Made by a program: the position numbers and the translations under genes | Shown: positions 1 through 39,277 of the stretch, one piece after another | Layout of the letters: the number at the start of each line of letters is the position of its first letter | How positions within the stretch are numbered: position 1 is the stretch's first letter | From: Clostridia bacterium | Lineage (GTDB): Bacteria; Bacillota; Clostridia; Oscillospirales; CAG-272 | Length of the DNA: 39,277 bases | Direction of reading: 5' to 3' | Assembly: GCA_017937135.1 (NCBI GenBank) | Contig: JAGBEE010000019.1 | Location: 1-39,277, forward strand | Notes under the pieces: model-generated | Database searches by the model: none | Seen by the model: the letters and a program-made list of their open reading frames with translations, nothing else | Told to the model about the DNA's origin: nothing

Positions 1-90
1 CGTTGAACAAACACCCTGTTCATACTCTTTGATGATAATCATTTTTTCTTCAAATGTATACTTTTTAAATTTTTGTCCCTTTTTAGCCAT
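1..90 (-). CDS. IS3-family transposase OrfA, N-terminal fragment
   Basis: The first 30 codons of an OrfA are visible, starting at ATG (88-90, minus strand) and beginning MAKKGQKFKKYT. They match the start of the OrfA at 38706 (MAKKGQKFNKYT) and then diverge. In this family OrfA carries the helix-turn-helix that binds the element ends, and the catalytic DDE part is made as an OrfAB frameshift product. An AGGAGG ribosome site lies just upstream at about 99-104. The gene is cut by the window edge, so whether it is intact cannot be judged. Confidence 0.8.
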   Translation of the reverse strand, partial: MAKKGQKFKKYTFEEKMIIIKEYEQGVCST

Positions 91-96
91 AATTAA

Positions 97-133
97 AAAC
101 CTCCTATGGTTTCATTATACCATAAGAGGTTTT
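97..133 (-). promoter_or_regulatory. IS fold-back hairpin hiding the transposase ribosome site
   Basis: The arms AAAACCTCCTATGGT (about 96-110) and ACCATAAGAGGTTTT (119-133) are complementary over about 15 bases. On the minus strand the 3' arm contains the AGGAGG ribosome site of OrfA. The loop carries TATAAT (complement at 114-119), a good -10 box. A transcript entering from outside the element would fold and hide the ribosome site, while one starting at the internal -10 would lack the 5' arm. This matches the known protection of IS elements against impinging transcription. Its function here is inferred. Confidence 0.7.
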
Positions 134-192
134 CGTTTTTTATTTTTTGTGAACTAAATGGGGTTCACTTCAAAAACGGTGCGTTTTTTATT

Positions 193-1530
193 TTATTCCT
201 TAACTACATAAGCGCAGGTATATCCATAATATTTACAAAGCTCAACCGAGCTTTCGTTAAAGCGCTCTCCTGCGACAAGCACGCTAATGGCAGGGGGGCA
301 GGTTAGATTAAGGCTTGCAAGTATTCTTCCATTTGCATTATCTATTGAAATAAGCTCTTTACTACTAAAGGTTGCTTTTTTTGTACTCATTTCCTTAGTG
401 GGTGGTACAAGAATAGAGGGCTTTTTTAAAATAGGCTCTTTTCTTTGTATCTTACATAGAGCATTTTCGGTTCGTTGCAAATCAGCCTTGCTTTCGGGAG
501 TGAACATAAGAACTAAATAATCTGGGTCGCAAAATTCGCAAACTACCCCTTGCTTTTTCAGCTCAAAAGCAAGCTCTGTGCCTGTGTAGCCGTATTCCTT
601 AGTGCTTATGGTCCACTTTAGCTTTTCATCACCTAAAAAGGTAAATCCGTACACTCCTAAGCGTTTTTTTGCATTTTCAAGCTCTGAAATAAAGCTATTT
701 AAGCTGTCTGAATAACCATTTTCAATATATTCGTTAGCCTTATCAAGAGAAGAGAGTATAAGATATGACGGACTGCTTGAGCCAAACAAGGAAAGAGCTT
801 CCTTTGCGTGCTCCTTAAAATAGCCTGGCGCATTTTTAGAAATATGCAAATAACCACCACCGGTTAAAACAGGTAATGTCTTATGCGCTGAATCACAGCA
901 CATATCAGCACCCAAATCAATAGGGTGAGATTTGTTATCTAAAAATTTAAGATAAGCTCCGTGTGCATTGTCAACTAAGAGTGGTACACCATATTTTTTG
1001 CACACCTTGCTTATTTCCTGTATATCCAAAATGCTTCCGAGATAATCTGGACTTGTAATATACACAGCAAATGGTAAATTATCGACACTCTTAATGGCGT
1101 TTTCAACATCCTCTGCGCTGATTTTACAGGAAAGATATGTATCATTTTGCCTTGAATAGAGCCATTTTATATCAAAATCCAAAAGGATAGAGGCTGAAAT
1201 AAATGAGCTGTGTGCGTTTCTTGTAGCAAGAATGTATGGGCTTTTATTTTCTCCCACATATGACATAGCAAGATAGCACATCGCTCTTACAGAAAGGGAA
1301 GAGCCCTCACAGGAGTAGAGGGTAGCGCCACTGCCAAATAGCTTGGTAGCGTTTTCCTCACTTTCCTTTATTATTCCACTTGCGTGATAAAGCGAGTCAG
1401 CTCCATCAAGCTCCGTTATATCGATTCCCTCAATACCGAGAAGTGAGTGCCCCTTATGCCCAGGCATATGCAGGCGCACGTTATTTTCCTTCTCGTATTT
1501 TTTTACAAAATCATAAATAGGTGTTTTCAT
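193..1530 (-). CDS. Orn/Lys/Arg decarboxylase family PLP enzyme
   Basis: This is a fold-type I PLP enzyme of 445 residues, related to the major domain of Orn/Lys/Arg decarboxylases. The N-terminus has the family signature HMPGHKG (residues 21-27). LVDNAHGAY (185-193) supplies the Asp that pairs with the PLP pyridine nitrogen. SAHKTLPVLTGG (214-225) holds the probable Schiff-base lysine K217. The family makes polyamines such as cadaverine or putrescine from basic amino acids; the substrate cannot be told here. Its ATG overlaps the maturase stop codon by one base (TAATG), so translation is probably coupled to scfB, which is a curious partnership. An AT-rich hairpin (AAAAACG-cac-CGTTTTT) lies just past the stop, next to the IS end. 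Confidence 0.85.
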   Translation of the reverse strand: MKTPIYDFVKKYEKENNVRLHMPGHKGHSLLGIEGIDITELDGADSLYHASGIIKESEENATKLFGSGATLYSCEGSSLSVRAMCYLAMSYVGENKSPYILATRNAHSSFISASILLDFDIKWLYSRQNDTYLSCKISAEDVENAIKSVDNLPFAVYITSPDYLGSILDIQEISKVCKKYGVPLLVDNAHGAYLKFLDNKSHPIDLGADMCCDSAHKTLPVLTGGGYLHISKNAPGYFKEHAKEALSLFGSSSPSYLILSSLDKANEYIENGYSDSLNSFISELENAKKRLGVYGFTFLGDEKLKWTISTKEYGYTGTELAFELKKQGVVCEFCDPDYLVLMFTPESKADLQRTENALCKIQRKEPILKKPSILVPPTKEMSTKKATFSSKELISIDNANGRILASLNLTCPPAISVLVAGERFNESSVELCKYYGYTCAYVVKE

Positions 1531-2906
1531 TATTCCTCAAGAGCCCTTGAAACAGCGACCATAATTGCACATTCCATACGCTTTCTGAATAATCTACAGC
1601 CATATTCATAAACCCCTCTTACAGAGCCTGTTGCGTGGTAGGCATTAGCAGCGCAGCCACCCGAGCAATAAAGCTTTGCCCAGCAGTCCTTACAGTCGGG
1701 ACGCGCATATACGTTACAATGAAGGAATTCGTCCTGCGCCTCTTTGTTAGTAACACCATGCCAAATGTCACCAAGCTTGTATTTTTCCTCGCCAACAAAT
1801 TGGTGACAGGGATATAAATCACCCCAAGGTGTAACAGCCATATATTCAGTTCCTGAGCCACAGCCAGATATTCTTTTATAGATACAGGGTCCGCCCTTTA
1901 AGTCTATCATATAGTGATAAAAGGTAAAGTCCTTGCCCTCCTTATGCCTTTTAACCATAAGCTCGGCAAGCTCCTCATATTGCTTGCAAACGATGGGGAA
2001 GTCCTCCTCGGTTAGCTCCTCCTTGTCGCCCTTTTGGCAAACAACAGGCTCCATACTAAGCTCGTTAAAGCCAAGGTCAAGCATAACCTTAATATCATTT
2101 AAAAAATCGGGATTTGCGTGTGTGAACGTGCCTCTCATATAGTAGCTTTTGCCGCCACGCTTTTCAACGAAGCGCTGAAATTTCGGAACAATTTTATCCC
2201 AGCTACCATTGCCAAGATAGTCAACACGGTATCTGTCATGAATTTCCTTTCTACCATCAAGACTCAAAACAACGTTGCTCATTTCCTTGTTAGCAAAATC
2301 AATTACATCATCATCTATAAGCACGCCATTTGTAGTAAGTGTGAAGCGAAAATTCTTGTTGTATTTCTTTTCTTGCTCCCTTGCATACTTAACAAGGTCC
2401 TTAACCATATCAAAATTCATAAGTGGCTCGCCACCAAAGAAGTCAACCTCTAAGTTTTTTCTTGTACCTGAATTTTCAATTAAGAAATCAAGCGCGCGCT
2501 TACCAACCTCAAGCGACATAACAGCGCGCTCACCGTGATATTTACCCTGAGATGCAAAGCAGTATGAGCAGTTCAAATTACAGGTGTGCGCCACGTGCAA
2601 GCAGAGCGCCTTGATAACGCCAGAGGTCTTTTGCTTCAATTTATCAGCCATAGGCTCAAAGGTGTCGGGAGTGAAAAGACTACCAGATTTCTTTAGCTCC
2701 TCTACCTGATTATAGCAGGCCTCAATGTCCTCTTTTGATAGATTTTTGTTAGAATATTTTTCCAAAAGTGTAGAAATAACCGTCTCACGTGTATGATTTT
2801 CGTACAAATCAATAACATCATAAGCGCAATCGTCAACCACGTGAACTGCGCCCGAGCAAATGTCAAGAACGATGTTATAACCACCCATTTTAAATTTATG
2901 TACCAT
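1530..2906 (-). CDS. scfB: SCIFF peptide radical-SAM maturase (thioether-forming)
   Basis: This 458-residue radical-SAM/SPASM enzyme should install sulfur-to-carbon thioether links in the SCIFF peptide encoded just upstream. The N-terminal 90 residues look like the peptide-binding (RRE-like) region, starting MVHKFKMGGYNIVLD as is usual in the family. CNLNCSYC (109-116) binds the SAM-cleaving iron-sulfur cluster. A cysteine-rich SPASM domain follows (GCGSGTEYMAVTPWGDLYPC, then CKDCWAKLYCSGGC) for the auxiliary clusters. I chose the ATG at 2906 because AGAGGG sits seven bases upstream; a TTG further up would place that ribosome site inside the gene. The protein is cytoplasmic, and its exact number of cross-links is unknown. 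Confidence 0.93.
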   Translation of the reverse strand: MVHKFKMGGYNIVLDICSGAVHVVDDCAYDVIDLYENHTRETVISTLLEKYSNKNLSKEDIEACYNQVEELKKSGSLFTPDTFEPMADKLKQKTSGVIKALCLHVAHTCNLNCSYCFASQGKYHGERAVMSLEVGKRALDFLIENSGTRKNLEVDFFGGEPLMNFDMVKDLVKYAREQEKKYNKNFRFTLTTNGVLIDDDVIDFANKEMSNVVLSLDGRKEIHDRYRVDYLGNGSWDKIVPKFQRFVEKRGGKSYYMRGTFTHANPDFLNDIKVMLDLGFNELSMEPVVCQKGDKEELTEEDFPIVCKQYEELAELMVKRHKEGKDFTFYHYMIDLKGGPCIYKRISGCGSGTEYMAVTPWGDLYPCHQFVGEEKYKLGDIWHGVTNKEAQDEFLHCNVYARPDCKDCWAKLYCSGGCAANAYHATGSVRGVYEYGCRLFRKRMECAIMVAVSRALEE

Positions 2907-2928
2907 TTTATACCCTCTCAATAAAATC

Positions 2929-2966
2929 GGACTGCTTAAAAAAGGAAATCCTTTTTCAAACAGTCC
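2929..2966 (-). terminator. Hairpin between scfA and scfB, likely leaky terminator
   Basis: GGACTG (2929-2934) pairs with CAGTCC (2961-2966), and inside them AAAAAGGA pairs with TCCTTTTT around a two-base loop. Read on the minus strand it follows the SCIFF stop and is followed by GATTTTATT before the scfB ribosome site. A partial terminator here would give much more peptide than enzyme. It could also be a processing or stability stem; the sequence alone does not decide. Confidence 0.6.
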
Positions 2967-2984
2967 CGAAATTAACTGTGCTAA

Positions 2985-3134
2985 TTATTTTCTTTCGTTG
3001 TTTTCGCACTGTTGGTTAGCGATACCGCAGCTTGTCTTGCAAGCAGATTGGCAAGAAGTTTGGCACTCACCACATCCACCATTCTTTGCGCTTTCGCAAA
3101 GGTTAGCAGTTTTAATTGTCTTGATATGTTCCAT
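2985..3134 (-). CDS. scfA: SCIFF ranthipeptide precursor
   Basis: This 49-residue peptide has the hallmark SCIFF start MEHIKTIKTANL and the core CGECQTSCQSACKTSC (residues 21-36), followed by C43. SCIFF means six cysteines in forty-five residues, and its cysteines are donors for thioether bridges made by the neighbouring maturase. This copy has seven, with an extra C13 in the leader-like part. GGAGG lies eight bases before the ATG, and a near-consensus promoter sits 38 bases further up. The mature product's role is not known for this organism; quorum-type signalling has been proposed for relatives. Confidence 0.95.
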   Translation of the reverse strand: MEHIKTIKTANLCESAKNGGCGECQTSCQSACKTSCGIANQQCENNERK

Positions 3135-3171
3135 AATAAAATCCTCCGAGTTATTTCGTATTGTTAGAAAA

Positions 3172-3200
3172 ATTATATCACAACATTGTTCTAAAGTCAA
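3172..3200 (-). promoter_or_regulatory. Promoter of the SCIFF operon
   Basis: On the minus strand TTGACT (complement at 3195-3200) and TATAAT (complement at 3172-3177) are separated by exactly 17 bases. It lies 38 bases upstream of the SCIFF start and should drive scfA, scfB and the decarboxylase. It is divergent from the cyclophilin promoter, with about 45 bases between the two -35 boxes. Confidence 0.85.
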
Positions 3201-3244
3201 TATGGTTTTGGTATGAATTTCAAAGAAAAGTAACAATTTAACAG

Positions 3245-3273
3245 TTGCTAAATAGGAAAAAGTATGTTAAAAT
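3245..3273 (+). promoter_or_regulatory. Promoter of the cyclophilin gene
   Basis: TTGCTA (3245-3250), a 17-base spacer and TAAAAT (3268-3273) lie 35 bases before the chosen start. This is a moderate sigma-A-type match. Confidence 0.65.
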
Positions 3274-3308
3274 ACTATTTGGCATATTAGTTTATGAAAG
3301 GAATCGTT

Positions 3309-4067
3309 ATGGGGAATAAGAGAAAAAACAGTAACTATGTTACCGAAAAAACAGAAAAGGCAAAGGCAGATAAGGCAAGGGCTGAAAAAAAGAAGCGAAT
3401 ATTAAAAACCGTTATTCCTTGCATTTGTGTTGTTCTTGTAATTGCATTGATATTTGGAATATACTTTTTAGGTAAGGCGCTTGGATGGTTCTATCCATCG
3501 TTTGAAGATGATAATCCTCAAATTGAAAACAAGCAAAATGATAGCTTTAAGGCAACACACCATGCAGCAATAGAGGTAGAGGGCTACGGAACAATTCATA
3601 TTGAGCTATATGGCGAGGAGGCTCCTGAAACGGTTGCAAATTTCGTTAAGCTTGCAAATGATGGCTTCTATGATGGACTTACCTTTCATAGAATAATTGA
3701 TGATTTTATGGCACAGGGTGGAGACCCCGAGGCAGACGGTACAGGAAACGCTGACAAAACAATTAAGGGTGAGTTTAAAGAAAATGGCGTAAAAAATGAC
3801 ATTAAGCACGTTCGTGGTACAATTTCAATGGCACGTCTGGGTGATGACAAAAATGGTGCATCATGTCAATTCTTTATAGTAGACAAGACTAGCACAAGCA
3901 ATACCAAATCACTTGATGGCAAATATGCTGCATTTGGAATGGTAACATCGGGTATGAATGTAATTGACAAGATTTGTTATGACGCAGATCCAACAGATGA
4001 TAATGGCACTATTGAAAAGGACGACCAGCCTGTAATTAAGAGCATCACAATCCACGAGTCACACTAA
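3309..4067 (+). CDS. Membrane-anchored cyclophilin-type peptidyl-prolyl isomerase
   Basis: The 252-residue protein begins with a highly charged, Lys-rich stretch (1-32), then one membrane segment (33-56), then a cyclophilin domain (about 84-252). This order fits an enzyme held on the outer face of the membrane that helps exported proteins fold. Cyclophilin motifs are present: FHRII with the catalytic Arg at 128, FMAQGGD at 133-139, and CQFFI. The usual LDGKH has become LDGKYAAFG, so the active-site His position is Tyr. There is no lipobox. The start at 3309 is preceded by AAAGGA six bases upstream; an ATG at 3294 would swallow that ribosome site. It has its own promoter and terminator, so it is a single-gene unit. 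Confidence 0.9.
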   Translation: MGNKRKNSNYVTEKTEKAKADKARAEKKKRILKTVIPCICVVLVIALIFGIYFLGKALGWFYPSFEDDNPQIENKQNDSFKATHHAAIEVEGYGTIHIELYGEEAPETVANFVKLANDGFYDGLTFHRIIDDFMAQGGDPEADGTGNADKTIKGEFKENGVKNDIKHVRGTISMARLGDDKNGASCQFFIVDKTSTSNTKSLDGKYAAFGMVTSGMNVIDKICYDADPTDDNGTIEKDDQPVIKSITIHESH

Positions 4068-4094
4068 TAAAAATAAAATAATTAGCTTTAAATT

Positions 4095-4125
4095 GAGCAG
4101 ACACAAAATGTGTTTGCTCTTTTTA
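4095..4125 (+). terminator. Rho-independent terminator after the cyclophilin gene
   Basis: GAGCAgACACA pairs with TGTGTtTGCTC around a short A-rich loop and is followed directly by TTTTTAT. The next operon's promoter begins three bases later. Confidence 0.85.
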
Positions 4126-4127
4126 TA

Positions 4128-4156
4128 TTGACAAATCAACTCTCATAATATATAAT
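4128..4156 (+). promoter_or_regulatory. Promoter of the large polysaccharide operon
   Basis: Consensus TTGACA (4128-4133), a 17-base spacer and consensus TATAAT (4151-4156). Genes from 4209 to 21692 follow with gaps of 40 bases or less and no obvious internal terminator, so this one strong promoter may serve about 17.5 kb. I see no JUMPstart-like or other antitermination element in the short leader. Confidence 0.88.
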
Positions 4157-4208
4157 AAATATGTATGTGCATTTTTTACGCGCGTTTTTTATACATTCGG
4201 AGGAATAT

Positions 4209-5345
4209 ATGAATAAAAGATTATTACTTTCAACCCCTACTATGCATGGTGAGGAAATGAAATATGTACAGGAGGCATTCGACAAAAACTGGATTGCTCC
4301 CCTTGGCTTTAACTGCGATAATTTCGAAAAGGAAATGGACGAGTATCTTAACAGTGGCATAGATGGACAAGCCTATAATACCTTGGCATTATGCTCTGGC
4401 ACATCAGCATTGCACCTTGCAGTAAAGCTTGCAGGAATAAAGAGTGGAGATATTGTCCTTTGCTCTGATATGACATTTGCAGCAACAGTAAACCCCATTT
4501 CTTATGAGGGTGGTAAGCAGGTTTACATAGACTCGGAAAATGAAACGTGGAATATGGACCCACGCGCGCTTGAAAGGGCGTTTGAGAAATACCCAAACGC
4601 AAAGGCTGTTATGGTAGCGCATCTTTATGGTACTCCGTCAAAAATGGACGAGATTTCTGATATATGTAAAAAACACGGCGCTATCTTAATTGAGGACGCA
4701 GCGGAGTCACTTGGCGCTACATATAAGGGCAGACAAACAGGCACGTTTGGAAGGTATGGAGCTATAAGCTTTAACGGAAATAAAATCATAACAACCTCTG
4801 GTGGTGGTATGCTCATTTGCGATAACAAGGACGATAGAAAATTTGCCTTCAAGCTTGCAACACAGGCAAGAGAAAATGCGCCCTGGTATCAGCACGAGCA
4901 CATAGGCTATAACTACCGTATGTCAAATGTAGTGGCAGGAATTGGCAGAGGACAGCTCTTACACCTTGATGAGCACAGAGAGCTAAAGAAAAAAATATAT
5001 TTTAGATACAAAGAGGGCTTAAAGGGCTTACCCCTTAAAATGAATCCATATCTTGAATATACCGAGCCGAATTTCTGGCTTAGCTGTATCTTGATAGACG
5101 AGGATTGTGACAAGGACCCAATAGAGCTTATGAATAGGCTTAATGAGTATAATATCGAAACTCGCCCTATATGGAAGCCGATGCATATGCAGCCTGTTTT
5201 TAAGGATTGTGATTTTGTATATGTAGAAGAAAATGGTGTTAATGAGCACATCTTTGAAAAAGGACTTTGCTTGCCAAGCGATATAAAGATGACAGAGGAC
5301 GAGCAAAATTTCGTTATAGAAAAAATCAGGGAGTTTTTTAACTAA
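4209..5345 (+). CDS. epsN: DegT/DnrJ sugar aminotransferase (EpsN/PglE-like)
   Basis: This 378-residue PLP sugar aminotransferase should add an amino group at C4 of a nucleotide-linked 4-keto-6-deoxy sugar. LIEDAAESLGA carries the pyridine-binding Asp (D163), and SFNGNKIITTSGGG carries the Schiff-base lysine K192. The start at 4209 is set by GGAGG five bases upstream. With the next two genes it forms the trio EpsN-EpsL-EpsM (PglE-PglC-PglD), which in Bacillus and Campylobacter makes and transfers a bacillosamine-type sugar. The 4,6-dehydratase that would feed it (PglF/EpsC type) is not in the window. The stop overlaps the next start by one base (TAATG). The symbol is by family resemblance. 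Confidence 0.88.
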   Translation: MNKRLLLSTPTMHGEEMKYVQEAFDKNWIAPLGFNCDNFEKEMDEYLNSGIDGQAYNTLALCSGTSALHLAVKLAGIKSGDIVLCSDMTFAATVNPISYEGGKQVYIDSENETWNMDPRALERAFEKYPNAKAVMVAHLYGTPSKMDEISDICKKHGAILIEDAAESLGATYKGRQTGTFGRYGAISFNGNKIITTSGGGMLICDNKDDRKFAFKLATQARENAPWYQHEHIGYNYRMSNVVAGIGRGQLLHLDEHRELKKKIYFRYKEGLKGLPLKMNPYLEYTEPNFWLSCILIDEDCDKDPIELMNRLNEYNIETRPIWKPMHMQPVFKDCDFVYVEENGVNEHIFEKGLCLPSDIKMTEDEQNFVIEKIREFFN

Positions 5346-6100
5346 TGGAAGAATTTATCAAAAATATGACAACAACCTGGTGGGGTATTCTCATTCTTTG
5401 CTTCGTTTGTCTTTGCCTGCTTTTGGTAGTTAGCGCTTTACTTTATAGACAGTTTTTCAAGCGCTTTTACGATATACTTTTAAGTGCTTTGGCTCTTATA
5501 GTATTATCACCAATACTTTTAATACTCATTATCGTTGGTGCGATAGTTATGAAGGGAAATCCATTCTTTACGCAGCTTCGCCCAGGCAAAAACGAGAAAA
5601 TATTCAAGCTAATTAAGTTTAGAACAATGACAAACGCAAGGGACAAGGACGGCAATCTCTTGCCAGACGACAAGCGCCTTACCAAATATGGTAAATTTTT
5701 GCGCTCGACCTCGCTTGATGAGCTCCCCGAAATTATAAACATTTTCATTGGCAATATGTCAATAATCGGACCTCGCCCACTGCTTGTTGAATATTTACCC
5801 TTGTATAACGAGGAGCAAAAGCACAGGCACGATGTGCGCCCGGGACTTACAGGTCTTGCACAGGTGCGCGGAAGAAATTCTATTTCGTGGACACAAAAAT
5901 TCAAAATAGACGTTGAATATGTAAATAAAATAACTCTTTGGCAGGACGTAAAAATTTTCTTTGGAACAATTTTTAGCGTTTTAAAAAGAGATGGTATTTC
6001 ACAAGAGGGAAACGCCACTATGGAGCCTTTTAGAGGCAACGAGGAAATATTAGAAGAAAAAGCAGAAGAAAAAATCGAAGAAAATATCGAAGCGAGATAA
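5345..6100 (+). CDS. epsL: Initiating sugar-phosphate transferase (EpsL/PglC-like)
   Basis: The 251-residue enzyme belongs to the bacterial sugar transferase family (PF02397) and moves a sugar-1-phosphate from UDP to undecaprenyl phosphate, the first membrane step of repeat-unit assembly. An N-terminal membrane helix (14-34) precedes the hydrophobic re-entrant helix (43-69). Core motifs are KFRTM (91-95), the catalytic Asp-Glu pair in SLDELPE (D125, E126) and GPRP (142-145). Next to EpsN- and EpsM-like genes, the likely first sugar is a diacetamido sugar. The extra N-terminal helix and an acidic C-terminal tail of about 20 residues (many Glu) are additions to the minimal PglC form; their role is unknown. 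Confidence 0.92.
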   Translation: MEEFIKNMTTTWWGILILCFVCLCLLLVVSALLYRQFFKRFYDILLSALALIVLSPILLILIIVGAIVMKGNPFFTQLRPGKNEKIFKLIKFRTMTNARDKDGNLLPDDKRLTKYGKFLRSTSLDELPEIINIFIGNMSIIGPRPLLVEYLPLYNEEQKHRHDVRPGLTGLAQVRGRNSISWTQKFKIDVEYVNKITLWQDVKIFFGTIFSVLKRDGISQEGNATMEPFRGNEEILEEKAEEKIEENIEAR

Positions 6101-6103
6101 GAT

Positions 6104-6715
6104 ATGAATAAAAAAATTGTAATTGTAGGCGCAGGTGGACACGCAAGGGTAATTGCTGATATAGTGCGCGCAAGCAATGATATTGTGGTTGGCTTTCTTG
6201 ATGATGCATATGAAAAGGGCGACGCCCTTTATGGCTCACAGATACTTGGTCATACAGACAATTACATAAGCTATAAGGATGAGTGCTATTTTGTTTTGGC
6301 TATTGGAAATAATATCACAAGACAGACGCTGGCTCAAAAAATGAATTGCAGCTGGCACACAGCCATTCATCCAAGCGCGGTAATAAGTCCAAGCGCGCAA
6401 ATCAAAGAGGGCGCAGTAGTAATGCCAGGCGCTGTAATTAACGCAAACGCAGTAATTGGCAAGCATGCTATTGTAAATACCTGTGCTATAGTAGAGCACG
6501 ACTCCGATATAGGAGAGTTTTCACATATTTCACCAAGGTGTACAGTATGTGGCGTAACACGCATTGGAAAACGAGTATGGCTTGGCGCAGGCGCTGTTGT
6601 AATCAATGTTAAAAAAATATGCGACGATGTTATAGTAGGTGCAGGAGCAGTAGTAACAAAAAGCATTGAAGAAGAAGGGACATATGTAGGAGTACCCTGT
6701 AAGAAAATTAAGTAA
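6104..6715 (+). CDS. epsM: Amino-sugar N-acetyltransferase (EpsM/PglD-like)
   Basis: This 203-residue acetyltransferase is of the NeuD/PglD family. A small nucleotide-sugar-binding domain (1-78, with GAGGHARV at 9-16) is followed by a left-handed beta helix of hexapeptide repeats (about 88-200). EHDSDIG (131-137) carries the probable general-base His132, and the tail VGVPCKKIK is typical. It should acetylate the C4 amine made by the EpsN-like enzyme with acetyl-CoA, giving a UDP-diacetamido sugar for the EpsL-like transferase. It starts four bases after the preceding gene. Confidence 0.9.
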   Translation: MNKKIVIVGAGGHARVIADIVRASNDIVVGFLDDAYEKGDALYGSQILGHTDNYISYKDECYFVLAIGNNITRQTLAQKMNCSWHTAIHPSAVISPSAQIKEGAVVMPGAVINANAVIGKHAIVNTCAIVEHDSDIGEFSHISPRCTVCGVTRIGKRVWLGAGAVVINVKKICDDVIVGAGAVVTKSIEEEGTYVGVPCKKIK

Positions 6716-6732
6716 TTTATCAGGAGCAAAAG

Positions 6733-7851
6733 ATGAAGATATTACTTGCTTGTGGCAAATCAAGCGTGGTTGTAACGTTTAGAAAAACGCTTATAAAGCA
6801 TCTTCAAGCGTTAGGACATGAGGTTTGCGCTATTGCATTTGATAGAGAAAACGAGGAGCAAATCAAAAAGTTAAACGTTGAGTTTTACTGCGTTGATGAT
6901 GCTAATCGAAGCATAAATCCCTTTAAGATATTGACTCTTTCAAAAAGATATGCAAGGGTGATTAAGGAAATAAATCCTGACCTTGTATTTACATTTATGC
7001 TAAAGCCAAACATTTATGGCGTTCTGGGCGCAAAAAAGGCAGGTATTAAAAATATATATTCAATGGTTGAGGGCGCAGGAGATGTATTTATATACAACTC
7101 ACTAAAATGGAAGATAATTCGCAAATTTGTTTGCCATATGTACAAAAAAGCGTTTAAAAATTCTAAGAAGGTATTTTTCTTAAACGAGGACGACAAAAGT
7201 GACTTCATAAAAAGAGGTCTTGTTAAGAGTGAGCAATGCGAAATCGTACACGGCATTGGCGTTGACCTTGAAAAATTTGAATACAAGCCTATCAAAAATT
7301 ATAAGACATTTTTAATGATAGCACGTCTTTTAAAAACTAAGGGCGTAATTGAGTATTGCGAGGCTGCAAAAAAGGTAAAGGAAAAATACCCTGATGCAAT
7401 CTTTAATTTAGTCGGACCCGAGGGTACCTTAAAGCAAGGCGATATTCAAGAATACATAGACTGTGGCGCAATAAATTATCTTGGTGCGACAACCGATGTG
7501 CGTCCATTCATTGAGGAATGTAGTGTGCACGTGCTTCCATCGTATCGAGAGGGACTCGGACTTGTAAATGCCGAGGCAGGAGCTGTTGGCAGAGCAAGTA
7601 TTACTTGCGATACAAATGGTACTCGCGACACGGTAGTAGATGGTTATAACGGCTTTTTGGTAAGAGTTAAAAATGCGGACGACATAGCCGAAAAAATGAT
7701 ATATTTCCTTGAAAAAACTGATGACATTGTCACGATGGGACAAAATGCAAGAAAATTTGCCGAGGAAAATTTTGATTACAAAGAAATAAACGACAAGATA
7801 TGTACAATAATCGGAGCAAAGGAACCCGAAAAAGCATATCAAACTACATAA
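6733..7851 (+). CDS. GT4-family glycosyltransferase (EpsD/PglA-like)
   Basis: This 372-residue retaining glycosyltransferase has the GT-B fold. The N-terminal acceptor domain starts MKILLACGKSSVVVTFRK. The donor-binding half starts near ARLLKTKG (197-204) and has the EX7E motif in EGLGLVNAE (E273, E281). Its place right after the EpsN/L/M trio and its likeness to PglA-type enzymes suggest that it adds the second sugar, perhaps a HexNAc, to the lipid-linked first sugar. Donor and linkage cannot be read from sequence. Cytoplasmic, probably membrane-associated. Confidence 0.82.
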   Translation: MKILLACGKSSVVVTFRKTLIKHLQALGHEVCAIAFDRENEEQIKKLNVEFYCVDDANRSINPFKILTLSKRYARVIKEINPDLVFTFMLKPNIYGVLGAKKAGIKNIYSMVEGAGDVFIYNSLKWKIIRKFVCHMYKKAFKNSKKVFFLNEDDKSDFIKRGLVKSEQCEIVHGIGVDLEKFEYKPIKNYKTFLMIARLLKTKGVIEYCEAAKKVKEKYPDAIFNLVGPEGTLKQGDIQEYIDCGAINYLGATTDVRPFIEECSVHVLPSYREGLGLVNAEAGAVGRASITCDTNGTRDTVVDGYNGFLVRVKNADDIAEKMIYFLEKTDDIVTMGQNARKFAEENFDYKEINDKICTIIGAKEPEKAYQTT

Positions 7852-7865
7852 ATTGGAGAAAATAA

Positions 7866-8846
7866 ATGCAGTATAGACCACTAATTTCCATAGTAATTCC
7901 AGCATATAATGCTTCAAACTATTTAAGTCAAGCTATAGATAGTGCGCTTAGCCAAACCTATGATAATTTTGAAATCATAGTAGTTAATGATGGCTCAAGG
8001 GATGATGGAGCGACAAAAGAGGTTGCTTTGGGATATGGAGATAAAATTCGATATATAGAAAAGGAAAATGGTGGCTCATCATCAGCTATGAATCGTGGAA
8101 TTAGTGAAATGAGGGGCGAGTGGTTTTCCTGGTTAAGCCACGACGACCTATATAAGCCAGACAAGCTTTTGGAGCAGGCGAAGCTTTTAAATGAGCTATT
8201 GGAAAGCGGTGCTAATTTAGAGGAGCATATTTTCTTTACGGGCTCGGAGCTTGTTGATATGAACGGAAAGGTAATTCGCAAGACAAAGCAAAAGGAGCTT
8301 GAAAAAAAGGCTAAAAGAGTTAACTCAGTTACTCACAATAAATATTTAATTGCTGAGCCAACAAATAATAACTTTCACGGCTGTGGCTGCTTGATTCACA
8401 AAAATACGCTTTTGAAGGTTGGATGCTTTGATGAAAAGCTAAGGCTATTAAACGATGTTGATTTGTGGTATAGACTTTATTCAAGTGGATATAAGGTACA
8501 TCTTATTCCAATAGTGCTTGTACAAGGACGCGTTCATGCAAAGCAGGTATCCACTCAAATTGGCTATTCCTATCATAATCCCGAGCAAGATATGTTTTGG
8601 AATAGAAGTCTTGATTGGTTACACGAGAATTTCCCGAATGAATTTGACCTTTATTTATCATACGGTATAAATGCGTATTCAAAAACGCGATATGCCGAGG
8701 GTGACAGAGCCTTTGAAATAGCAAAGGGTATTTGCCCTAAAAAATCGGGAAAATTAAAAAGAGTAAGATTTAAAACCAAGCTCAAGGCAAGAATAAAAAA
8801 CTTACTCAAAAAAATTTATCTTAAACTAAGAGTAAAGAAAGGCTAA
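7866..8846 (+). CDS. GT2-family glycosyltransferase
   Basis: The 326-residue inverting transferase has a GT-A fold. ISIVIPAYNAS (7-17) opens the nucleotide-binding domain, VNDGS (40-44) holds the first Asp, and SHDD (91-94) is the metal-binding DxD-like motif. The last 30 residues are strongly basic and amphipathic (KRVRFKTKLKARIKNLLKK), which suggests docking on the inner membrane face next to the lipid-linked substrate. GGAGAA lies just before the start. Substrate unknown. Confidence 0.85.
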   Translation: MQYRPLISIVIPAYNASNYLSQAIDSALSQTYDNFEIIVVNDGSRDDGATKEVALGYGDKIRYIEKENGGSSSAMNRGISEMRGEWFSWLSHDDLYKPDKLLEQAKLLNELLESGANLEEHIFFTGSELVDMNGKVIRKTKQKELEKKAKRVNSVTHNKYLIAEPTNNNFHGCGCLIHKNTLLKVGCFDEKLRLLNDVDLWYRLYSSGYKVHLIPIVLVQGRVHAKQVSTQIGYSYHNPEQDMFWNRSLDWLHENFPNEFDLYLSYGINAYSKTRYAEGDRAFEIAKGICPKKSGKLKRVRFKTKLKARIKNLLKKIYLKLRVKKG

Positions 8847-8849
8847 GAG

Positions 8850-9926
8850 ATGATTCCATATTATATATTGGCGCTTTTACCACCAGTAGTATCATATTTA
8901 ATATTCTCAAATAAAGAACAGCAAAAGAAACGAACAAAACTAATGCTTATGTTGTTTTTTGGCGTGTTTCTGTTTTTGGTTTCATGTCGAGCAGTATCAG
9001 TAGGAGTAGATAACTCAAAATATACTTATATATATGAAACAATAGCAAATACAAGCTTTAATAAGGTCACAAATATTATAGATATTGAAGCTGGCTTTAT
9101 TTATTTTAGCAAAATAATTTCTATGATAAGCGAAGAATATCAATTGCTTGTTTTTGTTGTTGCATTAATTTCTGTTATTCCTATAGCTGTAATGTGTATA
9201 AAGGAGTCGGAAAATGGACTCCTTACAATAGCACTATTTTTATCAGTTGCTCCGTTTTCAATCTATTTTTCAGCATTACGACAGGTTTTAGCTGTTGCGT
9301 TTATAGTACCCGCGTATTACCTAACAAAGCATAAAAAGCTTATATGGTTTGTATTAACAGTTGCAATAGCAATGCTATTTCACCAATCGGCATTCATAAT
9401 ACTGTTAATATATCCTTTATATCATGTAAGATTGACAGGGAATAAGTTTTTATTTATAGTTCCAGCCATTGTTTTAGTATATGTTTTCAATCAACCTATA
9501 TTTAGATTTCTACTCACATTAATGGGAGATAGATATGATGAGAGATATGGTTCGGAATTAACTAATGCAATAATGATGATATTGCTTTTTGCAATATTTG
9601 TTGCGTTCTCGTTTTTTATGGTTGATGATAAAAAGCTTGAAAAGGACACTATCGGTCTAAGAAACTTATTAGTAGTTGCACTTATTTTGCAATTGTTCGC
9701 TCCTGTAAGCAATGTTGCAATGAGAATTAACTATTATTTTATACCATTTATCCCGATTTTAATGCCTAAAATAATTAATAGGTCAAAGCCACAATATAGA
9801 CAAATAGCTATTTTGGCACACGTGGTAATGTGCATATTCTTTATAGTGTATTTCTTCTATGATGCACATACTACAGTTGATGGTGGTGTAATGAAAATAT
9901 TCCCTTATAAATTTATGTGGGAGTAA
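8850..9926 (+). CDS. EpsG-family polysaccharide polymerase (Wzy-like)
   Basis: This 358-residue integral membrane protein has about ten hydrophobic segments. It carries features of the EpsG family, which includes Wzy-type polymerases: SCRAVSVGVDNSKY near residues 45-58, SALRQVLAVAF in the middle, and LFHQSAFI. It should join flipped, lipid-linked repeat units on the outer face of the membrane. It is the only polymerase candidate in the operon, which carries one flippase. The gene looks visibly more AT-rich than 4209-8846, as is common for serotype-specific polymerases that are exchanged by transfer; I did not calculate it. Confidence 0.85.
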   Translation: MIPYYILALLPPVVSYLIFSNKEQQKKRTKLMLMLFFGVFLFLVSCRAVSVGVDNSKYTYIYETIANTSFNKVTNIIDIEAGFIYFSKIISMISEEYQLLVFVVALISVIPIAVMCIKESENGLLTIALFLSVAPFSIYFSALRQVLAVAFIVPAYYLTKHKKLIWFVLTVAIAMLFHQSAFIILLIYPLYHVRLTGNKFLFIVPAIVLVYVFNQPIFRFLLTLMGDRYDERYGSELTNAIMMILLFAIFVAFSFFMVDDKKLEKDTIGLRNLLVVALILQLFAPVSNVAMRINYYFIPFIPILMPKIINRSKPQYRQIAILAHVVMCIFFIVYFFYDAHTTVDGGVMKIFPYKFMWE

Positions 9927-9929
9927 AAT

Positions 9930-11105
9930 ATGAAAATAGTACAAATAAATGCTACGTGTAATAGTGGTAGCACAGGAAAAATATGCTATGCCATAAGTCA
10001 GCTATTAAATGAAAAGGGGATAGAAAACTATATACTTTATTCTCTTGGTATTAGTGATTATGAGCAAGGAATAAAATATACAAATGAAAAATATTTAAAA
10101 AGACAGGCGTTAAAATCAAGAATTTTTGGAAATTATGGCTTTAACTCAAAGGGCAGTACAAAAAAGCTCATCTCAGAGCTTGAAAAAATAAAGCCCGATA
10201 TAATCCATTTACACAACATACACTCAAATGATGTGAATTTAAAAATGCTCTTTGACTATATAAGAGAGAATAAAATAAAGACCTATTGGACCTTCCACGA
10301 CTGCTGGGCATTTACAGGTTATTGCGTACATTTTGATATTGTTAGCTGTGAAAAATGGAAAAGTGGCTGTGTGGGATGTCCACAAAAAAAGCAATATAGC
10401 TGGTTTTTTGATAAAAGCAAAAAGCTATATCAAAGAAAAAAGGAGCTTATTAAGGACATAGATTTGACAATAGTAACTCCATCATGCTGGCTTGCAGGCC
10501 TAGTGAAAAAATCATTTTTTAAGGACTGCGATGTTAAGGTTATTCATAACGGAATAGACCTTGAAACATTCAAGCCAACAGAAAGTGATTTTAGAAAGCA
10601 ATATAACTTAGAGGACAAATATATTATATTAGGAGTTGCCTTTGGTTGGGGCAACAAGAAGGGACTTGACGTATTTTTAGACCTATCAAGGCGCGTGTCT
10701 AATAAATATCAAATTGTGCTTGTTGGCACTAATGACGAAACAGATAAATGCTTGCCTGACAATATAATTTCAATTCATAAGACAAATAACCAAACAGAGC
10801 TTGCAAAAATATATTCATCAGCCGACCTATTTGTAAATCCAACAAGGGAAGAAAATTACCCAACGGTAAATATGGAGTCGCTTGCCTGTGGCACGCCTGT
10901 TCTGACCTTTAAAACGGGTGGAAGCCCTGAGATAATAGATGAAAAAACGGGCTACGTGGTTGAAAAAAATGATGTTGATGAGATGGAAAAACAGATAATT
11001 CGCATTTGCGAAAATGGTGTTTTTTCGAGACAGGACTGTATAGAAAAGGCAAAAGAATTTAATCAAGAAGACAGATTTAAGGAGTATATAAATCTATATG
11101 AATGA
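9930..11105 (+). CDS. GT4-family glycosyltransferase with Cys-rich segment
   Basis: This 391-residue GT-B transferase starts MKIVQINATCNSGSTGKI, with the Gly/Ser-rich donor loop typical of its subgroup. A family-specific stretch, HDCWAFTGYC followed by CEKWKSGCVGCPQ (about 128-154), has five cysteines that are regularly present in this subgroup and may bind metal. The EX7E motif is E308 and E316 in EENYPTVNME. It probably extends the repeat unit; donor sugar unknown. Its last eight bases overlap the next gene, suggesting coupled translation. Confidence 0.83.
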   Translation: MKIVQINATCNSGSTGKICYAISQLLNEKGIENYILYSLGISDYEQGIKYTNEKYLKRQALKSRIFGNYGFNSKGSTKKLISELEKIKPDIIHLHNIHSNDVNLKMLFDYIRENKIKTYWTFHDCWAFTGYCVHFDIVSCEKWKSGCVGCPQKKQYSWFFDKSKKLYQRKKELIKDIDLTIVTPSCWLAGLVKKSFFKDCDVKVIHNGIDLETFKPTESDFRKQYNLEDKYIILGVAFGWGNKKGLDVFLDLSRRVSNKYQIVLVGTNDETDKCLPDNIISIHKTNNQTELAKIYSSADLFVNPTREENYPTVNMESLACGTPVLTFKTGGSPEIIDEKTGYVVEKNDVDEMEKQIIRICENGVFSRQDCIEKAKEFNQEDRFKEYINLYE

Positions 11106-12246
11106 AAAAAAGGTGGAAAGAGTAATCTTTATTTCAAATTACTTTAATCACCATCAAAAATCATTTTGCGAGAAAATGTATAAGACACTGGGAAAGAATT
11201 TTATCTTTGTAGAAACAGGCAAAATGAGCGATATGAGAAAAAGCCTTGGCTATGAAATTGAAATACCACCTTATGTTATCTCTGCGCCTGTGGTGCAAAA
11301 AAACCTAAGAGTGGTAATAGACGCAATAAACAAGGCGGACTTAGTTATAGCGGGCACTTGTCCTGATTTTCTAATTAAGGAAAGAATACAACAGGACAAG
11401 CTCACATTTAGATACTCCGAAAGACTTTTTAAGAAAAAAGCAGGCATTTTTAAACGCATTTTTCATCGCATAAAAATGAGAAAATATCCTTGCTCCAAAA
11501 ATACATATATGCTTTGTGCTGGAGCTTATGTAGCACAGGACTATAACAGGCTTGGGCTTTTTAAGGACAAATGCTTTAAGTGGGGATATTTTCCCGAAAC
11601 GAAAAAATATGACGATGTAGATACGCTAATAAGCCAAAAGACGCCAAATTCTATAATTTGGGTTGGAAGACTTATAGATTGGAAGCACCCAGAAACAGCA
11701 ATAGATATAGCAAAAATGCTAAGAGATGACGGCTATAGCTTTCAAATGGAGCTTATAGGTGAAGGTGAGCTTTTAGGAAAAATTAAGGATAGCGTGGTAA
11801 AATATAACCTTGAGGACTGCGTCCATATTCTTGGCTCAATGAAGCCAAGCGAGGTAAGAGAGCATATGGAAAAAAGCCAAATCCATATATTTACCTCGGA
11901 CAGACAAGAGGGCTGGGGAGCAGTATTAAACGAGGCTATGAATAGTGCATGTGTATCTATTGCAAGTAACGTAATAGGCGCAGCACCATTCCTTGTAAAT
12001 AACGAGGAAAATGGCTTTATTTACAAATTTGGAAAAACCAAGGAGCTTTACAAAATAATAAAATTCCTTTTAGACAATAAAGAAAAGACGAGAATGTATG
12101 CAAAAAAGGCATACGAAAAAATAATAAATGAATATAACGGAGAGATAGCAGCAAAGCGAATAATTTCTCTTAGTAATGAATTTTTAAATGGAGAAAAAAT
12201 GCCACAAGCATTTGAAGATGGCATTTGTAGCTTTTTAAATAAATAG
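11098..12246 (+). CDS. GT4-family glycosyltransferase
   Basis: This 382-residue protein has a diverged acceptor half and a clear donor half. WVGRLIDWKHPE marks the start of the C-terminal Rossmann domain, and EGWGAVLNE supplies the EX7E motif (E271, E279). A basic segment near residues 100-130 (KKKAGIFKRIFHRIKMRK) probably contacts the membrane. It starts inside the end of the preceding gene with an eight-base overlap. Specificity cannot be assigned. Confidence 0.8.
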   Translation: MNEKKVERVIFISNYFNHHQKSFCEKMYKTLGKNFIFVETGKMSDMRKSLGYEIEIPPYVISAPVVQKNLRVVIDAINKADLVIAGTCPDFLIKERIQQDKLTFRYSERLFKKKAGIFKRIFHRIKMRKYPCSKNTYMLCAGAYVAQDYNRLGLFKDKCFKWGYFPETKKYDDVDTLISQKTPNSIIWVGRLIDWKHPETAIDIAKMLRDDGYSFQMELIGEGELLGKIKDSVVKYNLEDCVHILGSMKPSEVREHMEKSQIHIFTSDRQEGWGAVLNEAMNSACVSIASNVIGAAPFLVNNEENGFIYKFGKTKELYKIIKFLLDNKEKTRMYAKKAYEKIINEYNGEIAAKRIISLSNEFLNGEKMPQAFEDGICSFLNK

Positions 12247-12260
12247 AAAAAGAGGCAAAT

Positions 12261-13445
12261 ATGAAAATAGTACATATAGCACCAAATTCTCCCTACAATG
12301 ATTATTGGGGTTATCAGGATAATTTGTTGCCAAAATATCAAAAAAAATTAGGGCATGAAGTAACTATAATTGTTCCTAATCTTATGCACGAGAATGGAAG
12401 TATTGTGCAGACAAATTGCGCTGATTATAGACTAAATGATGGCGTTAGAGTTATTCGTTTAAGCAGGGTGAAACGCTTTTCAAATATATTAACAACGCTC
12501 AGCTCCAAGCTCGATGTGTATGAGCTGTTAAAGGAGCTTAAACCTGATTTTATATTTTTTCACGGACTTGTAAGTGATACAATATTTGATGCTATAAAAT
12601 ACAAAAATAACATAAATCAAAAATGCGTTATAGTTCAGGACAACCATTTAGATTATAATATAGGCTTTGACCCTAAAACCTTAAAGGGAAGGATTCTTAG
12701 AGCATATTATCGCAGGAAGAATAAAAAAAGTATATCTTATGTTGATAAGGTATATGGGGTTACTCCATGGAGAAAGCAATATGCCAAGGATTTTTTTGGC
12801 ATTCCTGACGAAAAGCTCGACGTACTAATAATGGGAGCAGATGATGAAAAAATAGATTTTTCGAATAGAGAGGAAATAAGAAATAAAATACGTGAGCAAA
12901 ACAATATATCAGGAAATGAATTTTTAATAGTTACAGGCGGCAAAATCGATTTAAAGAAAAAAATTCATATTTTGATGAAGGCATGCTCTAATCTTGAAAG
13001 TGTTAAATTGTTAGTGTTTGGCAATGTAAATGATGATGTAAAGAATGAGTTCGAGGATATATTGAAATCAAGCACAAACATCGTATATGTTGGTTGGATA
13101 GATTCAGAAAAGGTGTACGATTACTTTTTTGCAGCAGACCTTGTGTTTTTTCCAGGTCAACACTCGGTTTTGTGGGAGCAAGCTTGTGCATCTAAGGTGC
13201 CTTGCGTATTTGAGCGTTGGGAAAAGATGGAGCATATTAATAATGGCGGAAACAGTGATTTTGTTTCTCCTGTAACAGAAGAGACTATAAAAGAAAAAAT
13301 TCAAGAGCTGCACAATACAGAAAAATATGAGAAGATGAAGAGTGTGGCTTTCTCTGAAAAAACAGATATATATTTGTATAGCAATATAGCAAAAAAATCA
13401 CTTGAATGTGTAAAAACAGAAAATGAAATGGAGATGAACAAATGA
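12261..13445 (+). CDS. GT4-like glycosyltransferase with altered EX7E motif
   Basis: This 394-residue protein resembles GT4 enzymes: [19 protein letters not shown] at the start, then [14 protein letters not shown] (donor-domain opening, about 223-236). In the usual EX7E place the sequence reads [10 protein letters not shown], so the second Glu is kept (E306) and the first is Pro298. The first Glu normally helps position the donor sugar, so this may be a subgroup variant or a weakened enzyme. The gene ends with an ATGA overlap into the dehydrogenase gene. Base composition looks AT-rich, like its neighbours. Confidence 0.75.
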
Positions 13446-14626
13446 AAATAGCAGTTGCTGGAACAGGATATGTAGGACTTTCAATGGCAACGCTCTTGTC
13501 GCAAAACAACGAGGTTGTGGCAGTTGATATATTGCCTGAAAAGGTTGATTTAATAAATAAAAGAATATCTCCTATTCAAGATAAGGAAATAGAGGAATTT
13601 TTCTTAGAAAAAGAATTAAACCTCATTGCTACATTGGATGAAGAAAATGCATACAAAAATGCAGAGTTTGTAATTGTAGCTGCGCCTACCAATTATGATA
13701 CAGATAGAAATTTTTTTAATACAAGCGCCGTAGAGGCTGTAATCAATTCTGTATTGAAATATAACAAGGATGCTATTATAGTAATAAAATCTACAATTCC
13801 GGTTGGCTATACAGAACAAATTAGGAAACGAACTGGAAGTGAAAATATCATATTTAGCCCTGAGTTCCTGCGCGAGAGCAAGGCGCTTTATGACAATCTA
13901 TATCCGTCAAGAATAGTAGTTGGAACTGATTTGAAAAACGAAAGGCTTGTAAATAAAGCAAAGGAATTTGCACAGCTTTTGAAGGATGGTGCAATAAAAG
14001 AGAATATTAAAACCTTAATAATGGGTTTTACAGAAGCAGAGGCGGTAAAGCTTTTTGCCAATACATATTTGGCATTAAGAGTTTCTTATTTTAATGAGCT
14101 TGATACATATGCTGAGCTAAAGGGCTTGGATACGAAAAAAATAATTGATGGTGTTTGTCTTGATCCAAGAATAGGAGATCATTATAATAATCCTTCATTT
14201 GGATATGGTGGATATTGTCTGCCTAAGGATACAAAGCAGCTCTTAGCAAATTATGCGGACGTTCCTCAAAATCTTATACAAGCAATAGTTGATTCTAATA
14301 GGACACGTAAGGATTTTATAGCAGAGCAAATACTTGCAAAAAAACCTAAAACCGTTGGAATATATAGGTTGACAATGAAATCGAATAGTGATAATTTCCG
14401 TCAGTCATCTATCCAAGGAGTTATGAAAAGAATAAAGGCAAGAGACGTTGAAATTATAATATATGAGCCAACAATGAAAAAGACAGAATTCTTTGGCAAT
14501 CGCGTGGTTAACGATTTGAATGAATTTAAACACGTATCCGATATAATTATAGCAAATCGTAGAAATGATGAGCTTAATGATGTATCGGATAAGGTTTACA
14601 CAAGGGATTTGTACACAAGAGATTAA
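13442..14626 (+). CDS. ugd: UDP-glucose 6-dehydrogenase
   Basis: This 394-residue NAD-dependent enzyme oxidises UDP-glucose twice to UDP-glucuronic acid. It has the GTGYVGLS nucleotide loop (7-14), [12 protein letters not shown] (138-149), the catalytic lysine region [12 protein letters not shown] (K203) and the catalytic cysteine C259 in [14 protein letters not shown]. Its length matches the short bacterial Ugd class. This puts an acidic sugar in the polymer. UDP-ManNAc or UDP-Gal dehydrogenation is possible but less likely from the motifs. The tail shows a 15-base imperfect tandem repeat (14597-14626) coding YTRD twice. Confidence 0.88.
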
Positions 14627-14635
14627 AGAGGTAAT

Positions 14636-15580
14636 ATGGAACAAATAAAGGTATCGATTCTTTGCTTAGCATATAATCATGAAAAGCATATAAGAAATGC
14701 ATTAGATGGCTTTGTCATGCAAAAGACGGATTTTCCATTTGAGGTTTTAATTCATGACGATGCATCTACTGATAAAACTGCTGAGATAATAAAAGAATAC
14801 GAGGAAAAATATCCTAACATAATAAAGCCGATATATCAAACACAAAACCAGTATTCTATGGGAGTGAAAATATCACGAACGTATTTGCATCCAAGAGTAA
14901 GGGGCAAATATATTGCGTGGTGTGAGGGCGATGACTGTTGGACCGATCCTTTGAAATTACAAAAGCAGGTAGATTTTTTAGATTCCAATGATGATTATTC
15001 AGTATGCGGACATAGAGTCTGTGTAAACGATTTATCTAATAATATAAAAACAAATATTCCTGCAATAAGTAATGACAGAGACTATTCTGCAGATGAAATT
15101 ATTCGTGCAGGGGCGCTTTTTCAGCTTAGCTCAATTATGTACAGAACAGAGCTGTTTTTCAAAAAGCCAAAATGCTTTGATGCGAAGGGCTTCGGAGATA
15201 TACAGTTATATATTTATGGTGCAATTTGTGGTAAATTTAGAGTGCTTAAGGACGTTATGTCAACGTATAATTACGGAACAAGTGGCTCTTGGACGGAAAG
15301 AGTTGCTCGAAACAAGGAGAAAAACATTCTTCATTCTCAGGAAAAGATTAGAATGCTTGAGAGAGTGAATGAATATTACGATTATGTATATAACGATTCT
15401 ATCATATATGCAATAAATAGAGCTAAATTTAATATTGCATATGAAATGAATGATAAAAAAGAAATGAAAAGACCTGAATATAAGGAATTTTATAAGGCGC
15501 GAAAAAAATTGAACAGGACAAATTTTTTAAAAAAGCATTTTCCATTTTTAGCTAAAATTAAACACTTGTTTAAAAAATAA
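14636..15580 (+). CDS. GT2-family glycosyltransferase
   Basis: This 314-residue GT-A transferase has VSILCLAYNHEKHI (5-18), IHDDASTDKT (39-48) as the nucleotide-binding acidic motif, and CEGDDCWTDP (about 97-106) as the DxD motif. This YNHE...GDDYW-type pattern is common among capsule and O-antigen glycosyltransferases. The C-terminus is Lys-rich and probably membrane-peripheral. AGAGG precedes the ATG by four bases. Donor unknown. Confidence 0.85.
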   Translation: MEQIKVSILCLAYNHEKHIRNALDGFVMQKTDFPFEVLIHDDASTDKTAEIIKEYEEKYPNIIKPIYQTQNQYSMGVKISRTYLHPRVRGKYIAWCEGDDCWTDPLKLQKQVDFLDSNDDYSVCGHRVCVNDLSNNIKTNIPAISNDRDYSADEIIRAGALFQLSSIMYRTELFFKKPKCFDAKGFGDIQLYIYGAICGKFRVLKDVMSTYNYGTSGSWTERVARNKEKNILHSQEKIRMLERVNEYYDYVYNDSIIYAINRAKFNIAYEMNDKKEMKRPEYKEFYKARKKLNRTNFLKKHFPFLAKIKHLFKK

Positions 15581-15600
15581 AAAAGAGAGGGGGAGCAGTT

Positions 15601-18330
15601 TTGAATTCAAAAAATGTATCAAAAGCCTTAGGCTGGAAGCTACTTGAGCGCTTTGGTGTGTCTGGCGCACAGTTTATACTGCAAATAATTCTTGCGAGAA
15701 TACTCTCCCCTGAGCATTATGGAGTGCTTTCCATAATGATTATATTTACAACGTTGGCTAATGTTTTTGTGCAAAGTGGGTTTAGTACAGCACTTATACA
15801 GAAAAAAGACGTAACCAAGGATGATTATTCGTCAGTATTTTGGGTAACGCTCGGCGTAGCAGGAATACTGTATGCTATAATTTTTCTCACAGCACCATTG
15901 ATAGCAAGCTTTTATGAAATGCCTGAAATAGTAGCCCCCTTTAGAGTATTGGCTCTTATGCTTTTTCCGGGCGCATTTAATTCCATTCAGCTTGCAAAGG
16001 TAAGTAGAGAGCTGAACTTTAAAAAGGTGTTTGTTAGCAACCTTGGTGCCATATTCATATCAGGTGTAGCTGGTATAGTGATTGCTTTAAACGGTGGAGG
16101 AATTTGGGCTCTTGTGGCACAAAGCCTACTAAATGTATTCGTTGCGTGCATAGTAATGCTTTTTACCGTTAGATTCGTACCAAAATTTGTATGTAATATA
16201 AAAAGAGTAGGTGCTTTATTTTCATTCGGTTGGAAACTGCTCGTTTCAGGCTTGATAGATACACTGTATCAGGATTTAAGAAGTCTTGTAATAGGAAAAA
16301 AATATGACAGCTCAACTCTTGGCTACTACAATAGAGGAAAACAATTTCCTCAATTTATCACAAATGCGATAAATGGTGCTGTACAGAGTGTAATGCTTCC
16401 TGCACTTTCAAGAGAGCAGGATGACAGAGCAAAGGCAAAGGCTCTTATGCGTAACTCTATTTCCGTCAGCTCCTACATAATTCTTCCAATGATGGCTGGG
16501 CTTGCTGCGGTGGCGGCTCCACTTATTACAGTTCTTTTGACTGAAAAATGGCTTCTTGCAGTTCCATATATGATGATATATTGCTTTACATTTGCGTTTC
16601 TTCCAATACATAGCTGTAATTTGCAGGCAATAAATGCAATGGGCAGAAGTGATATATTTTTAAGACTTGAAATCATAAAAAAGACCATAGGAATAGGCGC
16701 GCTTGTTATTGCTGTATTTTGCTTTGATAGTCCGATTGCAATAGCTGCAACTGGAATAATAACAACCGTAACAAGTAGCTTTATAAATGCGTATCCAAAC
16801 AAAAAGCTAATAGGGTATTCGTATTTTGAGCAAATAAAGGATATTTTACCATCGCTTCTTATGTCGGGCGCGATGTTTGCATTAGTATTCCTTTTTGGTA
16901 AAATAAATCTTGGTAGCTCTTTACTGACGCTTGTTTTGCAGGTTATCATTGGACTGGTAATCTATCTTTTGCTCTCCTTAATAATAAGACCAGCTCCCTT
17001 CAAGTTTTTAGTTTCACAGGCTAAAAATGCAATAAAAAATAGAGGAAAAAGCAAGGAAAACGGATTGCAGACCGAACAAGCAAGTGATGAGGAAACAAAC
17101 AACGAAAACAACGGAGAAAAATCAATGAAAAAAATATTACTCCTTGGTGGCTCGGCCCAACAGGTAATAGCAATACAAACTGCAAAAAATCTTGGCTATT
17201 ATACCGTTCTTTGTGACTACTTACCAGATAATCCGGGACAATATGAGGCTGACAAATTTTATCAGGTGAGTACAACGGATAAGGACGCAATTTTAGAGGT
17301 TGCAAAAAATGAAAAAATAGATGGCATTTTGGCATACGCCTCTGACCCTGCTGCCCCAACTAGCGCATATGTAGCAGAAAAAATGGGTCTTGCAGGCTGT
17401 CCTTATGAGTCAGTAGAAATACTTTGTAATAAGGACAAATTTAGAAGATTCCTTGCCGAAAACGGCTTTTGCACTCCGAGGGCAAAGGGGTATAGCGAAC
17501 TCGAGGATGCAATTAGCGATATTAAAAATGGCGAATTTAAAATGCCTGTTATCGTAAAACCAACTGATTCCTCGGGAAGCAAGGGCGTTGGGCGTATAGA
17601 TAATATAGACGAGGCCGAGGAGAAATTAGAGTATGCTATGTCATTTTCTCGTGGCAAGAAAATAATCGTTGAGGAATATGTTGAGAAATTCGGTTATCAA
17701 ATAGCAGGAGATGGTCTTAGCGTTGATGGCAAGCTTGTATTTAGATATTTTGCAAACGACCATTTTAATCCAAAATGTGTAAATCCGTTTGTGCCTATTA
17801 GCGCAAGCTTCCCTTACAATATGCCAAGCAAGGTTCAAGACAAGGTACATAATGAAATACAGCGCTTGATTACACTTCTTGGTATGACAAATACAACCTA
17901 TAATTTTGATATGCGTATTGATAAGGACTATAATGTTTATCTTATGGAAATCGCTCCACGCGATGGTGGCAACTACATACCACAAATTATAAAATACGCA
18001 ACAGGTGTTGACTTGGTTGAATATTCCGTACGCTGTGCAATGGGAGAAAAAATAGATTGTGACAGCTTTGGTGCGCCAAGTGGTTATTATGCTTACTACG
18101 CAGTGCATAGCTTGAAGGACGGAATACTTGACAGAGTTAAAATCAATGAGGACGTAATTAAAAATAATATAGTAGAAAATCACATTTTAGTAAAAGAGGG
18201 CGACGAAATTCACGCCTTTACAGGGGCAAATACAACTCTTGGAATTTTACTTATGAGATTTGATAGTATGGAACAAATGCTTCATATGATGGACAACTCA
18301 CACGAGTGGATAGAGGTTATTTTAAAGTAA
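15601..18330 (+). CDS. Wzx-type flippase fused to an ATP-grasp ligase
   Basis: This single frame of 909 codons holds two proteins that are normally separate. Residues 1-480 are a polysaccharide flippase of the MOP superfamily, rich in membrane helices and starting KALGWKLLERFGVSGAQF. Residues 481-508 are a charged linker rich in Glu and Asn. Residues 509-909 are an ATP-grasp ligase with the N-terminal domain LLLGGSAQQVIAIQTAK, the ATP loop VKPTDSSGSKGVG (about 650-662) and the metal-binding EIAPRDGGN (783-791). The start is TTG at 15601 with GGGGGAG five bases upstream. A well-placed ribosome site before Met509 could also give a free ligase. A direct fusion of these families is unusual; a lost stop codon or a sequencing error are alternatives. 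Confidence 0.85.
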   Translation: MNSKNVSKALGWKLLERFGVSGAQFILQIILARILSPEHYGVLSIMIIFTTLANVFVQSGFSTALIQKKDVTKDDYSSVFWVTLGVAGILYAIIFLTAPLIASFYEMPEIVAPFRVLALMLFPGAFNSIQLAKVSRELNFKKVFVSNLGAIFISGVAGIVIALNGGGIWALVAQSLLNVFVACIVMLFTVRFVPKFVCNIKRVGALFSFGWKLLVSGLIDTLYQDLRSLVIGKKYDSSTLGYYNRGKQFPQFITNAINGAVQSVMLPALSREQDDRAKAKALMRNSISVSSYIILPMMAGLAAVAAPLITVLLTEKWLLAVPYMMIYCFTFAFLPIHSCNLQAINAMGRSDIFLRLEIIKKTIGIGALVIAVFCFDSPIAIAATGIITTVTSSFINAYPNKKLIGYSYFEQIKDILPSLLMSGAMFALVFLFGKINLGSSLLTLVLQVIIGLVIYLLLSLIIRPAPFKFLVSQAKNAIKNRGKSKENGLQTEQASDEETNNENNGEKSMKKILLLGGSAQQVIAIQTAKNLGYYTVLCDYLPDNPGQYEADKFYQVSTTDKDAILEVAKNEKIDGILAYASDPAAPTSAYVAEKMGLAGCPYESVEILCNKDKFRRFLAENGFCTPRAKGYSELEDAISDIKNGEFKMPVIVKPTDSSGSKGVGRIDNIDEAEEKLEYAMSFSRGKKIIVEEYVEKFGYQIAGDGLSVDGKLVFRYFANDHFNPKCVNPFVPISASFPYNMPSKVQDKVHNEIQRLITLLGMTNTTYNFDMRIDKDYNVYLMEIAPRDGGNYIPQIIKYATGVDLVEYSVRCAMGEKIDCDSFGAPSGYYAYYAVHSLKDGILDRVKINEDVIKNNIVENHILVKEGDEIHAFTGANTTLGILLMRFDSMEQMLHMMDNSHEWIEVILK
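17113..17127 (+). promoter_or_regulatory. Internal ribosome site and ATG before the ATP-grasp half
   Basis: GGAG (17113-17116) lies eight bases before an in-frame ATG (17125-17127) exactly where the ATP-grasp domain begins (MKKILLLGGSAQ). It is as good as ribosome sites of ordinary genes in this operon. It suggests either a relic of two former genes or a second, shorter product of 401 residues. Confidence 0.6.
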
Positions 18331-18339
18331 GGAAAAAAT

Positions 18340-19293
18340 ATGAAAGAAATCGGTGGATATTTTGGGCTTGAACAGCTTATAAAAAATGAATATTACAAGG
18401 ATTTAATAGCTCTTAACAGTGCAAGAAATGCACTTGTATATATTCTTGAAGCGAGAAAAATCAAAAAGCTATATATTCCTTATTTTCTATGCGATTCAGT
18501 CGCAGGCGCTTTAGAAAAAGAGGGGTATAAATACGAATATTATCATATTGATAAGACGTTTTTGCCAGCTTTTGACAAAAGGCTTGATAAGGATGAGTAT
18601 TTGTATATTGTCAATTATTATGGGCAAATAGACAAGGAAAGAATAATAGAGCTTAAAAATCGCTATGGCAATATTATTCTTGATAATGTACAAGCCTTTT
18701 TCCAAGAGCCGATTTTGGGAATAGATACAATTTATTCATTAAGAAAGTTTTTTGGAGTCCCTGATGGTGCGTACCTTTATTGTGATGCTTCGCTTGACAA
18801 GGAAATACCTACGGATGCTTCAATGAATAGAATGAAGCATATTTTAGGCAGATATGAGGGAGAAAGCGCATCTTTATACTATTCTGATTTCAAGGCGAAT
18901 GATGCCTCCTTTAAAGAAGAGCCACTAAAATACATGTCGCCCCTCACCCACAACATTCTTGGCGCAATAGATTACGAGGGCGCAAGGAAAACAAGAGAAG
19001 AAAATTACAAGCATCTTGAAAAGGAGCTTGGAAAAATAAACAAATTAGATTTTAAAATGCCCAAGGGACCATATGCGTATCCTTTCTATTGTGAAAATGG
19101 AATGGAGATAAAGAAACGCCTTGCAGAGAAGAAAATATTCGTAGCAACCCTTTGGCCAAATGTGTTGAATATGAATGGTACTCTTGAAAAGGATTTAGCC
19201 GAAAACATTTTACCCCTTCCTGTTGACCAAAGATATAACGATGAAGATATGCACAAAGTAGTTTTGGAGGTTTTGTCATGCTTGAAAAATTAA
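18340..19293 (+). CDS. Divergent DegT-like PLP enzyme of unknown substrate
   Basis: The 317-residue protein has the outline of an aspartate-aminotransferase-fold enzyme but is shorter than typical DegT sugar aminotransferases (about 370). Likely cofactor residues are visible: LNSARNAL (25-32) for the phosphate, IILDNVQ (112-118) with the pyridine Asp115, and SLRKFFGVPDGAY (133-145) with a candidate Schiff-base K136. It sits between two ATP-grasp ligases and overlaps the second by 16 bases, so the three are probably made together. It may make the amino acid or amino sugar that the ligases join. I do not recognise a characterised relative, so the substrate is open. Confidence 0.6.
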   Translation: MKEIGGYFGLEQLIKNEYYKDLIALNSARNALVYILEARKIKKLYIPYFLCDSVAGALEKEGYKYEYYHIDKTFLPAFDKRLDKDEYLYIVNYYGQIDKERIIELKNRYGNIILDNVQAFFQEPILGIDTIYSLRKFFGVPDGAYLYCDASLDKEIPTDASMNRMKHILGRYEGESASLYYSDFKANDASFKEEPLKYMSPLTHNILGAIDYEGARKTREENYKHLEKELGKINKLDFKMPKGPYAYPFYCENGMEIKKRLAEKKIFVATLWPNVLNMNGTLEKDLAENILPLPVDQRYNDEDMHKVVLEVLSCLKN

Positions 19294-20552
19294 GTGGGAA
19301 AAGGCTTTTGGTTTTGGGTGGAGTTATCCAAATGGTAGAAGTAGTAAAATTGGCGAAGACCTACGGAATTGAGGTTTTAGTAACTGATTATTTGGAAAAT
19401 TCTCCGGCTAAGAAATATGCAGATAAGTCCTTTATGGTTAGCGCAACGGACGTTGACGGTGTCGTTGAGCTTTGTAAAAGCGAGAAAGTCGATGGTATAG
19501 TTACAGGATACGTTGATTTGCTATTGCCATATTATGCGCAGATATGCGAAAAAGCAGGGCTTCCATGCTATGGTAGCTTTGAAATATTTAATATTATGAC
19601 GGATAAAAAGCTTTTTAAAAAGCTCTGCCGTGATAATAATGTGCCTACAATTAAAGAATGGACAACAAAAGAGGTTGAAAATAATCAAGGCATAGAATAT
19701 CCGGTTATTGTAAAGCCGACGGATTCCAGCGGCTCAAGAGGAATAAGTGTGTGCAATAATTATTCTGAGCTGCTTAATGGAATAGAAAAGGCATTACAAT
19801 TTTCTCCAAGCAAGCAATATATAGTAGAAAAATATATGACGGGAAAAGAGGTAGTATTATACTACTATTTTCAAGATGGCAATCCAATATTTATGGGAAT
19901 GTGCGACCGATATGTATGTAAAGAACAAGCAGGAGTCGCACAGCTGCCGATAGCGTATGTTTTTCCATCAAAATATACAGATTCGCATCTGAGAAATACA
20001 GATTGTGCGATAAAACAAATGTTCAAGAATATCGGTGTGAAAAACGGAACAATGTTTTTGCAGGCGTTTATAGAGGACGATATAGTGTATGTTTACGAGC
20101 CGGGATACCGTTTAAATGGAGCGCGTGAGCAATATGTTTTTGGACCTATAAATGATGCTTATGCAACAAAAATGCTGATACATTTTGCATTGACAGGAAA
20201 GATGCACACCGAATCCTTGTCCCAAAAATGCGATCCATATATTTGTGGCAAGCACGCGTGCGTTCTATCACCTGTTTTGAAAACGGGTAGGGTTGATAAA
20301 ATAATTGGCTTGGACTATATGAAAAGCAATCCGTGCATTTTTAATATTGCAATTACAAATGACGTAAATTCCGTTGTATCGAACAAGGAAATAGGAACGT
20401 TACGTCAGCTTGCTTACAGAAATGCAATCATCGCCGATACAAAGGAAGAGTTGATAAATGTAATCAACGACGTGCAAAGAAATGTTGACTGGCTTGATGA
20501 AGAGGGTAATTCGTTAATGCTTAGACAATTTTCAACTGATGAATTAGAATAA
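19278..20552 (+). CDS. Second ATP-grasp ligase
   Basis: This 424-residue ATP-grasp protein has the same plan as the flippase-linked copy. It has a Rossmann-like N-domain (LLVLGGVIQMVEVVK, 10-24), the ATP loop VKPTDSSGSRGIS (145-157) and the metal site EPGYRLNG (E274, N280). Such enzymes activate a carboxylate as acyl phosphate and join it to an amine or thiol. The shared VKPTDSSGS motif implies that the two arose by duplication, but the metal-site motifs differ, so substrates probably differ too. It starts 16 bases inside the upstream PLP gene. In a polysaccharide operon, the best guess is amide linkage of an amino acid or small acid to an amino sugar. Confidence 0.82.
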   Translation: MLEKLSGKRLLVLGGVIQMVEVVKLAKTYGIEVLVTDYLENSPAKKYADKSFMVSATDVDGVVELCKSEKVDGIVTGYVDLLLPYYAQICEKAGLPCYGSFEIFNIMTDKKLFKKLCRDNNVPTIKEWTTKEVENNQGIEYPVIVKPTDSSGSRGISVCNNYSELLNGIEKALQFSPSKQYIVEKYMTGKEVVLYYYFQDGNPIFMGMCDRYVCKEQAGVAQLPIAYVFPSKYTDSHLRNTDCAIKQMFKNIGVKNGTMFLQAFIEDDIVYVYEPGYRLNGAREQYVFGPINDAYATKMLIHFALTGKMHTESLSQKCDPYICGKHACVLSPVLKTGRVDKIIGLDYMKSNPCIFNIAITNDVNSVVSNKEIGTLRQLAYRNAIIADTKEELINVINDVQRNVDWLDEEGNSLMLRQFSTDELE

Positions 20553-20591
20553 AAATGTCCAAATATATCAACAAAGCAAGGGTAGGGTATT

Positions 20592-21692
20592 ATGAAAATA
20601 AATGTAACTCGATCCTCAATGCCCTCGTTTGAGGAGTATTGTGAGGAAATAAAGGATTTATGGGAAAGCCATTGGCTTACCAATATGGGCGCAAAGCACA
20701 AGCAGCTTGAAGCAAATTTAAAGGAGTATTTAAACACTCAAAACGTAATTTTATATACAAACGGGCATTTGGCGCTTGAAAATATAATTACGGCGATGAA
20801 TTTTCCTAAGGGTAGTGGGGTAATAACAACGCCCTTCACCTTCGTGTCAACCACGCACGCAATAGTAAGAAATGGCTTAGTGCCTGTTTTCTGCGATATA
20901 AACGACAAGGACTATACGATAGATGCAAGTAAAATAGAGTCGCTTATAACTGAAAAAACCGTAGCTATTGTGCCTGTGCACGTATATGGAAATATGTGCG
21001 ATGTTGAAAAAATAGAAGAAATAGCTACCAAGCACGGCTTGAAGGTTATATATGATGCAGCGCATGCCTTTGGCGTAAAATACAAGGGAATTAGCTCGGC
21101 AAACTTTGGAGATGCATCAATGTTTAGCTTCCACGCAACTAAGGTGTTTAATACTATTGAGGGTGGTGCAGTGACCTTCAAGGATGAAAAGCTTGCAAGG
21201 CTTTTAAACGATATGAAGAATTTTGGTATAAGAGGCCCTGAGAGCGTTGCATACATAGGTGGAAACGCCAAAATGAGCGAATTTCAAGCAGCAATGGGCA
21301 TTTGCAACCTAAGACATATTGACGAAGAAATACAAAAGCGTAAAAACGCAACACAAAAATATCGCGCGCTTCTTGGTGGCATAAAAGGAATAAAGCTAAC
21401 CTGTGAGCAAGAGGACGTAATTTCAAACTATGCTTATTTCCCCGTTGTTTTTGACGGGTATAAATACACAAGAGATGAGATTTTTGATATGCTAAGGGAA
21501 AACGATATAGTAGCAAGAAAATATTTCTATCCGTTAACAAACGAAATAGAGTGCTATAAGGATTTCCCGAGCGCAAATGTAAAGGATACACCAGTAGCAA
21601 AGTATATAGCAGACAGGGTTTTAACCTTACCGCTTTATGCTGATTTATCAAGTAGTGATATAGAGAGAATTTGCAAAATAATACTAAGCTAA
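20592..21692 (+). CDS. Sugar aminotransferase, VioA-like (DegT family)
   Basis: This 366-residue PLP enzyme resembles VioA, which makes dTDP-4-amino-4,6-dideoxy-D-glucose. Features are WLTNMGAKHKQLE (28-40), IYDAAHAFG (D155) and the Schiff-base lysine K184 in SFHATKVFNTIEGG. It would supply a free 4-amino group. Unlike the first operon end there is no acetyltransferase next to it, but two ATP-grasp ligases are, which fits a different acyl group on that amine. The dTDP-glucose synthase and dehydratase that VioA needs are not in the window. Another 4-keto sugar substrate is possible. Last gene before a strong terminator. Confidence 0.85.
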   Translation: MKINVTRSSMPSFEEYCEEIKDLWESHWLTNMGAKHKQLEANLKEYLNTQNVILYTNGHLALENIITAMNFPKGSGVITTPFTFVSTTHAIVRNGLVPVFCDINDKDYTIDASKIESLITEKTVAIVPVHVYGNMCDVEKIEEIATKHGLKVIYDAAHAFGVKYKGISSANFGDASMFSFHATKVFNTIEGGAVTFKDEKLARLLNDMKNFGIRGPESVAYIGGNAKMSEFQAAMGICNLRHIDEEIQKRKNATQKYRALLGGIKGIKLTCEQEDVISNYAYFPVVFDGYKYTRDEIFDMLRENDIVARKYFYPLTNEIECYKDFPSANVKDTPVAKYIADRVLTLPLYADLSSSDIERICKIILS

Positions 21693-21727
21693 TAAAGGCT
21701 GAGCCAAGAGCTCAGCTTTTATTTTTT
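21693..21727 (+). terminator. Terminator of the large polysaccharide operon
   Basis: GCTGAGC and GCTCAGC pair around a five-base loop, with flanking A-T pairs, followed by TTTTATTTTTT. It closes the 15-gene operon. Confidence 0.88.
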
Positions 21728-21802
21728 GCTTTTCTGTATGCTTTTTAAAATATGAGAAAAAATAATAAAAAATAACAAAAAAGTCGGGGGAGTGTGCAAT
21801 TT

Positions 21803-22999
21803 TTGGTAAAAACAGAAAACAAAAATATACTAAAGCAGCTGCTTTTGGAGTGCAAGGGAATTGAAGAAGAAATTATAAAGCACAGGCGCGCCCTGCATCA
21901 AATGGCAGAGGTAGGGTTTGAGCTTGAAAGAACATATAGCTATGTTTTTTCAGCACTTGAGGAAATTGGATTAACACCAAAAAGGTGTGGTAAATGTGGG
22001 ATAGAATGCTCTATATGGGGCGATAAAGCCGACAAGGATACCAAGTGCATACTTTTACGTGCTGATATGGATGCTTTGCCCATAAAAGAGGAAACAAGCC
22101 TTGAATTTAAAAGCGATAGCAAATATATGCACGCCTGTGGACACGATATGCACACAGCTATGCTCCTTGGATGTGCTAAAATTTTATATAATCACAGGGA
22201 CAAGCTACACAATAATATTAAGCTTGCTTTTCAGCCTGCTGAGGAAAGCCTAATGGGCGCTAAGGATATGATAGAAAATGGTGTTCTTGAAAATCCGAGG
22301 GTCGATTATGCCTTTATGCTCCACGTTCTAACGGGAGAAAACATCGACACGGGTACGATAATAATGTCAAAAAGTGAAGTCAGCGCGCCATATGCAACAA
22401 TGCTTGAAATAAAATTAGAGGGTAAGGGCGCTCATGGCGCAATGCCCGAAAAGGGAGTAAATCCAATTTACCCAATATCTAAAATTGCAGTAGCCATAAA
22501 GGAACTAAATGATAGTGCAAGGGATATAACCGTCACTCTTGGACAAATAAATGCTGGTGAAACAGCTAACGTAGTGCCTGAAATAGCAATTTGCAAGGGT
22601 AGTCTACGCGCAATGAATGCTGAGCGTGCGACGTGGGCAGAGGAGCATGTAAAAAGTATCGCTTTAAGGATATCAAAAGAGGAAAAGGTTCAGGGGAGTG
22701 TCGATTTTTACTCAAGCTGCCCGTGTCTTTTAAACGACAAAGAGCTTGCTAAAAATGCGCAGAAGGCTCTTTGCCAATCACTTGGAGAGAAGCACGTTAC
22801 TTTGCTTGATAGTGGGGGAGGAGGCGGCTCGGAGGATTTTGCATATATAAGCCACCGAGTACCATCACTTATGCTTGCAATAGGTGCAGGAAAAAAGGAT
22901 AATGGCTACATTTATCCACTGCACAATCCTAAAGCGATGTTCGATGAAAAAGCGCTTGCTTATGGTGCTTGTGCTTACGCCACCCTTGCATTTATGTAA
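21803..22999 (+). CDS. M20-family amidohydrolase (metallopeptidase)
   Basis: The protein of about 398 residues belongs to the M20D group (hippurate or N-acyl-amino-acid amidohydrolases). HRRALHQMAE near the N-terminus, the metal-site motif MHACGHDMHTAM, QPAEES and LDSGGGGGSEDF near the C-terminus are all present. Family members remove an acyl group from an N-acylated amino acid, or split small peptides, in the cytoplasm. A GTG at 21794 touches the GGGGGAG ribosome site, so the TTG at 21803, ten bases downstream of it, is more likely. It lies between two polysaccharide operons but has its own terminator; a link to them is only suggestive. Confidence 0.85.
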   Translation: MVKTENKNILKQLLLECKGIEEEIIKHRRALHQMAEVGFELERTYSYVFSALEEIGLTPKRCGKCGIECSIWGDKADKDTKCILLRADMDALPIKEETSLEFKSDSKYMHACGHDMHTAMLLGCAKILYNHRDKLHNNIKLAFQPAEESLMGAKDMIENGVLENPRVDYAFMLHVLTGENIDTGTIIMSKSEVSAPYATMLEIKLEGKGAHGAMPEKGVNPIYPISKIAVAIKELNDSARDITVTLGQINAGETANVVPEIAICKGSLRAMNAERATWAEEHVKSIALRISKEEKVQGSVDFYSSCPCLLNDKELAKNAQKALCQSLGEKHVTLLDSGGGGGSEDFAYISHRVPSLMLAIGAGKKDNGYIYPLHNPKAMFDEKALAYGACAYATLAFM

Positions 23000-23028
23000 T
23001 TTAATGGCAATAATTCGTGAAAAATTTC

Positions 23029-23051
23029 AAGGGGGAAAAACCCCCTTTTTT
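23029..23051 (+). terminator. Terminator after the M20 amidohydrolase gene
   Basis: AAGGGGG and CCCCCTT pair around AAAAA, followed by a T run. Very clear. Confidence 0.92.
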
Positions 23052-23085
23052 AATTTGCCTTAAATGCGCGCTTTTTCTTTTTTTG

Positions 23086-23114
23086 TTGACAAAATTTAAT
23101 TATTATGCTAATAT
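23086..23114 (+). promoter_or_regulatory. Promoter of the FucNAc operon
   Basis: TTGACA (23086-23091), a 17-base spacer and TAATAT (23109-23114), preceded by TGC as in an extended -10. It lies 37 bases before the capE-like start. Confidence 0.82.
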
Positions 23115-23150
23115 ATAATAGTTATAGTGTGCAAAAAAGAGGTGTGTAAA

Positions 23151-24206
23151 ATGAAAGAATCAATTTTCAAGGGTAAAACCCTAATGATAACAGGAGGAAC
23201 AGGCTCCTTTGGAAACGCTGTTCTTAACAGATTTTTAAATACCGACATTGGAGAAATAAGAGTTTTTTCTCGCGATGAGAAAAAACAAGACGATATGCGC
23301 CACGAGTTCCAAGCGAAAATGCCTGAGGTGGCAGAAAAAATTAAATTCTATATTGGAGACGTAAGGGATATTGCAAGCGTTAGAAACGCTATGCACGGCG
23401 TTGATTACATATTCCATGCAGCAGCTCTTAAGCAGGTGCCATCTTGCGAATTTTTCCCAATGGAGGCAGTTAAAACAAATGTTATTGGAACTGACAACGT
23501 TCTTACTGCTGCAATTGATGAGGGAGTAAAGACGATTATTTGTTTATCAACCGACAAGGCTGCGTATCCTGTAAACGCTATGGGTACGTCAAAGGCAATG
23601 ATGGAGAAGGTTATCGTTGCAAAATCAAGAACTGTATCTCCAGAAAAAACAAAGATTTGTTGCACACGCTATGGCAACGTAATGTGTAGCCGTGGCTCAG
23701 TAATTCCTCTTTGGATAGACCAAATAAGAGCTGGAAAGCCAATTACAATTACCGACCCATCTATGACAAGATTTATTATGTCACTTGATGAGGCGGTTGA
23801 CCTTGTTCTTTTCGCATTCGAGCACGGAACAAGTGGTGATATACTCGTTCAAAAGGCACCAGCTTGTACAATTGAAACACAGGCAAGGGCTGTAATGGAG
23901 CTTTTTGACAAGGAAAACAAGAGCGAAATAAAGGTTATCGGTATTCGTCACGGTGAGAAAATGTACGAAACACTTCTCACTAACGAGGAATGTGCAAACG
24001 CTATTGATATGGGCAACTTCTATCGTGTGCCCTGTGACAAGCGAGGACTTAACTACGATAAGTACTTCAAAGATGGAGATGTTGAGCGCAACACCCTAAT
24101 GGAATTTAATTCTAATAACACTGAGCTTCTTAGTGTAGAGGCTGTCAAGGAAAAGCTTCTTAGCCTTGCATACATAAGAGAAGAGCTTGAAAAGGAAGGA
24201 AAATAA
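23151..24206 (+). CDS. capE: UDP-GlcNAc 4,6-dehydratase/epimerase (CapE/FnlA-like)
   Basis: This 351-residue SDR enzyme should perform the first step to UDP-N-acetyl-L-fucosamine, dehydrating UDP-GlcNAc with epimerisation. GGTGSFG (15-21) binds the cofactor, STDKAAYP (133-140) has K136, and the usual YxxxK is MGTSK (M144, K148). Met in place of the catalytic Tyr is typical of the CapE/FnlA group and separates it from FlaA1/PglF-type dehydratases. AGAGG eight bases before the ATG at 23151 fixes the start; an upstream GTG would include the ribosome site. Its stop overlaps the next start by one base (TAATG). Confidence 0.92.
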   Translation: MKESIFKGKTLMITGGTGSFGNAVLNRFLNTDIGEIRVFSRDEKKQDDMRHEFQAKMPEVAEKIKFYIGDVRDIASVRNAMHGVDYIFHAAALKQVPSCEFFPMEAVKTNVIGTDNVLTAAIDEGVKTIICLSTDKAAYPVNAMGTSKAMMEKVIVAKSRTVSPEKTKICCTRYGNVMCSRGSVIPLWIDQIRAGKPITITDPSMTRFIMSLDEAVDLVLFAFEHGTSGDILVQKAPACTIETQARAVMELFDKENKSEIKVIGIRHGEKMYETLLTNEECANAIDMGNFYRVPCDKRGLNYDKYFKDGDVERNTLMEFNSNNTELLSVEAVKEKLLSLAYIREELEKEGK

Positions 24207-25378
24207 TGCTGTCCAGCTTTGAAAGAGGAACGATTTCTCTAATAAAGAGTGCGCTTTCAAACACGTGTGCTAAGATACCTGAGGACTATGATTTTAATAA
24301 AGCATATGAGCTTTCTGTAGCTCAGCAAATTGTGCCAATCATTTATTATGGTGCGCTTGGAGTAGAGGGCTTTGATAAGCTTGAAATATCAAAAAAATTC
24401 TTGCTTGCAACAGCAAAGCTGACCACGTATTCGGCAAATCAGCTTGATTTAATTGAAGAAGTTTTTAAGTCATTTAATCAAAATGGAATAGATCACTTAA
24501 AGCTCAAGGGTACGGTTCTTAAAAGAATGTACCCATATCCCGAGATGCGTATGATGAGCGATGCAGATATTCTTATCAAGGAAGACCAATACGCAAAAAT
24601 AGAAAAAATAATGCTTGATTTGGGCTTTGAAAAAGCATATGAGAGCGACCACGAGCTTGCTTGGAGAAAAAACGGCTTTTTAATAGAGCTGCACAGGCGC
24701 TTGATGCCCTCTTATACAGAGGATTATCATAGCTATTATGGCGATGGCTGGGACAAGCTCGAAAAATATGGTGAGCAGGGCTTTGAGTATAGAATGAATC
24801 CAAATGATGAGCTCATATATAACTTCACTCATTTTGCAAGACACTATCGCGATGGTGGAGTTGGAATAAAATTTATGACTGACTTCTATGTTTTTCTTGA
24901 AAAGCATAGGGAGCTTGATATGAATTACATTGAAAACGAGCTTGAAAAAATGGAGCTAACAAGATTTTGGCAAAACACTAAAAAGCTAATAAATGTGTGG
25001 TTCTACGATGAGGAAAGTGATGAGATTAGCGATTTTATAACCGCTAAAATATTTGCTTCTGACACATATGGCACACATCTTGGAAAGCTTGAGGCGGAGG
25101 CTGCGCGCTTGTCACAGGGTGGCGGAAGCAAGGCGGTTAAGAAAAAGAAATTTTGGAATGCTGCATTTCCTAATTTTACAACTATGAAAATCTTATATCC
25201 TGTTCTAAAAAAGGTGCCAATTCTTTTACCCTTTATGTGGATATGGCGCATAATAGATAGGTTGATTTTCAAAAGGAAAAAGGTAAAGATACAAACCGTT
25301 AGCGATGAGGCTATAGATAGGTATAATTTAGAGCTTGACTATGTCGGCTTGCCATATGGCTTTAAATCGAAGGTATAA
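24206..25378 (+). CDS. Nucleotidyltransferase-fold protein of unknown role
   Basis: This 390-residue protein resembles the uncharacterised nucleotidyltransferase family PF14907. The core KLKGTVLKRMYPYPEMR (99-115) is followed by SDADIL (D119, D121), the metal-binding Asp pair, and IELHRR with a third acidic residue (E161). The C-terminal third is helical and ends with a basic segment. It is translationally coupled to the capE-like gene and sits 42 bases before capF, splitting an otherwise standard capE-capF-capG set. It may nucleotidylate a sugar, lipid or protein partner in the pathway; no substrate can be assigned. Confidence 0.72.
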   Translation: MLSSFERGTISLIKSALSNTCAKIPEDYDFNKAYELSVAQQIVPIIYYGALGVEGFDKLEISKKFLLATAKLTTYSANQLDLIEEVFKSFNQNGIDHLKLKGTVLKRMYPYPEMRMMSDADILIKEDQYAKIEKIMLDLGFEKAYESDHELAWRKNGFLIELHRRLMPSYTEDYHSYYGDGWDKLEKYGEQGFEYRMNPNDELIYNFTHFARHYRDGGVGIKFMTDFYVFLEKHRELDMNYIENELEKMELTRFWQNTKKLINVWFYDEESDEISDFITAKIFASDTYGTHLGKLEAEAARLSQGGGSKAVKKKKFWNAAFPNFTTMKILYPVLKKVPILLPFMWIWRIIDRLIFKRKKVKIQTVSDEAIDRYNLELDYVGLPYGFKSKV

Positions 25379-25420
25379 TGAAAAACGCTTAGACGTATAC
25401 GATTTTCGAGGAAAAATAAA

Positions 25421-26617
25421 ATGAATATACTTGTAACAGGCGCAAATGGCTTTGTTGGAAAAAACCTTTGTTGTGCGCTTAAAAACATAAGAGACAACAA
25501 GGATAAAACGACGGGCTTGACAATAGAAAATGTTTATGAATACGACGTTGACACAGCGCCGGAGCTTCTTTTGGAGTATGTAAAAAGAGCAGATTTTGTG
25601 TTTAATTTAGCAGGGGTTAATAGACCAAAATCGCAGGATGAATTTATGCAGGGTAATCGCGACTTTTTAGATAATCTTCTTGAGCTTTTGAAAAGCGTAG
25701 GGAATACCTGTCCTGTAATGCTCTCATCCTCTATTCAAGCATCACTTCTTGGCAGATACAAGGAGAGTGACTATGGAAGGAGCAAGCTTGCAGGCGAGGA
25801 GCTGCTATTTGATTATTCAAAAAAGACGGGAGCTAAGGCGCTCGTATATCGCTTCCCAAATCTTTTTGGAAAATGGTCAAGACCAAATTATAACTCGGCA
25901 GTTGCTACGTTTTGTAATAACATAGCAAACGATTTGCCAATACAGGTAAATGATAGAAGCACGCTTTTAGAGCTTTTATACATTGACGACTTGGTCGATG
26001 AGATGGTAAATGCCTTGAAGGGTGAGGAGCACAGGTGTGAATACGATGGCAACGATGTGATACCAATTGAAAATGGACGATATTGCTATGCGCCAATAAC
26101 ACATAAGGTAACTCTTGGCGAAATAGTTGATTTGCTTGAGGAATTTAAGAATCAACCTAATACATTAGTTCTTCCCGAGATACCAAAGGGATCGTTTTCA
26201 AAGAAGCTTTATTCAACATATTTATCATATTTGCCAAAGGAAAAAATATCATTTCCACTTAAAATGAATGTGGATGCAAGAGGAAGCTTTACAGAGCTAT
26301 TAAAGAGTGAAAAGTGCGGACAAGTGTCGATAAATATATCAAAGCCAGGCATCACAAAGGGACAGCATTGGCACAATACAAAGTGGGAATTTTTTATAGT
26401 TGTTTCGGGACATGGACTAATTGAATTAAGAAAAATCGGTGACGATGAGGTTATTCGATTTGAGGTTAGTGGCGAAAAAATCGAAGCGATACATATGCTA
26501 CCTGGCTATACACACAACATAATAAACTTGTCAGAAAACCAGGACTTAGTTACCGTTATGTGGGCAAACGAGTCCTTTGACCCAAATAAACCCGATACAT
26601 TTGCAGAAACTGTTTAA
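25421..26617 (+). CDS. capF: Bifunctional CapF-like epimerase/reductase for UDP-FucNAc
   Basis: This 398-residue protein has an N-terminal SDR domain (TGANGFVG, 6-13; YGRSK with Y118 and K122) and a C-terminal cupin (about 282-398) with GQHWHNTKWEFF as the metal-binding strand. In CapF the cupin epimerises at C3 and the SDR part reduces C4 with NADPH, giving UDP-N-acetyl-L-talosamine. Both halves look complete. It lies between the nucleotidyltransferase and the 2-epimerase, in pathway order with capE and capG. Confidence 0.92.
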   Translation: MNILVTGANGFVGKNLCCALKNIRDNKDKTTGLTIENVYEYDVDTAPELLLEYVKRADFVFNLAGVNRPKSQDEFMQGNRDFLDNLLELLKSVGNTCPVMLSSSIQASLLGRYKESDYGRSKLAGEELLFDYSKKTGAKALVYRFPNLFGKWSRPNYNSAVATFCNNIANDLPIQVNDRSTLLELLYIDDLVDEMVNALKGEEHRCEYDGNDVIPIENGRYCYAPITHKVTLGEIVDLLEEFKNQPNTLVLPEIPKGSFSKKLYSTYLSYLPKEKISFPLKMNVDARGSFTELLKSEKCGQVSINISKPGITKGQHWHNTKWEFFIVVSGHGLIELRKIGDDEVIRFEVSGEKIEAIHMLPGYTHNIINLSENQDLVTVMWANESFDPNKPDTFAETV

Positions 26618-26633
26618 TAGATAGGAGAAATAA

Positions 26634-27818
26634 ATGGATATTAAGCTTGATTACAATGATGTGAGCTTTAAAAATGATGGCAGATTAAAGCTACTTATAA
26701 TTGTTGGTACAAGACCAGAAATTATTCGCTTAGCTGCCGTAATAAACAAGTGCAGAAAGTATTTTGACTGTATTCTTGCTCACACAGGACAAAACTATGA
26801 CTATAATTTGAACGGAATATTTTTCCGTGATTTGAAGCTTGATGACCCTGAGGTTTATATGAATGCTGTTGGTGATGACCTTGGCGCAACCGTAGGAAAC
26901 ATTATAAATTGCTCATATAAGCTAATGAATCAAATTAAGCCAGATGCACTTCTTATTTTGGGTGATACAAACTCCTGCCTTTCTGCAATTTCTGCAAAAA
27001 GACTTCACATTCCTATTTTTCATATGGAAGCAGGAAATCGTTGCAAGGACGAGTGCTTGCCCGAGGAAACAAACAGAAGAATAGTTGATATAATTTCTGA
27101 CGTAAATCTTGCATATTCAGAGCATGCAAGAAGATACCTTCACGAATGTGGCTTGCCAAAGGAAAGAACCTATGTTACAGGCTCTCCAATGGCTGAGGTT
27201 TTACATCAAAATCTTGATGAAATTAAGGCGTCAGACGTGCTAAAAAGACTTGGCTTGGAAAAGAAAAAATACATACTTTTGTCGGCTCATAGAGAGGAAA
27301 ATATCGACACAGAGAGAAACTTTTTGTCACTTTTTAATGCAATAAATGCTCTTGCTGAAAAATATGATATGCCGATTCTTTACTCCTGCCATCCACGTTC
27401 AAGAAAACGACTTGAGGCAACAGGCTTCAAGCTTGATAAAAGGGTTATAAGAAACGAGCCGCTTGGCTTCCATGACTACAATAATTTACAAATGAACGCA
27501 TTTTGCGTAGTGTCCGATAGTGGAACTTTGCCAGAGGAAAGCAGCTTCTTTACAAGTGTGGGTAATCCATTCCCGGCTGTTTGTATTAGAACATCAACAG
27601 AGCGACCGGAGGCACTTGATAAGGCATGCTTTGTGCTTGCGGGAATTGATGAAAAATCACTTTTACAGGCTGTAACAACTGCAATAGATATGAACGAAAA
27701 TGGCGATTTTGGCATACCCGTTCCATATTACACGGACGAAAACGTTTCTACTAAGGTAGTAAAAATCATTCAGTCATATACAGGTATAGTTGATAAAATG
27801 GTTTGGAGAAAATTTTAA
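26634..27818 (+). CDS. capG: UDP-HexNAc 2-epimerase, CapG/FnlC-like
   Basis: This 394-residue enzyme of the WecB/CapG family has IIVGTRPEIIRL near residues 21-32, a central LGDTNSCLSA, HMEAGNRC and PEETNRRIVD, and late SDSGTLPEESS, all typical of non-hydrolysing 2-epimerases. Directly after capE- and capF-like genes, it should convert UDP-N-acetyl-L-talosamine to UDP-N-acetyl-L-fucosamine, the donor for a glycosyltransferase probably in the 4209-21692 operon. The general UDP-GlcNAc to UDP-ManNAc activity is the alternative. AGGAG lies six bases before the ATG. A terminator follows immediately. Confidence 0.92.
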   Translation: MDIKLDYNDVSFKNDGRLKLLIIVGTRPEIIRLAAVINKCRKYFDCILAHTGQNYDYNLNGIFFRDLKLDDPEVYMNAVGDDLGATVGNIINCSYKLMNQIKPDALLILGDTNSCLSAISAKRLHIPIFHMEAGNRCKDECLPEETNRRIVDIISDVNLAYSEHARRYLHECGLPKERTYVTGSPMAEVLHQNLDEIKASDVLKRLGLEKKKYILLSAHREENIDTERNFLSLFNAINALAEKYDMPILYSCHPRSRKRLEATGFKLDKRVIRNEPLGFHDYNNLQMNAFCVVSDSGTLPEESSFFTSVGNPFPAVCIRTSTERPEALDKACFVLAGIDEKSLLQAVTTAIDMNENGDFGIPVPYYTDENVSTKVVKIIQSYTGIVDKMVWRKF

Positions 27819-27822
27819 AGAC

Positions 27823-27852
27823 AAGGGAGCTTGCGTGGCAGGCTCCCTTTTG
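27823..27852 (+). terminator. Terminator of the FucNAc operon
   Basis: AAGGGAGC (27823-27830) pairs with GCTCCCTT (27842-27849) around an 11-base loop, followed by TTGTGTT. The T run is short but the stem is strong. Confidence 0.8.
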
Positions 27853-28388
27853 TGTTGCAAAAATGAACAAAATCCTTTTATGTGAAATTTAGGTGAATAT
27901 TCTCTAAAAATGCATTGAAGCAGGGTTGAAACTTTGGAATTTTACGCCAAATTAAGTTTAATATATGGTAAAATAAACCACGGCAGACGATTGTCCACCG
28001 TAATATACCTAAGCAAGCCCGCCTATGAACAATTCAGACGGTGTTTTTTATGTAGGGTGCAAGAATCAATAATAGTGTAACCTTTATATATTTTTATCGT
28101 CTTATTAAATGAAGACGGTAAATCCGCAGGCTACACAAGCAAACGAGCTTGATTAGGTATATTACGGTAAATCGTTCTCCATCCCGTATACTAAATAATT
28201 CTTAAAGGAGCGTGAAAAAGAAAAGGGTGCCCGACCCAAATGACAATGCAAGATATTTTGCAAAAACTCAGCGGAGAGGTTTTGGGCAAAATAGATAGAT
28301 TTTCAAAACATTTATTTCAAGTGTAAACTGAAAATTTGTGCATAGTGACAAAAAATGCAATACCGCAATGCAAAAAAATTGTTTTTAA
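27853..28388. other. Gene-poor gap between the FucNAc and MoxR operons
   Basis: This stretch has no convincing protein gene. 27853-27960 is AT-rich with nothing clear. 27980-28187 holds the long base-paired element listed separately. 28188-28388 has no T-rich terminator and only a doubtful 28-codon frame (28240-28326). The MoxR operon promoter begins at 28389. Confidence 0.6.
27980..28187 (+). ncRNA. Candidate structured RNA of unknown class
   Basis: The two ends pair in one long, interrupted stem. ACGG, ACGATT, CCGTAATATACCTAA and CAAGC on the 5' side (27980-28018) match GCTTG, TTAGGTATATTACGG, AATCGT and CCGT on the 3' side (28147-28187), about 30 pairs with small internal loops. Inside are a GCCT/AGGC pairing, a hairpin GGGTGCA/TGTAACC (28055-28082) and a hairpin ATCGTCTT/AAGACGGT (28096-28119). 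An extended -10 (TGG TAAAAT, 27966-27974) would start transcription right at the outer helix; its -35 is weak. Size and a rod-like closing stem resemble 6S RNA, but I cannot confirm it. The strand rests on the promoter guess. Confidence 0.5.
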
Positions 28389-28417
28389 TTGCAAAAATCA
28401 ATTCTCCGTGCTATAAT
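28389..28417 (+). promoter_or_regulatory. Promoter of the MoxR operon
   Basis: TTGCAA (28389-28394), a 17-base spacer and consensus TATAAT (28412-28417) preceded by TGC (extended -10). AGGAGG (28439-28444) follows, five bases before the first ATG. Confidence 0.85.
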
Positions 28418-28449
28418 ATTAAAGTAAAGAAATAATTTAGGAGGTTTTT

Positions 28450-31263
28450 ATGACACTCGAAGAAAAGTTGAATCCGTATAAAAAGAAGCTTACTATTGAG
28501 TCTATTATCGTGTCAAGTGCTGTTGGATTGTTCCTTGGCTCAATGCTGACACTTGTATTAGCACTATTCTTTAGATTCGTAGTTGACTTAGTAAATCCAG
28601 CAACCGTTATAGTATCAATACTTCTCGGTGTAGCACTTGGAGTTACAATCGGTATTCTTTCTTTCCACAAAATGTTTAAGAAAGGAATGCAGGATGTAGC
28701 AAAGAGAATAGACTCCTTGGGACTTCAGGACCGTGTAACAACCATGGTAGAGTTCAAGGACGACAAATCATTTGTTGCTAAAATGCAAAGAGACGACGCA
28801 ACAGAGCATCTCTCAAGACTTGAGGTTAAGGCGATAAAGATTCGTATTCCAATAAGAATCCTTTCCGCTTGCTTGGCATTCTTAGTAGCAACCACACTTA
28901 TATTCTCAGTTAACGTTGGCGCTGATCCGGTTGATGAGATTATTGAGGAAATCGAAAAGATTGAAGAAGAGGTAAAGGAAGAAATTGAGGATATCTTAGA
29001 GGATTCTCAAATTTCAGATAGCAAGAAGGAAGAGCTTGACAAGATTATCCAAGAGGGTATGGAGGAAATTAGCAAGGCTGAAACACCCGAGGATAAGAAG
29101 GAAGAGGTTGACGAGCTCATTAAGGATATTGAGGACTTCGTAGAAAAAGAGCAGCAAAAGAACGAGGAGCTCGCAGATGAGCTTAAAAAGGATCCTATCA
29201 CAGAGGAGCTTGGAGAGGCTATTGAATCTGGCGACCCCGAAAAGATAGATCAGGCTCTTGAAAATATGAAGGACAAAATTGAGAGCGCCGAAACAGAGGA
29301 AGAGAAGAAGGAAATCATACAGGATATGATTGACGCTATTGATAAGGCGACTCAGGATAAAGAGGACTCTGACCTTAAGGATGCCCTTGATAAATTTGAG
29401 GAAAATCTTGAAGACCTTAAAAAGGATCCAACAAATCAAGAAAAGGTTGATGACACCTTTGAGGATGCAAAGGATGATATTAAGGACGCTGTAGAGGATA
29501 TAGACGACCTTAAGGATACAGCTAATAAGGTTATCGAGGAGCTTGATAAAATCAAGGACGAAATCGTTGGCGAGGACAAAAATACCGTAGATAATGGTAT
29601 GGAGGATATCAAGGATACAATTGACGACTCCGAAATGAACGAGCAGGACAAGGATGAGTTCAAGGACAAAATCGACAAGACAGACGACAAGCTTGACGAT
29701 ATTTACAGTGACCCAACATTGTCCGATGATGAAAAGAATCAAGCAGCAAACGACACAATTAAGGATACACAAAACGAGTTTGAGGATTATGTAAAGAACG
29801 AAGAGGAAAGCAGAGATCAAATTGCTGATAGCCTTCAAAAGAATCCTATAACAGAGGACCTTGGAAACGCGCTTGAAAAGGGCGACAAGGATGCTATCCA
29901 CGATGCACTTGAGGATTTGAAGAATCAAATCAATAACGCAGGCTCTGAGGAAGAAAAGGAGCAACTCAAAAATGAAATTTCTGAAGCGTTAAAGGATGCA
30001 ACATCAAATGCAAACAACTCCGATATTAAGGATGCAGTTAATGATTTTGCACAGGATCTTGAGAATTCAGGCACAAGCGAGGAGGAGATAAACAACTCCT
30101 TCCAAAAGGGCGAAGAGGGAATATTCGACGCGCTTGAAAAGGCAGAAACAGCAGATAAGGTAGCTGACCAGCTTGGTGGCATTCGTGATGAGCTTGTAGG
30201 CTCTGACCGTGTTGATATGGAGGATGCATTCGACGATTTGAGAAACGACGTTGCAAACTCGGGAGTAAGCAAGGATACGCAGAATAAGATAAACGATGCT
30301 ATCGAGGATTCTTGGAATAAGGTTGACGATATGCTCAATAACGGCGCATCAAAGGAAGAAATCAGCGCCGAGATGGGTGCGCTCAAGGATAAGATAAACG
30401 ACCTTATCCAAAATGATAAGAACGCATTTAACGAGGATATTGGAAATCTTGATGATGGCAAGAACGAAAACAACAACGAAAACTATGACTACATTGATGG
30501 CATAAAGGATGCAGTTCAAAGTGGTGACAAGGAAAAGCTTGAGGGTGCACTTAATGACTGGAAGGACAGCTATAAGGACCTTGAGGGCGACGCCTTGAAG
30601 CAGGAATTTGAAAATATGCAAAATGCATTCCAAAACGCAGCAAACAGCACAAATAATAGCGAGCTTAAGGACATATTTGATAAGCTTCAGCAGGCAGCAG
30701 GAAACGCAGCTGAAAAGGTTGAACAGGATATGACAAACGGTGAAACCTCTGAGGATGCTAAAAACGATATGGATCAGGCTATTGATCAGGCTGGAGAGCA
30801 ATTTGGACAAATGATGGACCAACAGCAAAACGCTGACAATCTTGGAAGCTCCATGCTTGATAAAATCGACCAAGCGCAAAACAATATGATGGGACAGCCA
30901 CAGGACCCAAGCCAAAGCGATAAAAACGAAAATAAAAACGAAAACTCTAACCAGCAAGGTCAAGGCTCCAAGGAAGATGAAGAAAACAAGGACGAAAATC
31001 AGGACCAGCAGCAAGGACAAGGTGGAGAGAGTGAAGACAATAAGGAACAGGATAAGAATGAGCAAAACGCAGGTGGTGGAGGAACAGGCAGCGAAAAATC
31101 TGAGAACAGCTCCTTCGTTCCTGGCGTTGGTGATATGACAATGGAAGAGCTTCTTGCAAGCGGAGCATTGGGCACTGAGCTTGACAAGATGTATGACAGA
31201 GAGCTCACAGATGAGGAGCGCGCTGCTATAGAAAACTACTTCGCATCTTTGGCGGGTAAATAA
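28450..31263 (+). CDS. DUF4175-like acidic repeat membrane protein
   Basis: This 937-residue protein opens the MoxR operon. Two membrane helices (17-46, 51-72), a cytoplasmic stretch with the pattern KRIDSLGLQDRVTTMVEF (85-102) and a third helix (134-154) match the plan of DUF4175 proteins that accompany MoxR genes elsewhere. Everything after residue 160 should be outside the cell. It is an extremely acidic, helical region with a super-repeat of about 215 residues (188-760), then a Gln/Asn/Gly-rich low-complexity tail (785-885) and a short conserved-looking end (FVPGVGDMTMEELLASG). It has no enzyme motif. It could be a scaffold, an ion-binding brush, or the client that MoxR and the VWA proteins act on. 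Assignment to DUF4175 is by topology. Confidence 0.72.
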   Translation: MTLEEKLNPYKKKLTIESIIVSSAVGLFLGSMLTLVLALFFRFVVDLVNPATVIVSILLGVALGVTIGILSFHKMFKKGMQDVAKRIDSLGLQDRVTTMVEFKDDKSFVAKMQRDDATEHLSRLEVKAIKIRIPIRILSACLAFLVATTLIFSVNVGADPVDEIIEEIEKIEEEVKEEIEDILEDSQISDSKKEELDKIIQEGMEEISKAETPEDKKEEVDELIKDIEDFVEKEQQKNEELADELKKDPITEELGEAIESGDPEKIDQALENMKDKIESAETEEEKKEIIQDMIDAIDKATQDKEDSDLKDALDKFEENLEDLKKDPTNQEKVDDTFEDAKDDIKDAVEDIDDLKDTANKVIEELDKIKDEIVGEDKNTVDNGMEDIKDTIDDSEMNEQDKDEFKDKIDKTDDKLDDIYSDPTLSDDEKNQAANDTIKDTQNEFEDYVKNEEESRDQIADSLQKNPITEDLGNALEKGDKDAIHDALEDLKNQINNAGSEEEKEQLKNEISEALKDATSNANNSDIKDAVNDFAQDLENSGTSEEEINNSFQKGEEGIFDALEKAETADKVADQLGGIRDELVGSDRVDMEDAFDDLRNDVANSGVSKDTQNKINDAIEDSWNKVDDMLNNGASKEEISAEMGALKDKINDLIQNDKNAFNEDIGNLDDGKNENNNENYDYIDGIKDAVQSGDKEKLEGALNDWKDSYKDLEGDALKQEFENMQNAFQNAANSTNNSELKDIFDKLQQAAGNAAEKVEQDMTNGETSEDAKNDMDQAIDQAGEQFGQMMDQQQNADNLGSSMLDKIDQAQNNMMGQPQDPSQSDKNENKNENSNQQGQGSKEDEENKDENQDQQQGQGGESEDNKEQDKNEQNAGGGGTGSEKSENSSFVPGVGDMTMEELLASGALGTELDKMYDRELTDEERAAIENYFASLAGK
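29011..30726 (+). repeat. About 2.7 copies of a 215-residue coding super-repeat
   Basis: Three diverged copies can be aligned by eye. Marker 1: ITEELGEAIESGD (250-262), ITEDLGNALEKGD (467-479), YIDGIKDAVQSGD (681-693). Marker 2: SDLKDALDKF (307-316), SDIKDAVNDF (524-533), SELKDIFDKL (737-746). Marker 3 (only two copies): KIKDEIVG (367-374) and GIRDELVG (577-584). Spacing is 214 to 217 residues. The copies differ at most positions, so the duplication is old and kept at protein level. Confidence 0.8.
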
Positions 31264-31293
31264 GAATTATAAATTAGTATACGGAGAAGAATT

Positions 31294-32514
31294 ATGGGAT
31301 TATTTTCTAAAAAACCAGCACCCGAGGCTAAAGCCGAGGAAACAAAAAATGTAGCAAATACAGGCGCGGATAAGAGCGCTGAAGCAAAGGCAGCACCAAG
31401 TGCTGCTAATGATACAAAGGCACAAGAAGCAGTAGCACAAAAGCCACAGGCTGCACCAAAGGCTGACCCAGCACCGGAAAAGCCTGTTGACCCAGCTACT
31501 GAAAAGGAGTTAAAGCTTTTTGCTGAAAAATGCGAAAAGATATTTACTGAAATTAAAAAGGATATTATCGGTCAAACAGAGGTTGTACAATTTACCATTA
31601 TTGCAATAATTGCAGGTGGTAACGTGCTTCTCGAGGGTGCTCCTGGACTTGGTAAAACACGTCTTGTAAGATCACTTGGTAACGTATTCGACCTTCCATT
31701 CTCAAGAATTCAGTTTACACCTGACTTGATGCCTGCCGACGTAACAGGTACAAATATCATTACAAAGGACGAAAACGGAAACTCAAAATTCGAGTTCCAA
31801 AAGGGCCCTATCTTCAGTAATATAGTTCTTGCCGACGAAATTAACCGTGCTACGCCAAAAACACAGGCGGCACTTCTTGAGGCGATGCAGGAGCATAAGG
31901 TAACAGTTATGGGTGTATCCCGTAAGCTTGATGAGCCATTCTTCGTTCTTGCTACACAGAACCCAATAGAGCAAGACGGTACATACCCATTGCCAGAGGC
32001 GCAGATGGACCGTTTTATGTTCAAGATTTTAGTTCCTAATCCTTCTGCCGAAGAACTTGGACAAATCGTTACAATGACACAGAAAACCATGGACGAGGTT
32101 GCCGTTGCAGCTTGTAACGGTGAGGAGCTCCTTCGTATGAGAGCAGTTGCAAAGACTATTCCAATTGCAAAGGAAATCCTTGACTACGCTATGGTAATGA
32201 TAGCTTCCACACATCCCCGCAGCGAGATAGCAACGGAAACAACAAAGAAGTATATCCGTGAGGGAGCCAGCCCACGTGCAGCACAGGCTCTTATTACAGC
32301 TGCAAAAGTACGTGCTCTTATTAAAGGAAGATATAACGTATCGTATGAAGACATCAATGCGCTTGCAATTCCTGTACTTCGTCACAGAATTAAGCTTGGC
32401 TTTGAGGCAGTAACCTCTAAGATGAACGCAGATGACGTAGTAGCAGCACTTATAAAGGATCTTAACAACGCAAACAAATCTTCAACATCATTATTTGATA
32501 AAAAGAAAAAATAA
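31294..32514 (+). CDS. MoxR-family AAA+ ATPase with low-complexity N-terminus
   Basis: This 406-residue AAA+ ATPase has Walker A GAPGLGKT (115-122), Walker B IVLADE (177-182), the MoxR signature INRATPKTQAALLEAMQE (183-200) and sensor region FVLATQNPIEQDGTYPLPEAQ. MoxR proteins act as chaperones that activate or insert partners, often with DUF58 and VWA proteins, as encoded next here. Residues 8-68 are an Ala/Lys/Pro/Glu-rich tail that most MoxR proteins lack; it looks disordered and could tether the ATPase to a partner. CGGAGAAG precedes the ATG. Confidence 0.93.
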   Translation: MGLFSKKPAPEAKAEETKNVANTGADKSAEAKAAPSAANDTKAQEAVAQKPQAAPKADPAPEKPVDPATEKELKLFAEKCEKIFTEIKKDIIGQTEVVQFTIIAIIAGGNVLLEGAPGLGKTRLVRSLGNVFDLPFSRIQFTPDLMPADVTGTNIITKDENGNSKFEFQKGPIFSNIVLADEINRATPKTQAALLEAMQEHKVTVMGVSRKLDEPFFVLATQNPIEQDGTYPLPEAQMDRFMFKILVPNPSAEELGQIVTMTQKTMDEVAVAACNGEELLRMRAVAKTIPIAKEILDYAMVMIASTHPRSEIATETTKKYIREGASPRAAQALITAAKVRALIKGRYNVSYEDINALAIPVLRHRIKLGFEAVTSKMNADDVVAALIKDLNNANKSSTSLFDKKKK

Positions 32515-32526
32515 TAGGCGGTAAAA

Positions 32527-33426
32527 ATGAAACGAAAAATATTAGACGGTGAATTTCTTGACCGTCTTGATGCCGCCGCGCTTGTCTTAAAAACACCTAT
32601 GACGGGTTATTTCGGTGGTGGCCGAAAAGCCCGTTCATACGGTAATACTGTTGAATTTGCCGACTTCCGTGAATATTTTCCGGGAGACGACATTAGACGT
32701 ATTGACTGGAACGTATATGCACGTTTTGAAAAATACTTCATTAAATTATTCACAGACGAAAGACAGATGCACAATCAAATTTTGATTGACTGCTCAGCAT
32801 CAATGGCATGTGGAAAGCCTGAAAAGGCAGAGGCAGCCCTAAGAATTGCGGCAGCATTTGGATATCTCTCAGTATCGGCAATGGATAGAGTTTCTTATAA
32901 AATGTTAGAGGGCAACAAGGCACGCAACCTTGGCTTTACCGTAACAAATAAGGACTCATTTTACAGGGCCGCGCAAGCCATGGAAATGACTGAATTTGAG
33001 GGCGAAACAGACCTTGAAAAGTCGATTTTGAACATGGAAGCACCGGGATATGATGATGGTCTTACGATAATTATCTCCGATTTCTTGACGGAGAGCAATT
33101 GGAAAAAAGCAATTGACTTTCTTATGTATAAGCGCAGGGAAATATTGATGATTCAAATATTATCACCAGATGAGCTTTATCCTGACTTTGACGGACGTAT
33201 TCAAATGATGGATTCAGAGGCTCCTGACTTTGGAGACCCAAGAAATATGAAGGTCAGAATTACAAGAAAAATGGTAGATGCCTATCAAAGGGCGCTCGAC
33301 GAATACGAAAAGGAGCTTATAGACTTTTGTGCATCAAGAGGTGTAACCTTCTTTACAGTTAGCTCGGATGACCCGATTGAAAAGGTAATTTTTGGAAAGG
33401 GATACGAAACGGAAGTAATCAAATGA
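32527..33426 (+). CDS. DUF58 protein with VWA-like fold
   Basis: The 299-residue protein has the DUF58 signature (FREYFPGDDIRRIDWNVYAR) near residues 47-66, then a VWA-like fold whose metal site reads DCSASM (about 90-95). DUF58 proteins are the usual partners of MoxR ATPases and are thought to be cytoplasmic or membrane-peripheral adaptors. It starts 12 bases after moxR and overlaps the next gene by four bases (ATGA), so the set is made together. Client unknown. Confidence 0.9.
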   Translation: MKRKILDGEFLDRLDAAALVLKTPMTGYFGGGRKARSYGNTVEFADFREYFPGDDIRRIDWNVYARFEKYFIKLFTDERQMHNQILIDCSASMACGKPEKAEAALRIAAAFGYLSVSAMDRVSYKMLEGNKARNLGFTVTNKDSFYRAAQAMEMTEFEGETDLEKSILNMEAPGYDDGLTIIISDFLTESNWKKAIDFLMYKRREILMIQILSPDELYPDFDGRIQMMDSEAPDFGDPRNMKVRITRKMVDAYQRALDEYEKELIDFCASRGVTFFTVSSDDPIEKVIFGKGYETEVIK

Positions 33427-35510
33427 GTTTTCTTCAACCTTTAGGATGGCTGGGACTCTTAGCGGTACCGATAATAATCATAATTTATGTTATAAAATCG
33501 AAATATGTACCCAAAACAGTCTCCAGTACGTTTATCTGGAAGCGAAGCATGAAATATATGAAGCGACGCATACCGATAAACTTTGTAATGTCTTTAGTAC
33601 TCATTTTGCAGCTGCTCGTTGCTATTGCCGCAACGCTTGCTATCACGCAACCGCAGGTTAAGCCGGGCTCTTCAGGTGAGAAAATAGTAATAGTAGATGC
33701 TTCCGCGAGTATGAAAATCTCGGACGGAACCAAGACACGCTATGAGGTTGCCGTAGAGAAGCTAACAGAAGCATCAGATGAAGTCGGCGAGAATACTCGT
33801 ATGACTATAATTATGGCAGGAGCACAGGCTGCCTGCGTAAGTGGCGAGGAGCCACTTGCTGATAAAGCCAGAGTGCTTGATGTAATAAGCGAGCACGTAG
33901 CTGGCAAATGCTCAAATTCAGACGCTGATATTCTTGGCGCACTTGATATTGCTGCCACCTTCCTTGAGAAGAATGCAGGCGCACAGATTCAGCTTTACAC
34001 AGACAAGCAATACGTAAGCACCGACGGTGTTGAGGTAATTGACTGTATTGAGGGTAGAACAGAGTTCAATACAGGTATTATTTCAGTAACCGATAAGGAC
34101 CTTGCTGCTGGTTATAGATATAATGCAGTTTTGTATAACCAAGGAATAGAAAGCAGCTTTACTATCAGCTTAAGAGTTGATGGCGCTCACGTAGAGTCTA
34201 AAAAGGTAACAATGATGCCTGGCGAAACAAAGGAGATAGTGTTCACTCCAATGAACAATGCTCAACCTGAGACAGGCAAAAATCAGGAAATCGTTTGGAT
34301 TAGTAGGAGCATAAAGGAATATAACAACGCAGAGGTTTATATTCAAACAAACGACGGCTTGAATGAGGACAACAGCTTTGTTCTTTATTCGGGCAGTCAA
34401 ACAAGCCCAAAGATACTTTATGTAAGCACAAACGTTAAGTATGGCTCTAATGGAGCAGTTGATACATCATCAACTCCACTTATGAGAACTGTGCTTGGCT
34501 CTAATGGCTACGTTATAAAAACAAATGATATGTATGGCTCTGCCAAGCTTGCTCCAAGCACAGGCTATGACCTTTATATTTATGAGGGAGTTTTGCCTGC
34601 AGCAATGCCAACAGACGGTGCGGTTTGGTTTTTGAATATTCCAGAGGGACCTGATGGCACTCGAATAATTGCCAGTGAGGATGTAAGAAACGCAGAAAAA
34701 GAGGGCAATAATAACGGATTTACTTTTAGAGAGCATAACGATGCAAGCTCTGAAACGGAATCAGCTGTTAAAGCTATTATTACTAATAATGTAGATTTTA
34801 GTGAGACGATAGAAATAACAGTACCAGGTCAAAACGGTGGCTCGCCAATTACTACAAAGTTCAGAGGCACTGTAAATCAATATAGACCTATTAATAATTA
34901 TCCAAGTATATTTGAGCCAATCTATCTTTGTAACTCAACGCCGGTTATGCTTGCTGGAACAGTTGGAACGGTAAAAACAATAGTTACCGCCTTCGACTTT
35001 ACAGATTCAAGCTTGCCGATATACGTATCTGACTTTCCGGTGCTTATTCAAAATATGATTGAGTATTCTATACCGGATGCATTACCTAACCGTACTGCAA
35101 CAATAGGAGAGAAGCTCGTGTTCAATGCTCCTGCAGGAACAAGTAGCATAACCTACTACTACAAATCCAATGAAAAGGACGCAGAGTTTGAACAAATAAA
35201 TGAGTGGTTCAGCACAGAAGAGGAAATGCCAGAAATTATCCTCGATAGGGTTGGCACCTATCAAATGAAGGTTACTTATAATATAGAAGAAGAGGGACAA
35301 GAGGCACAAGAGTCGCTATTTACTATGACAACGCATATACCAACGTCCGAATCAAAAATCATTGATATTGGTAATATGATTGACGTACCGGAAATACCCG
35401 ACAATGCACAGGTTAAAACCTTTGCAGTTTCTATATTGCCATATATAATTTTTGTACTTATAGTTCTTCTTATTATTGAATGGGGGGTTTATTACAGAGA
35501 TGAATATTGA
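33423..35510 (+). CDS. BatA-like VWA membrane protein
   Basis: The 695-residue protein starts with an aerotolerance-regulator (BatA) N-terminal domain: a helix at about 8-23, a basic loop, then a second helix at about 55-75. A VWA domain follows with metal site DASAS (about 91-95) facing outside. The middle is beta-rich and unrecognised. A final membrane helix lies at about 670-687. The order after moxR and DUF58 matches Bat-type operons, which help envelope processes and stress survival. It overlaps the next gene by 11 bases. Confidence 0.85.
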   Translation: MSFLQPLGWLGLLAVPIIIIIYVIKSKYVPKTVSSTFIWKRSMKYMKRRIPINFVMSLVLILQLLVAIAATLAITQPQVKPGSSGEKIVIVDASASMKISDGTKTRYEVAVEKLTEASDEVGENTRMTIIMAGAQAACVSGEEPLADKARVLDVISEHVAGKCSNSDADILGALDIAATFLEKNAGAQIQLYTDKQYVSTDGVEVIDCIEGRTEFNTGIISVTDKDLAAGYRYNAVLYNQGIESSFTISLRVDGAHVESKKVTMMPGETKEIVFTPMNNAQPETGKNQEIVWISRSIKEYNNAEVYIQTNDGLNEDNSFVLYSGSQTSPKILYVSTNVKYGSNGAVDTSSTPLMRTVLGSNGYVIKTNDMYGSAKLAPSTGYDLYIYEGVLPAAMPTDGAVWFLNIPEGPDGTRIIASEDVRNAEKEGNNNGFTFREHNDASSETESAVKAIITNNVDFSETIEITVPGQNGGSPITTKFRGTVNQYRPINNYPSIFEPIYLCNSTPVMLAGTVGTVKTIVTAFDFTDSSLPIYVSDFPVLIQNMIEYSIPDALPNRTATIGEKLVFNAPAGTSSITYYYKSNEKDAEFEQINEWFSTEEEMPEIILDRVGTYQMKVTYNIEEEGQEAQESLFTMTTHIPTSESKIIDIGNMIDVPEIPDNAQVKTFAVSILPYIIFVLIVLLIIEWGVYYRDEY

Positions 35511-38500
35511 TAGACCCTATATGTTTTTAATACTGATACCTGCGTTAATACTTGGCATAGTTCCATTCTTTAGACTACACAAGAAGCGCAGAATGTCATC
35601 AAAGCACTTGATTCCATTTATTATACACTTGACCTTGATTTTGTTGCTTTCTGCTGTTTTGGCAGGAGTAAGAATTACTGAAACATCAACAGCTCCCGCA
35701 GAGACAAGAGTTGTTTTTGTGGTTGACGCATCTGACAGTAACAAAATGAAGTTTGAAGAAATGAATCAATATATGCATAGCTTCACAAAGGCAGGCAACA
35801 AAAAAACTAAATATGGCTTAGTTGTATTTGGCGGAACGGAAAATGAAGGAATTATTCATTCTGTTCAAATAGGCGACCTTGATGAAAAGGCTGAGAATTA
35901 TTTAGACCTTGAATTGCCAAGTGACGTTAATTATTCTGAAACAAATGTAGCAAAGGCGCTTGCTGAGGCAAGAGCAATGTTATCCTATGTAACTGAAAGA
36001 TGCAATAAGAGAATAGTGCTCTTATCAGACGGAAGACAGACACAGGGTAACGCATTTGTTACAGCAAAGGAAATTGCGAATGCTGGAATTAAGCTTGATG
36101 CAGCTTATTTCAATATAGGCGATGGAAAGCTAAATGAAATGCAAGTTGTTTCGCTTTCTACACCCGATGAGATTGATTATCAGGAATCCTTCAATGTAGA
36201 GGTAACAATAAACACCACTACAGCAAACAGAGTAACTATTACTCTTTATAATGATGACAACACCGTTGCCTCTACAAAAACAGTAAAGGCAGACAAGGGC
36301 TTTAGTACGCACGAGCTTCCTTGTAAAGCAAGCAATGCGGGAATAAATATTGTAAGGGCTACTATAACGCCTAATGAGGGCGATGATACTATAGCTCCAA
36401 ACAATGAATATTACTCGTGGTACAAGGTAACCTCAAAGGGTAACATCCTTGTTGTAGATGGTGATGGCTCACAATTTAAGCAAATAGAAAAAACAACAAA
36501 CATAGATTTAACAGGCTATGAGGTAAGAGTTATAGGACCTGCATTATTCCCGAAGACCTTAGAGGAGCTTCTTGAATTTGATGAGGTAATTCTTATGAAT
36601 GTCAACTTCATAGAAACTGATGTTAATAAGAGATTGCCAAGCACGGCTCCTATAAATCTTAAAAGATATGTAGAAGAGGTCGGCAGAGGTGTTCTTGTAA
36701 CCTGTGGTAGTAACATTTATAATGGTACTGAGCTTGTAGGAACAACAATAGACGAGCTTTTGCCTGTTGAATTAAGGGTTGACAACGAAAAGCAAACCGT
36801 TGCTATGGTATTGGTAATCGACCTTTCATCCTCAATGAAGGAGCTAATGGGAGACCAAACAAGATATCAAATAGTTCTTGACAGCGCGCAAGAGGTAATT
36901 AGGAAAAACGGATTTGAGGAAACAGACTTTGTAGGCGTGGTTGCATTTGACCAGGATTCACACGTTGCTCTTGAATTACAGGAGCTTGGTGATGAGGCGA
37001 ACAGAGAAAAAATCTGTAAAGAGCTTAAATATAGTCTTGACCACTATTACTATTCGCATTACTTGAATCTTGATGGTACAGAGTCAGACATAAGAATCAA
37101 TATAAATAATGATGGCACTCCAGGATCTGGAAACATTTATGTTGACGGAGAAAACCCACTATATAAGCTACCTGAAAATTACAGTCGCGGTGGACAGGAT
37201 AAGGTAACGGGCGATTACATTAGAACATATGGTACAAGCTACAAGTGGGCAATTCAGGAAGCGAGCGATATGCTTTCAAAGGCATCACAAAGTGAATCCA
37301 TTGAGGTTAAGCAGGTAATACTTATGTCCGATGGTGCTCCTAATGACCAGGGCTCAGGATATGAGGGACTTATTGAGCGTATGGCAAAGAGTGGTACGAT
37401 AACCTCAACAATGGCAATCGGTACAGACGATGCAAAATGTATTTCAGAGCTTGAAAACCTTTCTGTAAAGGGTAATGGAGCACTTTTCAAGGTTGACTCA
37501 GCAGAGCAGCTTGATGCTGACCTTACAAAAATCGCTGAAAGCATCGAGGGTAAGCTCTTTAATGAAAACCTTGAACATGGTACTCAACCAAAAAGACGTG
37601 ACACATCTATCATTCATACAGGAATGGATAATGTGGAATACGACTTTGTTTATGGCTACTATGGTACAACATTAAAGAAGGATGAAAGAGCAAAGCTTGT
37701 TCTTTACGTTGATAACGGACGTCCACTTTATGCTGAGTGGAAATATGGACTCGGTCAGGTTAGCGTTTTAATGACTGACCTCGGAAACCCAAAATGGACA
37801 GGCGAGCTATTTAATGACAAGGATGGAAAGGCAAACTCCGTTCTTGTACGAAATATTCTTTTAGCGCCAATGCACAACGCGATAGATTCGACAGGACTTG
37901 CACATTCAGTTGTAAGAGATGAGACAAGTGCTAAAATCACAATCAACACCTACACTGATTTAAGAGAGACCGATAAAAATGCTAATCTTTTGGAAAACCC
38001 ATTTGGATACAAGGAAATAATACATGCAAAAATTCAACTTGTTGATGAAAAGGGTGACCTTATAGATATGGGTGTCGATGCAAAGGGAACGTCACTTATC
38101 AAGGGTGGAAAGCCAATTATCGCAAAGCCAGAGGCAAGCCGTAAGTATAGTATAACAATACCAACCACATCTCTTCAGGAAAACTATATAGTAACACTTG
38201 AAATGGTTAAGTGTGAGGAAGTTGATGTTGGTGGCACTATTGGATATGTTCAGCTTGAAAAGTTTTCATTAGTTGATACTACGACCTTAGCTGTTGAGGG
38301 CAGATACTCGAAGGAATATAACGTTTTGAACGATAATGGTCAAATCGTAATTCAGGGTGTCGCAGCAAACGGTGGAGGTGGAATGCTTGAGGATAACGAT
38401 GATGCGCTTGATAACTATTTTGATTCAATTCAAGACGAAACCGTTATTTATGAGCACGACATAACAACACCTGCGTTAATTATAGCAGCAATACTCTTTG

Positions 38501-38601
38501 TTCTTGACATTGTGTTTAGAAACTTCGTAATTACACGTAAGAAGGAAAAGGATAACCAAATGACAGATGAGGAGCAAATTGCTTCAATGCGTGGCAGATA
38601 A
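35500..38601 (+). CDS. Large membrane protein with two VWA domains
   Basis: The 1033-residue protein has two N-terminal helices (7-24, 38-57) and an external VWA with metal site DASDS (76-80). A beta segment is followed by a flavodoxin- or glutamine-amidotransferase-like section opening GNILVVDGDGS (about 317-327). A second VWA has the intact site DLSSS (441-445) and VILMSDGAPND, interrupted by a long insert (about 515-565). A closing beta region and one last helix (about 989-1010) precede a charged cytoplasmic tail. The ATG at 35500 is chosen because BatA-like proteins begin with a short polar stretch before helix 1; an in-frame TTG lies upstream. It ends the MoxR operon, with an IS 23 bases later. 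Confidence 0.83.
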   Translation: MNIDRPYMFLILIPALILGIVPFFRLHKKRRMSSKHLIPFIIHLTLILLLSAVLAGVRITETSTAPAETRVVFVVDASDSNKMKFEEMNQYMHSFTKAGNKKTKYGLVVFGGTENEGIIHSVQIGDLDEKAENYLDLELPSDVNYSETNVAKALAEARAMLSYVTERCNKRIVLLSDGRQTQGNAFVTAKEIANAGIKLDAAYFNIGDGKLNEMQVVSLSTPDEIDYQESFNVEVTINTTTANRVTITLYNDDNTVASTKTVKADKGFSTHELPCKASNAGINIVRATITPNEGDDTIAPNNEYYSWYKVTSKGNILVVDGDGSQFKQIEKTTNIDLTGYEVRVIGPALFPKTLEELLEFDEVILMNVNFIETDVNKRLPSTAPINLKRYVEEVGRGVLVTCGSNIYNGTELVGTTIDELLPVELRVDNEKQTVAMVLVIDLSSSMKELMGDQTRYQIVLDSAQEVIRKNGFEETDFVGVVAFDQDSHVALELQELGDEANREKICKELKYSLDHYYYSHYLNLDGTESDIRININNDGTPGSGNIYVDGENPLYKLPENYSRGGQDKVTGDYIRTYGTSYKWAIQEASDMLSKASQSESIEVKQVILMSDGAPNDQGSGYEGLIERMAKSGTITSTMAIGTDDAKCISELENLSVKGNGALFKVDSAEQLDADLTKIAESIEGKLFNENLEHGTQPKRRDTSIIHTGMDNVEYDFVYGYYGTTLKKDERAKLVLYVDNGRPLYAEWKYGLGQVSVLMTDLGNPKWTGELFNDKDGKANSVLVRNILLAPMHNAIDSTGLAHSVVRDETSAKITINTYTDLRETDKNANLLENPFGYKEIIHAKIQLVDEKGDLIDMGVDAKGTSLIKGGKPIIAKPEASRKYSITIPTTSLQENYIVTLEMVKCEEVDVGGTIGYVQLEKFSLVDTTTLAVEGRYSKEYNVLNDNGQIVIQGVAANGGGGMLEDNDDALDNYFDSIQDETVIYEHDITTPALIIAAILFVLDIVFRNFVITRKKEKDNQMTDEEQIASMRGR

Positions 38602-38663
38602 TAAAAAAAGGGGTGTCGCATTATGAAGTGAACCCCATTTAGTTCACAAAAAATAAAAAAGGG

Positions 38664-38699
38664 AAACCTCTTATGGTATAATAAGACCATAGGAGGTTT
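38664..38699 (+). promoter_or_regulatory. IS fold-back hairpin with -10 box in the loop
   Basis: AAACCTCTTATGGT (38664-38677) pairs with ACCATAGGAGGTTT (38686-38699), 14 pairs with one T-G. The 3' arm contains the OrfA ribosome site AGGAGG. TATAAT (38677-38682) lies in the loop with no good -35 at 17 bases, as expected if a stronger promoter forms only when the IS ends are joined. It is the same design as at 97-133. Confidence 0.72.
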
Positions 38700-38705
38700 T
38701 TAATT

Positions 38706-39005
38706 ATGGCTAAAAAAGGACAAAAATTTAACAAATATACACCAGAACTCAAAATTGAAATACTTAAAAAGCATTTTGAAGAGCTTGTTCCACTGAGCGC
38801 GCTTACAAAAGAATATGGTATTTCGCGCAAAACTATTGAAAATTGGATTACCAAAAAGAACAAAGGAAAAGATATTTTTGTTGACAATCGGCAATTCAGC
38901 TCCGGCAGACCTAAAAAGAATCCTGATGAAATAGATTACAAGGAACGATACGAAATACTAAAAAAATTCCAAGACTTCATAATAGCACGACGAGAGAAAA
39001 AGTAA
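38706..39005 (+). CDS. IS3-family transposase OrfA
   Basis: This 99-residue protein starts MAKKGQKFNKYTPELK and has a helix-turn-helix in LSALTKEYGISRKTIENWI (about 31-49), which recognises the element ends. The end is basic (ARREKK). The stop at 39003 directly follows a run of five A and a G, where OrfB's frame takes over, so the full transposase is probably an OrfAB fusion made by -1 frameshifting. Confidence 0.88.
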   Translation: MAKKGQKFNKYTPELKIEILKKHFEELVPLSALTKEYGISRKTIENWITKKNKGKDIFVDNRQFSSGRPKKNPDEIDYKERYEILKKFQDFIIARREKK

Positions 39006-39277
39006 TATTTATCAATTTACACATAAGTAATTATTCTCTTGACAATATGTGCGAGGTGTTAGAAATATCAAAGCGTACATATTACAAATACCGCGCAGCA
39101 GAAGATAAAGACTACTATGATTATCTGCTAATTAAAGAGGTTTTTGATGAGTCAAAGGGAACTTATGGCTATCGTAGGATTTGTGAAGGCTTACTAATTA
39201 AATATGGTGTAATATTTAATCACAAAAAGGTTGCAAGAATAATGCAAAAATATGGCTTAAAGCCAGAATACATAAAA
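38996..39277 (+). CDS. IS3-family transposase OrfB, N-terminal part
   Basis: In the -1 frame relative to OrfA, codons read on from the A run at 38997-39001 without a stop to the window edge. The product includes LEISKRTYYKYR, then VFDESKGTYGYRRI and HKKVARIMQKYGL, the HTH_21 region found at the start of IS3 OrfB proteins ahead of the DDE integrase core. The slip site is GAAAAAG, weaker than the classic A6G. The catalytic core is beyond the window. Confidence 0.82.

Follow-up and report, generated by a model that had tools for sequence, protein, structure and literature searches.

Amino sugars substituted with amino acids are known, by chemistry, from bacterial polysaccharides, and to our knowledge the enzymes attaching the amino acid to these sugars are largely unassigned. 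According to PMC3210612, Qui4N carries N-acetylglycyl, N-acetyl-D-alanyl and N-(3-hydroxybutyryl)-L-alanyl groups in known polymers, and also occurs with formyl, acetyl or no N-substituent. The closest described gene arrangement is wzx-vioA-vioB of the Qui4NAc pathway in E. coli O7, where the cluster also holds rfbA/rfbB. Enzymes of comparable chemistry are the L-amino acid ligases BL00235 (solved as 3vot) and BacD (alanine-anticapsin ligase). ATP-grasp/GNAT peptide-ligase neighbourhoods associated with O-antigen and teichuronopeptide are credited in PMC4431377 to Iyer et al. 2009, among earlier work; by the description in that paper alone, they share with the present locus the general idea of successive ligations, possibly GNAT-capped.

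The locus analyzed here lies in a 39,277-nucleotide stretch from a Clostridia bacterium (the window), in which a capsule operon of ~17.6 kb ends at its 3' side with a Wzx::ATP-grasp frame (GRASP1), PLPx, GRASP2, VioA and a terminator. As in E. coli O7, a VioA relative (47%) follows the flippase; unlike E. coli O7, the window has no VioB, and two ATP-grasp ligases and PLPx adjoin VioA. Unlike BL00235 and BacD, the window's ligases sit in a capsule operon with VioA, score below the curated cut-offs and presumably use a sugar amine as acceptor. We consider it likely that this cassette makes the 4-amino sugar of the capsule repeat and gives it, instead of the common acetyl cap, the acyl group of a carboxylic acid, most probably an amino acid. 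The identity of the acid, the reaction of PLPx and the stage of modification are put forward below as inferences. The features are as follows.

4128..4156, +, sigma-A type promoter consensus of the capsule operon (TTGACA-17-TATAAT, 12/12 matches; consensus match only)
4161..6715, +, EpsN/LegC-type aminotransferase, polyprenyl sugar-phosphate transferase and NeuD/PglB/VioB-family acetyltransferase
13442-14626, within the capsule operon, UDP-glucose dehydrogenase (UGD; TIGR03026 324.5 bits, above the cut-off of 189.8)
15601..17124, +, Wzx flippase half of a 909-aa frame (PF13440 Polysacc_synt_3 1.8e-94, aa 30-322)
17125..18330, +, GRASP1, ATP-grasp ligase half of the 909-aa frame (ATP-grasp_4 2.7e-9, aa 647-791)
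18340..19293, +, PLPx, probable divergent DegT-like fold-type-I PLP protein, 317 aa
19278..20552, +, GRASP2, second ATP-grasp ligase with a PylC-like N domain, homologous to GRASP1 (ATP-grasp 1e-12)
20592..21692, +, VioA aminotransferase (DegT PF01041 1.4e-98, 330.9 bits against a cut-off of 19.8)
21691..21723, +, intrinsic terminator (14-bp hairpin, -18.6 kcal/mol, z -3.85)

All four consecutive ORFs of the initial annotation were found at the positions it gave, and its "tight overlap" holds for one pair, the ORFs at 18340 and 19278, which share 16 nt, the other gaps being 9 and 39 nt. Promoter-like sites are hardly more numerous than expected (80 found vs 72), and the 4128..4156 site is the sole 12/12 match. 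The genes at 4161..6715 probably provide the start sugar of the capsule unit: the acetyltransferase (6104-6715) exceeds the TIGR03570 cut-off of 160.8 with 217 bits, and the matches to EPS_sugtrans (2.3e-65) and to the LegC-family aminotransferase (9.6e-102) are both below cut-off. At the other end, the operon closes at the predicted 21691-21723 hairpin. An M20 amidohydrolase (21794) was considered as a cassette partner and dropped, as it comes only after the terminator and the sister locus L100 shows no labelled counterpart of it.

The flippase was described from the outset as fused to an ATP-grasp ligase, and 15601-18330 is indeed a single 909-aa frame. Its Wzx half passes Polysacc_synt_3 with 316.7 bits (cut-off 23), and its ATP-grasp half has an ATG of its own at 17125, preceded by the RBS-like GGAGAAAAATCA, so that GRASP1 may also be made alone. 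Wzx homologues (E 1e-80) occur in 32 of the 295 family genomes, and 33 homologous Wzx loci of the family were compared; a separate stop ends Wzx in the 10 relatives listed, and frames longer than 522 codons are found in two of the 33, the window and the sister species G212 of the same genus. In G212, Wzx is joined to a GNAT rather than to an ATP-grasp, and the GNAT start lacks an ATG, the nearest in-frame one lying 23 codons upstream with no evident RBS, while TTG codons lie just inside. There is a real chance, though we lean the other way, that the Wzx-GRASP1 fusion reflects stop loss or an assembly error, or that the frame yields two products through the internal start. For such an origin speak the internal RBS-like sequence and ATG, the separate Wzx genes of relatives and the window being one contig of a draft genome; against it stand the ATG-less GNAT junction in G212 and the confinement of long Wzx frames to two same-genus genomes.

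Over 365 aligned positions, VioA shares 47% of its residues with VioA of E. coli O7 (E 9e-121, 342 bits), its best solved chain is 2po3 (182 bits), and the NCBIfam sugar aminotransferase models listed for it and for E. coli VioA all stay below cut-off. Judged by sequence, it is probably a dTDP-4-keto-6-deoxyglucose 4-aminotransferase that makes Qui4N. The substrate should be available, since RmlA (486.2 bits) and RmlB (507.8 bits), both above cut-off, are encoded elsewhere in the window's genome (G000:C42). In line with the earlier remark that there is no acetyltransferase here for the resulting amine, no VioB orthologue was found in the 93.7% complete genome (best match 27.6 bits over 68 residues).

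Both ligases exceed the ATP-grasp_4 cut-off of 27, with 37.3 and 48.4 bits. Their metal sites, initially called complete, are only partly so: GRASP1 keeps D262 and E275, whereas GRASP2 keeps the acid at 274 and has Gln262, invariant in 13/13, in place of the first acid, and the Asn of the common E-x-N motif is absent from both (EIAPR in GRASP1, EPGYR in GRASP2). In this fold the acids and this Asn are metal-site residues, the Asn usually being a metal ligand. A motif of similar type (EVGAR) aligns at this place in the solved L-amino acid ligase 3vot, and E-x-(A/G)-x-R is common to 3vot and GRASP1. Against solved chains, the GRASP1 profile significantly matches 4dim (1.7e-51), 3vot (7e-31 over positions 61-396 of 399) and the BacD structures 3vmm, 3wnz and 3wo1 (5e-13 to 1e-12); BL00235 is a solved relative of GRASP2 as well. 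Curated L-amino acid ligase models are not reached by GRASP1 (LAL_C2, 18.4 of 29.4 bits; BacD, 34 of 850), which would work like an L-amino acid ligase without being filed as one. The PylC model TIGR03909 is likewise not reached by GRASP2 (59.1 of 248.3) or GRASP1 (30.7 of 248.3), and GRASP2 passes PF21360 PylC-like_N (32.5 vs a cut-off of 27). Members of PF14397 (ATPgrasp_ST, the sugar-transfer-associated ATP-grasp) share some of the operons (L033, L034, L029, L102), and neither ligase belongs to that family (GRASP1, 15.6 bits vs a cut-off of 31.4; GRASP2, no match at E 0.01).

A search for conserved neighbourhoods, proposed as a check in the initial annotation, found GRASP1 and PLPx recurring as neighbours and, in places, fused, which goes against non-conservation, one of the outcomes that the initial annotation named as refuting its proposal. 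Recurrence in differently labelled organisms argues against a chance arrangement; the relatives are mostly gut bacteria, and the cassette occurs in MAGs labelled Clostridia, PLPx extending this to MAGs labelled Synergistales/Synergistaceae, Spirochaetaceae and Bacilli. Across 24 PLPx loci taken from public genomes, the fetched stretches hold GRASP1 in 19 cases (in 16 of them directly upstream of PLPx), VioA in 20 (~10 kb away at L044), RmlA and RmlB in 12, GNAT in 8, and GRASP2 in 11, contig ends truncating part of the 13 loci where it was not found. At L028, from Ruminococcaceae bacterium P7, the order is GRASP1-PLPx-GNAT-VioA, whereas at L165 PLPx stands without any labelled partner. Pairwise distances for PLPx, GRASP1 (the best-scoring gene of each locus) and VioA, compared as a test of co-evolution, agree weakly over 18 loci (r 0.21, 0.34 and 0.14; permutation p 0.012, 0.026 and 0.052). 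When the survey is based on VioA, an ATP-grasp stands at the loci of 11/14 genomes and is absent at L103, L104 and L105. As a control, the 33 Wzx loci of the family contain an ATP-grasp in 8/9 cases with VioA vs 1/24 without (Fisher 5.6e-6, kinship not corrected), or in 7/8 vs 1/24 when the window, which is included in the GRASP and VioA profiles, is left out. Among the 295 family genomes, 32 have GRASP1-profile ATP-grasps, 14 have VioA and 11 have both, so ligases of this kind also function where VioA is absent; of the 21 genomes with a GRASP1-type gene and no VioA, five carry an EpsN-linked fusion. All six GRASP::PLPx fusion loci adjoin an EpsN-type 4-aminosugar aminotransferase, and none has a NeuD/VioB-type acetyltransferase match above 25 bits; PLPx thus seems tied to the acyl side and not to a particular sugar. 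The recurrence of GRASP1 with PLPx, the ATP-grasp/VioA link in Wzx loci, the acid-type neighbours described below and the lack of a VioB orthologue together support the original suggestion that the amine is capped by amino or other acids.

PLPx itself has no Pfam match (E 0.01, including PF01041) and no NCBIfam match (E 0.001), and a profile search of the PDB gave no solved relative, its hits being weak, at best E 0.084, and to unrelated proteins. Asp115 and Lys136, the candidate catalytic residues, are invariant in 26/26 members, and alignment to the VioA-family profile (hhalign) reaches 71.4% (E 3.6e-5) with 26 members, but only 12.9% (E 0.0022) with 22. Among 9 genomes of the window's genus, PLPx occurs in the window's alone, G212 having VioA with other ATP-grasps. 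The apparent distant relationship to the DegT sugar aminotransferases would also fit PLPx being one itself. It would then provide another amine, on a diamino or 3-amino sugar, and the two ligases would acylate two amines. We regard this as unlikely: PLPx stays with an ATP-grasp when the neighbouring aminotransferase is EpsN-type and not VioA, at L101, where PLPx is absent, GRASP1 and VioA are accompanied by a class-I aminotransferase of the amino-acid type, and GRASP2 was not found in the 13 PLPx loci noted above.

The acylation reading that we favor can be set out as a pathway. RmlA and RmlB would give dTDP-4-keto-6-deoxyglucose, which VioA would transaminate to dTDP-Qui4N, a step strongly supported by sequence. 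PLPx may supply or alter the amino acid for GRASP1, which would form an acyl phosphate and join the acid to the 4-amine, either on dTDP-Qui4N or on the lipid-linked unit; GRASP2 could add a second amino or other acid, and the GNAT that adjoins PLPx in some relatives may cap the amino acid. Wzx would then flip the decorated unit, and a genuine Wzx::GRASP1 frame would place ligation at the membrane. A partial analogue is MprF, whose donor is tRNA-dependent. In MprF, which makes and flips LysPG, one chain modifies with an amino acid and flips (PMC6299216, as described there); this is an analogy only, as MprF has other folds and a lipid acceptor.

In an improbable alternative, the amine made by VioA would stay free or be acetylated by the NeuD-family enzyme (6104-6715), and GRASP1, PLPx and GRASP2 would make an unrelated small peptide as passengers of the operon. 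Such an acetyltransferase is present in the same operon, GRASP1-type genes occur in genomes without VioA, and the product of BacD is a free dipeptide; yet the enzyme at 6104-6715 adjoins EpsN and the initiating transferase and matches E. coli VioB with 29 bits over 53 residues, and the VioA/ATP-grasp link persists in the loci of those 11/14 genomes despite varying partners. Equally improbable is a hexuronic acid from UGD (606.5 bits to NF011631, below the cut-off of 757) as the substrate, its carboxyl being amidated by the ligases with an amine or amino acid: although UGD lies in the operon, ATP-grasps activate carboxylates and amides of GlcA/GalA are known, UGD (>300 bits) occurs in only 2/24 PLPx loci, once on the opposite strand, and in 1/9 Wzx loci with an ATP-grasp vs 5/24 without (Fisher p 1.0), the ligases being tracked by VioA instead, so this reading was dropped.

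The cassette offers candidate enzymes for aminoacyl attachment and ties them to one sugar, Qui4N; with its occurrence in several lineages, a whole family of surface structures might be explained by the same few assays. A description of the cassette was not found among the matches listed in a literature search on ATP-grasp ligases and capsule or O-antigen aminoacylation, which covered few subscription journals. The cassette would also tie the WbqC family, and a PLP-type family for which Pfam has no model, to the same attachment step; a search with WbqC DNA at the sensitivity of blastn found no E. coli relative.

A broader reading, which we hold to be doubtful, is that of a modular, widespread system for capsule decoration: an ATP-grasp tethered to the flippase would aminoacylate lipid-linked repeat units as they are exported, and each strain would choose the displayed acid through an exchangeable supply slot. 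That slot, if real, would be filled by amino-acid-making enzymes, the new PLP family, or dedicated carboxylate or amino acid importers. Candidate occupants, which also speak for the favored acylation reading, are seen beside the ligases: the class-I aminotransferase of L101 lies directly before GRASP1, and other loci have an OCD-family dehydrogenase (L102, L032), octopine dehydrogenase (L035), a ketopantoate-reductase type enzyme (ApbA; L025) or MmgE/PrpD (L106). Against that reading, most PLPx loci lack an amino-acid-type enzyme, OCD, octopine dehydrogenase or ApbA being labelled in 3/24. Transporters include an amino acid permease (L032), GltS (L015), SSF (L036) and CitMHS (L024, L026 and L037, and L106 by similarity); a bias affects the transporters in the Wzx control, where the query sequences came from cassette loci (GltS from L015 itself, DctM from a fusion locus). 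In a separate observation, labels for 12202-13146 of L037 indicate an SDR, not ApbA.

An ORF check found the four cassette genes at the positions reported in the initial annotation, on a contig (G000:C26, 39,277 bases, all of it in the window) from a 1.85-Mb genome in 42 contigs. A promoter at 4128-4156 (consensus match 12/12) serves the operon and a strong terminator at 21691-21723 is located at the VioA stop codon; the cassette therefore closes a ~17.6-kb capsule operon on its 3' side, with the following features at and beyond that end:

15601-18330, Wzx flippase in frame with the ATP-grasp ligase GRASP1
18340-19293, PLPx, a divergent PLP-type protein
19278-20552, GRASP2, a second ATP-grasp ligase
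20592-21692, VioA aminotransferase
21794-22999, M20 amidohydrolase (TIGR01891 above cut-off), alone between two terminator-like hairpins just past the capsule operon
23127-27818, capE-like (FnlA/PseB-type), 390-aa unknown, capF-like and wecB-like genes, named by eye

The last gene set also adjoins the capsule locus (L100) of a same-genus sister species, G212, and its 390-aa protein had no match in an NCBIfam search at E 1e-20.

The aminotransferase initially described as VioA-like shares 47% identity across 365 positions with VioA of E. coli O7, where the cluster order is wzx-vioA-vioB. An acetyltransferase for its amine was initially described as missing, and no VioB orthologue was found in a search of the window's genome, where RmlB and RmlA score above cut-off on another contig. 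Sequence shows the VioA relationship, rml supply, ligase domains and conserved linkage. It is fairly probable that the ligases acylate the 4-amine of Qui4N, the predicted dTDP-linked product of VioA, with amino or other acids. In the mechanism that we infer, the acid would preferably be an amino acid made by PLPx, and would be joined to either the dTDP-sugar or the lipid-linked unit, with GRASP1 and GRASP2 acting in a presumed order. Confidence is slightly lowered because ATP-grasps of the GRASP1 type are also found without VioA (the GRASP1 profile matches 32 of 295 family genomes at E 1e-40, with VioA in 11 of the 32), and because the aminotransferase of one relative, L101, precedes GRASP1 and is not in the exact place of PLPx. 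In known polysaccharides, PMC3210612 lists N-acetylglycyl, N-acetyl-D-alanyl and N-(3-hydroxybutyryl)-L-alanyl substituents on Qui4N, as well as formyl, acetyl or a free amine; the N-acylaminoacyl groups fit a two-step build. Linked peptide ligases and GNAT acetyltransferases making successive ligations, O-antigen included, are already described in PMC4431377, citing earlier work. This general idea would be common to those neighborhoods and the window cassette, which is thus a variant and not a new kind of system.

The search for conserved neighborhoods proposed in the initial annotation was run as one pattern-based pass over 84,980 species genomes, yielding 24 PLPx loci whose labels include Oscillospiraceae, Ruminococcus, Lachnospiraceae, Synergistales/Synergistaceae, Spirochaetaceae and Bacilli, of which 15 have titles giving an animal source (“Lapin” counted as rabbit). 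Scored uniformly within the fetched stretches, GRASP1 accompanies PLPx in 19 (immediately upstream in 16) and VioA in 20; other partners are GRASP2 (11), RmlA with RmlB (12), GNAT (8) and a same-strand solute transporter (7). GRASP1 is absent from L030 (where the contig stops 1.3 kb from PLPx), L035 (contig cut at PLPx), L040, L044 and L045, and VioA from L030, L031 (a 3.5-kb contig), L041 and L046. VioA scores lower in L034 (461 bits), L043 (379) and L044 (357, ~10 kb from PLPx), and at least 599 bits in the remaining loci. At E 0.001, PLPx matches 12 of 295 family genomes: three reach >=48% identity (window, G273, G125), five with 32-37% are GRASP::PLPx fusions, and the other four are weaker. 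At E 1e-30 it occurs in 9/394 order and 2/398 phylum genomes, the window counted in both, a sporadic distribution as expected for an exchanged cassette. The order and phylum draws gave these additional loci:

L164, Wzx-GRASP1-PLPx-GNAT-VioA-AcylT3-RmlA-RmlB
L168, GRASP1-PLPx with VioA
L163, GRASP1-PLPx, GRASP2, DctM
L166, WbqC-PLPx (weaker PLPx, 231 bits)
L167, GRASP::PLPx fusion
L165, PLPx alone

Control comparisons were started from VioA and from Wzx. VioA at E 1e-100 or better is present in 14 of 295 family genomes, with an ATP-grasp in 11 of their loci; the exceptions are L103, L104 and L105. Wzx homologues number 33, in 32 of the 295 genomes, and nine of their loci carry VioA above 500 bits (a 125-bit relative in L130 was left out). 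ATP-grasps occur in 8/9 of these versus 1/24 others (L140, 93 bits), or 7/8 with the window removed (Fisher 5.6e-6 for 8/9, kinship uncorrected and some loci cut by contig ends). UDP-glucose dehydrogenase showed no link to ATP-grasp in the 33 loci (present in 1/9 with an ATP-grasp versus 5/24 without, Fisher p 1.0). Four sought transporter families occur in 5/9 Wzx loci with VioA versus 0/24 without, a comparison biased by queries drawn from cassette loci. GRASP1, PLPx and VioA distances correlate only weakly (r 0.14-0.34, 18 loci); the members seem reshuffled yet co-occurring, which we read as favoring function over shared descent. Directly upstream of VioA, L025 (6043-6702), L032 (6859-7608) and L038 (5906-6580) have a thymidylate-kinase-like gene (P-loop read by eye), perhaps supplying dTTP for dTDP-sugars.

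Searches of PLPx against Pfam (E 0.01) and NCBIfam (E 0.001) gave no match. One Asp and one Lys are kept in 26/26 PLPx sequences. When the PLPx and VioA families are compared by profile alignment over nearly their full length, these residues align with the VioA-family Asp and Lys; the alignment scores 71.4% (E 3.6e-5) using 26 sequences and 12.9% (E 0.0022) using 22 closer ones. L021, a distant relative, hits DegT with E 0.0089, under the DegT cut-off; PLPx is therefore probably DegT-like but highly divergent. By hhalign, GRASP1 and GRASP2 are homologous to each other (100%, E 9e-56), and among solved structures both match 4dim best, an entry deposited under the name phosphoribosylglycinamide synthetase. 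The second match of GRASP1 is the L-amino acid ligase BL00235 (3vot), with BacD lower down; for GRASP2, carboxylases and carbamoyl-phosphate synthase rank ahead of 3vot. Complete ATP loops and metal sites had been claimed for both: the loops are kept, but the common metal-motif Asn is Ala or Gly, and an invariant Gln replaces the first acid of the GRASP2 metal site. In L043, two tandem GRASP1 genes (7528-9992) lie ahead of PLPx; next come a 953-aa protein, which matches methyltransferases weakly, and a radical SAM gene.

The 909-aa frame comprises Wzx (aa 1-508) and ATP-grasp (aa 509-909), and codon 509 is an ATG with a good ribosome-binding sequence ahead. Wzx has its own stop in 10/10 listed relatives; in eight of them the gene that follows is GRASP1, and L034 has VioA there and L045 WbqC. 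Of the 33 Wzx homologues, frames exceed 522 codons only in the window (918) and G212 (647), where Wzx continues into a GNAT whose start lacks an ATG; the nearest in-frame ATG is 23 codons upstream with no evident RBS, and TTG codons lie just inside. This is the same capsule locus, adjoining capE-capF-wecB, with two ATP-grasps, DctM, VioA and RmlA/RmlB downstream. Since two different enzymes are joined to the same flippase within one genus, pure error appears less likely; the window's fusion, seen on a single draft contig, is putative.

WbqC-family genes may serve an equivalent function in these loci; wbqC is presumably part of an E. coli cluster with N-acetylglycyl-Qui4N. They occur at:

L040 4846-5556, directly ahead of PLPx, without GRASP1 (PF08889, family test)
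L045 9270-10013, directly ahead of PLPx, without GRASP1 (similarity)
L031 1671-2381, directly ahead of PLPx (similarity)
L104 9766-10485, near VioA (PF08889, family test)

Genes adjoining the ligases differ between loci:

L101 (without PLPx), class-I aminotransferase directly ahead of GRASP1
L102, L032, OCD/alanine-dehydrogenase type
L035, octopine dehydrogenase
L025, ketopantoate-reductase type
L106, MmgE/PrpD
L032, amino acid permease (transporter)
L015, Glt symporter (transporter)
L024, L026, L037 and, by similarity, L106, CitMHS (transporter)
L036, SSF (transporter)
L100 (Pfam), L034, L046, L109, L110, L163 (similarity), DctM (transporter) with small membrane partner

Such neighbors, absent from many loci, would make, alter or import amino or organic acids, which is what a requirement of the ligases for one specific acid would predict. 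The GRASP::PLPx fusions support this reading: they adjoin an EpsN-type 4-aminotransferase in 6/6 loci, with no NeuD/VioB-type acetyltransferase match above 25 bits in any of the six (GNATs are possible there), unlike the window's own EpsN, which has one beside it. The small DctM partner is 84-120 aa long, with two helices by eye (L017 12163-12438, L100 9393-9755, likewise L109, L110, L034, L046 and L163; on the opposite strand in L033), and one example had no Pfam match. Beside the octopine dehydrogenase and VioA of L035, a 631-aa protein (3299-5194), cobalamin-mutase-like by eye only, matched nothing in Pfam or NCBIfam; a 174-bit relative lies in the 19572 region of L037.
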